Part shown: positions 1-64,000 of the stretch, piece after piece
How the letters are laid out: every line of letters begins with the position of its first letter
Position numbering within the stretch: position 1 is the first letter of the stretch
Origin: Vibrio artabrorum
Lineage (GTDB): Bacteria > Pseudomonadota > Gammaproteobacteria > Enterobacterales > Vibrionaceae
Assembly (NCBI RefSeq): GCF_024347295.1
Contig: NZ_AP025458.1
Coordinates: 2,480,001-2,544,000, forward strand
Length of the DNA stretch: 64,000 nucleotides
Reading direction: 5' to 3'
The notes under the pieces: model-generated
Databases searched by the model: none
What the model saw: only the letters and a program-made list of their open reading frames with translations
What the model was told of the DNA's origin: nothing
Translations under genes and position numbers: made by a program

Positions 1-222
1 TTCCATGCCATTGCCATAGCTAGACGCCGTCATGAAATCAACTTGGTGAGTTAAATCGATAGCGCGAGCAAGATCCGCCATAAAGACAAAAGATCCACGT
101 AATAAGCCAACTAAAACAAGATCTTCACTACCGTTGTAATGCTCCGTGATCTGTTTACCTAATTCGCTCACTCGATCCTGAACTTCTTGCTCAGAGATCA
201 TGACTTCAACTGTATGCTTCAT
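1..222 (-). CDS. hpt: Hypoxanthine phosphoribosyltransferase, N-terminal part (cut by window edge)
   Basis: Purine-salvage enzyme that makes IMP or GMP from hypoxanthine or guanine and PRPP in the cytoplasm. The minus strand reads an open frame from ATG at 222 to the window edge, about 74 residues. It begins [18 protein letters not shown] and contains the [15 protein letters not shown] stretch typical of bacterial Hpt near the N-terminus. The PRPP-binding and catalytic loops lie outside the window. It is divergent from the quorum-sensing regulator at 548, the arrangement I know from other vibrios. The family call is firm; the rest of the gene cannot be judged here. Confidence 0.9.
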
Positions 223-547
223 ACTGCTCTCATTTTATTTAGTGATTGCGACCAATATTGACCGTTTCGCCAGGTTTGCCGCTCAATTTTGTGGCTAAGT
301 CTAGCATTGCTCAAATACCCACACCACCTTATGACTCGAATTTGCTGTTAGATTATCAACGATTGTGCACACAAAGACTTGTCCAACCGTCGCTTTCTCT
401 CATATCTATGCTGATCACGCTTTATGGATCAACTACCTATAAAACAAGCTCAAAGGATTGACCATATTCATATGCACCATTACACTCATTAGTGCTTAAA
501 TAATAATAAAATCATTAATATAAAAATTCGTTGGCAAGGAAAATAAA
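223..547. promoter_or_regulatory. Divergent intergenic region between hpt and luxR
   Basis: This 325-bp gap must hold the promoters of hpt (leftward) and the LuxR-type regulator (rightward). The last 60 bases before luxR are very AT-rich (runs of TAATAATAAAATCATTAATATAAA), as expected for a promoter and an autoregulatory region. AAGGA at 535-540 is a good ribosome binding site for the ATG at 548. In other vibrios the luxR/hapR 5' leader is paired by Qrr small RNAs. GTTGGC just before the Shine-Dalgarno could match the AGCCAAC segment of Qrr, but six bases is weak evidence. I could not assign exact promoter boxes. Confidence 0.4.
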
Positions 548-1153
548 ATGGACTCAATATCTAAGAGACCTAGAACTAGGCTTTCACCCTTAAAAAGAAA
601 ACTTCAATTGATGGAAATCGCACTCGAGGTCTTCTCTCGTCGTGGCATTGGACGTGGCGGTCATGCAGACATCGCTGACATTGCCCAAGTTTCCGTTGCA
701 ACCGTGTTTAACTACTTTCCAACCCGTGAAGATCTGGTTGATGAGGTGCTGAATCACGTAGTCCGCCAATTCTCCAATTTTCTCTCAGACACGATTGATC
801 TCGATGTTCACGCAAAAGAGAACTTACACAATATCACGAACGAAATGGTGAGCTTAGTCGCTAAAAATTGCCATTGGTTGAATGTTTGGTTCGAATGGAG
901 CACATCGACTCGTGATGAAGTCTGGCCTCTATTTGTAACAACAAATCGTACAAATCAAATGTTAGTGCAAAATATGTTCAGTCAAGCGATTGAACGCGGT
1001 GAAGTCTGCAACAAGCATGCTCCTAAACACCTAGCAAACCTATTCCATGGCATTTGTTACTCGCTATTTATCCAAGCGAAACGTGCAGAAACGCCAGAAG
1101 AGCTTTCAAGCTTAACGGATAGCTACTTGAACATGCTGTGCATTTATAAGTAG
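548..1153 (+). CDS. luxR: Quorum-sensing master regulator, TetR family (LuxR/HapR/SmcR/OpaR/LitR type)
   Basis: TetR-family DNA-binding protein at the end of the Vibrio autoinducer phosphorelay. At high cell density it switches on or represses large gene sets (proteases, biofilm, luminescence where present). The 201-residue protein starts MDSISKRPRTRLSPLKRK. Its helix-turn-helix, about residues 33-62, contains the family hallmark GRGGHADIADIAQVSVATVF followed by NYFPTRED. The C-terminal ligand-pocket and dimer region ends LNMLCIYK. Start at ATG 548 with AAGGA seven bases upstream. The stop codon TAG directly abuts an 18-copy heptanucleotide array, and a hairpin terminator follows at 1291. Neighbour hpt supports orthology. 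Its ligand and Qrr control are family knowledge, not visible here. Confidence 0.95.
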   Translation: MDSISKRPRTRLSPLKRKLQLMEIALEVFSRRGIGRGGHADIADIAQVSVATVFNYFPTREDLVDEVLNHVVRQFSNFLSDTIDLDVHAKENLHNITNEMVSLVAKNCHWLNVWFEWSTSTRDEVWPLFVTTNRTNQMLVQNMFSQAIERGEVCNKHAPKHLANLFHGICYSLFIQAKRAETPEELSSLTDSYLNMLCIYK

Positions 1154-1279
1154 ATTCGAGATTCGAGATTCGAGATTCGAGATTCGAGATTCGAGATTCG
1201 AGATTCGAGATTCGAGATTCGAGATTCGAGATTCGAGATTCGAGATTCGAGATTCGAGATTCGAGATTCGAGATTCGAG
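1154..1279. repeat. Microsatellite: 18 perfect tandem copies of ATTCGAG
   Basis: A 126-bp array of the 7-bp unit ATTCGAG repeats 18 times without error. It starts on the base after the luxR stop codon, and a further partial match (the G of TAG) precedes it. Seven is not a multiple of three, and the array lies in the 3' untranslated region between the stop codon and the terminator. Copy-number change would therefore alter transcript length rather than the protein. Perfect repeats of this kind are prone to strand slippage. Confidence 0.97.
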
Positions 1280-1290
1280 TAAAATGATTT

Positions 1291-1320
1291 AAGGATTGGC
1301 GTTTTTCGTCAATCCTTTTT
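1291..1320 (+). terminator. Rho-independent terminator of luxR
   Basis: AAGGATTG-G-CG and CG-T-CAATCCTT form a 10-pair stem with one mismatch and a TTTTT loop. A run of five T follows the stem. It lies 137 bp after the luxR stop, so the transcript would include the whole heptamer array. Confidence 0.85.
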
Positions 1321-1349
1321 GATTGCCAATAGATTGCTATGAGTTGAAA

Positions 1350-1926
1350 GAGATTCCCTACTCCTTCCTTCGTCAGTCTAGGGAATGACGGACATAAAAA
1401 ACCACTAATCATTACCGTGACCGAGTGGCGAAGAAATGAATCAGACACTGAAGTCAGAGATTCTCTATTCCTTCCCCCGTCAGTCTAGGGAATGACGGAC
1501 ATAAAAAACCACTAATCATTACCGTGACCGAGTGGCGAAGAAATGAATCAGACACTGAAGTCAGAGATTCTCTATTCCTTCCTCCGTCAGTCTAGGGAAT
1601 GACGGACATAAAAAACCACTAATCATTACCGTGACCGAGTGGCGAAGAAATGAATCAGACACTGAAGTCAGAGATTCTCTATTCCTTCCCCCGTCAGTCT
1701 AGGGAATGACGGACATAAAAAACCACTAATCATTACCGTGACCGAGTGGCGAAGAAATGAATCAGACACTGAAGCCCGAGATTCTCTATTCCTTCTTCCG
1801 TCAGTCTAGGGAATGACGGACACAAGAAACCACTGATCATTACCGTGACCGAGTGGCGAAGAAATGAATCAGACACTGAAGTCAGAGATTCTCTATTCCT
1901 TCTTCCGTCAGTCTAGAGAATGACGG
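1350..1926. repeat. Tandem array of a 107-bp unit, five full copies plus 42 bp
   Basis: Units begin GAGATTCYC at 1350, 1457, 1564, 1671, 1778 and 1885, an exact 107-bp period. The last copy stops after its first 42 bases. Each unit carries an imperfect hairpin (CCGTCA ... TGACGG) around CTAGGGAA, then ACATAAAAAACCACTAATC and ACCGAGTGGCGAAGAAATG. Copies differ by only a few substitutions, implying recent expansion. The first 42 bases also occur as the left half of a dispersed element at 17543. No convincing gene lies inside. The array fills the convergent gap between luxR and lpdA. Confidence 0.95.
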
Positions 1927-1995
1927 GAATACCGAGTGACAGTTCTCTCCTTCACGCTGAATAATCACCAAAATATAAGCTTCAACACCTCACTT

Positions 1996-2037
1996 CGTCA
2001 TCCTCAAGAGCGAGGGACGAGCGAGTTGGGGATCTCT
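1996..2037. repeat. Dispersed repeat, right-half copy
   Basis: The sequence from CGTCATCCTCAAGAGCGAG to GTTGGGGATCTCT matches, with one or two changes, the right half of the 107-bp element at 17543-17649. Here it follows the tandem array, whose units carry the left half, so the two halves sit about 70 bp apart. Confidence 0.8.
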
Positions 2038-2070
2038 ACAAGCATGACGACCAACGTTTCTTCAGACATA

Positions 2071-2100
2071 AAAAAACCGCTGACGAATCAGCGGCTTTTA
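2071..2100 (-). terminator. Rho-independent terminator of the pdh operon
   Basis: Stem CCGCTGA / TCAGCGG with a four-base loop (CGAA). On the minus strand it is followed by a run of T, seen as A residues from 2070. It lies 29 bp beyond the lpdA stop codon. A short T run on the other side (CTTTTA) could give some bidirectional activity. Confidence 0.85.
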
Positions 2101-2128
2101 AAAACATTAGCGAGTGGCTAAAAAAGAA

Positions 2129-3556
2129 TTACTTTTTCTTTTTCACTGCTTTCTTGTTTGGAAGGTCAGTGATTGAACCTTCGAAGACTTCCGCAGCTAG
2201 ACCAACAGACTCGTGTAGCGTTGGGTGAGCGTGGATAGTAAGAGCGATATCTTCTGCATCACAACCCATTTCGATTGCTAGGCCGATTTCGCCAAGAAGT
2301 TCACCACCGTTCGTACCAACAACAGCACCACCGATTACGCGATGAGTCTCTTTATCGAAGATCATCTTAGTCATACCGTCTGCACAGTCAGATGCGATTG
2401 CACGACCAGAAGCTGCCCAAGGGAAAGTCGCCACTTCGTAGTTGATGCCTTCAGCTTTCGCTTCTTTCTCAGTCTTACCTACCCAAGCAACTTCTGGCTC
2501 AGTGTACGCAATGGATGGGATGACTTTAGGGTCGAAGTAGTGCTTCTTACCAGAGATAACTTCAGCAGCTACGTGACCTTCATGCACACCTTTGTGAGCA
2601 AGCATTGGTTGACCAACAACGTCACCGATCGCGTGGATGTGAGGAACGTTAGTACGCATTTGCTTATCAACATTGATGAAGCCACGTTCATCAACTTCGA
2701 TACCCGCTTTTTCAGCGTCGATAAGTGCACCGTTTGGAACACGACCGATAGCAACAAGAACAGCATCGTAGCGCTCAGCTTCAGCTGGTGCTTTTTTGCC
2801 TTCCATTGAAACGTAGATACCGTCTTCTTTCGCTTCAACAGCAGTCACTTTAGTTTCAAGCATTAGCTTGAACTTATTCTTAATGCGCTTAGTGAAAACT
2901 TTAACGATGTCTTTATCCGCAGCAGGGATAACTTGATCGAACATCTCTACAACTTCAACTTTAGAACCTAGAGAGTGGTAAACCGTACCCATCTCAAGAC
3001 CGATGATACCGCCGCCCATGATAAGCAGTTTTTCAGGTACTTCGTTTAGTTCTAGTGCATCCGTAGAATCCCAAATACGTGGGTCTTCATGTGGGATGAA
3101 AGGAAGTTTGATTGGGCGAGAACCCGCTGCAATAATTGCATTATCAAAGTTAATTGTTGTCGTTTCTTCGCCAACAACTTCGATGCTATTAGGACCAGTG
3201 AACTTACCGAAACCGTTAACAACCGTAACGTTACGCATCTTAGCCATACCGCCAAGACCACCAGTCAGTTGATCTACTACTTTTTCTTTCCAAATACGGA
3301 TTTTGTTGATGTCCGTTTGTGGCTCGCCGAATACAACGCCGTGCTCTGCCATCGCTTTCGCTTCTTCAATGACTTTTGAAACATGAAGAAGTGCTTTTGA
3401 TGGAATACAACCAACGTTTAGACATACACCACCAAGCGTGCTGTAACGTTCTACCAGAACGGTTTCTAGACCTAAATCCGCACAACGGAATGCTGCTGAG
3501 TAACCAGCAGGACCTGAACCAAGTACAACAACTTGGGCTTTAATTTCTTTGCTCAT
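2129..3556 (-). CDS. lpdA: Dihydrolipoamide dehydrogenase (E3)
   Basis: FAD enzyme that reoxidises the dihydrolipoyl groups of pyruvate and 2-oxoglutarate dehydrogenases, passing electrons to NAD+. The 475-residue protein has the N-terminal FAD-binding motif GSGPAGYSAAF, the redox-active disulfide in GGVCLNVGC (Cys45 and Cys50), a second Rossmann motif GGGIIGLEMG for NAD, and the C-terminal catalytic His-Glu in HAHPTLHE. The length is standard and the lysine-rich tail is usual. It is the last gene of pdhR-aceE-aceF-lpdA, 241 bp after aceF. That gap is long enough for an extra internal promoter, which would fit the need for E3 in several complexes. Confidence 0.97.
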   Translation of the reverse strand: MSKEIKAQVVVLGSGPAGYSAAFRCADLGLETVLVERYSTLGGVCLNVGCIPSKALLHVSKVIEEAKAMAEHGVVFGEPQTDINKIRIWKEKVVDQLTGGLGGMAKMRNVTVVNGFGKFTGPNSIEVVGEETTTINFDNAIIAAGSRPIKLPFIPHEDPRIWDSTDALELNEVPEKLLIMGGGIIGLEMGTVYHSLGSKVEVVEMFDQVIPAADKDIVKVFTKRIKNKFKLMLETKVTAVEAKEDGIYVSMEGKKAPAEAERYDAVLVAIGRVPNGALIDAEKAGIEVDERGFINVDKQMRTNVPHIHAIGDVVGQPMLAHKGVHEGHVAAEVISGKKHYFDPKVIPSIAYTEPEVAWVGKTEKEAKAEGINYEVATFPWAASGRAIASDCADGMTKMIFDKETHRVIGGAVVGTNGGELLGEIGLAIEMGCDAEDIALTIHAHPTLHESVGLAAEVFEGSITDLPNKKAVKKKK

Positions 3557-3655
3557 TGTGACCTCTTGTAGTCATTATCCCTAACAGGCTGAGTAGATGT
3601 TCTTAAAATCATTGGGCTTTCAAACAGGAAACATTTTACAGAGATGTTAACGGTG

Positions 3656-3670
3656 TGAAAGTAGCTTTCA
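3656..3670. promoter_or_regulatory. Small palindrome in the aceF-lpdA gap
   Basis: TGAAAG-TAG-CTTTCA is a perfect 6+6 inverted repeat about 100 bp before the lpdA start. It could be an operator for an independent lpdA promoter. No regulator can be named, and a chance palindrome is possible. Confidence 0.25.
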
Positions 3671-3759
3671 GTTAGCCTGTGAGCTAGACAACAATTCCCT
3701 ATCAGATAATAAGAACTGCAGGAAACTGTTCTCTAAAAATAATCTTTATCTAAAGAATT

Positions 3760-3781
3760 AAGGTGACCCGCAAGTCACCTT
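3760..3781 (-). terminator. Hairpin after aceF (attenuator or processing site)
   Basis: AAGGTGAC and GTCACCTT form an eight-pair stem with a six-base loop, 17 bp after the aceF stop. On the minus strand it is followed by AATTCTTT rather than a solid T run. Partial termination or protection of the aceEF mRNA end is more likely than full termination. Confidence 0.55.
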
Positions 3782-3797
3782 ATCATTACTTTCTCAA

Positions 3798-5693
3798 TTA
3801 CAGTACTAAACGACGAATATCAGATAGTGCGCTGTTTAGGAAAGTAATAAAGCGAGCACCTTCAGCACCATCGATCACGCGGTGATCGTATGATAGAGAC
3901 AGTGGAAGCTGTAGACGTGGTTGGAACTCTTTACCATTCCAAACTGGCTTAATTTCAGACTTAGATACCCCTAGGATACCTACTTCTGGCGCGTTTACGA
4001 TTGGAGTAAATGCCGTACCGCCAATGCCACCAAGGCTAGAGATTGTGAAACAACCGCCTTGCATGTCTGCCGCTGTTAGCTTACCAGAACGTGCTTTCTT
4101 AGAAACAGCCATTAGCTCTTCAGATAGCTCGTAAATGCCTTTCTTGTTCACGTCTTTGAAAACAGGAACCACTAGACCGTTTGGTGTATCAACTGCGATA
4201 CCCACGTTTACGTACTTCTTAAGAATGATGCTTTCGCCATCTTCAGAAAGAGAAGAGTTAAACGCTGGGAATGCTTCTAGCGCTTTAGCAACCGCTTTCA
4301 TGATGAACACAAGTGGCGTGATCTTCATGCCCGTGTCTTTCTTCGCTTCGATTGCGTTCTGTTCTTTACGGAATGCTTCTAGCTCAGTGATGTCTGCGTT
4401 GTCCCACTGTGTAACGTGAGGGATCATTACCCAGTTACGGTGCAGGTTAGCGCCAGAGATCTTCTTAATCTTAGAAAGCTTCTGAACTTCAGTTTCGCCA
4501 AACTTGCTGAAGTCAACTTTTGGCCATGGTAGTAGACCAAGAGCAGAACCGTCGCCGCCTTTGCCAGATGCCGCGGCACCAGACTCAAGACGCTTAAGTG
4601 CATCTTTAACGTAAGACTGAACGTCTTCTTTAAGGATACGGCTCTTACGACCAGTACCTTTAACCTTAGAAAGGTTAACGCCAAATTCACGAGCTAGACG
4701 ACGAACAACTGGAGAAGCGTGCGCGTAGTCACCGTTATCTTGGAAGTCGCCAGCGGCTGGAGCCGCTGCAGGTGCTTCTGCTTTAGGAGCCGGTGCCGCC
4801 GCTGGAGCTGCTGCTTGTGCAGGTGCTGCAACAGGAGCAGGCGCTGCGCCTTCAACGACGAAAGTCATGATTAGAGAGCCCGTTGACACTGTGTCGCCAG
4901 CTGCAATCTTGATCTCTTTTACTGTACCAGCGAATGGTGCAGGCACTTCCATTGACGCTTTATCGCCTTCAACAGTGATTAGAGATTGCTCTTCTTCTAC
5001 TGTATCGCCAACCGCGACCATGATTTCAGTCACTTCGACTTCGTCACCACCGATATCAGGAACGTTTACTTCTTTTTCAGCGGATGCTGCTGGAGCCGCG
5101 GCAACGGGTGCTGCCACAGGAGCAGAAGCTGCTGCCACTGGAGCGCCTGAACCCGCGACTTCAAATACCATCACAAGAGAACCAGTCGATACTGAGTCAC
5201 CAGAAGCGATCTTGATTTCTTTAACGATACCTGCAAATGGTGCTGGTACTTCCATAGAAGCTTTGTCACCTTCAACAGTAAGAAGAGATTGCTCTTCTTC
5301 TACTGCATCGCCAACTTTAACCATGATTTCAGTAACTTCTACTTCATCACCGCCGATATCTGGAACGTGAACTTCTTTCAGTTCGTTCGCAACAGAAGGA
5401 GCCGCCGCTGCAGGAGCAGCTGCAACTGGTGCCGCCGCTTCAACTGCTGGTGCTGCTGCACCTTCCGCTTCGAAGATCATAATAAGAGAACCAGTAGAAA
5501 CAGAATCGCCTTCCGCTACTTTGATTTCTTTAACGATACCCGCTTGAGACGCTGGAACTTCCATAGAAGCTTTATCGCCTTCAACAGTGATCAGAGACTG
5601 TTCTTCTTCAACCTTGTCGCCAACGCTTACAAGAATCTCAGTAACTTCAACCTCATCCGCACCGATGTCAGGTACATTAATTTCGATTGCCAT
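3798..5693 (-). CDS. aceF: Pyruvate dehydrogenase complex E2, dihydrolipoamide acetyltransferase
   Basis: Core of the pyruvate dehydrogenase complex; moves the acetyl group from E1 via lipoyl-lysine to CoA. The 631-residue protein has three lipoyl domains, each with the [10 protein letters not shown] lipoylation motif; the first lipoyl-lysine is Lys41. Ala/Pro-rich swinging arms separate the domains. An E1/E3-binding domain follows ([20 protein letters not shown]). The C-terminal catalytic domain ends with the active-site motif SYDHRVIDG. Three lipoyl domains match the enterobacterial form. It lies 30 bp after aceE in the same operon. Confidence 0.97.
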
Positions 5694-5723
5694 TGCTTAT
5701 TTACCTTCTAGTTTAGCGCTGTA

Positions 5724-8387
5724 TTAAGCGTAAAGTGGATTTGTTTTTTCAGTGTCGATATCGAATTTAGCAATTGCTTCAACAACGACAGATTTCTCGA
5801 TATCACCACGTTTAGCCAGTTCAGTTAGAGCTGCAACTACGATGTAGCCAGCGTTAACTTCGAAGTGACGACGTAGGTTTGCACGGCTGTCAGAACGGCC
5901 GAAACCATCTGTACCAAGTACTTTGTAAGACTCAGTTGGCATGTACGCACGTACTTGCTCAGCGTAGTTCTTCATGTAGTCAGTCACTGCGATCGCAGGT
6001 TCGTTACCAAGAACAGTCGTGATGTACGGTACTTTCTCTTCCGCTTCTGGGTGAAGCATGTTGTCACGCTCTACCGCTTGGCCGTCACGAGTTAGTTCGT
6101 TGAACGACGTTACAGAGAATACGTCAGATGCTACGCCGTACTCTTCGCTTAGAATTTCAGCCGCTTTACGCGCTTCGTTCATGATAGTACCAGAGCTCAT
6201 TAGTTGAACTTTGCCCTTAGCACCAGCGTGAGATTCAAGCTTGTAGATACCTTTACGGATGCCTTCTTCAGCGCCTTCTGGCATTGCTGGCATTGCGTAG
6301 TTCTCGTTCATTACTGTTAGGTAGTAGTAAACGTTCTCTTGCTCAGGACCGTACATGCGACGGATACCATCTTGCATGATTACTGCTAGCTCGTAAGCGA
6401 ATGTTGGGTCGTAAGAGATACAGTTCGGGATCGTGTTCGCTTGGATGTGCGAGTGACCATCTTCGTGCTGTAGACCTTCACCGTTCAGTGTTGTACGACC
6501 TGCAGTAGCACCGAGTAGGAAGCCACGAGCTTGTTGATCGCCAGCTAGCCATGCCATGTCACCAATACGTTGGAAACCGAACATTGAGTAGTAGATGTAG
6601 AACGGGATCATCGGTAGATCGTTGGTGCTGTATGAAGTTGCAGCAGCAACCCATGAAGCCATAGAACCGAGTTCGTTGATACCTTCTTGAAGTACTTGAC
6701 CAGACGTTGCTTCTTTGTAGTAAGAAACGATACCTTTATCTTCAGGTGTGTATTCTTGACCGTGTGGGTTGTAGATACCAACCTGACGGAAGAGACCTTC
6801 CATACCAAATGTACGCGCTTCATCACAGATGATAGGAACAATGTTCTTACCAATGTTCTTATCTTTAAGCAGAATGTTTAGCGTACGTACATAAGCCATA
6901 GTGGTCGAGATTTCACGCTTTTGAGCACCCAGTAGAGGAGCGAACTCTTCGAGTTCTGGTACTTTAAACTCTTGTGTGAACTTAGGTAGGCGCTGTGGCG
7001 TGTAACCTTTTAGTGCTTTACGACGAGCGTGCAGGTATTCGTACTCAGCAGAACCTTCTTCCAGTTTTAGGTAAGGAAGTTCAGCCACTTTCTCATCAGA
7101 AAGAATATCTTCTAGGCCTAGGCGATCACGCAGGTGTTGAACATGAGTCATGTCCATTTTTTTAACACCGTGTGCAATGTTCTTACCTTCAGCGGCATCA
7201 CCCATGCCGTAACCTTTAACCGTCTTAGCTAGGATGACCGTTGGCTTACCGTTTGTCTCTTTTGCATTGTTGAATGCAGCAAACAGTTTAGAAGAATCGT
7301 GACCACCACGCTTAAGCGCGAAGATTTCGTCATCAGTCATGTCTGCAACTAGTGCAGCTGTTTCTGGGTACTTACCAAAGAAGTGCTCACGTACGTATGC
7401 GCCATCTTTCGATTTGAATGTTTGGTAGTCACCGTCGATCGTTTCGTTCATAAGCTGTAGCAGCTTACCCGTTGTATCTTTAGCTAATAGAGCATCCCAG
7501 TTATTGCCCCAGATAACTTTAACAACGTTCCAACCTGCGCCTTTAAATAGACCTTCAAGTTCTTGGATGATGCTGCCGTTACCCATTACAGGGCCGTCTA
7601 GACGCTGCAGGTTACAGTTGATTAGGAAACATAGATTGTCTAGCTTCTCACGCGCAGCGAAAGAGATAGCACCACGTGATTCTGGCTCATCCATCTCACC
7701 GTCACCTAGGAACGCGTATACGCGTTGCGCTGACGTATCTTTCAGGCCACGGCCATCAAGGTACTTAAGGAAGCGCGCTTGGTAGATAGCAGAGATAGGG
7801 CCAAGACCCATAGATACGGTCGGGAACTGCCAAAACTCAGGCATCAGTTTCGGGTGCGGGTATGAAGGGATACCTTTGCCATCCACTTCTTGACGGAAGT
7901 TATCTAGCTGCTCTTCAGTGAGACGACCTTCAACGAATGCACGCGAGTAGATACCAGGAGATATGTGACCTTGGTAGTAAACCAGATCGCCACCGTCTGT
8001 CTCGTTTGGAGCACGGAAGAAGTGGTTGAAACAGACTTCGTAGAACGCGGCAGCTGACTGGTAAGAAGCCATGTGACCGCCAAGGTCTAGGTCTTTCTTA
8101 GAAGCACGCAATACGATCATGATTGCGTTCCAGCGAATAATCGAACGAATACGACGCTCAAGAGTTACGTCACCAGGGTAAGCTGGCTCTTGTGCTGCTG
8201 GAATGGTGTTGATGTAGTTTGTGTTGATGCCTGTAGCCATATCAACACCATCTAAACGCGCTTTATCTAGAACTTGTTCTAGTAAAAACTGTGCACGTTC
8301 TACACCTTCTTCACGTACTACTGATTCAAGAGCTTCTAACCAATCTTGAGTTTCCAGAGCATCAACGTCATGCTTCATGTCAGACAT
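5724..8387 (-). CDS. aceE: Pyruvate dehydrogenase E1 (homodimeric type)
   Basis: Thiamine-diphosphate enzyme that decarboxylates pyruvate and acetylates the lipoyl groups of AceF. At 887 residues it has the length of the E. coli enzyme. The ThDP/Mg site is visible as FLGDGEMDEPES followed by LCFLINCNLQRLDGPV. The transketolase-like middle region includes EGLQHEDGHSH, which carries active-site histidines. It starts MSDMKHDVDALETQDW, with AAAGGATAGATCGCC just upstream. First structural gene after pdhR, separated by 62 bp. Repression by PdhR, relieved by pyruvate, is the known family mechanism. Confidence 0.98.
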   Translation of the reverse strand: MSDMKHDVDALETQDWLEALESVVREEGVERAQFLLEQVLDKARLDGVDMATGINTNYINTIPAAQEPAYPGDVTLERRIRSIIRWNAIMIVLRASKKDLDLGGHMASYQSAAAFYEVCFNHFFRAPNETDGGDLVYYQGHISPGIYSRAFVEGRLTEEQLDNFRQEVDGKGIPSYPHPKLMPEFWQFPTVSMGLGPISAIYQARFLKYLDGRGLKDTSAQRVYAFLGDGEMDEPESRGAISFAAREKLDNLCFLINCNLQRLDGPVMGNGSIIQELEGLFKGAGWNVVKVIWGNNWDALLAKDTTGKLLQLMNETIDGDYQTFKSKDGAYVREHFFGKYPETAALVADMTDDEIFALKRGGHDSSKLFAAFNNAKETNGKPTVILAKTVKGYGMGDAAEGKNIAHGVKKMDMTHVQHLRDRLGLEDILSDEKVAELPYLKLEEGSAEYEYLHARRKALKGYTPQRLPKFTQEFKVPELEEFAPLLGAQKREISTTMAYVRTLNILLKDKNIGKNIVPIICDEARTFGMEGLFRQVGIYNPHGQEYTPEDKGIVSYYKEATSGQVLQEGINELGSMASWVAAATSYSTNDLPMIPFYIYYSMFGFQRIGDMAWLAGDQQARGFLLGATAGRTTLNGEGLQHEDGHSHIQANTIPNCISYDPTFAYELAVIMQDGIRRMYGPEQENVYYYLTVMNENYAMPAMPEGAEEGIRKGIYKLESHAGAKGKVQLMSSGTIMNEARKAAEILSEEYGVASDVFSVTSFNELTRDGQAVERDNMLHPEAEEKVPYITTVLGNEPAIAVTDYMKNYAEQVRAYMPTESYKVLGTDGFGRSDSRANLRRHFEVNAGYIVVAALTELAKRGDIEKSVVVEAIAKFDIDTEKTNPLYA

Positions 8388-8449
8388 GGCGATCTATCCT
8401 TTTTGTTAGTTGGATTCTACTAAACATGTAAATAGCCGAAGTATTACGG

Positions 8450-9211
8450 TTATTTACCCTGTTGAATTCGACGTAAAGAGCGCTCGCGACGCGATTCTTC
8501 TTTGGTCAAATCCAGCAATGTTTCTTCGATGTAAGCTAAATGAGAATGTGACATTTCACGCGCCTGTTCTGGCTGCCCTGAAACAATCGCATCTACAATG
8601 TTAGCTCGATGTATACTCACTTTCTCCACAACGTCTTTACGACGATGCAACAGCTTTAAATTCTGCAAAACGTTTTGTTCAAGTAACGGAGCCAAACTGC
8701 GTACAATGTGCAATAACACCACATTGTGTGCTGCCTCTGTTAAAGCAATAAGAAAAGCCATCACGGCTGCAGATTCGGCTTCTATATCACCCTTATCTTG
8801 CGCGTCGTGAATTTTTTCTTGGCATGCTTGAATTCGAACAAAGTCTTCATCAGTGCCACGTAATGCCGCAAAGTAAGCCGAAATCCCTTCCATCGCATGA
8901 CGCGATTCCAACAAGTCTAGTTGGGTTTCAGAATGGGATGACAACAAATTAAGCAAAGGATCTGAAAAGCTTTTCCAGATATTTTCACTCACAAACGTTC
9001 CCCCACCTTGACGACGGGTAAGCAAGCGTTTGGCTTCCAAACGTTGTATCGCTTCTCGGATTGAAGGACGAGACACATCGAACTGTTTCGCCAGTTCGCG
9101 CTCGGGTGGCAATTGCTGCCCAGGAGCCAGTGTTCCTTCCACTATCAACCTTTCTAACTCTTGTTCGATAACATCGGAGAGTTTTGGCTGACGAATCCTT
9201 TGATAAGCCAT
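8450..9211 (-). CDS. pdhR: Pyruvate-responsive repressor PdhR (GntR family, FadR subfamily)
   Basis: Repressor of the pdh operon that is released by pyruvate. The N-terminal winged helix has [27 protein letters not shown]. The all-helical FCD sensor domain follows from about residue 80 ([19 protein letters not shown]). The C-terminus [12 protein letters not shown] matches E. coli PdhR. I chose ATG 9211 ([17 protein letters not shown], 253 residues) because it aligns with the E. coli start. An upstream in-frame ATG at 9244 would run into the operator palindrome. First gene of the operon, so autoregulated. Confidence 0.96.
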
Positions 9212-9242
9212 AGTTTGTTGTTCTTCTTTTTTCTTCGCTGAC

Positions 9243-9259
9243 AATTGGTAATACCAATT
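9243..9259. promoter_or_regulatory. PdhR operator (perfect 17-bp palindrome)
   Basis: AATTGGTA-A-TACCAATT is a perfect inverted repeat with the TTGGT-N3-ACCAA core known for PdhR boxes in enterobacteria. It lies 31 bp upstream of the pdhR start, where a repressor would block transcription of pdhR-aceE-aceF-lpdA. TTGCAC near 9311-9306 and TATGTT near 9286-9281 on the minus strand are possible promoter boxes just upstream, though their spacing is long. Confidence 0.9.
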
Positions 9260-9379
9260 TTAAGTTGAGCAGAAATTAACATAATTAAAACGCCACTGTC
9301 CAGTGCAAAATTGACCTACATCATAGAATGAGGCGCGAATTAACCAAGGGTTAACAAATGAAGTTTAAAACAGCAACCG

Positions 9380-9396
9380 AAATGGTCTTACCATTT
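9380..9396. promoter_or_regulatory. Second GntR/PdhR-like palindrome
   Basis: AAATGGT-CTT-ACCATTT is a perfect 7+7 inverted repeat. It has the same TGGT-N3-ACCA core spacing as the main PdhR box and lies 137 bp further upstream. It could be an auxiliary operator for looping, or a site for another FadR-subfamily regulator. Confidence 0.5.
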
Positions 9397-9694
9397 ACAG
9401 GGGTTATACTTTTGGGCAGGAATCGTGTGAAAAAGTTTCAAGATAAAAATAATTTGTTTCAGAAAGATTAGCAGCACTTGTTTACAAATAGAACCAAGCG
9501 CACATTTAAGATGGGGTTTCTGTTCATAAGTTTTAATAAATGACGATTTGATAAGCGCGTCACTCTCTCTATTTGTAAAGGCTCTTCTCTCCACCACTTT
9601 CTTTACATCGCAACAACAAAAATGCACCAGTCATTATGCTAAGCGTTGACTATTCAGCGCCTAACAGCAGTAAGACTCTCTTCAAGGTAGAGAC
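9397..9694. other. Non-coding gap between the pdhR promoter region and ampD
   Basis: I see no supported gene here; a 79-codon minus-strand frame at 9388-9627 lacks a credible start, composition or family resemblance. GCGTTGACTATTCAGCGC near 9643 is an imperfect palindrome. Nothing else stands out. Confidence 0.5.
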
Positions 9695-10243
9695 TTAAAC
9701 CTTGAGATTTTTTTTAAACTTTTGCCAGTCGAACACCAAACCAGGATCGGTTTTACGCAGTGGTGCAATATATTGATGGCCAGTGATACGTTCCGTGGTG
9801 ATTTGAGGGAAAGTGGATACAATCGTTTCTGTTAATTGGGTCAGCGCTTGATACTGAAGCTCGCTATAAGCCACAAAATCACTGCCTTCCAGCTCAATGC
9901 CAATCGAATAATCATTGCACCTTTCACGCCCTGCAAAACTCGATTGGCCGGCGTGCCAAGCACGGTCAAGAAATGAGACAAACTGGACGACCTCACCATC
10001 ACGGCGAATCAAACAATGCGCAGAGACACCCATTTTGTGGATCACCTTAAAAAACGGATGCTCAGTGGGATCAAGTTTCCCCGTAAAAAACTGTTCAATA
10101 TAAGGTCCACCAAATTGGCTCGGAGGCAAACTAATATTGTGCACCACCAGCAGAGAGATATCGTCGATACTCGGTCTAGCATCAAAATATGGGGAAGGAA
10201 CATGCCGAGCGTTGTCGTACCATCCATTGGAGCAGATCATCAT
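9695..10243 (-). CDS. ampD: 1,6-anhydro-N-acetylmuramoyl-L-alanine amidase
   Basis: Cytoplasmic zinc amidase of peptidoglycan recycling; removes the stem peptide from anhydromuropeptides and so keeps AmpR-type beta-lactamase induction low. The 182-residue Amidase_2 protein shows the zinc ligands in VVHNISLPP (His35) and in TGHQYIAPLRKTDPG (a His and an Asp). It also has SAHCLIRRDGEVVQFV and the WHAGQSSFAGRERCNDYSIG stretch typical of AmpD. Two adjacent ATG codons (10243 and 10240) could serve as start. No signal peptide is present, as expected. It is divergent from nadC with a 134-bp gap, the usual gammaproteobacterial neighbour pair. Confidence 0.95.
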   Translation of the reverse strand: MMICSNGWYDNARHVPSPYFDARPSIDDISLLVVHNISLPPSQFGGPYIEQFFTGKLDPTEHPFFKVIHKMGVSAHCLIRRDGEVVQFVSFLDRAWHAGQSSFAGRERCNDYSIGIELEGSDFVAYSELQYQALTQLTETIVSTFPQITTERITGHQYIAPLRKTDPGLVFDWQKFKKNLKV

Positions 10244-10296
10244 CTGGGTCTCACTTTCTTTTCTGCTAGCACAATAAGATCTGGCCTTGCCTATAG

Positions 10297-11268
<972 letters not shown>

Positions 11269-11297
11269 TCAACTGAATAATAAATGATTTTCATATC

Positions 11298-11327
11298 AAA
11301 GCACGGTTGATGACCGTGCTTTTTTAT
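11298..11327 (+). terminator. Rho-independent terminator of nadC
   Basis: AAGCACGG / CCGTGCTT stem with a seven-base loop, then TTTTTATT, 31 bp after the nadC stop. Confidence 0.92.
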
Positions 11328-11521
11328 TGCCTGAATTATCAGTATTACAGCCGTTATTTAAGCTGATCGCATAATTTTGCGCGCTATATGAAACGCTACA
11401 CTAATAAATACCAAACCACTCGCGACCACACCTGAACACCATTCCACTTCCCTATTTCGACTTCTATTCTTTCTATCAACCAGTGCTTGCGCTACAACTA
11501 ACTCAACAATGGAATAGAACA

Positions 11522-11935
11522 ATGAAGAACAAAAAAAGAAAAACCAATCAGAAAGGTTTTACCTTAATTGAATTGATGATCGTGGTGGCGATCATTGGTG
11601 TGTTGTCAGCGATCGCAGTGCCTGCGTATAAAGATTACGTAACAAAAAGCCAAGCATCATCTGCATTGGCCACACTAAAATCTTTAGTTACACCAGCAGA
11701 ACTATTAATCCAGCAAGACGGGGCTATTAGTGGAGGTGCTAGTGCATTAGGTATTTCATCTGGTGCAAACACTCTAGGAGAAATCACCGCTTCAGGAACT
11801 TCGATTGCATTTACCTTCGATGAAGGGGCTCTGAATACTGGCGTTATTACGATTACACGTTCAGGCACGGGTTGGGCCTGCACTCGCAGTGCTAACACGA
11901 CACTTACAGGATTAGATCTAGAAGGCTGTGACTAA
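11522..11935 (+). CDS. pilA: Type IV major pilin PilA
   Basis: Structural subunit of a type IVa pilus, used in vibrios for attachment and DNA uptake. The ATG at 11522 gives 137 residues: a 12-residue basic leader ending KG, then the prepilin cleavage site before [16 protein letters not shown] and a hydrophobic helix with Glu at mature position 5. Two cysteines near the C-terminus (GWAC and GLDLEGCD) would form the usual D-loop disulfide. The globular part is short and low in charge, as for a highly variable surface protein. The upstream GTG/TTG-type starts would add an atypical leader. It overlaps pilB by 8 bp. Confidence 0.93.
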
Positions 11936-13622
11936 TTTACCGACCAACCTCCCAACCGTTCTTCGTCAGGCTGATTTACTTAGCCTGACACAAGAACAAG
12001 CCGTGGCGGAACATGTACAAGCTTCAGGCATTTCGACGCCTGAAGCTTTACTCGTTCTCGATTTCTTCACTGGCGATTCCTTAGCAAGCAACATTAAAAC
12101 CATCTTCGGTTTACCGTTAGTACAACTCGTCAATACCGACTATGAAAGCTTGTGTGAACAATTAGGGCTTCGTGAACTGATCACTAAATATCGAGCTATC
12201 CCGATTTCCGTCTCTAACTCCACTCTGACACTCGCCTCCGCTGACCCGACCGATTTACTCGCAGAAGATGATTTTCGATTTGCGACCGGATTACAGATCG
12301 AATTGGTTGTCGCTAACTACTCTGAGCTGGAAGGCGCAATACGCAAACTGTATGGCCGTTCTATTTCCGGGCAAGACTCCAAGCGCAAAGAGATCAGCCA
12401 AGATGAACTCGCCAATCTGGTTGAGATCTCTGATGATGAGATCGCTTCTATTGAAGATCTTAGCCAAGACGACTCTCCGGTAAGCCGTTTTATCAATCAG
12501 ATACTGGTTGATGCGGTACGCAAGGGCGCATCCGATATCCATTTTGAGCCCTACGAAGAACACTATCGCGTGCGGCTGCGTTGCGATGGCATCCTCATAG
12601 AGACCCAGCAACCCGCTTCCCATTTAAGTCGCCGTTTATCAGCTCGCTTAAAGATTCTTGCTAAGCTGGATATTGCCGAACGCCGATTGCCTCAAGACGG
12701 TCGCATAAAGTTACGTTTAAACGACGACCTGGCGATTGATATGCGCGTGTCCACACTACCAACACTCTGGGGAGAAAAGATCGTACTGCGTCTTCTAGAC
12801 AGCAGCGCGGCCAATCTCGATATCGATAAACTCGGTTACAGCGAAGATCAAAAAGCACTCTATCTCAGCGCCTTAAAACGACCACAAGGGATGATTTTAA
12901 TGACCGGCCCAACCGGCAGCGGGAAAACCGTCTCCCTTTATACTGGCCTTCGTGTCCTCAACACCACGGAACGCAACATTTCAACAGCCGAAGATCCGGT
13001 CGAGATTAACCTATACGGCATCAATCAGGTTCAAGTGACGCCTAAAATCGGCTTTGGATTTGCTGAGGCACTGCGATCGTTTTTACGGCAAGATCCCGAT
13101 GTGGTGATGGTTGGTGAGATACGTGATTTAGAAACTGCAGAGATCGCGATCAAAGCCTCACAAACGGGACACTTAGTCCTTTCGACACTGCACACCAACT
13201 CCGCAGCAGAAACCGTCACTCGGCTCGCTCATATGGGAATAGAACCTTTTAATCTTGCTTCATCACTGAGCTTGATTATCGCGCAGAGATTAGCAAGACG
13301 ATTATGCCGCCATTGCAAAGTAACGGACGACTCCCCAGACATATTTTTACGCCACTCGATTCCTGACAACCAAACCATCTACAAAGCCAACCTTCAAGGG
13401 TGTAATGAGTGTAATCAAGGTTATTCCGGTCGAGTGGGTATCTACGAAGTGATGTTGTTTAGTGACCAGCTCAAAAGTAGCCTGATCGAAAAACCGGACG
13501 CGTTAACCATTGAACATTTGGCTCGCCGAGAAGGCATGAGAACGCTGCAAGAGTCCGGTCTGGATAAATTGCTTGAGGGCACCACCAGCTATCAAGAGCT
13601 ACAACGTGTTCTGTACCTATAA
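11928..13622 (+). CDS. pilB: Type IV pilus assembly ATPase PilB
   Basis: Hexameric cytoplasmic ATPase that powers pilus extension. The 564-residue protein has an N-terminal MshEN-like domain, then the secretion-ATPase core with Walker A GPTGSGKT, the Asp box around [24 protein letters not shown] (only part quoted here is needed: SDIHFEPY), Walker [16 protein letters not shown] and the His box [12 protein letters not shown] four-cysteine zinc site is visible as CRHC and CNEC. The start is GTG 11928 inside the end of pilA (8-bp overlap), so the two are translationally coupled. pilC follows after 14 bp. Confidence 0.95.
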
Positions 13623-13636
13623 TTCACGGAGTAAGA

Positions 13637-14866
13637 ATGAGTCGTAAAAGCAAACAATCAAAACTCAAAAACTACTATTGGAAGGGCATTAACAGCTCAG
13701 GCAAAAAGGTTTCTGGGCAAACTTTAGCACTCTCCGAATTAGAAGTCCGAGACAAGCTCAAAGATCAGCATATCCAAATAAAGAAAATTAAAAACAAAAA
13801 CATTTCAGCACTGACTCGTTTAACACATCGAGTCAAAACCAAAGACATCACAATCTTGACTCGCCAACTGGCGACCATGTTGGCGACTGGTGTGCCCATC
13901 GTACAAGCCATTAAACTGGTTTCAGACAATCACCGCAAAGCTGAAATGAAGTCGATTTTATCGCGCATCTGTAAAGGCGTTGAAGCGGGAACCCCGATTT
14001 CAAAAGCAATGCGAACCGCAAGCTGTCATTTTGATGATCTGTATACCGATTTAGTTGCGACAGGGGAACTCTCCGGCAACCTAGCACAAGTATTTGAACG
14101 TTTAGCAACCTATCGTGAAAAAAGTGAACAACTAAAATCTAAAGTTATCAAGGCGCTCATCTATCCCGCAATGGTTGTTGCGGTTGCCCTGATCGTTTCC
14201 TATTTAATGCTCACCATGGTCATCCCTGAATTTGAATCGATGTTTTCTGGCTTTGGCGCCGACCTACCCTGGTTCACTCAACAAGTACTCTATCTTTCCG
14301 ACTGGATGCAGGCTTATAGCCTCTATACCGCAGTGGGGATTGGGATAATCATTTTGTTTATCCATCAACTATGTCAACGCTCCCATTCCATGAAATTGTC
14401 TTTAAGCCGCCTCGGGTTGCGCTTCCCTATTCTCGGTGGAGTTTTAGCCAAAGCTTCTATCGCAAAATTCAGCCGGACGTTATCAACCAGCTTCAGCTCA
14501 GGGATTCCTATTCTAATGAGCCTCAAAACCACAGCCAAAACAGCAGGCAACCTGCATTATGAATCGGCCATCATTGAGGTTCACCGTGAGACCGCAGCAG
14601 GCATGCCGATGTACATTGCCATGCGCAATACCAATGCCTTCCCAGAAATGGTTTTGCAAATGGTGATGATAGGCGAAGAGTCGGGTAACCTCGATGATAT
14701 GCTCAATAAAGTGGCTTCTATTTACGAGTTTGAAGTCGACAACACCGTGGAAAATTTAGGCAAGATTTTAGAGCCACTGATCATCGTATTTTTAGGTACA
14801 GTGGTGGGGGGGCTTGTGGTCGCGATGTACTTACCGATCTTTAATCTTATGAGTGTGTTAGGATAG
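13637..14866 (+). CDS. pilC: Type IV pilus inner-membrane platform protein PilC
   Basis: Integral membrane protein that couples PilB to pilin assembly. The 409-residue protein carries two T2SSF repeats: the first includes [19 protein letters not shown], the second [16 protein letters not shown]. Hydrophobic helices lie at about residues 175-200, 220-245 and 380-405. GGAGTAAGA precedes the ATG at 13637. The gene is 14 bp after pilB and 67 bp before pilD. Confidence 0.95.
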
Positions 14867-14933
14867 CTAAAAGCAACTAAACACCCATGAGCAGCCTACC
14901 TCTGCTCACTCTGATTAAGTGGTAAAGGACACT

Positions 14934-15803
14934 ATGGAAGTATTTCACTACTATCCTTGGCTATTCCCCGTATTAGCTTTCATTTTTAGCCTGCTTATCG
15001 GCAGCTTTCTCAACGTCGTCATACACCGTTTACCGATCATGATGGAACGAGAATGGCAACAAGAGTGCTCGGAGTATTTCTCTCAATATAAAATTCCAGC
15101 ACCAGAGGGGAAGTTTAATCTCAGTATTCCTCGCTCTGCCTGCCCGAAATGCAAAACCCAATTAAGAATCGTCGACAACATTCCAGTCTTAAGTTGGTTG
15201 TTCTTAAAGGGTAAGTGCCACAGCTGTGCGAATCCAATCAGTGCTCGCTATCCTCTCGTCGAACTGCTTACGGCCATCCTTTGCACCGTTGTCGCTAGCC
15301 ACTTTGGTTTCAGTTACTACACTATTGCTTTGATATTTTTCACCTTCGCATTGATCAGTGCGACTTTCATCGATCTCGATACCATGCTATTACCGGATCA
15401 AATCACCTTACCTCTAATTTGGTCTGGTATCGCTTTAGCTCTGTTTGATGTCAGTCCCATATCACTTCAAGACTCTGTCGTTGGTGCAATGGCCGGCTAC
15501 CTAGCCCTATGGTCTGTGTATTGGCTGTTCAAACTACTCACAGGCAAAGAAGGCATGGGTTACGGTGACTTCAAACTCTTGGCCGCGCTTGGTGCATGGC
15601 TTGGTTGGCAATATCTACCCATGATCATTCTCTTGTCATCGCTTGTCGGACTTATTTTTGGGTTAATCCAACTTCGCTTAAAACAGCAAGGTATCGATAA
15701 AGCTTTCCCGTTTGGCCCCTATCTGGCGATCGCCGGTTGGGTAAGTCTATTGTGGGGTAATGACATTATGGGTTGGTATTTCACTTCGGTACTAGGACTT
15801 TAA
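14934..15803 (+). CDS. pilD: Prepilin peptidase / N-methyltransferase PilD
   Basis: Membrane aspartic protease that cleaves and N-methylates prepilins, usually also those of the type II secretion pseudopilus. Visible are [16 protein letters not shown] near the N-terminus, the cytoplasmic zinc motif CPKC ... CHSC, and the two catalytic aspartates in [12 protein letters not shown] and [16 protein letters not shown]. About eight transmembrane segments. AAAGGA at 14924-14929 favours the ATG at 14934 (289 residues) over a GTG five codons upstream. The coaE start lies 2 bp after its stop. Confidence 0.95.
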
Positions 15804-15805
15804 GT

Positions 15806-16420
15806 ATGGCAATCATTATCGGATTAAGCGGTGGCATCGCCAGCGGTAAAACCACCGTCGCTAACCTCTTCAATCAACACTTTAATATTGATATTGTCGA
15901 TGCTGATATTGTGGCGCGTGAAGTAGTCGCACTAGGCAGCGAGGGTCTCAAACAGATTGTCGCTCACTTTGGTGAAGAGATATTGCTTGAAGATAGGACG
16001 CTAAACCGCTCTAAACTGCGTGAAGTGATCTTCTCTGAACCCAACGAGAAGCAGTGGCTCAATGATCTTCTTCATCCGATGATCCGCGACAAAATTAACA
16101 GTGACCTGTCTAAAGTGACTTCGCCTTATGCTTTATTAGTCGCACCGCTATTGGTTGAAAATCAAATGCAAGGCATGGCCGATCGCGTTTTGATCGTGGA
16201 TGTGCCCACAGAAGTGCAAATAGAACGAACCATGAGTCGCGACAATGTTTCTAGAGAACAGGTGATTGCCATTTTAAAATCGCAGGCTTCAAGAGAGCAA
16301 CGCTTGGCCGTTGCAAATGACGTGATTGAAAACCATACTAAAAACCATGAACTTTTGCCTCAAATCACAGATTTACACCAAAAGTATGTGGCATTAAGTA
16401 CCATAGATAGGTCAGAATAG
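15806..16420 (+). CDS. coaE: Dephospho-CoA kinase
   Basis: Last step of coenzyme A synthesis: phosphorylates dephospho-CoA on the 3' hydroxyl. The P-loop GLSGGIASGKTTVAN sits at the N-terminus, and DADIVAREVV and HPMIRDKI are family motifs. From ATG 15806 the product is 204 residues, the usual length. The longer frame from 15773 would overlap pilD and is not needed. It lies in the conserved pilBCD-coaE-zapD-yacG cluster. Confidence 0.95.
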   Translation: MAIIIGLSGGIASGKTTVANLFNQHFNIDIVDADIVAREVVALGSEGLKQIVAHFGEEILLEDRTLNRSKLREVIFSEPNEKQWLNDLLHPMIRDKINSDLSKVTSPYALLVAPLLVENQMQGMADRVLIVDVPTEVQIERTMSRDNVSREQVIAILKSQASREQRLAVANDVIENHTKNHELLPQITDLHQKYVALSTIDRSE

Positions 16421-16446
16421 ATGTATATTGAAGAAAGGTTTGCTTG

Positions 16447-17187
16447 ATGATCTCCCATAAGTTTGAACATCCTCTAAATGAAAAAACACGAATCTACTTA
16501 AGAGTTGAATCGCTCTTGAGGCAACTTCACCTATCTTCTACATTTTCCGATGCTCAACAGTATCAACTCTTTTTCCGCTCTATTTTTGATCTGGTTGAAA
16601 TTTTTGAACAGATTCAACTCAAAAGCGAACTCGCAAAAGATATTGAGAAACAACGTCTAACCTACAAAAGCTGGTTAAACGTTGAAGGCGTTGATCAAGA
16701 GATGCTAACGTCATTGCTTAATGATGTGGGTAACATATATCGCAATCTCATGCAGGCAGAGCGTTTTGGGCAATCACTCAAAGAAGATCGTTTCCTGAGT
16801 GCCATTCGTCAACGTTTTAATCTACCTGGTGGCTCATGTTGTTTTGATCTACCCGCATTACATTATTGGCTGCATCTGCCCCTCGAGAAAAAAATGAGAG
16901 ATGCTAAAACATGGATGGATAGCCTGCAGCCTTTGTATGAAGCACTCACGCTTTGGCTAAAGCTAACCAGAGAAACTGGCCACCTTAAAGGTCAAATTGC
17001 TCGAGTAGGATTTTTCCAGAGCGATGCTGACGAAGCAAATATCCTTCGCCTGTCCATCCCTATGCACTATGGCGCTTATCCCATGATTTCGGGGCATAAA
17101 AACCGTTTTGCCATCAAGTTCATCAGCTTTGAAACAGGGCAAGCCTGCACTCAAGATATCGAATTTGAGTTGGCTATCTGCACCTAA
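16447..17187 (+). CDS. zapD: Cell division protein ZapD
   Basis: FtsZ-binding protein that bundles FtsZ filaments and supports Z-ring assembly. The 246-residue soluble protein begins [21 protein letters not shown] and contains [20 protein letters not shown], both characteristic of ZapD/YacF. GAAAGG lies about eight bases before the ATG. It sits 26 bp after coaE and before yacG, the standard order. Confidence 0.94.
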
Positions 17188-17267
17188 TGAATGCCCTTTT
17201 ATCGCTTGCTTGAGTCGTCACTCAAGCCTAAATTAACTGTTATTCCACCTTCAAGTTAAGAATCACT

Positions 17268-17465
17268 ATGTCGAAGAAAATCACCATCGTTAAATGCCCT
17301 CAATGTAAGACTGATGTTGAGTGGGGTGAGCAAAGCCCATATCGCCCATTTTGTAGCAAGCAGTGTCAAATGATTGATTTCGGCGAATGGGCAGACGAAG
17401 AAAACAGCATCGCAGGCGCACCTGATATGTCAGATAGCGATGGTTGGTCAGAAGATCCGTACTAG
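17268..17465 (+). CDS. yacG: DNA gyrase inhibitor / zinc-binding protein YacG
   Basis: Small zinc protein (65 residues) known in E. coli to bind GyrB and inhibit gyrase. Four cysteines form the zinc site: CPQC and CSKQC (Cys at the start and end of the latter). The acidic C-terminus ends SDGWSEDPY. It is 80 bp after zapD and followed by a hairpin with a T run. Confidence 0.92.
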
Positions 17466-17487
17466 GCCGAGTCGCGAGTAAATTTTG

Positions 17488-17518
17488 AAGGGTTAGCGTT
17501 TAACGTCGACCCTTTTTT
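17488..17518 (+). terminator. Rho-independent terminator after yacG
   Basis: AAGGGT / ACCCTT stem enclosing an inner CGTT / AACG stem, followed by TTTTTTATT. It closes the pilA-yacG region. Confidence 0.8.
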
Positions 17519-17542
17519 ATTGCCTATAATACTGCACTAATG

Positions 17543-17649
17543 GAGATTCCCTACTCCTTCCTTCGTCAGTCTAGGGAATGACGGTTAAATATGAGTTTCG
17601 CTTTGGTCCGTCATCCTCAAGAGCGAGGGACGAGCGAGTTGGGAATCTC
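17543..17649. repeat. Dispersed 107-bp element with terminal inverted repeats
   Basis: The element begins GAGATTCCCTACTC and ends GAGTTGGGAATCTC, which are inverted repeats matching at 13 of 14 positions. The left 42 bases match the start of each unit of the array at 1350-1926. The right half matches 1996-2037. Internally it has CGTCA ... TGACG and GTCATCCTCAAGAGCGAGGGACGAG hairpins. It has no coding capacity, so it resembles a REP- or MITE-like palindromic element mobilised in trans, if at all. Confidence 0.85.
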
Positions 17650-17678
17650 TTACCTGCGAAGCTCTAATTAGCAGGCAC

Positions 17679-17709
17679 AAAAAAGCGGAGCCTAATGGCT
17701 CCGCTTTTA
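17679..17709 (-). terminator. Terminator of the rpsP-rimM-trmD-rplS operon
   Basis: AAAGCGGAGCC / GGCTCCGCTTT, an 11-pair stem with TAAT loop. It is flanked by a run of A on the left (T on the minus strand), 21 bp past the rplS stop. It may work in both directions. Confidence 0.92.
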
Positions 17710-17729
17710 TCGATAGAATGCAAAAAGAA

Positions 17730-18083
17730 TTACTTTTTAGTAAGTTTCTCTTTAATACGAGCTGACTTACCAGAACGCTCACGTAGGTAGTACAACTTGG
17801 CACGACGTACTGCACCACGGCGTTTAACTTCGATGCTATCAACCATTGGAGAGTGAGTTTGGAACGCACGCTCTACGCCTTCACCGTTCGAGATCTTACG
17901 AACTGTGAATGCAGAGTGTAGACCACGGTTACGAATAGCGATTACAACGCCTTCGAAAGCCTGTAGACGCTCACGGTCACCTTCTTTTACCTTAACCTGA
18001 ACTACAACAGTGTCACCTGGTGCGAATTTAGGAAGGTCTGATTTTAGTTGCTCTTCTTCAAGAGCCTTGATGATGTTGCTCAT
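17730..18083 (-). CDS. rplS: 50S ribosomal protein L19
   Basis: Ribosomal protein at the 30S-50S interface. The 117-residue product begins [14 protein letters not shown] and has [27 protein letters not shown] sequence, then [19 protein letters not shown] near the basic end. Last gene of the conserved rpsP-rimM-trmD-rplS operon, 59 bp after trmD. Confidence 0.97.
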
Positions 18084-18142
18084 TTGTATAAATTCCTAGA
18101 ATAAACTGATACTAAATTTAATAGGTTACTGCTTGCTTTTCG

Positions 18143-18883
18143 TTAAGAGCGTTGCTCTTTAATGAATTCAGCCAGTAATTGTTCCTGTTCGTCAGTCAGA
18201 GCTAGGTTTTCCAGGAGCTCTGGTCTTCTTAGCCAAGTTCGGCCCAACGATTGTTTTAATCGCCAGCGACGAATGTCCTTATGGTTTCCAGACTTGAGTA
18301 CCGATGGCACATCTTTATCGTCTAGCACCTCAGGGCGCGTATAATGGGGGCAATCGAGCAAACCATTGGCAAAAGAATCTTCTTCTGCTGAAGCGAAATC
18401 TCCAAGTACACCCGGAACAAACCGAGAGACTGAATCAATCAACGTCATGGCTGGCAGTTCGCCACCCGTCATCACAAAATCTCCAATCGACCATTCTTCA
18501 TCGACTTCAGATTGAATAATGCGCTCATCTACCCCTTCATAGCGACCACAAATAAGAAGCAAGTTCTCGTTTGTTGCCAACTCTTCAACACCTTTCTGGT
18601 CGAGTTTACGACCTTGAGGTGAAAGATAGATAACTTTCGTCTTTCCCGGTGCTGCTTGCTTGGCTGTTTGGATAGCATCGCGCAAAGGCTGAACCATCAT
18701 TAACATGCCAGGACCACCACCGTAAGGTCTATCATCAACAGTGCGATGTTTATCATGAGTGAAATCGCGAGGATTCCATGTCTCAATAGATAAAAGACCT
18801 TTTTTAACCGCTTGACCTGTTACTCCAAAATCAGTAACAGAACGGAACATTTCAGGAAACAGGCTAATAATGCCAACCCACAT
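18143..18883 (-). CDS. trmD: tRNA (guanine-N1-)-methyltransferase
   Basis: Makes m1G37 in tRNAs to prevent +1 frameshifting. The 246-residue SPOUT-fold enzyme begins [13 protein letters not shown]. It carries [16 protein letters not shown], the SAM-binding knot [14 protein letters not shown] and the [15 protein letters not shown] segment. Length and position after rimM are standard. Confidence 0.97.
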
Positions 18884-18909
18884 GTGTTCTCTCGCTCTGT
18901 AATTAGGAG

Positions 18910-19464
18910 TTAGAATCCAGGATCCCAGTCAACTTCGATCCGGCGAGCTTCGCGATCAACTTTCTTGATCACTTGCTCTTCAAGGTACGGTACTAACCGT
19001 TCCTTTTGGCCAAAAGCATCTTTAAGATTTGCTTTTATTACTAGAACATCGTTCGAGCCAGTTTCTAATAGGTCAGTGACCTCACCAAGGTCGTAACCTT
19101 TAGTGGTAAAAACTTGCATACCGAACAATTCACGCCAGTAGAATTCATCTTCTGACAATTCAGGTAACGAAGCAGGGTCAATAGCAATTTCAAAGTTAGT
19201 CATCAGTTGCGCGTCTTCACGAACATCTAATCCCGCTAGCTTACATACATAGCCTTGACCATGACGTTTCCAGCTCTCAACTTTATACTCAACCCACTCG
19301 CCCTTGATCTTTATATACCAAGGACTGTAATCAAATATGCTTTCAGCATTGTCTGTGTAGGAGAACACTTTAAGCCAGCCACGAATACCATAGGTAGACC
19401 CAAGTTTACCCATGACAATTCTTTCGTTTTGCTTGCTCATAGTTTCTTTACCCTTCATCGACAT
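18910..19464 (-). CDS. rimM: 16S rRNA processing protein RimM
   Basis: Assembly factor that binds ribosomal protein S19 during maturation of the 30S head. The 184-residue protein has [32 protein letters not shown] and the PRC-barrel part with [21 protein letters not shown]. It ends IEVDWDPGF as in E. coli. In-frame ATGs at 19458 and 19440 are alternatives; the last has AAGG upstream and would give 176 residues. Confidence 0.95.
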
Positions 19465-19487
19465 AAGCTATTTCTCTTAAAAAAGAA

Positions 19488-19736
19488 TTAAGCCGCTTTT
19501 TGAGCGTCTTTAACTAGCTTAGCTACGCGGTCAGATAGAGATGCGCCTTGACCAACCCAGTGGTTAACGCGATCTAGGTCTAGACGTAGACCTTCTTCTT
19601 GACCTTGAGCAGTAGGGTTAAAGAAACCTACTTTCTCGATGAAACGGCCAGTTGCAGAGTTACGGCTATCCGCAACTACGATTTGATAAAATGGGCGCTT
19701 CTTTGCACCGTGACGTGCCAAACGAATGGTTACCAT
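19488..19736 (-). CDS. rpsP: 30S ribosomal protein S16
   Basis: Primary 30S assembly protein, 82 residues, beginning [19 protein letters not shown] with [20 protein letters not shown]. First gene of the operon, preceded on the minus strand by AAGAGGACGAC. Confidence 0.97.
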
Positions 19737-19770
19737 GTCGTCCTCTTTGCTTTCTTAATAAAATAATTAA

Positions 19771-19797
19771 CCCCAAGTATAAGTAAATAGCTTGGGG
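19771..19797. other. Hairpin upstream of rpsP
   Basis: CCCCAAG / CTTGGGG, seven pairs around a 13-base loop, 35 bp before the rpsP start and so probably in its leader mRNA. It could be an element of the S16 leader or part of a transcription-pausing site. No known leader class is recognised. Confidence 0.45.
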
Positions 19798-19814
19798 TCT
19801 CGTGCCAAATTAAA

Positions 19815-19843
19815 GCCCCGGAATTTTACTCTTATTCCGGGGC
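19815..19843 (-). terminator. Hairpin between ffh and rpsP
   Basis: GCCCCGGAAT / ATTCCGGGGC, a perfect ten-pair stem with a nine-base loop, about 105 bp beyond the ffh stop. On the minus strand it is followed by TTTAATTT, so it is a probable ffh terminator upstream of the rpsP promoter. Confidence 0.65.
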
Positions 19844-19948
19844 AATGCAAGGGCTTTAGCCATTTTTTCACCAACATAGCCATCGCACACTTTCTGTGAT
19901 GCGGCTAACACTATGAAAAGTAACGTAGCTAAAGCTTACATTTGTAGG

Positions 19949-21343
19949 TTATCGACCAAACGGGTTAAAACCACCACCCATTCCGCCCATACCTCCACCG
20001 CCGCCCATCATGCCTTGCATGTTGCGCATCATGCCTTTCATTCCACCCTTCTGCATTTTCTTCATCATCTTCTGCATTTGAGTGAACTGTTTCAGCATAC
20101 GGTTTACATCTTGTACTTGAGTGCCTGAACCTGCCGCAATACGCTTCTTGCGTGAACCTTTGATTAGTTCTGGGCGCAGGCGCTCTTTCATGGTCATAGA
20201 GTTGATGATCGCTTCCATCTGCTTGAACATCTTGTCATCAACTTTATCTTTTACGTTGTTAGGTAGCTGAGACATACCAGGAAGCTTATCCATCATGCCC
20301 ATCATGCCGCCCATATTTTGCATCTGACCAAGCTGTTCACGGAAGTCTTCAAGATCAAAGCCTTTCTTCTCTTTGAACTTCTTCGCCAGTTTCTCTGCTT
20401 TTTCGGTATCAACGTTTTTCTGTAGGTCTTCAATAAGAGACAGTACGTCGCCCATACCTAGGATACGAGAAGCAACACGATCCGGGTGGAACGGTTCTAG
20501 TGCGTCCGTCTTTTCACCCACACCTAAGAACTTAATCGGTTTGCCTGTGATGTGGCGAACAGACAGAGCGGCACCACCACGCGCATCACCATCCACTTTC
20601 GTTAAGATAACACCCGTGAGTGGTAACGTATCACCAAAGGCTTTTGCTGTATTCGCAGCATCTTGACCTGTCATGGCATCAACAACGAACAGAGTTTCTA
20701 CCGGCTTGATTGCGGTATGAAGCTCTTTGATCTCGCCCATCATCCCTTCATCGATAGCCAGACGACCCGCAGTATCGACAATAAGTACGTCGTAGAATTT
20801 CTTCTTCGCGTGGTCGATGGCAGCGTTGGCAATATCAAGAGGCTTTTGATCCGCTGAAGATGGGAAGAAATCGACCCCCACATCGCTGGCTAATGTTTCT
20901 AGCTGTTTGATCGCCGCAGGACGGTAAACGTCGGCAGACACAACCAGCACTTTTTTCTTGTCACGTTCAGTCAGGAGTTTAGATAGCTTACCGACCGATG
21001 TGGTTTTACCTGCACCTTGTAGACCAGCCATTAAGATGACGGCAGGCGGTTGCGCCGCTAAGTTAAGAGCCTCGTTAGACTCCCCCATCACCGCTTCAAG
21101 TTCAGCTTGAACGATCTTAATGAATTCTTGACCGGGCGTTAGAGATTTAGAAACCTCAACCCCCACAGCACCTTCTTTTACGCGCTTAACAAAATCGCGG
21201 ACAACTGGCAGTGCAACGTCGGCTTCAAGTAGCGCCATACGTACTTCACGCAGTGTCTCTTTTATGTTGTCTTCGGTCAGGCGACCTTTACCGCTGATGT
21301 TCTTCAGCGTTTTGGATAGACGATCCGTTAGATTATCAAACAT
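19949..21343 (-). CDS. ffh: Signal recognition particle protein Ffh
   Basis: GTPase that binds 4.5S RNA and signal sequences of nascent membrane proteins and docks with FtsY. From ATG 21343 (MFDNLTDRLSKTLKNISGKG) it has 464 residues. The N domain is at 1-90. The G domain has GLQGAGKTTSVGKLSK, DTAGRLAIDE, TKVDGDARGGAALS and the GVGE motif. The Met-rich M domain (MMKKMQKGGMKGMM) ends in a Gly/Met tail. An in-frame start six codons upstream is less likely. Confidence 0.97.
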   Translation of the reverse strand: MFDNLTDRLSKTLKNISGKGRLTEDNIKETLREVRMALLEADVALPVVRDFVKRVKEGAVGVEVSKSLTPGQEFIKIVQAELEAVMGESNEALNLAAQPPAVILMAGLQGAGKTTSVGKLSKLLTERDKKKVLVVSADVYRPAAIKQLETLASDVGVDFFPSSADQKPLDIANAAIDHAKKKFYDVLIVDTAGRLAIDEGMMGEIKELHTAIKPVETLFVVDAMTGQDAANTAKAFGDTLPLTGVILTKVDGDARGGAALSVRHITGKPIKFLGVGEKTDALEPFHPDRVASRILGMGDVLSLIEDLQKNVDTEKAEKLAKKFKEKKGFDLEDFREQLGQMQNMGGMMGMMDKLPGMSQLPNNVKDKVDDKMFKQMEAIINSMTMKERLRPELIKGSRKKRIAAGSGTQVQDVNRMLKQFTQMQKMMKKMQKGGMKGMMRNMQGMMGGGGGMGGMGGGFNPFGR

Positions 21344-21534
21344 AGTTTTCTCTTCGCTCAATCCTGCGATTATTAAGTTAAGTATACATTAGCGCGGATT
21401 AGAGTCATACCCGTTGTCGAGCGTTAATCATCCGTGCTTGTGATGTCAGACATTATTCACGGGGAATTGAATGAGGTTCGCCATAGCCCCAAAGAGCGAT
21501 GCGAGGTATAATTCACATATTAGTAATCATTAAA

Positions 21535-22338
21535 ATGGATACCATGGACAGTCTTATTGCGATCGCAGCAGCCTTTCTTTATGCAATGGCGATCTCCACG
21601 ATCATTCCAGGTCTTGTGCACCAAACAAGGATCCGTGTCAAAACGGTGTTTATCAGCGCATTACTTGCTTTAGCTTTCCATGCTTGGTTGCTTGGCGATT
21701 TAATCTTTAATGCCAACGGTCAAAACCTCAGTATCTTGAACGTTGCTTCATTGATCAGTTTAATCGTCTCTCTGGTGATGAGCAGTGCGATGCTCAAAAC
21801 CCGACTGTGGTTCATCTTACCCGTCGTGTATAGTTTCGCTGCGCTCAATTTGATGGCCGCGGCTTTTCTTCCAAGTACCTTCATCAAGCATTTAGAAAAC
21901 GACCCAAAACTCCTCGTGCACATTTCTTTGGCGTTATTTTCATACGCGACACTGAGTATCGGTGCGCTATATGCCTTGCAGCTCGCGTGGCTCGACCACA
22001 AACTTAAAAAGAAAAAAGCGCTGGTAATCAACCCGAACCTCCCTCCCTTAATGATGGTTGAAAGACAACTTTTCAAGATCATTCTGATCGGTAATGGTTT
22101 ATTAACAGGCACCTTACTGACCGGTCTTATCTTCGTACAAGATATGTTTGCTCAAGGGAAAGCGCACAAAGCCGTGCTGTCTTTTATCGCTTGGATTATC
22201 TACTCCATTCTTCTATGGGGTCACTACCAAAAAGGTTGGCGGGGACAGAAGGTCACTTGGTTTGCACTTGCCGGTGCTTGTATGCTTACATTAGCCTACT
22301 TCGGTAGCCGCTTCGTTCAGGAAATCATTCTGAATTAA
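21535..22338 (+). CDS. ypjD: Inner-membrane protein YpjD (CcsA/CcmC-like heme-handling fold)
   Basis: Polytopic membrane protein of about 265 residues with eight predicted helices. It aligns by eye with E. coli YpjD throughout: GQNLSILNVASLISL, LPVVYSFAALNLMAAAF, HISLALFSYATLSIGALYALQLAWLDHKLK and LLWGHYQKGWRGQKVTWF. The WGH-x-GWRG motif and conserved histidines are those of the cytochrome c assembly (CcsA) family; its exact role is not established. ATG 21535 or ATG 21544 could be the start. It is divergent from ffh and 127 bp before the CorB-type gene, as in many gammaproteobacteria. Confidence 0.85.
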   Translation: MDTMDSLIAIAAAFLYAMAISTIIPGLVHQTRIRVKTVFISALLALAFHAWLLGDLIFNANGQNLSILNVASLISLIVSLVMSSAMLKTRLWFILPVVYSFAALNLMAAAFLPSTFIKHLENDPKLLVHISLALFSYATLSIGALYALQLAWLDHKLKKKKALVINPNLPPLMMVERQLFKIILIGNGLLTGTLLTGLIFVQDMFAQGKAHKAVLSFIAWIIYSILLWGHYQKGWRGQKVTWFALAGACMLTLAYFGSRFVQEIILN

Positions 22339-22465
22339 TCTGTAAAATGAAGGCAGGGTTTCACACACCTTGCCTTTAATATATTGAGTGTGAGACATTC
22401 AATTGACATCTTGACCATGTTCGGTCATAAATTAATCAAGATACACTCATAGGAAAAGAATAGTT

Positions 22466-23737
22466 TTGGACGACATATCAACGGGTATCTTATTTGCGCT
22501 ACTCGCGTGTCTCATTGTAATTTCTGGTTATTTCTCTGGTTCCGAAACGGGCATGATGTCCTTGAACCGCTACCGTTTAAAGCATCTAGCCAATACGGGC
22601 CATAAAGGTGCTAAACGCGTAGAAAAACTTCTGAATCGCCCAGACAGATTGATCGGCCTCATCCTCATCGGCAACAATCTCGTCAACATTCTTGCGTCTG
22701 CGATCGCGACTATTCTTGGCATGCGCATCTATGGAGATATCGGCGTAGCGATTGCTACCGGTGTCCTGACTCTCGTGATCCTCGTGTTTGCCGAAGTCAC
22801 CCCAAAAACGGTCGCTTCTTTATTTCCAGAACGTGTCTCTTACGCCAGTAGCATCCTGTTAATGATACTGATGAAAGTACTGTCACCACTGGTCATTTTA
22901 GTTAACTTCATTACCAATGGCTTTATTCGCATCCTTGGTGTCAAAGCCAGCCACGATGCAACTGACCATTTAAGCTCGGAAGAGCTGAGAACCGTGGTCA
23001 ATGAAGCGGGAAGCCTAATACCTCAGCGCCACCAAGATATGTTGGTTTCTATTTTAGATTTAGAGCATGTCACCGTGAATGACATTATGGTGCCACGTAA
23101 TGAGATAACGGGCATCGATATCAATGACGATTGGAAATCGATCGTTCGTCAGTTGACCCACTCCCCTCATGGCCGTGTGGTCCTGTATCGTGACCAGATA
23201 GATGAAGTCGTTGGTATGCTGAGGCTACGTGAAGCTTACCGCTTGATGCTTGAGAAAAATGAGTTCAATAAAGAAACACTTTTACGTGCCGCAGATGAGA
23301 TCTATTTCATCCCTGAGGCAACCCCACTCAATACTCAACTGCTTAAGTTTCAACGCAATAAACAGCGTATCGGCTTAATTGTCGATGAATATGGCGATAT
23401 CAATGGTTTGGTTACCCTTGAAGATATTCTAGAAGAGATCGTAGGTGAATTTACCACCTCAATCACCCCAAGCTTATCTGAGGAAATTACTCCGCAAAGC
23501 GATGGCAGCTTCTTGATTGAAGGCAGTGCCAATATCCGAGACATTAATAAAGGCCTGCAATGGACACTGCCAACCGACGGTCCAAGAACGTTGAATGGTT
23601 TGATACTGGAACACCTTGAAGATATTCCTGAGAGTCACCTGAGTGTTCAGGTTGCCAGCCACCCCATGGAAATCGTTGAACTTGAAGAGAACCGCATCAA
23701 GCTTGTGCGTGTGTTCCCGCAGATCGTGAACGGATAA
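22466..23737 (+). CDS. corB: CNNM/CorB-family transporter with CBS domains (YfjD)
   Basis: Inner-membrane protein of the DUF21-CBS-CorC_HlyC class, linked to Mg2+/Co2+ efflux. The 423-residue product has an N-terminal DUF21 region with three to four helices (ISGYFSGSETGMMSLNRYRL, LILIGNNLVNILASA, EVTPKTVASLFPERV). Two CBS domains follow (VNDIMVPRNEI; GLVTLEDILEEIVGE), then a C-terminal CorC_HlyC domain. The start is TTG at 22466 with AGGAAA nine bases upstream. A bidirectional terminator follows. Confidence 0.88.
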   Translation: MDDISTGILFALLACLIVISGYFSGSETGMMSLNRYRLKHLANTGHKGAKRVEKLLNRPDRLIGLILIGNNLVNILASAIATILGMRIYGDIGVAIATGVLTLVILVFAEVTPKTVASLFPERVSYASSILLMILMKVLSPLVILVNFITNGFIRILGVKASHDATDHLSSEELRTVVNEAGSLIPQRHQDMLVSILDLEHVTVNDIMVPRNEITGIDINDDWKSIVRQLTHSPHGRVVLYRDQIDEVVGMLRLREAYRLMLEKNEFNKETLLRAADEIYFIPEATPLNTQLLKFQRNKQRIGLIVDEYGDINGLVTLEDILEEIVGEFTTSITPSLSEEITPQSDGSFLIEGSANIRDINKGLQWTLPTDGPRTLNGLILEHLEDIPESHLSVQVASHPMEIVELEENRIKLVRVFPQIVNG

Positions 23738-23800
23738 AAGTGGCTTGTTGGAATAACTAAGTGGGTCGTCATAAACTCACACGACAACGACAACAAAAAC

Positions 23801-23831
23801 AAAAGGCCCGGTTCATTGAACCGGGCCTTTT
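23801..23831. terminator. Bidirectional terminator between corB and luxS
   Basis: AAAAGGCCCGGTTC / GAACCGGGCCTTTT, a near-perfect stem with ATT loop flanked by A and T runs. It lies in the convergent gap and can end both transcripts. Confidence 0.93.
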
Positions 23832-23866
23832 AATATCTAACTCACCGCATTCAAGGTGAACGATGA

Positions 23867-24385
23867 TTAGTCGATTTTAAGCTCTTGTAACATTGACTCT
23901 GGCAGTGCCAATTCATCATTTTTGTTTACCGAAATACCGGCAGCGATGATCGCATTCGCGATGCCTTTCGCTTCATCCAAAGAGTGCATCGCGGCAGTAC
24001 CACATTGGTACTCATTCAGCTCAGGAATCTTATTCTGATTCTCAACCTTCAGTACATCTTGCATTGCCGCTAACCAAGCATCAGCCACTTGCTGCTCTGA
24101 AGGTGTGCCGATTAAGCTCATGTAGAAACCGGTGCGACAACCCATTGGTGAAATGTCGATGATCTCAACATCTGAACCATTCAGATGAGCTCGCATGAAC
24201 CCAGCGTATAGGTGCTCTAAAGTATGGATACCTTTCTCAGACAGGATATCTTTGTTTGGTGCGGTGAAGCGTAGGTCAAATACCGTGATGGTATCCCCTT
24301 TTGGGGTTTGCATTGTTTTAGCAACACGAACTGCGGGTGCATTCATGCGTGTGTGATCAACAGTGAAACTATCTAATAAAGGCAT
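23867..24385 (-). CDS. luxS: S-ribosylhomocysteine lyase (autoinducer-2 synthase)
   Basis: Splits S-ribosylhomocysteine into homocysteine and DPD, the precursor of autoinducer-2. In vibrios AI-2 feeds the LuxPQ branch of the phosphorelay that ends at the LuxR-type regulator (here at 548). The 172-residue protein has the metal site HTLEH (His54, Glu57, His58) plus Cys128 in EYQCGT, and the catalytic Cys83 in [10 protein letters not shown]. Start [14 protein letters not shown] with CGGAG upstream. Confidence 0.97.
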
Positions 24386-24409
24386 TGCTATTCTCCATAA
24401 CGGAGGGGT

Positions 24410-25054
24410 TTAAAAAAACCAACTCCGATTGTCTTCTAATTCTTTACGGCACTGTTTAAGTTGCCATCCATAATCTTTTGCTTGCTGTTCAACTTTGCGA
24501 GCCACCTTAATCAAAGATGGTTTTCTATTGTATGATTTGCGTTTATACCCACCGCTGCCTTCATGATAAGCTAAATACTGATTGTAAGGATCCCACAGCG
24601 ATATGCCCAGTTGACGACGTGTTTCGCTGGTATACCAACCGATAAACATCAATGCATCATCAAAATTCGCTCTTGAGCCACCATGATTCGTCGCTTTTTG
24701 GAAGTCTTCCCAAGCCGGATCCTGAGCTTGTGCATAACCGTAGGCGCTGCTCACGTGTCCCCATGGAATAAAGCCCAAAATATAATCTTTGGGTGGGCGC
24801 GCATCATGACGAAAGCTACTCTCTTGTTTCACAAAAGCCATCGCTACATTAATGGGGGTGCCCCACTCTTCTTGCATATCCAGTGCATCTTCATACCACG
24901 AAGGGTTCTCTCTGAAGATACTGCACAGATTATTCTGTTGTTTAGGCGGTGGCGTTGCACAGCCAGCCAAAAGGCTAGAGACTACACCAACAGTAATTAC
25001 AGGTAACCATTGATAAGTGGGGTGACCTAACAAACCTTTCTTCCTTTCCACCAA
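24410..25054 (-). CDS. Lipoprotein with SLT-type lytic transglycosylase-like domain
   Basis: Predicted outer-membrane or periplasmic lipoprotein. A hydrophobic segment ends in the lipobox SLLAGC, followed by a proline-rich linker. The domain has KQESSFRHDA (a catalytic Glu in the SLT pattern), SAYGYAQAQDPAWEDF (like the GLMQ region) and YLAYHEGSGGY (like the AYNxG region). It probably cleaves or binds peptidoglycan. The long frame starts at GTG 25054. A TTG at 25033 gives a more normal 25-residue signal peptide and has AGGAAGAAAGG in front of it. It lies 7 bp after gshA and 24 bp before luxS, so it may share their transcript. Confidence 0.75.
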   Translation of the reverse strand: MVERKKGLLGHPTYQWLPVITVGVVSSLLAGCATPPPKQQNNLCSIFRENPSWYEDALDMQEEWGTPINVAMAFVKQESSFRHDARPPKDYILGFIPWGHVSSAYGYAQAQDPAWEDFQKATNHGGSRANFDDALMFIGWYTSETRRQLGISLWDPYNQYLAYHEGSGGYKRKSYNRKPSLIKVARKVEQQAKDYGWQLKQCRKELEDNRSWFF

Positions 25055-25061
25055 CGACTCG

Positions 25062-26630
25062 CTATGCTTTTAAATACGAAAAATAATCCGCTAAGAAGCT
25101 ATCAAAATCTTGAGTACTGGCTTCTTCACTTTTTTGCTGAGCAATAACAGAACGTTGAACTTCAGCTTCCATTAACTCAGCTGAATACACTTTATATTGG
25201 TGTGCTTTATGTTGCTGAGCGTAGGTTTTTCCTAATGCACAACCTACTTTACCCAAACCACCTAATCTTTTAGTCTCTTCAAGTAACTGACCTGAAATCG
25301 TCAGTTCTGGGTTATCAATCCAAACTTCAAGCGTATCACAGGTTTCTTGGTAAGCTCGACCGCCTTGCTCCGCATCCATCAATTCAGCAATGGCGCGTAA
25401 ATCTTTGAAGACACGTTTAGCCCAATCTTGCAGAGACAGTCGCTCGCCATGACAGCCAATTTGAAGCTCTAAACCTATCTGACGACCTTCTAAGATCACC
25501 TTGTTCCAGTTATCACGCCAGCATTCAAGTTCGCAGTTATCCATCTCAGCAGAGTCAGATAGAACGCTCCAAGTTAAGAATAAATCCAAGAAGCGCACTT
25601 GTTGCTCATTGATACCGATTGAGCTGAATGGATTGACGTCTAAAGAGCGAACCTCGATGTACTCGACGCCAGCTCGAGCCAGTGCTTCCGATGGCTTCTC
25701 ACCATTTTTAGCAACACGCTTAGGACGAATCGGCGCATAAAGCTCGTTCTCGATTTGAAGAACGTTGCTGTTCAGCTGACGGTATTCGCCATCTACCTTA
25801 ACGCCGATGTCCGCAAACTCTTCGGATGGTGTGCGAATCGCTTGGTTCAAGCCTTCAAGATATTGGCCTAGGCTGTTAAAGCCAATCTTCAGCACACTTT
25901 GCGCACTGTTAGTATAACCAAGATCGCTCAGCCGCAGCGCTGTCGCTTTCGGCAAGAACAGTGTTTCGCCCACCTTTTCAAAAGGTAATTTGGTTTCTCT
26001 TCCTTTGACAAAAGAAGAACATAGCGCTGGCGAAGCACCGAAAAAGTACGGTATTAACCAACCAAAACGATAATAGTTACGAATCAGACCAAAGTAAGCA
26101 TCGGATTTAGCGTCACAACGCGCTTCTTCTGTTTGCTCTCCAAACAGGCTATCCCAAAAGCTTTCTGGGAAAGAGAAATTAAAGTGAACACCCGAGATAA
26201 TCTGCATCAGGCTACCGTAACGTCGCTTTAAACCTTCACGATATAACGTCTTCATCTTGCCGTTATTCGAAGTGCCGTACTGAGCGAGCTGAATATCAGC
26301 TTCACTGCCAACATAACAAGGCATTGAGAGTGGCCACAGTTTTTCGTCACCTAACTTAGTTTGCGTGAAGTGGTGGACATCAGACAACTGATTCAATAAC
26401 GTCGGAACATCGCTCGAAACTGGCGTAATAAACTCCAACAGCGACTCGGAAAAATCGGTTGTAATCCATTCGTTCATCAACGCAGCTCCCAAAGCCTCAG
26501 GGTGTGGCCCGGTAGCAAGATGCCCATTATCCGTATAGCGTAACGTTTCCCTCTCAACACCGCGACCGAATTGAGAAAAGGTCTTAGGGTTGGTTGCAAC
26601 TTGCTTTAGTCGCGCAGCAAAATCAGTCAA
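25062..26630 (-). CDS. gshA: Glutamate-cysteine ligase
   Basis: ATP-dependent first step of glutathione synthesis. The 522-residue product is of the proteobacterial GshA class 1 length. Typical segments are [18 protein letters not shown] near the N-terminus, [32 protein letters not shown], and [16 protein letters not shown]. It is transcribed toward luxS, the usual Vibrio order. Confidence 0.96.
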
Positions 26631-26729
26631 AATTCAGTTCACTTATCTTATATCGTTCTGATTAGAACTATCATAAATTAGGTTAGAGGAGAAAAATAGA
26701 ATCTTTTCCCTCCCCCTTTAATATGTACT

Positions 26730-29588
26730 CTAACGAGTGATTTCAAGCTCTTCTATTGGAATATCTAACTTTTCGAGTCGAGGACGAAGCAAAGTCGCAT
26801 CGCCAACAACAATTATTTGATAATCATTCGGGTTAAACCATTTCTTAGCGAGCTTGTTTAAAGTCTCTTTTGGGACGGTTTCAACTATCTGATTACGCTG
26901 TTGCAAATAGTCCTCATCAAGATTCAGCGCAACAATGTTACTCAACAGCCCGGCCTTTTGACTGGGTGTTTCATACTTAAGTGCATCTTGTTGACCCACC
27001 GCTAAGCGCATAAATTGCATTTCATCCTCAGTCAAACCACTTTGGCTAAATTTATTCAACTCAGCGATAAACTCTTGAATCGATGCAACGGTAGCATTGG
27101 CTCTAACTTGAGCGCTAAAGATTACCGCGCCAGTTTCACGCGTACTCGCAAAGTAACCACTAGCACCATAAGTGTACGCCTTATCTTCACGTAAATTTTG
27201 GTTAATACGGCTATTGAAGTTACCCGCTAAATTAAAGTTTGCCAACTGGCTCAAATATAATTCACCCGTCGCATCAAACGGCAGGCCTTTACGAACCAAG
27301 CGAACAACACTTTGTGGCGCTCCCGGCTTATCGACTAAGTACAGATGTTGACCCGAAAGCGCTTTGACAATCTGCGGACGCGTTAACGGCGCCGCATCGC
27401 CTTGCCACCCTTCAAAGAACTGTAGCTGTTTGCCGACCTCTTCCTTCGAAATGTCTCCTACGACAACAATACTAGCCCCCTCTGGCGTATAATGTTGTGC
27501 ATAGAATTTTTTCACATCATCTAAGGTCAATTTCGATAAAGCTTCCTTAGTGCCATCACTTGCGCGAGCAAAAATACTGTCACCAAACAGCACTTCACGG
27601 GTCGCTTGAGAGGCCATCCAACTTGGCTGCTGGTGTTGATATACAATGCCTTCTAACATCTGCTGCTTGACGCGTTCGAAATCTTGCTCATCAAACTTAG
27701 GCTCGAATAGCACCTCTTGCACTATCGCTAAAGTTTGAGGCAGATTTTTATCTAGCGTCGAGATGGAGATGTCCGTGGTGTAACTGCCCGCACTAATACT
27801 GACACTACTACCAAGCTTATCTAGAGTCGCCTGTAACTCTTCAACGGTTCGTTTCGTCGAGCCCTCTTCCATCATCGAAGCCGTTAGATTCGCAAGACCT
27901 TCTTGCCCTTTACGAACATAACGCTCACCAGCAGGAAGTTGAATTTGCAGTTGTACTGTCGGCGTTTCACTGGTTACCGTACCAATCAATTCTGCGCCGT
28001 TTGCAAAATGCATGCGATACAATTTGGGTGTGGTCGCCTCAACACCAAATTTAACTTCAGGCATCACGCTGCGATCAAATGTGTTCGGTACTTTTCTGAA
28101 ATCCAATTGGTCTTCCGTCACTTTGCTGTACTTAGGAAGGGTACGTGCAGGCGTAGTAAAGGTCGCCTCACGAACAGCCAAATTGAGCTGTTTTTTAGGA
28201 ACCACACTCAGAGTAACCTTATGCTTACCTTCGATAAAATCTTGGTATGCTTTACTGACGCTTTCTGGTGTGACAGCACGGATTTGAGCCAATTGCGATT
28301 CAATTCGGTCCGGCTGACCATAGAAGGTTTGATTCGAAGCGAGCTGTGAAACCTTACCTTTCACACTTTGCAGTGCGAAAACAGCATTCGCTTCTGCCAT
28401 GCCAGTGATCTGGTCTAAACGCTCTTGCTCAACGCCCTCTTTCGAGAATTGCTCTAGGGTATCCATCAGCTCTTTATTAAGAACCGTCAAATCGCCTTTT
28501 TCACCTGAATTCCCCATTGCATACACGTACATGGTACAAGCAAGCTCAGCGCAATCATGGAAAGAGCCAGCGCTTACTGCCTTCTGCGTTTTCACGAGGT
28601 TTTGATACAAGTAACTATTGGTACCGGAACCTAGCACGTTAGACAGTGCATTCAGTGAAGCTTGCGTCTCTTCGCCACGATACGTTGTTGGCCAACCCAC
28701 CACCACCATCGGCTGGCGAATGTTATCTTCTAAAGTGATGTATTTATCTTGCGTCAATTTCGCAGGTTGCTTCTCTGCCGCCTTAACCTCTGGCCCCTTA
28801 GGAATCGGACCAAAGTACTTATTAACCCATGCTAGTGTGTCATCAACGTCGATATCACCACCAATGGTCAATACCGCATTATTAGGGCCATACCAGCGTA
28901 AAAAGAAAGCCTTAAGATCATTCACATCAACCCGGTCTAGATCTTCAACATAACCAATGGGTTGCCATGAGTATGGATGACCTTCAGGGTAAAGCGCTTC
29001 ACTCATGCGCTCCCACATCAAGCCGTAAGGACGGTTTTCATAGCTTTGGGCACGCTCATTCTTAACCGTACCTCTTTGAACCTCAAATTTCTTCTGAGAA
29101 ACCGCATCGACTAAAAAGCCCATTCGGTCAGATTCTAACCACAACATTTTTTCAAGTTGGTTAGAAGGAACGGTTTCGAAGTAATTCGTGCGATCTCGAT
29201 TGGTGGTGCCATTTAACGATCCCCCCGCTTCGGTAATGATCTTAAAATGCTGCTGGTCCCCGACATGTTCAGAACCTTGGAACATCATATGCTCAAAGAA
29301 GTGAGCAAAACCCGATTTACCAATCTGTTCACGAGCTGATCCTACGTGATAGGTCACATCAACATGGACAAGTGGGTCGGAATGATCAGGAGAGAGAATA
29401 ACCGTCAAGCCGTTCTCGAGTTGATATTTTGTATACGGAATTACCACTTTATCGTTAGAAGGCTTAACTTCATCAATTAAAGTGACACCTTCTGGTAATG
29501 AAGAAAAGAAGGATGTTGAGCTAGGTACATTGTATGAACAGCCGACAATGGCGATAAGAGAAAATGTACCAAGTAAAACCTTTTTCAT
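26730..29588 (-). CDS. M16 (pitrilysin/insulinase) family zinc metallopeptidase, lipoprotein
   Basis: Large envelope peptidase of 952 residues. The signal peptide ends in the lipobox AIVGC. The inverted zinc motif HFFEH is at about residues 96-100, with a distal glutamate in the region around NERAQSYENRPYG. Two M16 units are present, the second from about residue 520 lacking the HxxEH motif, as usual. The substrate is unknown; this class degrades small peptides in the periplasm. It starts 9 bp after yqaA in what looks like a three-gene unit with the oxidoreductase. Confidence 0.88.
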   Translation of the reverse strand: MKKVLLGTFSLIAIVGCSYNVPSSTSFFSSLPEGVTLIDEVKPSNDKVVIPYTKYQLENGLTVILSPDHSDPLVHVDVTYHVGSAREQIGKSGFAHFFEHMMFQGSEHVGDQQHFKIITEAGGSLNGTTNRDRTNYFETVPSNQLEKMLWLESDRMGFLVDAVSQKKFEVQRGTVKNERAQSYENRPYGLMWERMSEALYPEGHPYSWQPIGYVEDLDRVDVNDLKAFFLRWYGPNNAVLTIGGDIDVDDTLAWVNKYFGPIPKGPEVKAAEKQPAKLTQDKYITLEDNIRQPMVVVGWPTTYRGEETQASLNALSNVLGSGTNSYLYQNLVKTQKAVSAGSFHDCAELACTMYVYAMGNSGEKGDLTVLNKELMDTLEQFSKEGVEQERLDQITGMAEANAVFALQSVKGKVSQLASNQTFYGQPDRIESQLAQIRAVTPESVSKAYQDFIEGKHKVTLSVVPKKQLNLAVREATFTTPARTLPKYSKVTEDQLDFRKVPNTFDRSVMPEVKFGVEATTPKLYRMHFANGAELIGTVTSETPTVQLQIQLPAGERYVRKGQEGLANLTASMMEEGSTKRTVEELQATLDKLGSSVSISAGSYTTDISISTLDKNLPQTLAIVQEVLFEPKFDEQDFERVKQQMLEGIVYQHQQPSWMASQATREVLFGDSIFARASDGTKEALSKLTLDDVKKFYAQHYTPEGASIVVVGDISKEEVGKQLQFFEGWQGDAAPLTRPQIVKALSGQHLYLVDKPGAPQSVVRLVRKGLPFDATGELYLSQLANFNLAGNFNSRINQNLREDKAYTYGASGYFASTRETGAVIFSAQVRANATVASIQEFIAELNKFSQSGLTEDEMQFMRLAVGQQDALKYETPSQKAGLLSNIVALNLDEDYLQQRNQIVETVPKETLNKLAKKWFNPNDYQIIVVGDATLLRPRLEKLDIPIEELEITR

Positions 29589-29597
29589 AGGTTCTCC

Positions 29598-30059
29598 TTA
29601 GAAAAAACCGAGGTAGATAGCAGTAAGTAAGCTATAGCGGACAGCTTTGCCTGTCGCTATCAAAATAACGCTAGGGATGAATTTCATTCTTAGCCAACCC
29701 GCGGCGAGACATAAAGGGTCACCAATGATCGGTACCCAACTGAATAACAGAGCCCAGTAACCATAGCGGCTCAACCAAGCCATAGCCTTATGACCATACT
29801 TTTCTGATTGAGTTCGATTCGGTAGCCACAAACCAATCCAATAATTGGTCAGGCCACCTAAAGTATTGCCAAGTGTCGCCACCAGAATGATTGATGATAC
29901 AGAAAACTGATCGAGGCTCAATGTTGCAACAAGGCTTGCTTCTGAACCACCGGGCAACAATGTAGCACTCAAGAAGCCACTGATAAAGAGCACCCACAGC
30001 GCTGAGTCAGAGAACCACAACGCTATGTTTTCAAAAAAAGAATTAAAAAATTCTAGCAC
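29598..30059 (-). CDS. yqaA: YqaA-family inner-membrane protein (DedA/SNARE-associated type)
   Basis: A 153-residue polytopic protein with about four hydrophobic segments. It carries the DedA-superfamily signature in ATLPGGSEAS-like form (LLPGGSEASL) and GNTLGGLTNYWIG. GYWALLFSWVPIIGDPLCLAAGWLR is characteristic of YqaA. Role not established; relatives take part in lipid or ion homeostasis. Sits 9 bp before the M16 gene and 6 bp after the oxidoreductase. Confidence 0.85.
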   Translation of the reverse strand: MLEFFNSFFENIALWFSDSALWVLFISGFLSATLLPGGSEASLVATLSLDQFSVSSIILVATLGNTLGGLTNYWIGLWLPNRTQSEKYGHKAMAWLSRYGYWALLFSWVPIIGDPLCLAAGWLRMKFIPSVILIATGKAVRYSLLTAIYLGFF

Positions 30060-30065
30060 TGCATA

Positions 30066-31019
30066 TCAACCTTCTTGCATTTTAAGTAGTACCTTGCCTC
30101 TAGTATGCCCAGTTTCAACCTGTAGGTGGGCCGACTGCGCATCGTCTAGCTTGTAGATAGCTTGAATTTCTGTTTTGAGTAACCCGACACTGACCATGTA
30201 AAGCATGGTGTCCATTTGCTCTGGGTTTGGCTCAACCAACATACCTGACGCAGTAAAGCCCAGTAGTGTTGCTTTATCGCAGATAAGTTCTGCGGACAAT
30301 GTTGGTACCGTCACCACTCTCGCACCATCTTTCAGGCACTTCAAGGCATCAAGAGCCGTATCTCCACCAACCAAATCAATCAGCACATCAACCTCGGATA
30401 CTCGTTCCGAAGCTGGCGCAAATTTATAATTAATCGCATGAGCACCGAGTGTGGCAAGATAATCAAGATTCGCTTCGCTACAAGTGGTGAACACTTCAGC
30501 TTTTGCTGCAACAGCGATTTGAACCGCAAGATGACCCACACCACCCGCTCCGGCTAAAATCAGGACACGATCGCCCTCTTTCACTTCAGCCTTGTTTAGC
30601 GCTTGTGCTGCTGTTTGGCTCGCTAAGGGTAACGCAGCTGCCGCTTCTAATGTGACACTATCGGGAACCTGACTTAAAGCCGTTTCAGATACACACACAT
30701 ATTGACTGTAACCGCCACCTTGCAGTGGGAAGCCAATAAAACCGGCCACATTATCACCAACATTAAAACGATTAGCCTGTTCACCGAGTGTGACAATTTG
30801 CCCTGAAATATCGTACCCCGGCACCCAAGGCAGGTTATCTTTGTTCTGCGCCACGGCCCAACCGAGGCCTGCTCGAGTTTTAACATCAATCGGATTAATG
30901 CCCGAAAAGGAAACTTTGACCACCACTTCCCCAGCTTTAGGCTTTGGAATCGTGCGAGTCTGAATACTTAGGTTTTCGACACCGCCAAATTGAGTAATCG
31001 CTATCTGTTTATTTTCCAT
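30066..31019 (-). CDS. NADPH-dependent quinone oxidoreductase-like MDR family enzyme
   Basis: Medium-chain dehydrogenase/reductase of 317 residues without the structural-zinc cysteine cluster, so a quinone/enone reductase type. The GroES-like N-terminal part includes SGINPIDVKTRAGLG and VPGYDISGQIV. The Rossmann motif is AGAGGVGHLAVQIAVA. ATG 31019 is preceded by AAGGAAATGTGGAA; a longer frame from 31115 lacks this. The substrate is unknown. It is the first gene of a tight three-gene run with yqaA and the M16 peptidase. Confidence 0.85.
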   Translation of the reverse strand: MENKQIAITQFGGVENLSIQTRTIPKPKAGEVVVKVSFSGINPIDVKTRAGLGWAVAQNKDNLPWVPGYDISGQIVTLGEQANRFNVGDNVAGFIGFPLQGGGYSQYVCVSETALSQVPDSVTLEAAAALPLASQTAAQALNKAEVKEGDRVLILAGAGGVGHLAVQIAVAAKAEVFTTCSEANLDYLATLGAHAINYKFAPASERVSEVDVLIDLVGGDTALDALKCLKDGARVVTVPTLSAELICDKATLLGFTASGMLVEPNPEQMDTMLYMVSVGLLKTEIQAIYKLDDAQSAHLQVETGHTRGKVLLKMQEG

Positions 31020-31190
31020 TTCCACATTTCCTTGATTGATAAAAGCCCTAATGAGCAAACACTCTAATTGATAAAAAGAAAGGGATGCGAAAGCATCCCT
31101 TTGACTATAAACCATTTAATAAGGCTAAGTTAACCACTCATTTGTAAATTGACGCCCCATTAACGCATGATACAGGAGTCAGTCACCCCA

Positions 31191-32321
31191 TTAACCGACG
31201 AGAGCTAATAGAATACCGGCTGCAACCGCGCTACCAAGTACACCAGCAACGTTCGGGCCCATTGCATGCATTAACAAGAAGTTCTGAGGGTTCGCCTCAA
31301 GACCAACCTTGTTCACAACACGGGCTGCCATTGGAACAGCGGATACACCAGCGGCACCAATCAGTGGGTTAATATCTTCTTTCGAGAAGCGATTCAACAC
31401 CTTCGCCATCAATACCCCTCCCGCGGTACCGATACTAAAAGCGACGGCACCTAAACCAAGAATACCTAGCGTCTCCAAATTCAAGAAGGTATCCGCTTGA
31501 AGCTTAGAACCAACGCCGAGACCAAGGAATATAGTCACTATGTTAATCAGTTCGTTTTGCGCGGTTTTTGAAAGACGATCCACCACACCCGCTTCACGCA
31601 TTAAATTGCCTAAACAGAACATGCCGACCAAAGGGGTTGCTGATGGTAGGAACAAAATCGTCATCAGCAGTACAGCAAGCGGGAATAGAATCTTCTCTGC
31701 TTTACTAACATGACGAAGTTGAGCCATCTTAATCTTACGCTCTTCAGGTGACGTCAACGCTTTCATAATAGGTGGCTGAATAATGGGAACCAACGCCATG
31801 TAGCTATAAGCTGCGACCGCGATTGCACCTAATAAATCAGGAGATAACTTACTCGCCAAGAAGATCGCTGTTGGGCCATCGGCCCCACCAATGATCGCAA
31901 TCGAAGAAGCATCCGCCATCGAGAATTCCATACCTGGAACATAGTTCAGCAAAATCGCACCAAATAGCGTTGCGAAAATACCAAACTGAGCCGCAGCCCC
32001 CAGCCACAGAGTTTTAGGGTTAGCAATCAAGGCTCCGAAGTCCGTCATCGCGCCGACCCCCATAAAGATCAGCAGAGGGAAAATACCCGTCTCAATCCCC
32101 ACGTAATAGACGTAATAAAGCAAACCACCCGGCTCAGTGAAACCTGCATTTGGGATGTTTGCTAATATGGCACCAAACCCAATCGGTAGCAGCAGTAAAG
32201 GTTCAAACCCTTTACGAATGGCCAAAAATAACAGTAAGCCACCCACTATCATCATACAGATTTGGCCGAACTCAAAGTTAGCAATCCCTGTTTCAGACCA
32301 TAAGGTCATCAATCCTTCCAT
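31191..32321 (-). CDS. oadB: Oxaloacetate decarboxylase, beta subunit (Na+ pump)
   Basis: Membrane subunit that decarboxylates carboxybiotin and exports Na+. The 376-residue protein is highly hydrophobic (about nine helices). It carries [20 protein letters not shown], a conserved Na+-site region, and [13 protein letters not shown]. The C-terminus has [20 protein letters not shown]. Third gene of oadG-oadA-oadB, 9 bp after oadA. Confidence 0.95.
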
Positions 32322-32330
32322 AGTACTCCC

Positions 32331-34115
32331 TTACGCTAAGCTGAGTAGTGGAGCGCCTACAGTCACTGCATCGCCTTCTTTAACATTCAACTCTTGAACA
32401 ATACCATCACGAGCAGCTCGAACTTCCGTTTCCATCTTCATCGCTTCTAAGATAAGCAGAACGTCACCTTCAACCACTTCCGTACCCGGTTGAACGATAA
32501 CTTTAAAGATATTTCCCGCCAGTGGAGCCGGCACAGCTTCCGCGTTCGATGGTGCAACGAGTGCCGCTTGGGTCGATTGAGCGGGCTTTGCCGATGGTGT
32601 TGCAGATTTGAGTTCACCTTGAGGGCCGACTTCGACATCATAAACTTGACCATCCACTTTCACGCTGTAGTGCTCAATACCACCCGAAGCTTGTACAGGT
32701 ACTGGTGCAACTGAGGGCTCAGTTTCTAGTGTTGGTGCGGGCTCAAAGGCTTCAGGGTTGTGGCGGTTCTTAAGGAACTTCAGACCGACTTGTGGAAAAA
32801 GTGCGTAAGTCAATACATCATCAACCGTCTCTTCAGCTAAAGAGATGCCGTCTGATTTCGCTTTTTCTAAAAGCTCTGTCGTTAACGTATCCATTTCTGA
32901 TTTAAGTAAATCAGCAGGTCGACAAGTGATTGGCTCAGCCCCATCGAGAACTTTCGCTTGCAGTTCAGCATCCACTTCAGCAGGAGCTTGACCGTATTCA
33001 CCTTTCAGCACGCCCGCCGTCTCTTTGGTGATGCTCTTGTAGCGCTCCCCGGTTAAAACGTTGATAACCGCTTGAGTACCGACAATCTGAGATGTTGGCG
33101 TTACCAAAGGAATATATCCAAGATCTTTACGTACCCGTGGGATCTCCTCAAGCACTTCGTCCATACGGTCGGCGGCGCCTTGCTCTTTAAGTTGACCTTC
33201 CATGTTGGTTAACATGCCGCCAGGGACTTGAGCGATCAAGATGCGAGAATCGACACCTTTTAGCTGACCTTCCCATTTCGCGTACTTTTTACGTACATCT
33301 CGGAAATACGTAGCAATAGGCTCAATCTGGTCAAGCTTAAGGTTGGTATCGCGTTCTGTACCCTCTAACATCGCCACAACCGTTTCAGTCGGCGTGTGGC
33401 CGTAAGTACAGCTCATTGAAGAAATTGCGGTGTCTAGAATATCGATCCCCGCTTCAACGGCTTTAACTGCTGTAGCTGTCGATAGCCCCGTTGTTGCGTG
33501 GCTATGTAACGCTAAAGGTACGTCACACGATGCTTTGATACGCGTAATCAGCTCTTCCGCTTCATACGGTTTCAATAAACCTGACATATCTTTGATACAC
33601 AGTGAGTGACACCCCAAGTCCTCTAAACGTTTAGCCAAATCAACCCAAGTATCGGTGTTATGAACCGGACTGGTCGTATAAGACAACGTACCTTGCGCAT
33701 GACCACCAACATCGATCGTTGCTTTCACCGCGGTTTCAAAGTTACGTACGTCATTCATCGCATCAAAAATGCGGAATACGTCCATGCCATTATAGTGGGC
33801 ACGTTCAACAAACTTTTTGACGACATCGTCCGCGTAGTGACGATAACCCAACAGGTTTTGACCACGCAGTAGCATCTGCATGGGGGTATTGGGCATCACT
33901 TTTTTCAGCTTGCGTAAACGCTCCCATGGGTCTTCGCCTAGAAAACGGATACACGAATCATACGTCGCCCCGCCCCAAGTTTCTAATGACCAGTAGCCGA
34001 CTTTATCCAGTTCGGCGGCAATTGGCAGCATATCTTCGATACGCATGCGAGTAGCAAATAGTGACTGGTGTGCGTCACGAAGTACCACATCTGTAATCGC
34101 TAGTGGTTTAGACAT
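32331..34115 (-). CDS. oadA: Oxaloacetate decarboxylase, alpha subunit (biotin protein)
   Basis: Transfers the carboxyl group of oxaloacetate to biotin. The 594-residue protein starts [18 protein letters not shown]. The carboxyltransferase TIM barrel has [10 protein letters not shown] and the zinc-site [10 protein letters not shown]. An Ala/Pro-rich linker leads to the C-terminal biotinyl domain with biotinylation motif EAMKMET. The ATG at 34115 has AAGGAG nine bases upstream. An ATG two codons earlier lies too close to that site. No citrate lyase genes are nearby, so this is the stand-alone type of oad operon. Confidence 0.95.
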
Positions 34116-34146
34116 GCTCATAAACTCCTTTTTAATCCTTTAAATG

Positions 34147-34404
34147 CTACTTAGCAGTAGACGCACGGTATTGGTGAACCGCAGCCGAAATTGCTGCCAC
34201 AACTTGTGGACTAACAGTAGAAGGGGTTGGTTGTGATTTGTTAATTGTTTTAGATGCTGCGATCGGTTCTGGTACTTCTTCTGGTACCAGTTTTGACATC
34301 AACCGAACGAGGTAAACGAGAATAGTGAGGAAAATAAAGACAACGGACATCCCCGTTATCATTAGAGTAGCCGCATCTCCTAGCAGGCTTCCAATATTAG
34401 TCAT
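34147..34404 (-). CDS. oadG: Oxaloacetate decarboxylase, gamma subunit
   Basis: Small subunit that holds the complex together and binds zinc. From ATG 34404 (MTNIGSLLGDAATLMITGM) it has 85 residues: one transmembrane helix (VVFIFLTILVYLVRLM) and a soluble tail ending VAAISAAVHQYR. AAAGGAAG precedes the ATG; the frame from 34425 would place this site inside the gene. First gene of oadGAB. Confidence 0.93.
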   Translation of the reverse strand: MTNIGSLLGDAATLMITGMSVVFIFLTILVYLVRLMSKLVPEEVPEPIAASKTINKSQPTPSTVSPQVVAAISAAVHQYRASTAK

Positions 34405-34738
34405 GTTGCTTCCTTTCTTCGTCATCCTGACATATGTACAGAATTTCAGCGAATAGTGATCCCGACTGTTGGATTATCTCGATTGGTTAAATTTTGTCAA
34501 TTTTGTTTAAGGTGCTGTTACGTGTAACGCACACATGAGGTTAATTATTCGCATGGCAGATCACATAAATCCGTTAAATACATCACTCGCAGATATTTAA
34601 ACTGTGAGCTAAATATAGATTTTATAGATTGGAGTATGAGGCAGACAGAAGAGCAAGGTGATAATCAAGAATCATTGGAATACAACAGGTTATAAACCAT
34701 CGCGTTTAACATTTAATTAACAGCCAATCCGGAGGTAT
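34405..34738 (-). promoter_or_regulatory. Upstream region of oadGAB
   Basis: No gene is seen in these 334 bp, which must hold the oadG promoter and leader. GTTACGTGTAAC at 34517-34528 is a perfect palindrome. GATCACA near 34560 resembles one half of a CRP site. Neither is assigned to a regulator with confidence. Confidence 0.35.
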
Positions 34739-34770
34739 AAAAAAAGCCTCGTAAAAACGAGGCTTTTTTT
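34739..34770 (-). terminator. Terminator of the tRNA operon
   Basis: AAGCCTCGT / ACGAGGCTT stem with an AAAA loop and A/T runs on both sides, just past the last tRNA-Arg on the minus strand. Confidence 0.92.
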
Positions 34771-34776
34771 ATAATG

Positions 34777-34853
34777 TGGCGCGCTCTGGAGGATTCGAAC
34801 CTCCGACCGCCTGGTTCGTAGCCAGGTACTCTATCCAGCTGAGCTAAGAGCGC
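34777..34853 (-). tRNA. tRNA-Arg(ACG), variant A
   Basis: 77 nt with encoded CCA. Acceptor stem GCGCTCT / AGAGCGC, anticodon stem CCTGG-CTACGAA-CCAGG (anticodon ACG, read as ICG), T arm GGAGGTTCGAATCCTCC. First of a row of ~156-bp repeated units. Confidence 0.97.
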
Positions 34854-34933
34854 ACGGTTTTCGTATCAACTTGTTGTCAACAACAAGGCAGTACACGGGG
34901 TTTCATTCTTATCAGAAAGAAGCCGTTAAATAG

Positions 34934-35010
34934 TGGCGCGTCCTGGAGGATTCGAACCTCCGACCGCCTGGTTCGTAGCCAGGTACTCTATCCAGCTGAG
35001 CTAAGGACGC
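34934..35010 (-). tRNA. tRNA-Arg(ACG), variant B
   Basis: Same body as variant A, but acceptor stem GCGTCCT / AGGACGC: compensating changes keep all pairs. CCA encoded. Confidence 0.97.
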
Positions 35011-35088
35011 ACGGTTTTCGTATCAACTTGTTGTCAACAACAGGCCATACAGGGATTTCATTCTTATCAGGAAGCAACCCTTAAATAG

Positions 35089-35165
35089 TGGCGCGCTCTG
35101 GAGGATTCGAACCTCCGACCGCCTGGTTCGTAGCCAGGTACTCTATCCAGCTGAGCTAAGAGCGC
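35089..35165 (-). tRNA. tRNA-Arg(ACG), variant A
   Basis: 77 nt, acceptor GCGCTCT / AGAGCGC, anticodon ACG, CCA encoded; 155 bp from the previous copy. Confidence 0.97.
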
Positions 35166-35245
35166 ACGGGTTTTAGTATCAACGTGTTGAAACAACAAGG
35201 CAATACAAGGATTTTCATTCTTATCAGAAAGAAGCCCTTAAATAG

Positions 35246-35322
35246 TGGCGCGTCCTGGAGGATTCGAACCTCCGACCGCCTGGTTCGTAGCCAGGTACTC
35301 TATCCAGCTGAGCTAAGGACGC
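35246..35322 (-). tRNA. tRNA-Arg(ACG), variant B
   Basis: 77 nt, acceptor GCGTCCT / AGGACGC, anticodon ACG, CCA encoded; 157 bp from the previous copy. Confidence 0.97.
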
Positions 35323-35400
35323 ACGGTTTTAGTATCAACGTGTTGAATCAACAAGACAATACAGGGAGTTCATTCTTATCAGAAAGAAGCCCTTAAATAG

Positions 35401-35477
35401 TGGCGCGCTCTGGAGGATTCGAACCTCCGACCGCCTGGTTCGTAGCCAGGTACTCTATCCAGCTGAGCTAAGAGCGC
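35401..35477 (-). tRNA. tRNA-Arg(ACG), variant A
   Basis: 77 nt, acceptor GCGCTCT / AGAGCGC, anticodon ACG, CCA encoded; 155 bp from the previous copy. Confidence 0.97.
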
Positions 35478-35556
35478 ACGGGTTTTAGTATCAACGTGTT
35501 GAAACAACAAGGCAATACAGGGAGTTCATTCTTATCAGAAAGAAACCCTTAAATAG

Positions 35557-35633
35557 TGGCGCGCTCTGGAGGATTCGAACCTCCGACCGCCTGGTTCGTA
35601 GCCAGGTACTCTATCCAGCTGAGCTAAGAGCGC
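35557..35633 (-). tRNA. tRNA-Arg(ACG), variant A
   Basis: 77 nt, acceptor GCGCTCT / AGAGCGC, anticodon ACG, CCA encoded; it follows another variant A, breaking the A/B alternation. Confidence 0.97.
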
Positions 35634-35711
35634 ACGGGTTTTAGTATCAACCTGTTGAAACAACAAGGCAATACAGGGACTTATTTCTCATAAGAAAAAG
35701 CCCTTAAATAG

Positions 35712-35788
35712 TGGCGCGTCCTGGAGGATTCGAACCTCCGACCGCCTGGTTCGTAGCCAGGTACTCTATCCAGCTGAGCTAAGGACGC
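35712..35788 (-). tRNA. tRNA-Arg(ACG), variant B
   Basis: 77 nt, acceptor GCGTCCT / AGGACGC, anticodon ACG, CCA encoded. Last of the seven regularly spaced copies. Confidence 0.97.
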
Positions 35789-35849
35789 ACATTATTCATT
35801 CACTGGGAATGATGTTGTGAAATATATCACATTCTTCGTGCTGCGAAGA

Positions 35850-35870
35850 AAAAAAAAGGCCACAGGCCTG
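35850..35870 (-). terminator. Terminator-like hairpin inside the tRNA cluster
   Basis: AGGCC-TGT-GGCCT followed by nine T on the minus strand, just past tRNA-Ser. It may split the cluster into two transcripts or be read through partly. Confidence 0.7.
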
Positions 35871-35877
35871 TAATGAA

Positions 35878-35970
35878 TGGCGGTGAGGGAGGGATTCGAA
35901 CCCTCGATGCAGCTACAAACCACATACTCCCTTAGCAGGGGAGCGCCTTCGGCCACTCGGCCACCTCACC
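35878..35970 (-). tRNA. tRNA-Ser(GCT)
   Basis: 93 nt with the long variable arm of class II tRNAs. Anticodon loop CTGCTAA, anticodon GCT. Acceptor stem GGTGAGG / CCTCACC, CCA encoded. Confidence 0.96.
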
Positions 35971-36014
35971 TAATTCATTATTCTCAAAACACTTGTAAGT
36001 AAGAATTAAGAGAA

Positions 36015-36091
36015 TGGCGCGCTCTGGAGGATTCGAACCTCCGACCGCCTGGTTCGTAGCCAGGTACTCTATCCAGCTGAGCTAAGAGCGC
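36015..36091 (-). tRNA. tRNA-Arg(ACG), variant A
   Basis: 77 nt, acceptor GCGCTCT / AGAGCGC, anticodon ACG, CCA encoded; lies between the two tRNA-Ser genes. Confidence 0.97.
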
Positions 36092-36134
36092 ACATTTACA
36101 ATGCCTAATTTGCTAAATTTAGACGCGCAAGAAA

Positions 36135-36227
36135 TGGCGGTGAAGGAGGGATTCGAACCCTCGATGCGGCTACAAACCACATACTCCCTTAGCAGGGGAG
36201 CGCCTTCGGCCTCTCGGCCACCTCACC
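36135..36227 (-). tRNA. tRNA-Ser(GCT), second copy
   Basis: 93 nt, anticodon GCT, long variable arm. The acceptor stem has one G-T wobble (GGTGAGG with CTTCACC), and there are two more substitutions relative to the first copy. First gene of the cluster on the minus strand. Confidence 0.96.
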
Positions 36228-36647
36228 GTCTTGCGGAGGCACATATTACGTTTTACCGAAAATATGTCAAACACTTTATTGAAAAAAATTGGACAAAAAC
36301 ACTCAACCGTTTGCAATTTAAACAAAGCGCTTGCAAATTGAACTTACCAGCACAATTTTATGCTTTTTCCCTTAAAAATTAAGGTGAAAGATTAGCTGTA
36401 ATAAACAGCCAAAACAATTATCTCATTTATCTCAGAAGCCAGTGTTACCGTTATTCGAACCATACTACGAGATGCGTTGTTACGCTATAGGGATCGCCGG
36501 AAAACTTGAGTTTTAACAAAAAAATAGCCAAATGATCGGACTAAATCACGCTCATATTTTAATGCTTTATGTCGCGGTTTAAAAACGAATCCATGACACG
36601 ACCAATTGGCATTGAAACGTTTCTTTTCGACTCCCCAAAAACAAAAA
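36228..36647. other. Gap between the tRNA cluster and csrA
   Basis: About 420 bp with no supported gene. It should hold the promoter of the leftward tRNA operon. TTGACATATTTTCGG-like bases near 36271-36250 on the minus strand (TTTGACATA) could be part of a strong promoter. Nothing else is recognised. Confidence 0.4.
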
Positions 36648-36672
36648 AGGCCAGCAATAATGCCAGCCTCCT
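36648..36672 (-). terminator. Terminator of csrA
   Basis: GGCTGGCA / TGCTGGCC stem with two G-U pairs and loop TTAT, then TTTTTTGTTTTT on the minus strand, 15-40 bp beyond the csrA stop. Confidence 0.75.
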
Positions 36673-36686
36673 CTTTTCGCAAAGTA

Positions 36687-36884
36687 TTAGTAGTTGCCAG
36701 GTGCAACGTTACCATTACCTTTTTCAGCTTGAATTCGCATGTAGATCTCTTCACGGTGAACAGATACTTCTTTAGGTGCATTAACACCAATACGTACTTG
36801 GTTACCTTTAACGCCCAGCACAGTAACGGTTACTTCGTCACCAATCATTAGTGTTTCGCCAACGCGGCGAGTCAAAATTAGCAT
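36687..36884 (-). CDS. csrA: Carbon storage regulator CsrA (RsmA)
   Basis: Small RNA-binding dimer that blocks ribosome access at GGA motifs and controls carbon flux, motility and, in vibrios, the quorum circuit. The 65-residue protein starts [16 protein letters not shown] and has [20 protein letters not shown]. Preceded by AAGGAGCAAAGA. Between lysC and the tRNA cluster, as in other vibrios. Confidence 0.97.
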
Positions 36885-36976
36885 TCTTTGCTCCTTGAGT
36901 AATCTCTAAATTTATCTAGCTACGAGAGCATTATCCAACAAAAGTTATATTTTCGTAAACTATCGTTTGAGTTTAT

Positions 36977-38158
36977 TTAACCAAAATGCACTTCTTTTTT
37001 AGGATAATCCAATGTATCACGCGCTACAATATATGCATTGTGTAATATGTTAGCAGCCGTGTCGACTTGCATAGGTGGTAACACCAACGTTAAAGACTGC
37101 TGCTGCAATAAGTGATGCTGGACATCAATTTCGCCTTCAGACAATAATCCATGTGCACTGACCACAATATCTTGTGTTCGGCTTCCTACCACAGTTAACA
37201 AACTAACCTGTTCACTATTACGGATTTTTTCAGCAAAAACTAGTTTTAATTTGGCACTTATGTCTTGTTTAATAATGAGTACTGCTCGTTCTGTTTCCTC
37301 GATCACATTACAGACTTCGATCCCAAGCAACTGGCAATACGATATAAAAGACGGCAAATCTCCATTCAAACACTCGATACGCACCATATCTCTTTGGATG
37401 GCGATGCCAGCAATATCATTCAAACACTGATTACCTGCTATTAATGTACCCTCACCTTGTTCAAAGCTTGAAAGCACTCGCAATGGCATATTATGTTGCC
37501 ACGCATACTGAACACACGGTAAGTGCAATACTTTGGCGCCTCGGCGAGCCATCTCTTCCATAGACGGAAAATCCAGAGTATCGAGCTTCTTCGCATGTTT
37601 TACGATCCTTGGATCACAAGAATAAACGCCATCAACATCGGTATAGATCTGACATTCTGTTGCCTGAAGCGCTCCTGCTAACGCAACCGCTGTGGTATCG
37701 GAACCACCTCGGCCTAATGTCGTGATGTCACCTTTTGCATTAACCCCTTGAAAGCCTGCCACAATCACAATCTGGTTATCATCGAGCAAAGCTTGAATAG
37801 GCGCAGTATCAATACGCTCTATCGCTGCATTATTATGATGAGAGTCGGTGTGTATTTTGGCTTGATAGCCCGTCATCGATGTCGCTTCATAACCTAACTT
37901 GTGTAACGTCATTGCCAGCAAGGCCATGGAGACTTGCTCTCCCGCCGTTAACAGCACATCCAGCTCTCTAGCGTTTGGGACACTATCGACTTGTGTGGCT
38001 AAGTTAACCAACCGATTTGTTTCACCTGACATAGCAGAAACGACAACCACGACCTGGTTCCCTTCATTTTTCGCTTCAATGACTTTCTCTGCTACATGGT
38101 GAATTCGTTCTATAGAGCCCACCGACGTTCCACCAAATTTCTGCACGATAAGAGGCAT
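36977..38158 (-). CDS. lysC: Aspartate kinase (monofunctional)
   Basis: Phosphorylates aspartate at the head of the Lys/Thr/Met/DAP pathway. The protein of about 393 residues has the N-terminal KFGGTSVGS, the catalytic stretch TTLGRGGSDTTAVALA, and two C-terminal ACT-type regulatory domains from about residue 260 (including a diverged VVGSRTQDIVVSAHG). ATG 38158 starts at MPLIVQKFGG; a GTG two codons upstream is possible. The gene lies between alaS and csrA, the usual Vibrio order. Which amino acid inhibits it cannot be told. Confidence 0.92.
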   Translation of the reverse strand: MPLIVQKFGGTSVGSIERIHHVAEKVIEAKNEGNQVVVVVSAMSGETNRLVNLATQVDSVPNARELDVLLTAGEQVSMALLAMTLHKLGYEATSMTGYQAKIHTDSHHNNAAIERIDTAPIQALLDDNQIVIVAGFQGVNAKGDITTLGRGGSDTTAVALAGALQATECQIYTDVDGVYSCDPRIVKHAKKLDTLDFPSMEEMARRGAKVLHLPCVQYAWQHNMPLRVLSSFEQGEGTLIAGNQCLNDIAGIAIQRDMVRIECLNGDLPSFISYCQLLGIEVCNVIEETERAVLIIKQDISAKLKLVFAEKIRNSEQVSLLTVVGSRTQDIVVSAHGLLSEGEIDVQHHLLQQQSLTLVLPPMQVDTAANILHNAYIVARDTLDYPKKEVHFG

Positions 38159-38328
38159 TTTCACCCGTCCTCACCTTCCCAAGACCAATGTCTATATATG
38201 ACAAAAAAACACAGACTCCGCGTCAGGGCGAAGCAATAAAAAATTAACCAAGAAGTCTAACGTCACCAGTAAACTTCTTGGTGAATCTCAATCAAACCTT
38301 GTTTAGACACACTTTCAATAGACAAAAT

Positions 38329-38362
38329 AAAAGATGCCCAATCAACGGATTGGGCATCTTTG
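38329..38362 (-). terminator. Terminator of alaS
   Basis: AAAGATGCCCAATC / GATTGGGCATCTTT, a perfect 14-pair stem with AACG loop, 17 bp beyond the alaS stop. Confidence 0.9.
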
Positions 38363-38378
38363 TATCTAAAACTTAAGC

Positions 38379-40961
38379 TTAAAGACGCTCTTCTAGCCAA
38401 GTACGCACAGATTTAAGCGCTTCTGGTAGCGCTGCAACGTCGGTACCGCCCGCTTGAGCCATATCTGGACGACCGCCGCCTTTACCGCCAACTTGCTCGG
38501 CAACCATCTTAACCAGATCACCCGCTTTTACTTTGCCGATAAGATCTTTGGTTACACCAGCAATCAAGCCAACTTTACCGTCAGCTACGTTCGCGATAAG
38601 GATGACACCACTGCCCACTTGGTTTTTGGCGTTATCCACCATAGTACGTAGGTTTTTGTTATCTGCGCCTTCGATTGCAGCAACCAGAACTTTAGTACCA
38701 GCGATCTCTTCAACTTTGCCCATGATGTTTGCGCTTTCTGCAGCAGCCATCTTTTCTTTAAGCAGTTGGATTTCTTTCTCTAAAGATTTCGCTTTCTTCG
38801 CGGATTCTGCCAACTTCTCTTCGTAAGCGTTAGCCTGAGCTTCTACTGCATCGAGAGCAGCTTCACCCGTTACCGCTTCAATACGACGAATACCCGCAGC
38901 AATACCACCTTCAGAGGTGATCTTGAATAAGCCGATATCACCGGTATTGCTTGCGTGGATACCACCACAAAGTTCAGTAGAGAAATCGCCCATAGATAGA
39001 ACGCGAACTTCATCATCGTACTTCTCGCCAAACAGTGCCATTGCACCTTTTTCTTTCGCTGACTCGATGTCCATGATGTTGGTTTCAATCACGTGGTTCT
39101 TACGAACTTGTGCATTAACCAAACGCTCGACTTCTTTAATTTGTGCAGGAGTGACCGCTTCAAGGTTAGAGAAGTCAAAACGTAGGTTGTCTGGCTTAAC
39201 TAAAGAACCTTTCTGAGCAACGTGCTCACCTAGCACTTCACGCAGTGCAGAGTGAAGTAAGTGAGTTGCAGAGTGGTTTAGTGAGATAGCAGTACGACGC
39301 TCAGCGTCAACCGTTGCTTCTACTTTATCACCCTTAGCAAATACACCTTCAACGAGCTCACCGTGGTGCGCAAATGCGTTACCTAGCTTCTGAGTATCTT
39401 GTACTTTGAAAAGACCCGAAGTTGTTTTTAATGTACCAGCGTCACCACATTGACCGCCTGACTCAGCGTAGAATGGTGTCTCTTCAAGGATGATGATTGC
39501 TTTATCGCCAGCCGATAGTGAAGCGACTTCTTCGCCGTCAACAAATAGCGCAGAGATTTCACCAGCACCTTCAGTTGCTGTGTAACCACAGAACTCAGTG
39601 TTGGTGTCTACTTTGATCGTCGCGTTGTAATCTGTGCCGAATTGACCAGCTTCACGTGCACGCTTACGCTGTGCTTCCATCGCCTTCTCAAAGCCTTCTT
39701 CATCGATAGTAAAATCGCGTTCACGAGCGACATCGTTAGTCAGGTCAGCTGGGAAGCCGTATGTATCGTAAAGTTTGAAAACTGTTTCGCCATCAAGCTC
39801 TTTGCCTTCAAGTGCATCTAGTGCGTCATTAAGAATAACCATGCCGCGCTCTAGAGTACGACCAAAGTTCTCTTCTTCAATACGAAGTACTTTTTCAACA
39901 AGCTCTTGCTGTTTCTTAAGTTCATCTGCCGCAGAGCCCATCACTTCAGCCAGTACACCCACAAGTTTGTGGAAGAACACACCTTGTGCGCCAAGCTTGT
40001 TACCGTGGCGAACGGCACGACGAATAATACGACGTAGAACGTAGCCACGACCTTCGTTTGAAGGCATCACGCCGTCAGCGATTAAGAATGAACAAGAACG
40101 GATGTGGTCAGCAATCACGCGTAGCGATTGGTTAGAGAGATCGTCATGACCCACAACTTCCGCTGTCGCTTTGATTAGCTTTTGGAATACATCAATTTCG
40201 TAGTTAGAGTGAACGCCCTGCATGATTGCAGAAATACGCTCAATACCCATACCTGTATCTACTGCAGGCTTAGGTAGCGGTTCCATTGTACCGTCAGCGT
40301 GACGGTTGAACTGCATGAATACGTTGTTCCAGATCTCGATGAAACGGTCACCATCTTCTTCAGGTGTGCCAGGACGGCCGCCCCAAATGTGCTCACCGTG
40401 ATCGTAGAAGATTTCAGTACATGGACCACAAGGACCTGTGTCACCCATCGTCCAGAAGTTATCCGACTCGAACTGTTTACCGCCTTCTTTGTCGCCGATG
40501 CGAACGATACGGTCAGCCGGTACACCGACTTTTTTGTTCCAGATGTCGAATGCTTCATCATCTGTCTCGTATACCGTTACCAGTAGACGATCTTTTGGCA
40601 GTTGAAGCGTTTCAGTCAGGAATTCCCAAGCAAACGCAATCGCTTCTTCTTTGAAGTAGTCGCCAAAGCTGAAGTTGCCTAGCATTTCGAAGAACGTGTG
40701 GTGACGAGCTGTGAAACCTACGTTTTCAAGGTCATTGTGTTTACCACCCGCACGTACACAACGCTGAGCCGTAGTTGCTCGAGTGTAGGCACGCTTTTCG
40801 GCGCCTAAGAAGCAATCTTTGAATTGGTTCATACCTGCGTTAGTAAATAGCAGGGTTGGATCGTTATGTGGAACTAACGATGAACTGTCTACGATTTGGT
40901 GTTCTTTGCTCTCAAAGAACTTAAGGAACGCGTTGCGAACCTCATCAGTGCTCATGTACAT
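38379..40961 (-). CDS. alaS: Alanyl-tRNA synthetase
   Basis: Charges tRNA-Ala and edits mischarged Ser/Gly. The 860-residue protein has the class II core with [15 protein letters not shown] and [19 protein letters not shown]. The editing domain has zinc ligands HSATHLLH and [13 protein letters not shown], and the C-Ala domain ends in [12 protein letters not shown]. It starts [15 protein letters not shown] two codons in is an alternative. Confidence 0.97.
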
Positions 40962-41293
40962 GCAGCTCTTCCTGAAAATAGTCGAGTTAGAATTTTGCCG
41001 TATTGTAGATCATGGTTAAGGCTTCGACTAGTTTTCTTGTAGAAAAGACACCCTTGGGCAGGATTTTAGTGGAAATTCGATAAAATGAAGAATATTCCAC
41101 TATATCTAGCCGTGGAAAAGCAGAACGAAATTGACGACCGAGTACCGAAGAAACTCAGTCAACGAAAGAGAGTTGACCAAAGACATACTCGACGGAGCTG
41201 AACCAATAAAAAAGCCCCGTATAAAATATGCGAGGCTTTAAATTCTTTCAAAGCGGATGCTGCTTTCCAACACCCTCTCAATAAAACGTTAGC
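40962..41293. other. Gap between recA and alaS; no recX
   Basis: In V. cholerae I know recX to lie here. In these 332 bp no frame longer than about 60 codons resembles RecX on either strand. The gap holds the recA terminator and, near alaS, presumably the alaS promoter. Confidence 0.6.
41208..41240 (-). terminator. Terminator of recA
   Basis: AAGCCTCGCATA / TATACGGGGCTT, an imperfect stem, followed by TTTTTTATT on the minus strand. Confidence 0.75.
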
Positions 41294-42334
41294 TTATAGC
41301 TCTTCGTTTTCTTCTTCTTTCTCTACGCCTTTCTCTTCAAGCACAGCAGGAGTCAGTAGTAATTCACGAAGTTTAGTATCGATCTCTAGAGCAACTTCTG
41401 GGTTTTCACGTAGGTATTTACCAGCGTTAGCTTTACCTTGGCCGATCTTATCGCCTTGGTAGCTGTACCAAGCGCCCGCTTTTTCTACTAGCTTATTCTT
41501 AACACCTAAATCGATAAGCTCACCTTCGCGGTTGAAGCCTTTACCGTAAAGGATTTGAGTTTCAGCCTGTTTGAATGGTGCCGCAATCTTATTCTTAACG
41601 ACCTTAATACGAGTTTCGTTGCCCACAACTTCATCACCATCTTTAATCGCACCAGTACGGCGAATATCAAGACGAACAGATGCGTAGAACTTAAGTGCAT
41701 TACCACCGGTTGTGGTTTCTGGGTTACCGAACATCACACCAATTTTCATACGAATTTGGTTAATGAAGATAGCCATACAGTTAGACTGCTTAAGGTTACC
41801 TGTCAGCTTACGCATCGCTTGAGAAAGCATGCGAGCCTGAAGACCCATGTGGCTGTCACCCATTTCGCCTTCAATTTCTGCTTTGGGTGTAAGTGCAGCG
41901 ACTGAGTCAATAACAAGTACATCGATTGCACCTGAACGAGCCAGTGCATCACAGATTTCTAGCGCTTGCTCACCCGTATCTGGTTGAGAAACAAGAAGCG
42001 CATCGATATCAACACCCAGTTTTTGAGCGTAGATAGGGTCTAGTGCGTGCTCCGCATCAATGAATGCACACGTCTTGCCAACTTTTTGTGCTGCGGCAAT
42101 AAGCTCAAGCGTTAGTGTTGTTTTACCTGATGATTCTGGGCCGTAAACTTCTACGATACGTCCCATCGGTAGGCCACCAGCACCTAGTGCGATATCGAGA
42201 GATAGAGAACCAGTAGAAATAGTTTCTACGTCCATTGTGCGGTTATCACCAAGACGCATGATAGAACCTTTACCAAATTGCTTTTCAATCTGACCAAGGG
42301 CTGCGGCTAACGCTTTTTGTTTATTCTCGTCCAT
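41294..42334 (-). CDS. recA: Recombinase RecA
   Basis: Strand-exchange protein and co-protease for LexA. From ATG 42334 ([20 protein letters not shown]) it has 346 residues. Walker A is [13 protein letters not shown], Walker [13 protein letters not shown]-binding loop L2 [17 protein letters not shown], and the tail is acidic (EKEEENEEL). GGAG lies seven bases before this ATG; a GTG four codons upstream overlaps it. Confidence 0.98.
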
Positions 42335-42420
42335 TTCTATCTCCACATAATCGGTTGTCTCAACAAGCGATCTAGAATCTATTTCTAACCCACATAGGGG
42401 TGACTAATTGGCTTTCATTA

Positions 42421-42440
42421 TACTGTTGATTCATACAGTG
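42421..42440. promoter_or_regulatory. SOS (LexA) box upstream of recA
   Basis: TACTGTTGATTCATACAGTG fits the LexA consensus CTG-N10-CAG with the flanking TA. It is about 90 bp before the recA start, so recA is expected to be SOS-inducible. It lies between pncC and recA and would favour a separate recA promoter. Confidence 0.85.
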
Positions 42441-42473
42441 TCTATACCTGTATGAAAATAATTTGTACAAATG

Positions 42474-42968
42474 CTACTTACCTTCCATTGATAAGTAATC
42501 ATAAATAACTTGCAGGGCATGGTGCGTAGCCTGTTGACGTACTTGTGATCTATCGCCTGTAAATACATGCGTTTCTACTTTATTCCAGCCATTTAGCACT
42601 TTCCAAGCAAAACACACAGTCCCTACGGGTTTATCTTCGGTCGCGCCGCCAGGCCCGGCAATACCACTGATCGCGACCGCGATTGTGCCATTTGAATGTT
42701 GAAGAGCACCATCAGCCATCTCGATGACCACAGGCTCACTCACCGCACCAAATGCAACTAAGGTTTCCCGCTGAACATCGATCATCTGTTGTTTTGCTTC
42801 ATTACTGTAGGTTACAAAAGCACGGTCAAACCACGCAGAGCTCCCCGCAATATCGGTGACTGCACTCGCGACACCGCCGCCAGTGCAAGATTCAGCCGTG
42901 ACTAAAACATGTTTATGTTTCGCAAGTAAGTGTCCAACTTTTTCACTAAGAGCTTGAGTTTTCTGCAT
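42474..42968 (-). CDS. pncC: Nicotinamide-nucleotide amidase (CinA C-terminal family)
   Basis: Deamidates NMN to NaMN in pyridine nucleotide recycling. The 164-residue single-domain CinA protein has VTAESCTGGGVASAVTDIAGSS with the catalytic Ser region, and SGIAGPGGATEDKPVGTVCFAW. It is upstream of recA on the same strand. In other vibrios the divergent neighbour is mutS, and remains of that gene are seen at 43092. Confidence 0.93.
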   Translation of the reverse strand: MQKTQALSEKVGHLLAKHKHVLVTAESCTGGGVASAVTDIAGSSAWFDRAFVTYSNEAKQQMIDVQRETLVAFGAVSEPVVIEMADGALQHSNGTIAVAISGIAGPGGATEDKPVGTVCFAWKVLNGWNKVETHVFTGDRSQVRQQATHHALQVIYDYLSMEGK

Positions 42969-43091
42969 CTTTGGCTTCCCTAATCTGGCTATCTATCATT
43001 TGGTTGTGCATCTTTTCGCATGTGTCGCTTTTCGCACGAAACGCTTTCACGTATCCTAAGCTGCAATAGAAATAAACGAAAGAAGTTACCT

Positions 43092-43166
43092 GTGAAAGCC
43101 GATCAAAAACACACTCCTGATGCATTAGTATGCATTCACTTTAAAAACAACAATTTAAAACAATAG
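43092..43166 (+). pseudogene. mutS: 5' end of mutS, interrupted after codon 9
   Basis: From GTG 43092 the frame reads VKADQKHTP, which equals the start of Vibrio MutS (MKAEQKHTP or MKADQKHTP, normally continuing MMQQYL). It then switches to DALVCIHFKNN and stops at 43166 after 24 codons. GAAAG upstream could act as ribosome binding site. The gene is divergent from pncC, exactly where mutS lies in other vibrios. What follows is unrelated accessory DNA, so the mismatch-repair gene has been split at its 5' end by an insertion. The remainder of mutS is outside the window; whether it is still expressed from a new start cannot be told. Confidence 0.8.
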
Positions 43167-43348
43167 TAATTAGAAAACCATACTTTTACCTACACTAACC
43201 AAAAAAGCTAACTCATTGATAGAAAAGAAACCTTAGTTCTCTACCTCGAATTCCAATTAGTTGCTTTTTGTATGCATCTGCAAAATTTCAAGTTACAAAC
43301 TAAAGTATTCTACAAACCTAAAACCGTGGCACCCTATATCCTCGAAAC
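43119..43348. other. Left end of the inserted island (attachment-site region)
   Basis: The break from mutS lies at about 43118. ATGCAT occurs at 43120, 43130 and 43272, the first two forming an imperfect palindrome. They could be recombinase or excisionase binding sites. The region is AT-rich with no gene. The second attachment site would be to the right of the window. Confidence 0.45.
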
Positions 43349-43377
43349 AAAAAAAGAGGGCCTTAATCTGCCCCTCT
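43349..43377 (-). terminator. Terminator of the AlpA-like gene
   Basis: AGAGGGGCAGATTAAGGCCCTCT hairpin followed by seven T on the minus strand, just beyond the stop at 43383. Confidence 0.85.
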
Positions 43378-43382
43378 CAAAT

Positions 43383-43577
43383 CTATATGTTCTGCCTTTC
43401 CGCGACTTGTGCTTTTATCCAGTTCTGAATATCACTTTCAACCCAAGCAACTGAGCGACGGCTCAAACGTACTTGCTTTGGGAACCGACATTCTCTTATG
43501 CCCCTGTAGATAGCAGAGCGACTCAAAGTCGTCATTTCAATCACAGCTTCTAATTTTATTAACTTAATTTTATTCAT
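43383..43577 (-). CDS. AlpA-family helix-turn-helix regulator/excisionase-like protein
   Basis: A 64-residue MerR-like winged helix: KLEAVIEMTTLSRSAIYRGI, then CRFPKQVRLSRRSVAWVESDIQNWI, the typical AlpA pattern. Such proteins sit on integrative elements and activate the integrase or act as recombination directionality factors. It lies about 265 bp inside the island end. ATG 43577 has AGGTAAG upstream; a GTG ten codons earlier has no ribosome binding site. No integrase is seen in the window, so its partner should be at the other end. Confidence 0.88.
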   Translation of the reverse strand: MNKIKLIKLEAVIEMTTLSRSAIYRGIRECRFPKQVRLSRRSVAWVESDIQNWIKAQVAERQNI

Positions 43578-43673
43578 GTCATGTCTTACCTGAATATTGA
43601 TGTTCACGGTAATGACATCTATCTAAAACATTTTGGATGACGCCGCCAACTCCTTGCCGCATTATCTATCGCT

Positions 43674-43716
43674 AAAAAAATGAAACCCTTCCAACCAATA
43701 TGACTGAAAGGGCTTT
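43674..43716 (-). terminator. Terminator-like hairpin after the small membrane frame
   Basis: AAGCCCTTTCA ... GGAAGGGTTT with seven T following on the minus strand. It would end the hsd-mcr-Panacea transcript. Confidence 0.6.
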
Positions 43717-43720
43717 TTCA

Positions 43721-43846
43721 TTAGTTAATGAGCATAACGATACCAACAACTACGACCACTACCCCAAACAAGATTGGTAATAGTATTAAGTAGCTTTCAT
43801 GAGCTGTGCGTATTTCTGAATAGTTGCGGGGCAGACTTAAATTTAC
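43721..43846 (-). pseudogene. Small single-helix membrane frame without a clear start
   Basis: A 41-codon open frame ends ILLPILFGVVVVVVGIVMLIN, a textbook transmembrane helix, after LPRNYSEIRTAHESY. Its stop is five bases before a terminator hairpin, as for the last gene of a transcript. There is no ATG, GTG or TTG in frame; the frame follows a TAG at 43847. It is either the remnant of a longer gene or starts by a rare codon. A nearby ATG (43800) is one base out of frame. It lies 86 bp after the Panacea gene. Confidence 0.4.
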
Positions 43847-43932
43847 CTACTTTGTTTACTTCATTATGGAAAGAAGCACATTCTTCACTAGGTAGTCTGC
43901 GTCAATAAAGAAACTGACAACACTTGTATGAC

Positions 43933-44361
43933 TCACAGGCTAGTAGTGCGTCCTGACTGTCTAATTTGCGCGTAGTGGGATTGAATTAAATGATCTGGAA
44001 TCACTTTCTGGTGCGTCCCGTCCCATACTTGATGCCATGGACTACCATCACGGTGTGTTAGGTCCATCAACTGTGGTCCAGTTAAATGACCAAGTTGAGA
44101 AACAACATCCTTCACGATAGATTCGCTTTCAGCATCTAGAACCACATCACCCTGTTCAGTAATAACGTCCACTCCGTACGACTTAAAACGAAAATACACT
44201 GATGGCACTAATGGACCAAACCTCCAAGCAAATACGTCATCAATCACTAAAGGCCGTTGAAAATGCGCTAAAGACAAACCATGGCATACGTAAGTGAGTT
44301 TCTCTAGCTGCAAATTGGAGAAACATTTGCCTTGCTCATACGCATGCTTAAGCAAGCTCAA
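43933..44361 (-). CDS. Panacea-domain protein (SocA-like, DUF4065)
   Basis: A 142-residue protein with the Panacea pattern: KLTYVCHGLSLAHFQRPL, then DVFAWRFGPLVPSVYFRFKSYG and a C-terminal LTHRDGSPWHQVWD. Panacea proteins are antitoxins for diverse toxins, or proteolytic adaptors such as SocA, and are common in phages and islands. No toxin-like partner is next to it: 98 bp separate it from mcrC, and the only frame downstream is the damaged membrane ORF. It may be an orphan or serve as an accessory to the restriction genes. Confidence 0.8.
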   Translation of the reverse strand: MSLLKHAYEQGKCFSNLQLEKLTYVCHGLSLAHFQRPLVIDDVFAWRFGPLVPSVYFRFKSYGVDVITEQGDVVLDAESESIVKDVVSQLGHLTGPQLMDLTHRDGSPWHQVWDGTHQKVIPDHLIQSHYAQIRQSGRTTSL

Positions 44362-44459
44362 TGAAACATCTACTGCGCTATATGTATGATAAATTTCATT
44401 GTTTTTATTTAATATCGTCTAAAATATTCACTAATATCGACTAAGGGCACTCGCTGCTC

Positions 44460-45785
44460 TTATATTAATCGACATTCTTTAGGCCAGACCACTCCAGCAG
44501 TGGATCCCTCCTCGATTACAAACGGTACAATCCACAACTTCAACTTGTTATCACCACTAGTATTGAAGTCGAAACTCTGCTCTATGGCTGTCTCAAAACC
44601 ATCGTGTGCGGGATAGATCAGAAACACCTCCCTTTCATCTGCACTATCATCGAAATAGTGTTGTCCATAGGCAAACATCTGATAAAAATCGCTTTGCGAT
44701 AGACCGTACTTATCGGAACCGTTGTCTTTTGTCTGGTCTACTAGCTTCCACTTAGTATCCAAAACACTCACAACACATCCACCCTTTTCAAGCAACAAGT
44801 CGGGCTGTAACTTAAACCAACTCGCTTGTTTATGTTCCACCAAGCTTTTACGTTTAACCTGATTTTTCACAACAAAATCATCAGGCACCTGCTGACGTAA
44901 AACCTTAGCTACATAGTCTTCGAATACTCGTTCCATTGGAAACAGAAGAGAGATAGCTTGGTTGCTCCCTTTCATTGTCTGAGGTGAAAACCCGTTGAGT
45001 ATTAACGTAGCCCAAGCAATGGGAGTGTGGTAGTGACTCATTCCCCTATCTAACCTTAATCTCGATAGATCACTTTTATAGTCTCGGCTTAAAGGAACTT
45101 CTTCGAAAATAAAAAAGAGTTCCTGTAATTGCTTCTTGTGCTTAGGGCTACGGGAAAGCTTGGCAACAATATTCAATGCAGAATGGAGCAGCCTATTAGC
45201 AGGTCGATCAACCAGATACTCTTGATATTCGCAATAGAACTTGTGTTTGGTGACCAAGTTGTTACGCAATTGTCCTGCGGAAACGAGCTTACCTTTCTGA
45301 TAGGCAAGGTTGTCCACTGTCTGCACATAATCACTTTTCAAGCCCTTCTTAACAAGGTTAAGGACTGAATTAATAAATTGACCAATAAACACTTCAAGCA
45401 GAGGCATTTTCTCTTCATGAATTAACGCGCTAGACGTTTGAACATGTGAAAAACCTTTAAGAGCGCGAAGCATGACCAATAATGACTTTCTAGCGAGTGT
45501 CGGGTTAGACGACGTTCGACCAACTTTAGGCAACACTTCGATATGAGTACCATCGGGAGTAAAGATCACTCCCGCATGATTACGCACCTGTAGTGCTTCA
45601 CTCCCTGATTTTTTACAAAGCCGGAACAGCTTATTGTCTTCTTTCGAGCCTAACGCTATCTGCTTTAGAAAAACGAAGGCAGAGGGCGCGATAGGCTCTA
45701 CATGATTCACTTCTCTACATACATCGCTAGACTCACTGACCAAATAAGAAAACTCAAACAGGGAGATCTCTTTGTTAGTTCTCAT
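44460..45785 (-). CDS. mcrC: McrC-family endonuclease subunit of a type IV restriction system
   Basis: Partner of McrB; provides the nuclease for cutting modified DNA. The 441-residue protein has an N-terminal beta-rich region (GVIFTPDGTHIEVLPKVGR) and a C-terminal PD-(D/E)xK nuclease: LQPDLLL followed by VLDTKWKLV, then YQMFAYGQHYF typical for McrC. The start overlaps the end of mcrB by 11 bp, showing translational coupling. Confidence 0.9.
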   Translation of the reverse strand: MRTNKEISLFEFSYLVSESSDVCREVNHVEPIAPSAFVFLKQIALGSKEDNKLFRLCKKSGSEALQVRNHAGVIFTPDGTHIEVLPKVGRTSSNPTLARKSLLVMLRALKGFSHVQTSSALIHEEKMPLLEVFIGQFINSVLNLVKKGLKSDYVQTVDNLAYQKGKLVSAGQLRNNLVTKHKFYCEYQEYLVDRPANRLLHSALNIVAKLSRSPKHKKQLQELFFIFEEVPLSRDYKSDLSRLRLDRGMSHYHTPIAWATLILNGFSPQTMKGSNQAISLLFPMERVFEDYVAKVLRQQVPDDFVVKNQVKRKSLVEHKQASWFKLQPDLLLEKGGCVVSVLDTKWKLVDQTKDNGSDKYGLSQSDFYQMFAYGQHYFDDSADEREVFLIYPAHDGFETAIEQSFDFNTSGDNKLKLWIVPFVIEEGSTAGVVWPKECRLI

Positions 45786-48264
45786 CCATCACCTGTGCGG
45801 CAAGCACCTCAGTCAACTGCGGCTTGTAGATAGCAAGATAGCACTCACCATTGGTCCATATATCATCGTTTTGATCGGCTAAAGTATAACGATACTCGTC
45901 TGACGCGTACCCATCGGGTTCATACTGGTTGCCGAACAGCCTTTGGTACTCAACTTTTTCTCGACGCACAAATTGCAAGGCTTGCAGTTCTTTTCGATCA
46001 CTACCGAGCTTTTGATTATCCCCTAGCACGAGACGGATCTTGCTCCAGTTATCATGAAAATACTCTTGAAGCAAAGGAACGATTTTACCGATAAAAGCCT
46101 TGGCGAGGTTTGATAGCGCCTCATCATGATTCCCAGCTTTGGCAGCATTATAGGTTGGAAAGAAGAAGGCATGTCCTAGCGTATGTTCCCTGTCGTATAA
46201 GGCTTCGATACGGTCATTAAGCGACTTCAATAACTCACCGAGATCAATATACTGATTATTACCAATATCGATTAAACCATCGGACTCAAACAAGCGGATA
46301 TCTGGCATCATTTCGATGAACTCGAAACGTCTGCGTAACGCTGTATCCATCAAGGCGATAGAGCGGTCAGCTGTATTCATTGTGCCGATGATATCGACAT
46401 TCGAAGGCACGCTAAATGGTCTACCGCTATAGGCAAGATTGACAGACATAGGGTGAGCACCATCTTTGCGTTTGTCGGTCTCCACTAGTGAGATCAGCTC
46501 GCCGAAAATCTTCGAGATGTTGCCACGGTTAATTTCATCAATAAACATGGCGTATTGAGAGTCTGGATCTTGCTCTGCTCTACGGCATAGCTTTAGAAAC
46601 TCTCCGGGCTCAACAGAATAATGTACGTTTCCCTCACCATCCGTGGAGGCTCTAAGCCCTTCAATGAACTCTTCGTAACCGTAGGACTGATGAAACGTGG
46701 TGGAGGAAAAGCGTTTCACAACCGTTCCGGGTGGTGGCCCTTGCTCTAACTCTTTATGTAGAACCTGTAGTTCATCCACCAGCTCCAATTTGTCATCGAG
46801 AAGGTGCCAAACTGAATCACTGGTTTTATCAAACACCGCAGGTTCACCACGGCCTTTGTAATTAACGGTTGTCGAATTCGATACAGTGAACTTCTGTAAG
46901 TAACTCCATGCAGTCTGGCTTAAATTCCCATCTCGATTATTCACCTTTGCTTTAGTCTGGAAGTATTTACTGGCAACGATATCAGATACTTTCGCCTTTT
47001 TGCCTAAACTAAGAAGTGACAGCACTAACACTTGCATCCAATTCAGTGGAGCAATTTTTTCTTGTAGCCAAAGATATGCATCAACACCTTCTGTCTGACC
47101 TTTATACTTGGCTTGAAGTTGCTGTAGTTTGTAAGTTTTACCCGTACCCGGAGGCCCAAAAAGAATCACATTCTGAGAGCTTGAGGTTATCTCCTTTTCC
47201 ACTCTGTACTCCTCTCCATCTTCTTGTATCTGATCCATGTCTTCAGTTTTTTTGTGTCGTTTAGTTGCCCATTCGTATAAATTCCACAGATGAATATTTC
47301 TCGTATGTACATCCCAGTCATGTGGAATCAAGGTGTTCACTACCTCAACTAGCTTTTGATTATCAATGATCCAGTTACCTGTTGGTTTAATAGATAATTG
47401 AAACTGTTTTTTAAGACAGTCGATAACGGTGCTTAAATAATCTCTGCCAGCGATACTGGTATACTGCTCTGGAGATGCAGCACCAAATAACCTATGAATG
47501 ACAGTCCACAGTACACGATCAAACTCACCGTCCGTACGCCAATTTTTTAGAGTACTTTCATAAGTCTCTTTCGCGGGGGACTTAATAATTTTTTCCGTCA
47601 GCTTTTGCAAATAGCTAACGTTATTGCTTAGCTCTCGTTTGTACATAAAGCCCTGCCCAACACTCGCAATACCGTTGGATTTCTCATACCAGAGCTTATG
47701 TACATTCTCCTCTGATACCGTTTTTCCTTCTTTTATCTGCTTAGCCAACTGACAGGTATCTTGATAGTCTTTATACCAACCATTGGGGTTAAAGTGACTT
47801 TGTTTATCCCAAGATAGCAATTGCGTTAATGAATGGTTGTTCTTGCCAGAATCCCATAACTCCGCCAATATCTCTTCATATTCATTTTTAACCAGAATAC
47901 CTGATGTTTGGGGACTCCACTGTTGCTCTGGCATCGCTGAGTTAAGAAGTAACATAGGCAATAAACCCTCTTCGCAGGAGTGGCGAATGTCTTCTAGTTC
48001 AAATTGAATATAGGCTGTCTGCTTTTCTGGATTTTTCCAACCTGAATCCAAGTAACTTTCTTTTGTCACCTTACCTCTAGCGATAATTCCTCTAGGCTCA
48101 GTACCTAAGCGGATTAAGTAAACTACATCACCAATCTTGGGCTTCTTACTGTGACAAGACCAACGGACTTCATCTCCGACTTCGTAATCCAACTTACCGC
48201 TTTCGTTCCCATCGCCACCTGTAATGAAATGCTTTGGGTTCCACGTTAATAAATACTCTGACAT
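45775..48264 (-). CDS. mcrB: McrB-like GTPase with N-terminal EVE-type modified-base reader domain
   Basis: Motor and recognition subunit of a modification-dependent restriction system. About 829 residues. Residues 1-140 (YLLTWNPKHF ... GDVVYLIRLGTEPRGIIARGKV) look like an EVE/PUA-like domain that binds modified bases. The centre is helical. The AAA+ motor has Walker A GPPGTGKT (about 370-377), YEEFIEGLR, Walker B MFIDEINRGNISKIFGEL and the McrB hallmark GTMNTADRSIALMDTALRRRFEF. Starts at 48264, 48270 or 48276 are possible. It lies 51 bp after hsdS on the same strand. Confidence 0.9.
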   Translation of the reverse strand: MSEYLLTWNPKHFITGGDGNESGKLDYEVGDEVRWSCHSKKPKIGDVVYLIRLGTEPRGIIARGKVTKESYLDSGWKNPEKQTAYIQFELEDIRHSCEEGLLPMLLLNSAMPEQQWSPQTSGILVKNEYEEILAELWDSGKNNHSLTQLLSWDKQSHFNPNGWYKDYQDTCQLAKQIKEGKTVSEENVHKLWYEKSNGIASVGQGFMYKRELSNNVSYLQKLTEKIIKSPAKETYESTLKNWRTDGEFDRVLWTVIHRLFGAASPEQYTSIAGRDYLSTVIDCLKKQFQLSIKPTGNWIIDNQKLVEVVNTLIPHDWDVHTRNIHLWNLYEWATKRHKKTEDMDQIQEDGEEYRVEKEITSSSQNVILFGPPGTGKTYKLQQLQAKYKGQTEGVDAYLWLQEKIAPLNWMQVLVLSLLSLGKKAKVSDIVASKYFQTKAKVNNRDGNLSQTAWSYLQKFTVSNSTTVNYKGRGEPAVFDKTSDSVWHLLDDKLELVDELQVLHKELEQGPPPGTVVKRFSSTTFHQSYGYEEFIEGLRASTDGEGNVHYSVEPGEFLKLCRRAEQDPDSQYAMFIDEINRGNISKIFGELISLVETDKRKDGAHPMSVNLAYSGRPFSVPSNVDIIGTMNTADRSIALMDTALRRRFEFIEMMPDIRLFESDGLIDIGNNQYIDLGELLKSLNDRIEALYDREHTLGHAFFFPTYNAAKAGNHDEALSNLAKAFIGKIVPLLQEYFHDNWSKIRLVLGDNQKLGSDRKELQALQFVRREKVEYQRLFGNQYEPDGYASDEYRYTLADQNDDIWTNGECYLAIYKPQLTEVLAAQVMDEN

Positions 48265-48315
48265 TTTCATACCCACAAAAAAGCACGCTCAATGGCGTGC
48301 TTATATAATTATCAA

Positions 48316-49782
48316 TTATGCTTTCGCTGCGCGTTTTTTGGCAGCTTCCGCTTTCTTAGCTGCTTTGGCTAACGCTTCAGCTTCCTCTCGGGCCTTAGCA
48401 ATACGCTCAAGCAGTTTATCGGCGGACTCATCGTTTGGATCTTGCGGCACTAGCTCACCACGAAAGGCTTTAGCAAGAATACTTTGCGTAAGGTTATCCA
48501 CCTTTGCTTGGGCTTTTTTCACCTGCGCTTCGATTGTTTCAGCAAATGCGAAGTATTGGTCAACTAGGCGGACGATTTCTTTTTGCTCACTTAAAGACGG
48601 CAAGCCCAAGCAAATCTTAACCATGCGTTTGAGCCCCAAATCGCGATTGGCTACACCATGAGTATAGTTCTGAGACTGGGCGTAACCAATCGGTGAATTA
48701 AAGAATAAACTTAAGTACTCGGGCATTATTATTTCTTCTGATGTGACTCTAAGGACTGCAACGTGAACCCAAACATTAAACTCGTGTGTATGCTTGTTCA
48801 CGCACGAAACGCCCGTAGTCCCTCCCTTTGTTAGCAGTACATCGTTAAATTCAGGTTTACATCTAACACTTAACTCCTCGTGCAACTCTTGAGATATGTA
48901 TTTGGAAGACGAAAAATCAATACCTTTTATAGTGATATTGCGACCACTGATGAACTCAATTCCATCATCAACATACTTAGGACTGTAATGAGGTCCATCC
49001 TTAACAAACTTGGTTAGTTGATCTACGGACGTTAACAGCCAAGTTGCAGGCAAATCACCTACAAATTCACTCTCATTATCAGTAGGGAGATAAGGGGTTG
49101 GGCACTTTGCTTTCCAGCTCTCATTTTTAGGCGTTTTTCCTTTCGCCAGAAAATCTTTTCTTTTTTCAGATTCCCATCCAGACACAAACGCATCCTCGAT
49201 ATCACTAAGGGAAACCTGTTGACTATTGTCAACACGCCACTCCTCCGTCAACTTACCCGATACAGCTGAAGTCAGTACCGACTGGCGGAAGCGCTTGAGT
49301 ATATTCGGGATACTATCTAAACGCGCTTTTATGGTGTCGACCTGTGCCAATGCTTCATCGAGTTTTTCTACGATGCGTTTTTGTTCTGGCTCTGGTGGTA
49401 AAAGTATTGCCTGCTTATAAGCGTCCTCTCGATTCAGTCCCGGTATAGCGGTCGAGCGATTTAGCTTGGTCAGTGGAAGCTTTTTAAGTTGATAATACCA
49501 ATATTTAATGGAGCCACTTGGAATGTCATCCACAAAGTAAGTTGTATCTATTGGTGAAAAGGGCGTATCACTAATATGTACCTCACCGAAAGAACCTTTT
49601 CGACCGACAACCAAACCACCCGTGCTTACTAAAGGGGTTGAGTGCTTGCCAACAACTCCATTTGAACCATATACGGGGAAGCCATCTCCATCCCTAGTCT
49701 TCGCAGGTAAGGATTTTCCATACTTTAGTTCAATTACTTCGCCTAATTGGATTTTCTTCCATCCTGTTGGCAAATCATTCAT
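48316..49782 (-). CDS. hsdS: Type I restriction-modification specificity subunit HsdS
   Basis: Sets the DNA sequence recognised by the methylase and nuclease. The 488-residue protein has two target-recognition domains: the first with LPTGWKKIQLGEVIELKYGK and IPGLNREDAYKQ, the second with LPATWLLTSVDQLTKFVKDGPHYSPKY and GVANRDLGLKRM. Each is followed by a conserved coiled coil (PPEPEQKRIVEKLDEALAQVD; LPSLSEQKEIVRLVDQYFAFAE). The C-terminus is an unusual Lys/Ala-rich helix. The ATG at 49782 overlaps the hsdM stop (TGATG), a translational-coupling arrangement. Confidence 0.95.
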   Translation of the reverse strand: MNDLPTGWKKIQLGEVIELKYGKSLPAKTRDGDGFPVYGSNGVVGKHSTPLVSTGGLVVGRKGSFGEVHISDTPFSPIDTTYFVDDIPSGSIKYWYYQLKKLPLTKLNRSTAIPGLNREDAYKQAILLPPEPEQKRIVEKLDEALAQVDTIKARLDSIPNILKRFRQSVLTSAVSGKLTEEWRVDNSQQVSLSDIEDAFVSGWESEKRKDFLAKGKTPKNESWKAKCPTPYLPTDNESEFVGDLPATWLLTSVDQLTKFVKDGPHYSPKYVDDGIEFISGRNITIKGIDFSSSKYISQELHEELSVRCKPEFNDVLLTKGGTTGVSCVNKHTHEFNVWVHVAVLRVTSEEIIMPEYLSLFFNSPIGYAQSQNYTHGVANRDLGLKRMVKICLGLPSLSEQKEIVRLVDQYFAFAETIEAQVKKAQAKVDNLTQSILAKAFRGELVPQDPNDESADKLLERIAKAREEAEALAKAAKKAEAAKKRAAKA

Positions 49783-51356
49783 CACTCAATCTCCGACTTT
49801 TCTGCCAAGCCAAATGCTTCTTCAAGCAACTGCTTTTGCCCTTCAGCTTCGTCGTGTGCGCCTAGCGCTTGCATTAATTGGTAGATCTCAGACATCGCTT
49901 CAGTGAGCTCCGCCATCGCTTCACCAGCTAATACTTCTGGTTCTGGTAAGTTTTCAGCGCTGGTAGCTTCTAGGTCTTTAAGCCATGAAATATTTAGGCT
50001 ATCGCTTTTAGTGTCGCGAATGTATTCACGATTAAACTTCTTCCAACGAGCGTTTTCCGATGTATTTTCAGCGTCACTCTCAACTTCACCAAGCTGTTGC
50101 CACACACCTTCGTTACGCGGTGATTGACCGTTAGCATCACTACCATAAGCTTCAATAAAAGATGCGAAGTGTTTTTCAGTCAATGGACGTCGTTTACCAA
50201 AAGTATTCATATTGGTACGCATGTCGTACACCCATGTACTGGTCGTGCAGTTTTCTTCTTGGTCTTTGTTTTCTGGCGTGCCTTTTTGGAAGAACAGTAC
50301 GTTGGTCTTCACCCCTTGGGCGTAAAAAATCCCTGTAGGTAAACGCAGGATGGTGTGAAGGTTACACTTGTTCATTAGGTCCGCTCGAACCTTTTGCCCC
50401 ACACCTGCCTCAAACAAGACGTTATCTGGAAGTACGACAGCGGCACGACCACCCGGCTTTAAATGACGATAAATGTGCTGCAAAAACGCCAGTTGCTTAT
50501 TACTGGTTTCATAGGTCAAATCATCACGAGTTGGACCACCGCCACCTTTAGATGTGCCAAACGGCGGGTTAGAAAGAATCAGGTTCACTTTCGGTAGTTG
50601 TGCCCCTTCGCCACTTAGGGTATTACCTTGATGAATAGCACCTTCGCCCTCACCTTCAATACCGTGCAATAGACAGTTCATCAAAGCTAAGCGGCGCGTA
50701 GAAGGAACTAGCTCCATGCCGTTATAAGCTTTGCGCTTTTGAAAATCTTGCTCTTTTTCACCTAAGTCATAAAGATCATCAGTTTTATCTTTAATAAACT
50801 CATGAGCAGCAATTAAGAAGCCAGCCGTACCTGCTGCGGGATCTTGAATAGTTTCGCCTGCTTGTGGGTTCATCAACTTAACGATAGCGTCGATCAATGG
50901 ACGCGGGGTGAAGTATTGACCTGCACCCGATTTGGTTTCATTAGCATTCTTCTCTAACAAGCCTTCATACAAGTCACCTAGACCATCTTCACGTGCTGAG
51001 AACCAATCAAGTTCATCAATACGCTTCACTAATTGACTAAGGTGCTTAGGCTCTTTAAGGCTTGTTTGTGCACCTGCATAAATTGCAGCAAGCAATGGAT
51101 CATGGTGTTTACCCAGATCAAGCAGCATTTGACGGTAGTTATCATACTGTTTAATACCGGTCTGAGTTGCGATATCCGACCAACGACACCCTTCAGGCAA
51201 TACATGTTGAGTAATTCCGGCTTCCGCTTGTTCGGTTTCCATTTTTATGAACAACAACAACACTAATTCAGTGACGTAGTCCGTGTAAGTAATACCGTCA
51301 TCACGTAGTACGTCACACAGTTTCCAAAGTTTTTGTACGATTTCATTGTTGTTCAT
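49782..51356 (-). CDS. hsdM: Type I restriction-modification DNA methyltransferase HsdM
   Basis: N6-adenine methyltransferase. From ATG 51356 (MNNNEIVQKLWKLCDVLRDDG) 524 residues. HsdM N-terminal helical domain, GQYFTPRPLIDAIVKLMNP, SAM motif I DPAAGTAGFLIAAHEF, catalytic motif IV NPPFGTS. AGGAAAAAGC precedes the ATG; the GTG eight codons earlier spans it. Upstream hsdR is 180 bp away, so hsdMS can have its own promoter. Confidence 0.96.
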   Translation of the reverse strand: MNNNEIVQKLWKLCDVLRDDGITYTDYVTELVLLLFIKMETEQAEAGITQHVLPEGCRWSDIATQTGIKQYDNYRQMLLDLGKHHDPLLAAIYAGAQTSLKEPKHLSQLVKRIDELDWFSAREDGLGDLYEGLLEKNANETKSGAGQYFTPRPLIDAIVKLMNPQAGETIQDPAAGTAGFLIAAHEFIKDKTDDLYDLGEKEQDFQKRKAYNGMELVPSTRRLALMNCLLHGIEGEGEGAIHQGNTLSGEGAQLPKVNLILSNPPFGTSKGGGGPTRDDLTYETSNKQLAFLQHIYRHLKPGGRAAVVLPDNVLFEAGVGQKVRADLMNKCNLHTILRLPTGIFYAQGVKTNVLFFQKGTPENKDQEENCTTSTWVYDMRTNMNTFGKRRPLTEKHFASFIEAYGSDANGQSPRNEGVWQQLGEVESDAENTSENARWKKFNREYIRDTKSDSLNISWLKDLEATSAENLPEPEVLAGEAMAELTEAMSEIYQLMQALGAHDEAEGQKQLLEEAFGLAEKSEIE

Positions 51357-51426
51357 TTTGCTTTTTCCTAGCGGGTGCACAGCTTGTTTTATGTAAACGA
51401 GCTGGCAAAATACAAATAAAAATAAT

Positions 51427-51451
51427 TAGGCTGAGTGTATCACTCAGCCTT
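51427..51451 (-). terminator. Hairpin between hsdR and hsdM
   Basis: AGGCTGAGTG / CACTCAGCCT, a ten-pair stem with a short loop, followed on the minus strand by AATTATTTTTATTT. It is a weak terminator or attenuator after hsdR, which would separate expression of the nuclease from the methylase. Confidence 0.65.
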
Positions 51452-51536
51452 TAAATTAGCTTTGGCCTTATGGTCGTTCATGTACTGATTGACGACAATA
51501 CCACCAGCACCGTCCTAGAGCGGAATGCAGTTTTTG

Positions 51537-54500
51537 TTAACCTTGTTGCTGCCAAATGTGCTCATTTAGTGCAGCTAAAACTTGCTCTAGCTGCCCATTC
51601 AAACGCTTATCTAACCCCATAGAGCCACCATCTTGAGCAAAACTTCGATTAATATCATCCGTTTGTAAGACAATTTCTTTCTTAAGTTGCTTGGCAATGC
51701 GATCCAGCCATTTAAGCTGAGGCTTAGTCCATGAATGCATGGCATAGATACTATCCATTGCCATATCTATACGTCGCTCATAAGGCATTAACGCTTCACC
51801 TAGCGCTGCCCTGCGTATGTGACCCACTATCGACGCAGCAATATCGCGATTCGTTGTCTTCTTCCATGCGCTTTGTAAATCGGCTTCTTTAAAATCTTGG
51901 TTATCCAGTAAGATACGAATCTCTTTTAACTGAGCACGAGTCAGCTCTTTGGGCTTACTCACAACGGCATTAAGAGCGGCATTACTGTTAAGATTATCTT
52001 TAATGAAGCGCTCAAAGGCGGTGAGATAATCCTCTGGTTTACTGTAAGCAGAAAAGTTCTGCTCTCGAATGATAAACTCATCCTCATGATCAGAAATAAT
52101 GTATTTCTCACCACCATTTAGCATCCCTCGCACACTCTCAACTCGCTTAGCTAAACTACTGTGCTGCTTTAGCATTTGTGCTGCTTGCTTAGGTCCAGCT
52201 TGGTGCAGTTGCTGGTGGATTTTATCAGCAGGACATCCCCACTCTTGTTCAATACTCTCCAGCTCTTGTTTCAGAATTGGGTCTTTTTCTGCTCGCGTCT
52301 GCGCCTTGCGCATAACACGCATGACCTTTTGGCTTAGTTCATCAAGAGCATCTTCTGCAAAGCTGCGTCCTTCTTCACTGCCAGCTAAATCAAGATTACG
52401 CTCGTCAGACACTTCATCAATCAATTGCTCAATTGTAATATTCGGCCTTTTAACCACGGGCTTCATGGTGTTCACTTGCTCTAACGAGGCATACAGGTCA
52501 ACCGGGTCAAAAATTCTAAATACGGTTTTACCAATTTCGTCACAACGACGCGTAGCTCGACCTAACATTTGTTCGTACAAAATGCGCGACTTAACTCTGC
52601 GCATAAAGACAAGATTACAAATCTTAGGTACATCAATGCCTGTAGTCAGTAGATCGACCGTAATTGCTACATTGGGGAAAGTTTCGTTTTTAAACTTACG
52701 GATGGCTTGCTTCACTTTATCCGTGCTACCCGTGATTTTTTGCACGGCATGAGCAGGAATATCATCACCATGGATCTTCTGGAGGGTTTCTACCAGTAAG
52801 CGTTCTACTCTATCTGCGTGTTGATCGGTAACACAGAAGATCATGGTTTTCTCTTGGCTGGTTGGATCGATATCTTCAGCTAGAGCTTCACACACCGTAC
52901 GATCAAAATTCTCGTTAATCACAGTGCGGTTGAAATTCTCAACATGAAAATCAAGCTCGTCCTCAAGCTCTACACTATTCACTTCTCCCGATAAGGTATC
53001 AACAACGTCGACTTGCTCACCTTGATTGAATTTTATACCCGCTTGGTTAAGCCTAGTTTTATAGGTGATTGGAGTTTCATGGTCGATAAGATAATCTTCA
53101 GCCACCGCCTCACGATACGAATAAGTGTAAACTGGGGGGCCAAAAATCTCTGCGGTATGCGCGGCTGGTGTGGCAGTTAAACCGATTTTTACGGCATCAA
53201 AGTAATCAAGCACACGACGGTAACTAGAACGATAAAGGTTAGGGTCTCGCGCTACTAACTCAGCTTCACCCAACTCTTGATCCAATGTATAACCACGGTG
53301 AGCTTCATCAACGATAATACAGTCGTATTGGTCAACGGGTAGGATCACCGCATTATCATTGTCGCTGTCTTTATCTTCAAACAAACGCTTCACCATGGCC
53401 TGCACGGTAGCAACATGTACGCGAGTCTCAGCCTCTGGCAACTTATCTGACATTTCTTTTATGTCATAGATATTGGACAAACGACGTTTTTGCTCTAAAG
53501 GTGTTTCATCGAAAGCTTCAGTCGCTTGATCACCTAGAGCAGAGCGGTCGACGAGAAATAAAATACGTTTAAATCTTTCCGTTTTCAGGAAGCGGTAAAG
53601 CAGGCCAATGATGGTACGAGTTTTACCTGTACCTGTAGCCATGGCTAATAAACTTTCACGTTTATTTTGAGCTAGTGCTTCTTCTACCGCGATAACAGCC
53701 TTTTTCTGATATGGTCTCAGACCAAGGTACTCAAACGGCTCAACAATCATCTCTTGCTGTGCTTTATGGTGATCTCGATGCAGTAAGTCCAGTAGCCCTG
53801 CGGGGCTCATAAAGCTCTGACAGGCACGTTTTGCATTAGATGCTAAACGACAATCACGGAACCATGTTCCGCTTTGCTCTTGCATTTGACGTAAGAAAGG
53901 CTTGCCATTACAAGCAAAGACAAAAGGTAGTTTATAGTTAGCTTCACCTTCACATCCTTGCCACGATTCGCTGCGTCCAGCCTCTATCCAAGCTGGCTTA
54001 ATCTCGTCTTCAAGGTTAACGATACTTTGAGGATCAAACTCTCTGCTATAACGCTCTGCTTGAGCAATTGCGCCAGAAACGTTAAGGCGCTTTCTTTTCG
54101 CTTCAACGGCTGCAATAGGGATTAAGCCAACAAACAAGACATAATCAGCACGATGCTTCTGCCCCTGCATTTCCCACTCTGCAATTGCCATATTACGTCC
54201 TTTCTCAGGACGAACACCTTTACGGTAATCAAGAACAACTGAGTCAGCTTCCCACCCGGCATCTCGTAACTGCTGATCGATAATGAATCGAGTTTGGTCT
54301 TCCGTTAAGTCAAAGCGGCTATTTTTAAGTATCTCGACACGCTGCTTGAGCGTTTTAGCTTCTTCAGCTTCATCGAGGTTGGTCGGTTGTTCTTGGCTGC
54401 GCTCACGTAATTGGGTTTCTAATTCACGAATGCGAGCTTTGGCTTTCTCTACACTCATTGAATCATTGGCTTCTAATACGGATAGCTGCTGCTTGAATCC

Positions 54501-55040
54501 AACCAGAGATTTGAATTGACGGTGTGGTAGAGCAAGCTCAACTGATTGCTGCGCTTCCAACTGCTTAATTACTTCTTTTAGCCGCGCAATCTCTTTCTTG
54601 GATTGCTCGACCAATTCTGCTGTTTGCTCTTCAACTGGCGGAACATACTTTGGTGGTTGAAAATTAGCTTCACCTGTCTTAACTCGATAGTAAATCGTCG
54701 CAGCTTTATGAGAGATTTCTAAAGCGTGGCCTGCTGCAACCGGATTATTGTAATAACCATGCGCAGCTTTGTTGCCATGCTTTCTCAGTGCATGAAATAT
54801 TGTTAATCGTTCATCATCTAAGAGTCCCCGATTTCCCAACTCTTTTAGCTGGTCAAAGGTTGATAAATTCGGAGCGAGCTTAACTAGCTCTGCGATAAAG
54901 CCAACGATCTCTTCGGAGAGTAAACGAACCTTAAACAAGGTAGTGTGAGGATCTTGGTGCAAATTGCGCTCAGCAGAAAGCGCAATCGCATACAAGGTGT
55001 CATTAACCCCTTGTAAAAAATCAAAGTTTGACGAAGCCAT
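51537..55040 (-). CDS. hsdR: Type I restriction endonuclease subunit HsdR (EcoEI-like)
   Basis: Translocating nuclease of 1167 residues. The N-terminal 140 residues resemble DUF4145 (TTLFKVRLLSEEIVGFIAEL, LRKHGNKAAHGYY), followed by a coiled coil. The nuclease domain has DYVLFVGLIPIAAVEAKRKR, the D-ExK core. The SF2 motor has Walker A ATGTGKTRT, DEAH in IVDEAHRG, TATPAAHT, and TTGIDVPKICNLVFMR. An EcoEI-type C-terminal domain follows. With hsdM and hsdS at 49782-51356 the system looks complete and intact. Confidence 0.95.
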   Translation of the reverse strand: MASSNFDFLQGVNDTLYAIALSAERNLHQDPHTTLFKVRLLSEEIVGFIAELVKLAPNLSTFDQLKELGNRGLLDDERLTIFHALRKHGNKAAHGYYNNPVAAGHALEISHKAATIYYRVKTGEANFQPPKYVPPVEEQTAELVEQSKKEIARLKEVIKQLEAQQSVELALPHRQFKSLVGFKQQLSVLEANDSMSVEKAKARIRELETQLRERSQEQPTNLDEAEEAKTLKQRVEILKNSRFDLTEDQTRFIIDQQLRDAGWEADSVVLDYRKGVRPEKGRNMAIAEWEMQGQKHRADYVLFVGLIPIAAVEAKRKRLNVSGAIAQAERYSREFDPQSIVNLEDEIKPAWIEAGRSESWQGCEGEANYKLPFVFACNGKPFLRQMQEQSGTWFRDCRLASNAKRACQSFMSPAGLLDLLHRDHHKAQQEMIVEPFEYLGLRPYQKKAVIAVEEALAQNKRESLLAMATGTGKTRTIIGLLYRFLKTERFKRILFLVDRSALGDQATEAFDETPLEQKRRLSNIYDIKEMSDKLPEAETRVHVATVQAMVKRLFEDKDSDNDNAVILPVDQYDCIIVDEAHRGYTLDQELGEAELVARDPNLYRSSYRRVLDYFDAVKIGLTATPAAHTAEIFGPPVYTYSYREAVAEDYLIDHETPITYKTRLNQAGIKFNQGEQVDVVDTLSGEVNSVELEDELDFHVENFNRTVINENFDRTVCEALAEDIDPTSQEKTMIFCVTDQHADRVERLLVETLQKIHGDDIPAHAVQKITGSTDKVKQAIRKFKNETFPNVAITVDLLTTGIDVPKICNLVFMRRVKSRILYEQMLGRATRRCDEIGKTVFRIFDPVDLYASLEQVNTMKPVVKRPNITIEQLIDEVSDERNLDLAGSEEGRSFAEDALDELSQKVMRVMRKAQTRAEKDPILKQELESIEQEWGCPADKIHQQLHQAGPKQAAQMLKQHSSLAKRVESVRGMLNGGEKYIISDHEDEFIIREQNFSAYSKPEDYLTAFERFIKDNLNSNAALNAVVSKPKELTRAQLKEIRILLDNQDFKEADLQSAWKKTTNRDIAASIVGHIRRAALGEALMPYERRIDMAMDSIYAMHSWTKPQLKWLDRIAKQLKKEIVLQTDDINRSFAQDGGSMGLDKRLNGQLEQVLAALNEHIWQQQG

Positions 55041-55281
55041 GAGTGTCCCTGAGCCAACTGAAACCTAGATGCAGTTTACATGATTTCATACTTATCCCAT
55101 TCGTAATTTCATCATTACGTAAGAGAAAACTCACATTTCCCCTAAAAAGATAAAGTCTCCCTCAAGAGTAAAATACTCATGAACTGATTACCCGCCTAAT
55201 GTTTAGACCTACCTAAAACAAATCCAAACAGATTCAGATATATATCATTGATAGGAATCCCCAACCACAGGAGCCCTCCTT
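55041..55281. promoter_or_regulatory. Divergent region between hsdR and an accessory gene
   Basis: AT-rich gap that must carry the leftward hsdR promoter and the rightward promoter for the 55282 gene. No box is clear enough to name. Confidence 0.35.
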
Positions 55282-55974
55282 ATGTCCTATGACATTGTCT
55301 ATGAGCAACTGGCGCTGCGTGTACCAAAAGAAGACGTTGTTCAGCAAGCCTGTATATTCTTCAAAGAACGTTTAAACCATACCGACATCCGAACCCCAAA
55401 CGAACTCAAACAAGCCCTATACGAACGTTACAGACTTAGACTGCGAGCAGAAGACTTATTCATGCTCCATATACTTATTGGCTCTAGCAATCTCTTTGAC
55501 ACGGAGACAAACAAACGAGCACGTAGCTGGCAGTTCTGTGGTGTAAACACATTCAACCAACTACTCGTGAAATACGGTTGTGACTGGTCAGCAGCCGCTG
55601 AATCAGGAGATGTCAAACTCAATGGTCGCGATACCAAAGCAGAAAGTTGGATACGTGCATTACGTAACACACTGAATCTCGCTAAAGACTATGGCGTGAT
55701 GCCGTATTGCCACACTCTAGAGATATGGCTTAAAGCGCCATTGGACACCTCGAAACAAACCCAACTAGATGAGTTAAAAACGCAGCTAAGTGATTTAGAT
55801 GCAACTTGGAAAGAACGGCAACGATTTGATGACGATGGCTTTGATGTCTCAATAAAACCCAAGTCTGCTTTTGAGATGTGGCTCTTTCAGCAGCTCATCA
55901 ATGGTTACCAAGGCAAGTGCTGGATAAATGGCTCAGAGCCGCCCTATCACGCTGTAAAGAAGCACTCTATCTAA
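55282..55974 (+). CDS. Accessory protein of unknown function
   Basis: A 230-residue soluble protein I do not recognise. It begins MSYDIVYEQLALRVPKED and is rich in helices, with charged Arg/Glu/Asp clusters (YERYRLRLRAED), one GCDWSAAAESGDVK segment and no signal peptide or membrane helix. AGGAGCCCTCC precedes the ATG. A terminator follows at 56035. Codon use looks normal for the region. It opens the plus-strand half of the island, next to the restriction genes, so a defence or mobile-element housekeeping role is possible but unsupported. Confidence 0.75.
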   Translation: MSYDIVYEQLALRVPKEDVVQQACIFFKERLNHTDIRTPNELKQALYERYRLRLRAEDLFMLHILIGSSNLFDTETNKRARSWQFCGVNTFNQLLVKYGCDWSAAAESGDVKLNGRDTKAESWIRALRNTLNLAKDYGVMPYCHTLEIWLKAPLDTSKQTQLDELKTQLSDLDATWKERQRFDDDGFDVSIKPKSAFEMWLFQQLINGYQGKCWINGSEPPYHAVKKHSI

Positions 55975-56034
55975 TACTCCACCCCGTTAACAAAACCGCT
56001 TAACAACCCAAAAACACGTTTATCCACCATCTAT

Positions 56035-56065
56035 AGGCCATCTTTTAACAAGGTGGCCTTTTTTA
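56035..56065 (+). terminator. Rho-independent terminator
   Basis: AGGCCATCTT / AAGGTGGCCT, ten pairs with one G-T, loop TTAAC, then six T; 60 bp after the previous stop. Confidence 0.9.
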
Positions 56066-56090
56066 TTTTATTCGTAAAAAGGAAGCACTC

Positions 56091-57026
56091 ATGCAAACAA
56101 CACAACCAAACAGCTCATCCAAAGACCAACAGGATTCTTTACTCACATCAGAGGCAAAAAAAATTAAACCGATCACAGTACTTGTCCAATGGTCGGAATC
56201 TCGCGAGTTCACTGAAGAAACACTCTATGACTTTAATGAATTCGAAAAGAAAGCTCTGGAGGTTGCTAAACGCAATCCATTAGGCGGGTACGACAAAACA
56301 AAAGTAACCGTGACCTTTGACAATGAATATCAGCACGAATGCCGCTTAGATTTAGGCTGTGGTGGTAATGATCAGGGTTTTGCTGAACACTGTTTAAGTA
56401 TGGCTCGTTATTACCGTCAGCATAAAGGGGATGTCGATAAGCCTTGGCTTTATGACAAACACCACCAGCAGTTAATCGAACTCATAAACACTTATGAATT
56501 GGACCACTCATTCGTAGACCTAGGGCGTATGCAAGTTAAACAGGTCGAGGAGCAAGCTAAAGCCGAAGAAGCTGCAAAAGAAGAAGCCAAACAACAGGAG
56601 CGGGAAAGAGCGTGGCGTGAACACCAACAAGCGGAGGAGGCGTTTCAAGAGACCTTAGAAGTACCACAATGGGCAAAGGGCGTGATTGTTGCCACACTCA
56701 CGGACTATGACGCTGAAATCAGTGAGCCGTATGCAGGAGAGTTTCACACCAAAACATTAAAGACCATCATTCTCGCTTGGTCGAAACACTCTCGAAACCT
56801 ATTCCCTGAGCTGCGTAAGGCATGTCTGAATCACCCTGAAACGGCTGTTCTTAACGATCCAGAGAAAAGCATTGAACACCGTGAACGCTTTGCCATGGGA
56901 GAAGGCTATTACCTAACTGACACCAAATATATTCGTTATGGATGGCAAATCAAGAAGCGAAACTTTTACAGAGAGGACAACAAAGCACGGTATGTGCCTT
57001 TAGGTGAGATCGCGATAGGCGAATAA
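56091..57026 (+). CDS. LPD25-like accessory protein
   Basis: A 311-residue protein. Residues 25-150 (ITVLVQWSESREF, LGGYDKTKVTVTFDNEYQHECRLDLGCGG) resemble the LPD25 domain of large polyvalent mobile-element proteins. A highly charged coiled coil follows (EEQAKAEEAAKEEAKQQERERAW, about 175-215). A C-terminal domain of unknown type ends YVPLGEIAIGE. AAGGAAGCACTC precedes the ATG. Its function is unknown; the domain is associated with plasmids and integrative elements, consistent with the island. Confidence 0.7.
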   Translation: MQTTQPNSSSKDQQDSLLTSEAKKIKPITVLVQWSESREFTEETLYDFNEFEKKALEVAKRNPLGGYDKTKVTVTFDNEYQHECRLDLGCGGNDQGFAEHCLSMARYYRQHKGDVDKPWLYDKHHQQLIELINTYELDHSFVDLGRMQVKQVEEQAKAEEAAKEEAKQQERERAWREHQQAEEAFQETLEVPQWAKGVIVATLTDYDAEISEPYAGEFHTKTLKTIILAWSKHSRNLFPELRKACLNHPETAVLNDPEKSIEHRERFAMGEGYYLTDTKYIRYGWQIKKRNFYREDNKARYVPLGEIAIGE

Positions 57027-57028
57027 AA

Positions 57029-57057
57029 GAAAGAGAGGCGATCAATTCGCCTCTTTC
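57029..57057 (+). terminator. Terminator after the LPD25-like gene
   Basis: GAAAGAGAGGCG and CGCCTCTTTC form a strong stem with a short loop, three bases after the stop codon. The T run is short. Confidence 0.7.
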
Positions 57058-57359
57058 AATGTAGTCTTATTTTTTTTGCCATTATCAACGCCAAAGTCGC
57101 TTGGTGATCACAGTCAACTTGCAAGGTTTGAAACTAATTTCTGGACAAAAGCAAGTTAACGTAAATACTCTACAATCTAGCTTTCAGATAACTTCTCGTA
57201 TCTCAAAAAGCAATCAAGCACCGCTTTCCGCAGTGCCTAAGATGGAAGATTCTGGACAATAACGAGCATCGTAACCATGCTTTGCTCAAAATTTTTATGC
57301 AAGTATTCAGTGAGTATCATTCTAGTTTGCTAGCTCAATTTCGTTACAGAACCTATAAA
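57058..57359. other. Convergent gap before the second accD
   Basis: 302 bp with no gene. TTCTGGACAA occurs twice in direct orientation, near 57140 and 57250. No clear terminator for the leftward accD is seen. Confidence 0.4.
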
Positions 57360-58226
57360 CTATGTTTCCAGTGGAATAGTGGTATTAGTCATCTTAGCTA
57401 TTAGCCCTCCAATTCGCTTGCGCATCTCACGTCTATCTACAATCATGTCGATAGCGCCATGCTCTAAAAGGAACTCACTTCGCTGAAAGCCTTGGGGTAA
57501 CTTCTCACGAACGGTTTGCTCGATGACACGACGCCCAGCAAACCCAATAATTGCCTTTGGTTCCGCGATATTAATATCTCCCAGCATGGCTAGACTCGCT
57601 GACACACCACCCAATGTTTGGTCTGTTAATACAGATATATAAGGGAGACTTGCACTGGACAAACGATTTAACGCTGCGCTGGTTTTAGACATTTGCATTA
57701 ACGACATCAGGGACTCTTGCATGCGAGCACCACCGCTGGCAGAAAAACAAACTAATCCACAATTTGCATCAATAGCAGCCTCAACCGCACGGACAAAACG
57801 AGCGCCGACAACAGAACCCATTGAGCCAGCCATAAAAGAAAACTCGAAAGCACAGGCAACAACAGGTAAGCCCAGCAACTTTCCTTCCATCACAACTAAG
57901 GCATCCTTTTCCCTTGTACTTTTCTGGGTTACAGCAAGGCGTTCCTTATAGCGTCTCAGATCTTTAAAGTTCAGTAAATCTTGTGGTTCATATTCACTGG
58001 CAATCTCAACGCGTTCGCCTTTATCCAGAAAGCTGTCTAAGCGGTGGCGTGCCGACATTCTCAAATGATGATTGCATTTAGGACACACCTCCAAATTTTC
58101 CTCAAGAGCCATGCGGTAGAGGATTTGGTCACATGAGGGACATTTAGTCCATACTCCTTCTGGGATCGACGCCTTGCGTGTACGGATTATATTCTTTTTA
58201 TCTAATAGCTTTTCTAACCAACTCAT
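57360..58226 (-). CDS. accD: Second acetyl-CoA carboxylase carboxyltransferase beta subunit (AccD), putatively andrimid-insensitive
   Basis: Partner of AccA in the carboxyl transfer that yields malonyl-CoA for fatty acid synthesis. 288 residues: zinc ribbon CPSC / CPKC (Cys29, 32, 48, 51), then the crotonase core with [18 protein letters not shown] and [20 protein letters not shown]. It is shorter at the C-terminus than the usual ~300-residue AccD, and it sits in the island without folC or truA neighbours, so it is probably an additional copy. E. coli AccD reads TDPTMGGVSAS around Met203; here it is [11 protein letters not shown], with Leu205 at that position and Pro to Gln two residues before. 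From memory, Met203 to Leu lowers sensitivity to andrimid, and producers carry such an AccD-like subunit (AdmT). I infer target-based resistance; not proven. Confidence 0.9.
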
Positions 58227-58265
58227 GGGACACCTTTACCATACGACTTCAGTAATGGGTATTGT

Positions 58266-58299
58266 ATAAGCCAGTTTCTGGTAATAAAGTATGGCTTAT
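58266..58299. promoter_or_regulatory. Inverted repeat in the accD/lysR-type divergent promoter
   Basis: ATAAGCCA and TGGCTTAT form a perfect 8+8 inverted repeat with an 18-bp spacer, centred between the two start codons. It is a good candidate binding site for the LysR-type protein. GGATT-TAAT-AATCC at 58300-58313 is a second, smaller palindrome. Confidence 0.55.
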
Positions 58300-58334
58300 G
58301 GATTTAATAATCCAATATTATGGGATTAAACGAA

Positions 58335-59240
58335 ATGTTAGATAAGATTGACCAGCAGTGGTTAAAAAGTTTTCATTGTGTCTACGAGAACAACAGCTTT
58401 AAACGTGCAGCGGAATTTCTAAGCTTGCCGACATCAAACGTCAGTCGCCATATCGCTTTGCTGGAAGAGCGATTGGATACACGACTATTTGACAGAACTA
58501 CACGGCGAATTGCTCCGACAGATGCAGGAGAACATCTTTATTTACGAACACAGCCGCTGCTGGACAAACTTAATGATGCACTCGAGGAAGTGACCCTTCA
58601 TTCTCATGAAGTAATAGGACAACTTAAAGTCCTAATGCCTGATTCTCCAGCTTTAGCCAAAGCAGTGGTTTCTTTTTGTACCCTGCATCCCTCAATTTCA
58701 TTGTGCTGTGATACGAGCATTAGTCCCAAGGAAGATTTACTTGATGGGTTTGACGTCATTTTAAGTTTTCACAGAGGAAAGCTCGAAGACAACAGTTGGG
58801 TAGCTAAGGAAGTTAAACGTTGGCAAAGTGTTGTTGTAGCATCCCCTCAACTTCTACAGACCTCTCCCAGACCTTTTCAGATTACTGATTTGAAACACGT
58901 TCCTTGCATCAATAGTTTTACCGCATTAAATGGTACTCCTTGGGTTTTCAAAAACGTTAAAGGTGAGCTAATTACCCAGAAGGTGCAGTCCTCATTTAAA
59001 GTTAATAGTGGACATCTTGCCAAATCAGGTGCATTAGCTAGTTTGGGTTTCGCTATACTACCAATCGAATCCTGCCTTAATGAGATAGATGCTGGCTCTT
59101 TGGAAATCGTTGAACTGGAGTATGAACCTGAAGATCTAGTTTTGTATGTCTTTTATGCTTCCAGAAAACACTTGGCCAAAAAGATCCCGATGTTTATCGA
59201 ACACTTACAGCACCAAGCAAACATAGATAAAGGTACATAG
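58335..59240 (+). CDS. LysR-type transcriptional regulator divergent from the second accD
   Basis: About 301 residues. The N-terminal winged helix has KSFHCVYENNSFKRAAEFLSL-type sequence, then TSNVSRHIALLEERLDTRLFDRTTRR. The effector domain runs from about residue 85 (IGQLKVLMPDSPAL) to the end and contains NSGHLAKSGALASLGFAILP. The ATG at 58335 (MLDKIDQQWLKSF) has GGGA upstream; ATG 58320 would add five residues but has no ribosome binding site. Divergent from accD with an inverted repeat between, so it probably regulates that gene, perhaps in response to an inhibitor or fatty-acid signal (inference). Confidence 0.88.
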   Translation: MLDKIDQQWLKSFHCVYENNSFKRAAEFLSLPTSNVSRHIALLEERLDTRLFDRTTRRIAPTDAGEHLYLRTQPLLDKLNDALEEVTLHSHEVIGQLKVLMPDSPALAKAVVSFCTLHPSISLCCDTSISPKEDLLDGFDVILSFHRGKLEDNSWVAKEVKRWQSVVVASPQLLQTSPRPFQITDLKHVPCINSFTALNGTPWVFKNVKGELITQKVQSSFKVNSGHLAKSGALASLGFAILPIESCLNEIDAGSLEIVELEYEPEDLVLYVFYASRKHLAKKIPMFIEHLQHQANIDKGT

Positions 59241-59705
59241 ATACAAGAGTAGTTCTGATGACAGACTTTGTATTAGCCACCTCTTTTGGAATAAATGGCT
59301 AGCTATATGAATTGTTATGCAAAAGTACGGCTACTGGGTATAGGCCGTGCGATGCTCGGGAGTGTGAGTTTTCAGTCACGGCCTCTTAACTGGTAACTAT
59401 GAGTAAAAGTACGGTGATTTCAATGGCACGAGATCCGCCACTGAGTAATTACGTTAACGCGCTTTGGGGCAGATCCGAGCTAACCACTGGGGCGGTTTGG
59501 TTGTGATCACCAGCGACTCTCTCCAGCCCTCTCTCATTCTAATGCCAGCAGCTTTCCCTCTTAAAACTAACAAGCCACCTACCCTCAGTAGGAACCAGCC
59601 ATTCCCTTCATCCGTTTCCTCCTTAATCTATACTCTAAAACAAAAAAAATTCAGGCATATGTCATCAATGTGAAACCCCATCATTGAATCCGACAGGAGC
59701 CCGTA
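59241..59705. other. Non-coding region before radC
   Basis: 465 bp without a convincing gene. AGGCCGTG (59342) and CACGGCCT (59377) form an 8-bp inverted repeat, and AAAAGTACGG is repeated at about 59323 and 59404. A 69-codon frame at 59464 has no family resemblance. It may hold a leader, a small RNA or gene debris. Confidence 0.35.
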
Positions 59706-60179
59706 ATGACTACCCCTAATTCTGATTACAAAAAACAACAGCGCTATCAAGAGAATGAAATCCTAGAGCATGCCGCTGAGATACTCGCGACACGCTATGT
59801 ACGTGGTGATGCCTTAATTAGCCCAGATGCGACCAAAGAGTATGTACGCTGCAAACTCGGCAGCTATGAACGTGAAGTATTTGCTTTACTGCTACTGGAT
59901 AACCAAAACCGACTGATTGAGTTTAAAGAGCTCTTTCATGGCACCGTCGATGCCGCCAGTGTCTACCCAAGAGAAGTAGTAAAAGCTGTGTTGGAAGTGA
60001 ATGCAGCTGCGGTGATTATGGCTCACAACCACCCTTCAGGCGACTCTACCCCCTCACAAGCGGATAGACGTATCACCGAAAGACTCAAAGACGCTTTAGC
60101 GCTGGTGGATGTGCGCGTATTGGACCATATCGTAACAGGCGAAATCTGCACCTCATTTGCTGAGCGAGGCTGGTTATGA
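59706..60179 (+). CDS. radC: RadC-family JAB1/MPN metallo-domain protein
   Basis: 157 residues with the metal motif [14 protein letters not shown] (HxHPSGx7SxxD) and [21 protein letters not shown] before it. This is the short form with the JAB domain but without the long N-terminal helix-hairpin-helix part of chromosomal RadC. Such short RadC proteins are common on islands and plasmids; the biochemical role is unknown. ACAGGAGCCC precedes the ATG. It overlaps the next gene by 4 bp. Confidence 0.92.
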
Positions 60180-60613
60180 TTGAACAACACTATGGTGATA
60201 TCAGTATCAATGATGCACTGCTCTCGTCACTAGAAAGTCTTCTTACTGGTCACACACTACCTGAACAGGCTGAAAGACTGGTATTGAACTGCCGTCAAAT
60301 GAGTTACTACCGCCATCGTCAAGGACTGCACCCTATAGAGATACAGCTCAAACGAGAGTCAATCTCAGAGCCTTGGGTCATCGTGTTCTTTGCGAGCTTT
60401 TCTTACCCTAATGACAACAGTACTAGCGTAGAGCCGGAGCTGTACTTTCATCTTGCTAATCGTTGGTTTTATCAACCCGATACAGGTACAGCGGATTTAT
60501 CCCATCCAGAAGTGCAAGAGGTGCTCTCTGCTTGGGTGAATGCATTAACTCGCCACCTAAGCCGCAACGTCTTTGATAGCGTGCAACTCTCGCTAGTCAG
60601 CTCGTTTAACTAA
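60176..60613 (+). CDS. DUF2787-family protein (first copy)
   Basis: 145 residues, soluble. The family core is [20 protein letters not shown] followed by [35 protein letters not shown]. No function is known; the family occurs in Vibrio islands near RadC. Start overlaps the radC stop (ATGA), showing coupling. Confidence 0.82.
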
Positions 60614-60659
60614 ATCCCTAACTACTTTCTGATTTATCCCTAAACAAGGAGGACTGTCG

Positions 60660-61103
60660 ATGTCCCAATTAGCCTTTACGTCATTACCCCTACCTGTTTC
60701 TAAGAAGCTGTATGCGTTGCTTAATGCGCGTTACTCGGCTCATTTGCTTAACAATGAAACGCTCTCCACCAGCCGTCATGTGGTCTTTAACTTTCGTGAT
60801 AAAACTTACAGTGCTGATGCTGGTGGCTTTCACCCTGTCGAAATTTCTATTTGCCAGTCTTCAAGAGAAGAATGGTGTATTGAGTACATCACAGACTTTG
60901 CTTATATGGGGAGCTACTACCCTGAGCTTGAGCGGAATTTGGATTTTGACTTTCGCGCTCGTCAATGCTTTGCCAGCTATCACGGTTGGTTTTCAATGAA
61001 AGATAACCGTAACGCTGTCGAGCTGTATCGATTGTGGGAGAGTAATTTTCTCGCATACGTCGAGATGGAGACATTCGACGATATTACTCTTACCCCGCAA
61101 TAA
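60660..61103 (+). CDS. DUF2787-family protein (second copy)
   Basis: 147 residues, a diverged paralogue of the previous gene: VFNFRDKTYSADAGGFHPVEISI aligns with its [12 protein letters not shown] region, and SYYPELERNLDFDF with its [10 protein letters not shown]. Both end with a helix that follows Trp (SAWVNAL; RLWESNF). AAGGAGG gives a strong ribosome binding site. Side-by-side duplication suggests a heterodimer or divergence of roles (inference). Confidence 0.82.
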   Translation: MSQLAFTSLPLPVSKKLYALLNARYSAHLLNNETLSTSRHVVFNFRDKTYSADAGGFHPVEISICQSSREEWCIEYITDFAYMGSYYPELERNLDFDFRARQCFASYHGWFSMKDNRNAVELYRLWESNFLAYVEMETFDDITLTPQ

Positions 61104-61106
61104 CTC

Positions 61107-61283
61107 ATGACTTCCCTTCTTCTACAAACCATCAAACTTATCTCTGCCCTCATCACGTTACTTTCTCTTTCCCCTTTCTTTGGTGCCATAGGAACCCTAA
61201 CGACTTTAGGCTTTCTGGTGGTACTGCTGATTGGGTTACTGGTAGCCATCTCAGAGCTGAGAGATAAAAACAACCATCGATAA
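61107..61283 (+). CDS. Small membrane protein, 58 residues
   Basis: Starts three bases after the preceding stop. Reads MTSLLLQTIKLISALITLL, then SPFFGAIGTLTTLGFLVVLL and ends SELRDKNNHR. Two hydrophobic helices with a short loop, then a charged cytoplasmic tail. Below the size usually listed, but its tight spacing in the radC operon supports it. Small hydrophobic proteins of this kind can be holin- or toxin-like, or help anchor a complex; no family is recognised. Confidence 0.65.
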   Translation: MTSLLLQTIKLISALITLLSLSPFFGAIGTLTTLGFLVVLLIGLLVAISELRDKNNHR

Positions 61284-61335
61284 TGTTAATCGACTCACGC
61301 TTTCGCAAAGCCGATTGATGGCGCTTTAACCGTTG

Positions 61336-61381
61336 GACATTATGTGTCGAACCCACCTCTATTCTCCCGACATTAAATGTC
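61336..61381. promoter_or_regulatory. Paired operator sites before the WYL regulator
   Basis: GACATT-A-AATGTC (61369-61381) is a perfect palindrome; GACATTATGTGTC (61336-61348) is an imperfect copy exactly 33 bp upstream, about three helical turns. Both lie just before the 61421 gene, as for an autoregulated dimeric regulator. Confidence 0.6.
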
Positions 61382-61420
61382 CGACTCCAACATGGAGCGC
61401 TATGTATTGAGAGAGTAGTC

Positions 61421-62188
61421 ATGAGCAATAAAACCAGCATTGAAGGCTTATCTGCTTTGCTGCACACGCTGATGCTTATTCCTCAACATCGATGGATCAC
61501 CGTTAGGGAGTTGCAGCAGCAGTTAGCCCTAATCGATATCCACCGCACCACGCGCAGTATCAAACGTTATCTCGATGACATCATTGTGGAGGTGTTTAAC
61601 GTAGAGTGCGATTCGATGAGCATGCCCCATGTTTACCGAAAAACATCCGAGCAATTACTGAAGCTAAATAAGCAAGAAATGCTCTATTGGCAACTGACCA
61701 ACAAGTACTTACAGCCGCTTATTCCTGATGCGATGAATTATGGACAGGGTCGGTCCTCGGAGAGAGACAACCCCTTACGGGATAAGGCTTTAGCCATTTC
61801 AAAAGAACAACTTTGGCTAAGTAAAGTACACCTCAACCTGCCTAATACAAGAAGCTGGAGTAACAAGCAGCAACAAGTCTTAGGGTCAGTCCATGAAGCA
61901 TTACTTAATAACCGAATGCTAAAGGTCTCTAGCCAAGCTTTGCAGCAAGAGCAAACGCTCATTGAACCACTGGGACTCTCGGTTCAGTTTGACGCGCTCT
62001 TGCTGCTCTTTCGGTTATCCGACCAACATCCAATACACACCGTTGCCTTACCACTCATCAATGAGGCCAGTGTATCGACATTTTCATTTACCTATCCCTC
62101 TGACTTCAATGTTGAGCAGTTCATGCTGGCTCACGAAGGAACAGGCTACCCAGAATTTCACTCACCAATGAGGAGAGTAAACCCATGA
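61421..62188 (+). CDS. HTH-WYL-type transcriptional regulator
   Basis: 255 residues. An N-terminal winged helix (HRWITVRELQQQLALIDIHRTTRSIKRYLD, about 20-55) and a C-terminal WYL-like domain: LIEPLGLSVQFDALLLLFRL, then a strand-rich end with FTYPSDFNVEQFM. WYL regulators control phage-defence and mobile-element genes, often by repression relieved by nucleic-acid or nucleotide ligands. The last bases overlap the next gene by 4 bp. The twin palindromes upstream suggest autoregulation. Confidence 0.8.
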   Translation: MSNKTSIEGLSALLHTLMLIPQHRWITVRELQQQLALIDIHRTTRSIKRYLDDIIVEVFNVECDSMSMPHVYRKTSEQLLKLNKQEMLYWQLTNKYLQPLIPDAMNYGQGRSSERDNPLRDKALAISKEQLWLSKVHLNLPNTRSWSNKQQQVLGSVHEALLNNRMLKVSSQALQQEQTLIEPLGLSVQFDALLLLFRLSDQHPIHTVALPLINEASVSTFSFTYPSDFNVEQFMLAHEGTGYPEFHSPMRRVNP

Positions 62189-62565
62189 CAAAAATAAAAC
62201 ATCGACTAAACCAATCGGTTCGATACGCAGTCACGATGGCCCTGTTTATAGGAGCAACAGGATGCACTGAACAGGAAGAATCTCCTGAAGCCGTTGCGGA
62301 TATAGAAGTATCTATCTCCACCAACTCTCATTGGGGAAGCTTAGTCTTTGACCTACAAGCCATCACCAACAACACCGTCATCACCGACGTTGTGATTAAC
62401 CGAGGTAATTGTCGTATTCCTGCTGGTACGGCCTCAGAGCTATCTAGAAACGTTTCATTGAAGTTCGGGGAAACCTACACGGGATACAGCAACAACTGCA
62501 CTGTCGATAACGTGAAAGAAATTGAAGTCACTTCAACGGCTGGCACCTTTGTTTACACCTTCTAA
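62185..62565 (+). CDS. Small predicted lipoprotein
   Basis: 126 residues. The N-terminus MTKIKHRLNQSVRYAV is basic, then a hydrophobic stretch ends in ATGC, a lipobox-like site at about residue 27. The mature part is Thr/Ser/Asn-rich and beta-strand-like, with two cysteines (NRGNCRIPAG; YSNNCTVDN) that could pair. Unknown family. Coupled to the WYL gene by ATGA overlap. Confidence 0.7.
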   Translation: MTKIKHRLNQSVRYAVTMALFIGATGCTEQEESPEAVADIEVSISTNSHWGSLVFDLQAITNNTVITDVVINRGNCRIPAGTASELSRNVSLKFGETYTGYSNNCTVDNVKEIEVTSTAGTFVYTF

Positions 62566-62620
62566 ACCGAAAGCAAAACAAAACAACTCATCTATTTTTC
62601 AACACCAATAAGGATCGAAT

Positions 62621-62908
62621 ATGAAAAAATCATACGTACTCATTGCGATTGCATTGAGCTCATCTCTAAGCGTTTCATCAATGGCAAACGCTGCGCTCGG
62701 TGGAACACCAAACATATCTAAGGAGCATCTGGAAAAACACTGGAATGGAAAACAAGGCCCTCAATCCACTCTTGTCGCTGGAGCGCTTCTACATTGGACA
62801 GCCGATGCGTGTGGAAAGCTTAACGGTCATATCTCCGATAAGAATAAGTGCTCATCTGAAGCTGAACAAACGTCTAACTACCCCCCAATTTTCTTTTTAA
62901 AATTATAG
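62621..62908 (+). CDS. Small exported protein A
   Basis: 95 residues. A cleavable signal peptide is clear (MKKSYVLIAIALSSSLSVSS then MANA-A). The mature part has WNGKQGPQSTLV, HWTADACGKLNGH and KCSSEAEQ with two cysteines. AAGGATCG precedes the ATG. No family recognised. Confidence 0.65.
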   Translation: MKKSYVLIAIALSSSLSVSSMANAALGGTPNISKEHLEKHWNGKQGPQSTLVAGALLHWTADACGKLNGHISDKNKCSSEAEQTSNYPPIFFLKL

Positions 62909-62921
62909 TGAGAATGACACC

Positions 62922-63155
62922 ATGAAAAACATCACAAACACACTTGTTCTACTGACAACCCTAGCATCACCTTTTGTTTTAGCTCAAGGTGGTGGTTCGC
63001 TTGGAGGTAATCCATCGGTAGAAACGGGAGCGGTTAACGTCAGTGTAGGTAAATGCACTCAATACAAGTTGGATGTGAAAGCAGCCCTAAACGCAGGTAA
63101 ACAGGCATCGTCGGTTGCGATACCTAAAGGCTGTGAAGCCATCAAAGAAAAGTAG
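62922..63155 (+). CDS. Small exported protein B
   Basis: 77 residues with a signal peptide ending FVLA-QGG. The mature peptide of about 56 residues has GGGSLGGNPSVETG and two cysteines (GKCTQYK; KGCEAIK). GNPSVETG and the GGTPNISKE of protein A look alike, so the two may be related or partners. 13 bp after protein A. Confidence 0.65.
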   Translation: MKNITNTLVLLTTLASPFVLAQGGGSLGGNPSVETGAVNVSVGKCTQYKLDVKAALNAGKQASSVAIPKGCEAIKEK

Positions 63156-63183
63156 TGCCACCAACAAAGGCTCAAAATGATAT

Positions 63184-63218
63184 AATGGGGAGCGTGATTG
63201 CTCCCCATTCTTTTTTTT
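63184..63218 (+). terminator. Terminator of the radC-WYL-exported protein module
   Basis: AATGGGGAGC / GCTCCCCATT, ten pairs with GTGATT loop, then eight T. Confidence 0.95.
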
Positions 63219-63326
63219 GCTTCTGTACATAAATACACTTGTATCTTATAGGCGGCACTCGTTACCTTGTACCTATAAATTAATGAAATAAAAGATGTAT
63301 TTAAGTAGCCATCTAATTGAATTTTA

Positions 63327-64000
63327 TCAAGCTTTAGAATTAAGCCTATATAAACTACTATCTATTTTAATGGTCATAGTAAGTTGCATACTCTGATGCA
63401 TGGCAAGTATGGTAAGTCCTAAACTTTCATGAATTGAATTATCGTTAGAAGTGCCGAATGACGATAAACACGCATGCGCATTTACCGCTTGGCTTTGAGG
63501 CTCTAAACACAGAAAACTCGCTGGCCCTATGGGTTTATACACTTGCAGGTAATTACACGGACTAATAAGCGTTACTAATAACCCGTTACCGTGTTTTAAT
63601 GTGGCTTTTACTCCTGATTTATCCAGACGGTAACCATTATTAAGCCATATTTCTGGAATAGGTTTTGCTCGTTCAAAACTGTACATAGGAGGGATAACGC
63701 TTGTATAGTCTATTGGTAGATAAGTCTCATCTTCTCGCCACCACCCAAGCGCAGGGAATTGCACACGCGTATCCGGTAAGCAATGAAAGAAAGGGTGGAA
63801 ACCCGCCCCGAATGGAAAGGCTTCCTTGCTAAGATTGGTCACTGTCATGGTTACAATCAAGCTGTCTTGTTCAAGCTGAAAACGCTGCTTGGCTTGATAG
63901 TGACACACGCCTTTAATGTCTGATGTCATCGCTAATTCTAGCCATAACTCTTGTTGGTTCTGTCGACACAGTTGCCAATGGGTTAACCAGCCATCACCGT
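63327..64000 (-). CDS. Aldose 1-epimerase family protein (5' part beyond window)
   Basis: The frame stays open to the right edge, giving at least 224 residues. It reads DGWLTHWQLCRQNQQELWLEL, then GAGFHPFFHCLPDTRVQFPA (His of the FGxGxHPFF pattern), PEIWLNNGYRLDKSG and VYKPIGPASFLCLEPQSQAVNA, the last with the catalytic Glu context of galactose mutarotase relatives. It probably interconverts sugar anomers. It is convergent with the exported-protein module. Whether it is island or core cannot be told. Confidence 0.82.
   Translation of the reverse strand, partial: GDGWLTHWQLCRQNQQELWLELAMTSDIKGVCHYQAKQRFQLEQDSLIVTMTVTNLSKEAFPFGAGFHPFFHCLPDTRVQFPALGWWREDETYLPIDYTSVIPPMYSFERAKPIPEIWLNNGYRLDKSGVKATLKHGNGLLVTLISPCNYLQVYKPIGPASFLCLEPQSQAVNAHACLSSFGTSNDNSIHESLGLTILAMHQSMQLTMTIKIDSSLYRLNSKA

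Follow-up and report, generated by a model that had tools for sequence, protein, structure and literature searches.

The accessory island at the mutS locus of Vibrio artabrorum is very probably a 34.1-kb mobile element with predicted genes for phage defence, borne by its own integrase and belonging to the mutS-specific family of Chu et al. 2017, which has replaced the start of mutS. The window that we analyzed is a stretch of 64,000 nucleotides (G000:C1:2480001-2544000, where G000 is the window's own genome), and it was extended with DNA fetched from the right of it (L002). According to this explanation, a tyrosine integrase would have recombined the attP site of the element with the CAYACNCCNATGATGCA codons (HTPMM) of the host mutS, leaving the native promoter and the first nine codons behind at the left end of the island. 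While the island is present, a full 861-aa MutS would be encoded from a start and an upstream region that belong to the island. Integrase activity and excision are steps that we infer.

The native mutS start at the left end of the island

The stretch from 43092 to 43166 of the window (plus strand) reads VKADQKHTPDALVCIHFKNNNLKQ followed by a stop. It consists of the first nine codons of native mutS (VKADQKHTP), then DALVCIHFKNNNLKQ and the stop, forming a dead ORF of 24 codons. In other vibrios VKADQKHTPMMQQ is the N-terminus of the intact MutS and continues into MMQQYLKLKA (for example in L045, L049, and L050), and the intact form GTGAARGCYGAWCAAAAACAYACNCCNATGATGCA is present in 88 of 227 Vibrio genomes. 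Immediately upstream of the orphaned start, at 43045..43091 (plus strand), the left flank contains a block, CGTATCCTAAG, that is common to many Vibrio mutS upstream regions; this probably represents the native promoter region, with the remainder of the gene now 34 kb away. The original prediction had taken VKADQKHTP to be the native start of MutS, cut off from its gene, and this reading stands; a chance frame is ruled out because the start is that of intact vibrio MutS and is accompanied by the conserved upstream block.

To the left of the orphaned start, in divergent orientation, is a pncC-like ORF (42474..42968, minus strand; the gene name is that of the original prediction), the native left neighbor of mutS. 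In three genomes that lack this island, the positions of the pncC relative and mutS show them adjacent in G169 and G110 (approximately 115 bp and 350 bp, respectively, from the end of the pncC relative to the mutS match) and approximately 5.4 kb apart in G053, consistent with pncC-mutS being the ancestral order, as had been proposed.

A complete mutS with a start supplied by the island

A single mutS was found in the genome that the window comes from; it is complete and open and lies at G000:C1:2557210-2559744. This is 13 kb past the right end of the window and 34.1 kb from the left attachment site (attL), so the rest of mutS lies to the right, where the original prediction expected it. The ORF (L002:17168-19753, plus strand) begins with ATG, reads MQKETTKNKDIKAAHTPMMQQYLKLKA..., and encodes 861 aa with no stop, scoring over the family cut-off. 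At the right junction MMQQYLKLKA is preceded by MQKETTKNKDIKAAHTP in place of VKADQKHTP, and the right end of the island provides a new upstream region, an in-frame start codon, and 17 codons, of which the first 14 are new and the last three read HTP. Loss of mutS is ruled out by this complete open gene. As read from the sequence, mutS stays whole; the island gives it a new beginning, and the presence of the island need not switch it off. The proposal that mutS is cut from its promoter and start holds for the native promoter and start, which have been separated from the gene, but mutS has not been left without a start.

In 13 elements the native mutS start and the one supplied by the island could both be read, the latter being of several dissimilar sequences. 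The gap between the integrase gene and mutS is strongly conserved among G000, G014, G022, G062, and L077, and contains an identical block of more than 30 bp. A sigma-70 scan found no promoter-like site between the integrase gene and mutS (0 vs a shuffle mean of 1.2) and one site on the native side, which with 9 of 12 matches (shuffle mean of 0.6) is little above chance, the scan being weak either way. Adequate transcription of mutS from the island side may be supposed by analogy, with the 12B01 element of V. splendidus and the dusA island IMEVchUSA3 as precedents. In one of the elements (G584; L123, L124; G584:C1:679001-718999), the island-supplied mutS start is a near-exact repeat of the native one over approximately 50 bp, and the integrase is decayed, with several stops.

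The original prediction took the SpyCI islands at mutL of Streptococcus pyogenes as its precedent. In a switch of that type, integration would cut mutS from its promoter and turn repair off, and excision would restore it. The native upstream region and start do lie 34 kb from mutS, the weak sigma-70 scan predicts no promoter on the island side, and SpyCI is reported to act in this manner at mutL (PMC3430984, PMC4689407). However, the island supplies an in-frame start, as do the 13 elements read, there is no stop in mutS, and functional MutS is made with the 12B01 element integrated (PMC5296598). We consider such a switch very improbable, and the nearest precedent is the 12B01 mutS element rather than SpyCI. 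An assembly artefact or mis-join at mutS can be given practically no weight, as the genome is assembled in two contigs and is 99.98% complete, and junctions of this kind recur elsewhere in Vibrio, in further families of the order, and among E. coli records.

Integrase and attachment sites

The right end of the island carries a gene for a 444-aa tyrosine recombinase (L002:15659-16993, minus strand) with Arm-DNA-bind_3, Phage_int_M, and Phage_integrase domains (Pfam). The gene is next to the right attachment site (attR), 174 bp from mutS and divergent from it; an integrase at the right end had been anticipated. From attL (window position 43110) to attR (L002:17210, equivalent to G000:C1:2557210) the island measures 34.1 kb. 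The cores of both sites lie inside the HTPMMQQ codons of mutS, and at both ends the junction falls between the HTP and MMQQ codons. The attL core, CACACTCCT-GATGCA (43110..43124, plus strand), is 2 bp shorter than the attR core, CATACACCTATGATGCA, which lies outside the window at L002:17210; comparison of CCT-GATGCA at attL with CCTATGATGCA at attR indicates that the two bases AT are absent at attL. The original prediction of a direct repeat is thereby borne out in part: the core repeat of the two ends is present and imperfect, and searches of the right end for an exact repeat of the left junction found none (tolerating as many as 3 mismatches in 33 bp, or 2 in 16 bp).

Inside the left end, at 43188..43196 (plus strand), is a motif, ACCTACACT, with a partner approximately 141 bp left of attR. 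Its offsets inside the two ends are the same in all five Vibrio elements that were delimited in full and at the two contig ends of G014; the left-end variant in G042 is ACCTATACT. The left ends of G526 and of the E. coli OW1E2 element carry it as well, and G635 has a single copy, reversed, near attR. With the patterns used, the motif was not found near the cores of KL53, G383, and G584. This placement suggests that ACCTACACT is a putative arm site of the integrase.

Among 422 matching phage records and 773 matching plasmid records, none had at least 60% identity to the integrase, and viral contigs yielded just two matching loci, at 25%. A phage or plasmid origin of the integrase was rejected given the absence of such relatives at 60% or above.

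Gene content of the island

Pfam and PADLOC matches show accessory genes, restriction and regulator genes among them, over more than 20 kb to the right of the split, in agreement with the original description. The genes of the left part of the island lie on the minus strand and encode an AlpA-family regulator at the left end (43383..43577; PF05930, E 1e-20), a SocA/Panacea-domain protein (43933..44361; PF13274), a McrC-like protein (44460..45785; PF10117, E 9e-98; no PADLOC match), and an AAA protein that is McrB-like by its position beside the McrC-like gene (45775..48276; PF07728; PADLOC REase_II). These are followed on the same strand by a type I restriction system composed of the specificity subunit HsdS (48316..49785; PF01420; PADLOC Specificity_I), the methyltransferase HsdM (49782..51380; PF02384; PADLOC MTase_I), and the R subunit HsdR (51537..55040; PF04851/PF08463; PADLOC REase_I). 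Two backbone proteins are then encoded on the plus strand: a 230-aa protein with no Pfam match (55282..55974), also found in the G022 and G062 islands (as two ORFs in G062), and an LPD25-domain protein (56091..57026; PF18840) with relatives at 96% in G022 and G062. A second AccD, the acetyl-CoA carboxylase beta subunit (57360..58226, minus strand; PF01039/PF17848; 77% identical to the genome's other copy), and a LysR-family regulator (58320..59240, plus strand; PF00126/PF03466) form cargo. Further backbone genes on the plus strand encode a RadC/JAB protein (59706..60179; PF04002; relatives in G022, G062, and E. coli KL53), two DUF2787 proteins (60176..60613 and 60660..61103; PF10980 for both), and a protein with no Pfam match (61421..62188) that is also found in G022, G062, and L077 (27%). 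Part of an aldose epimerase gene (63327..64000, minus strand; the rest lies outside the window) is the first of a sugar cargo slot (L002:3327-10778) that encodes the aldose epimerase, a ROK regulator, a sugar transporter, and a DUF5107-TPR protein, with no blastp relatives in the other islands compared. To the right of this cargo are genes for an RNase H-like protein, three YagK/YfjJ proteins, and a 392-aa protein, and then the integrase gene and mutS. No conjugation genes or relaxase, such as an integrative conjugative element would carry, were found by Pfam among 28 island proteins scanned.

The second accD of the island adjoins the LysR regulator gene (together 57360-59240 of the window). 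Duplicates of the acetyl-CoA carboxylase beta subunit can protect against andrimid-type antibiotics, which are made by some vibrios.

The islands of G000, G022, and G062 have a common backbone (the 230-aa, LPD25, RadC, DUF2787, YagK/YfjJ, RNase H, and 392-aa proteins and the integrase) and three slots that vary. The slot on the attL side contains type I restriction and McrBC genes in G000; in G022 it contains HsdR and HsdM that are 96-98% identical to those of G000 and a different HsdS, and in G062 HsdM- and HsdS-like proteins that by blastp are distant from the G000 ones. The island of E. coli KL53 is annotated with type I restriction R, M, and S genes, and for that of OW1E2 the annotation names a specificity subunit together with an N-6 DNA methylase. 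At 5-7 kb the G042 and G189 elements are small, and the restriction proteins of G000 had no blastp match in them. The defence-cargo part of the original idea is sound for this island and for several others. RadC/JAB and DUF2787 genes recur in the mutS islands of Vibrio (59706-61103 of the window) and E. coli KL53 (L156:25479-26486), despite integrases that share approximately 50% identity.

The island might also be a fixed remnant with an inactive integrase, in which mutS merely has a new start and no dynamics occur. Such a state would fit the small size of the G042 and G189 elements and the several stops in the integrases of two other genomes, G537 and G584. Against it, the G000 integrase is open over 444 codons and is 98% identical to the integrases of two other genomes of the genus, which have the same backbone and different cargo, and this suggests recent transfer of the element. 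A fixed remnant is in our view unlikely, if far from negligible, and a mobile element with a working integrase is the explanation we prefer.

Distribution of mutS islands

Relatives of the integrase at more than 50% identity were found in 5 of 227 Vibrio genomes, including the window's own, and all five are beside mutS. A sixth Vibrio carrier, G014, was missed by the search because its contig ends inside the integrase gene; its attL and mutS start are readable. The family-level search found integrase relatives in 6 of 329 genomes, adding G635, in which the gene is beside mutS, and the order-level search found them in 11 of 394 genomes, three of them among the Vibrio carriers and eight others; seven of these eight have the gene beside mutS, the exception being G521. 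When all searches were pooled, an integrase at E <= 1e-60 was beside mutS in 13 of 14 genomes, G521 again being the exception. In E. coli, relatives of the G458 integrase gene were found by blastn in 20 of 5,426 genomes; of five that were read, those of KL53, OW1E2, VREC0864, and STEC434 are beside mutS and a fragment in RM14723 is not.

Weak relatives account for 24 of the 29 matching Vibrio genomes, at 25-32% identity, and none of the mutS start motifs looked for occurs in these 24 loci (L008-L031, with flanks of up to approximately 1.5 kb), which were then set aside. Among 27 integrase loci from another search, only L077 (83%) and L078 (52%, the G189 element) exceed 50% identity, the other 25 being at 45% or below. 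L077 is a contig of a metagenome-assembled genome binned as Lacinutrix (Bacteroidota), and it bears the 83% integrase beside a Vibrio-type mutS start, MTKNTTKNKELKTSHTPMMQQ; it is probably a mis-binned Vibrio contig.

The 2-bp core difference and predicted excision products

The 2-bp difference between attL and attR is found in 8 of 13 delimited elements, including all seven of the Vibrionaceae. In G000, G014, G022, G042, G062, G189, and G635, attL reads CAYACNCCT-GATGCA and attR CAYACACCTATGATGCA; in G526, from another family, the left core is also shorter, CATACGCCTGATGCA. The five elements without the difference (G383, G458, G584, KL53, and OW1E2, two of them from E. coli) have ATGATGC at both ends. 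These junction counts exclude G372, G384, G537, and L077, for which no attL was found (contig ends or pattern absent), and do not include the left ends of VREC0864 and STEC434. In an integrase tree of 16 rows, six short-core and four full-core rows fall on opposite sides of one branch with support of 99/96; the tree is without G014 and G635 (short-core) and G584 (full-core), and has several long branches and near-copies. The tree gives a weak indication of a single change in the core along the integrase lineage, and the junctions suggest that the 2-bp difference is a trait of the whole lineage rather than specific to 12B01. As far as title and abstract searches go, such a lineage-wide difference is not in print. 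The titles and abstract beginnings searched, with supplementary tables and subscription papers outside their scope, mention no scar in any strain other than 12B01.

On excision, the 2-bp difference would set the outcome. When the joined flanks were translated in both registers, a crossover left of AT gave an 853-aa MutS beginning VKADQKHTPMMQQ, and a crossover right of AT gave a frameshift and a 38-aa product; both products would be expected from a staggered crossover that spans the two bases. In the Vibrio elements as well as in G526 and OW1E2, the left arm motif stands at 68-69 bp from GATGCA, a constant spacing that mildly favors GATGCA as the core. AT is absent from all seven Vibrionaceae attL sites. 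A circle that took AT would yield an attL with AT at its next integration, and as none of the seven has one, AT-less circles fit better. These insertions may have come from AT-less circles, from entry into scarred genes, or from arrival with flanking DNA by transformation. The 12B01 circle carries the 2 bp, as reported (PMC5296598). The attL/attR difference was rejected as proof of scarring, given that intact MutS would follow from a crossover left of AT and that no attL of the seven has AT.

The short-core pattern CAYACNCCTGATGCA had 34 matches in 33 of the 227 Vibrio genomes. Thirty of these were read, the four without a locus being left out, and they comprised six attL sites and 24 matches elsewhere; none of the 30 is followed by the mutS codons, as a scarred island-free mutS would be, in what is a thin sample of one genome per species.

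A further possibility is that the repair gene serves as a hostage: the Vibrionaceae core would be kept 2 bp short, a scarring loss would cost the host mismatch repair, and the defence island would be stabilized in this way across the lineage. We put this forward as a speculation that we think rather doubtful. Chu et al. had proposed for 12B01 that the element benefits, the new part being conservation across the branch. Should excision leave a scar here as well, an entire branch of islands, some of which contain restriction genes, would tie mutation rate to their own loss; if there is no scarring here, 12B01 is the exception and the islands merely swap the mutS start.

Comparison with known systems

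A class of mutS-specific elements has already been published, and this island is a further case of it. In V. splendidus 12B01 the element supplies the mutS start, and its excision, at a frequency of approximately 1 in 10,000 genomes, results in a 2-bp deletion and frameshift and a hypermutator (PMC5296598). In the same report, excision occurred without a scar in E. coli 536, P. putida F1, and B. multivorans CF2, and Chu et al. considered that scarring was perhaps specific to 12B01; the E. coli junctions analyzed here come from strains other than 536 and fit excision without a scar. All seven delimited Vibrionaceae elements share the sequence feature from which such a scar would arise. The link between mutation rate and the island that had been proposed is thus possible; it is not new, and its sign is reversed, since in 12B01 it is loss of the element, not its presence, that breaks the gene. 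With our analysis, the switch as proposed changes sign, and the island is linked to a system that has been studied by experiment.

The island resembles the 12B01 element and the beta- and gammaproteobacterial mutS family in its position in HTPMMQQ, an integrase gene beside mutS (within 300 bp), a new start and upstream region that come from the element, an orphaned native start upstream, and a 2-bp core difference, which for 12B01 is deduced from its 2-bp scar. They differ in size (27 kb for 12B01, 34 kb here) and host genome, and excision was shown by experiment in 12B01, whereas here it is a prediction. The cargo here consists of type I restriction-modification, McrBC, a second accD, and sugar genes. 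In Burkholderia, mutS-specific recombination was reported earlier (PMC2612704): GI8c of B. pseudomallei and Bt-GI4 of B. thailandensis have, like the present island, a predicted recombination core in mutS, ACGCCGATGATGCAG; GI8c is described there as a putative prophage, and its two direct repeats of 15 bp suggest that it lacks the 2-bp difference.

The dusA islands, represented by IMEVchUSA3, and SXT at prfC likewise integrate at the 5' end of a gene and provide a new promoter and N-terminus; for IMEVchUSA3 a lacZ fusion demonstrated a new but weaker promoter (PMC8409611), and SXT is cited in that paper. Unlike here, their targets are not mismatch-repair genes, and IMEVchUSA3 is mobilized by IncC plasmids. 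SpyCI, too, is a mobile island that occupies the 5' end of a gene for mismatch repair, but it silences mutL when integrated (PMC3430984, PMC4689407), whereas mutS in V. artabrorum keeps an in-frame start.
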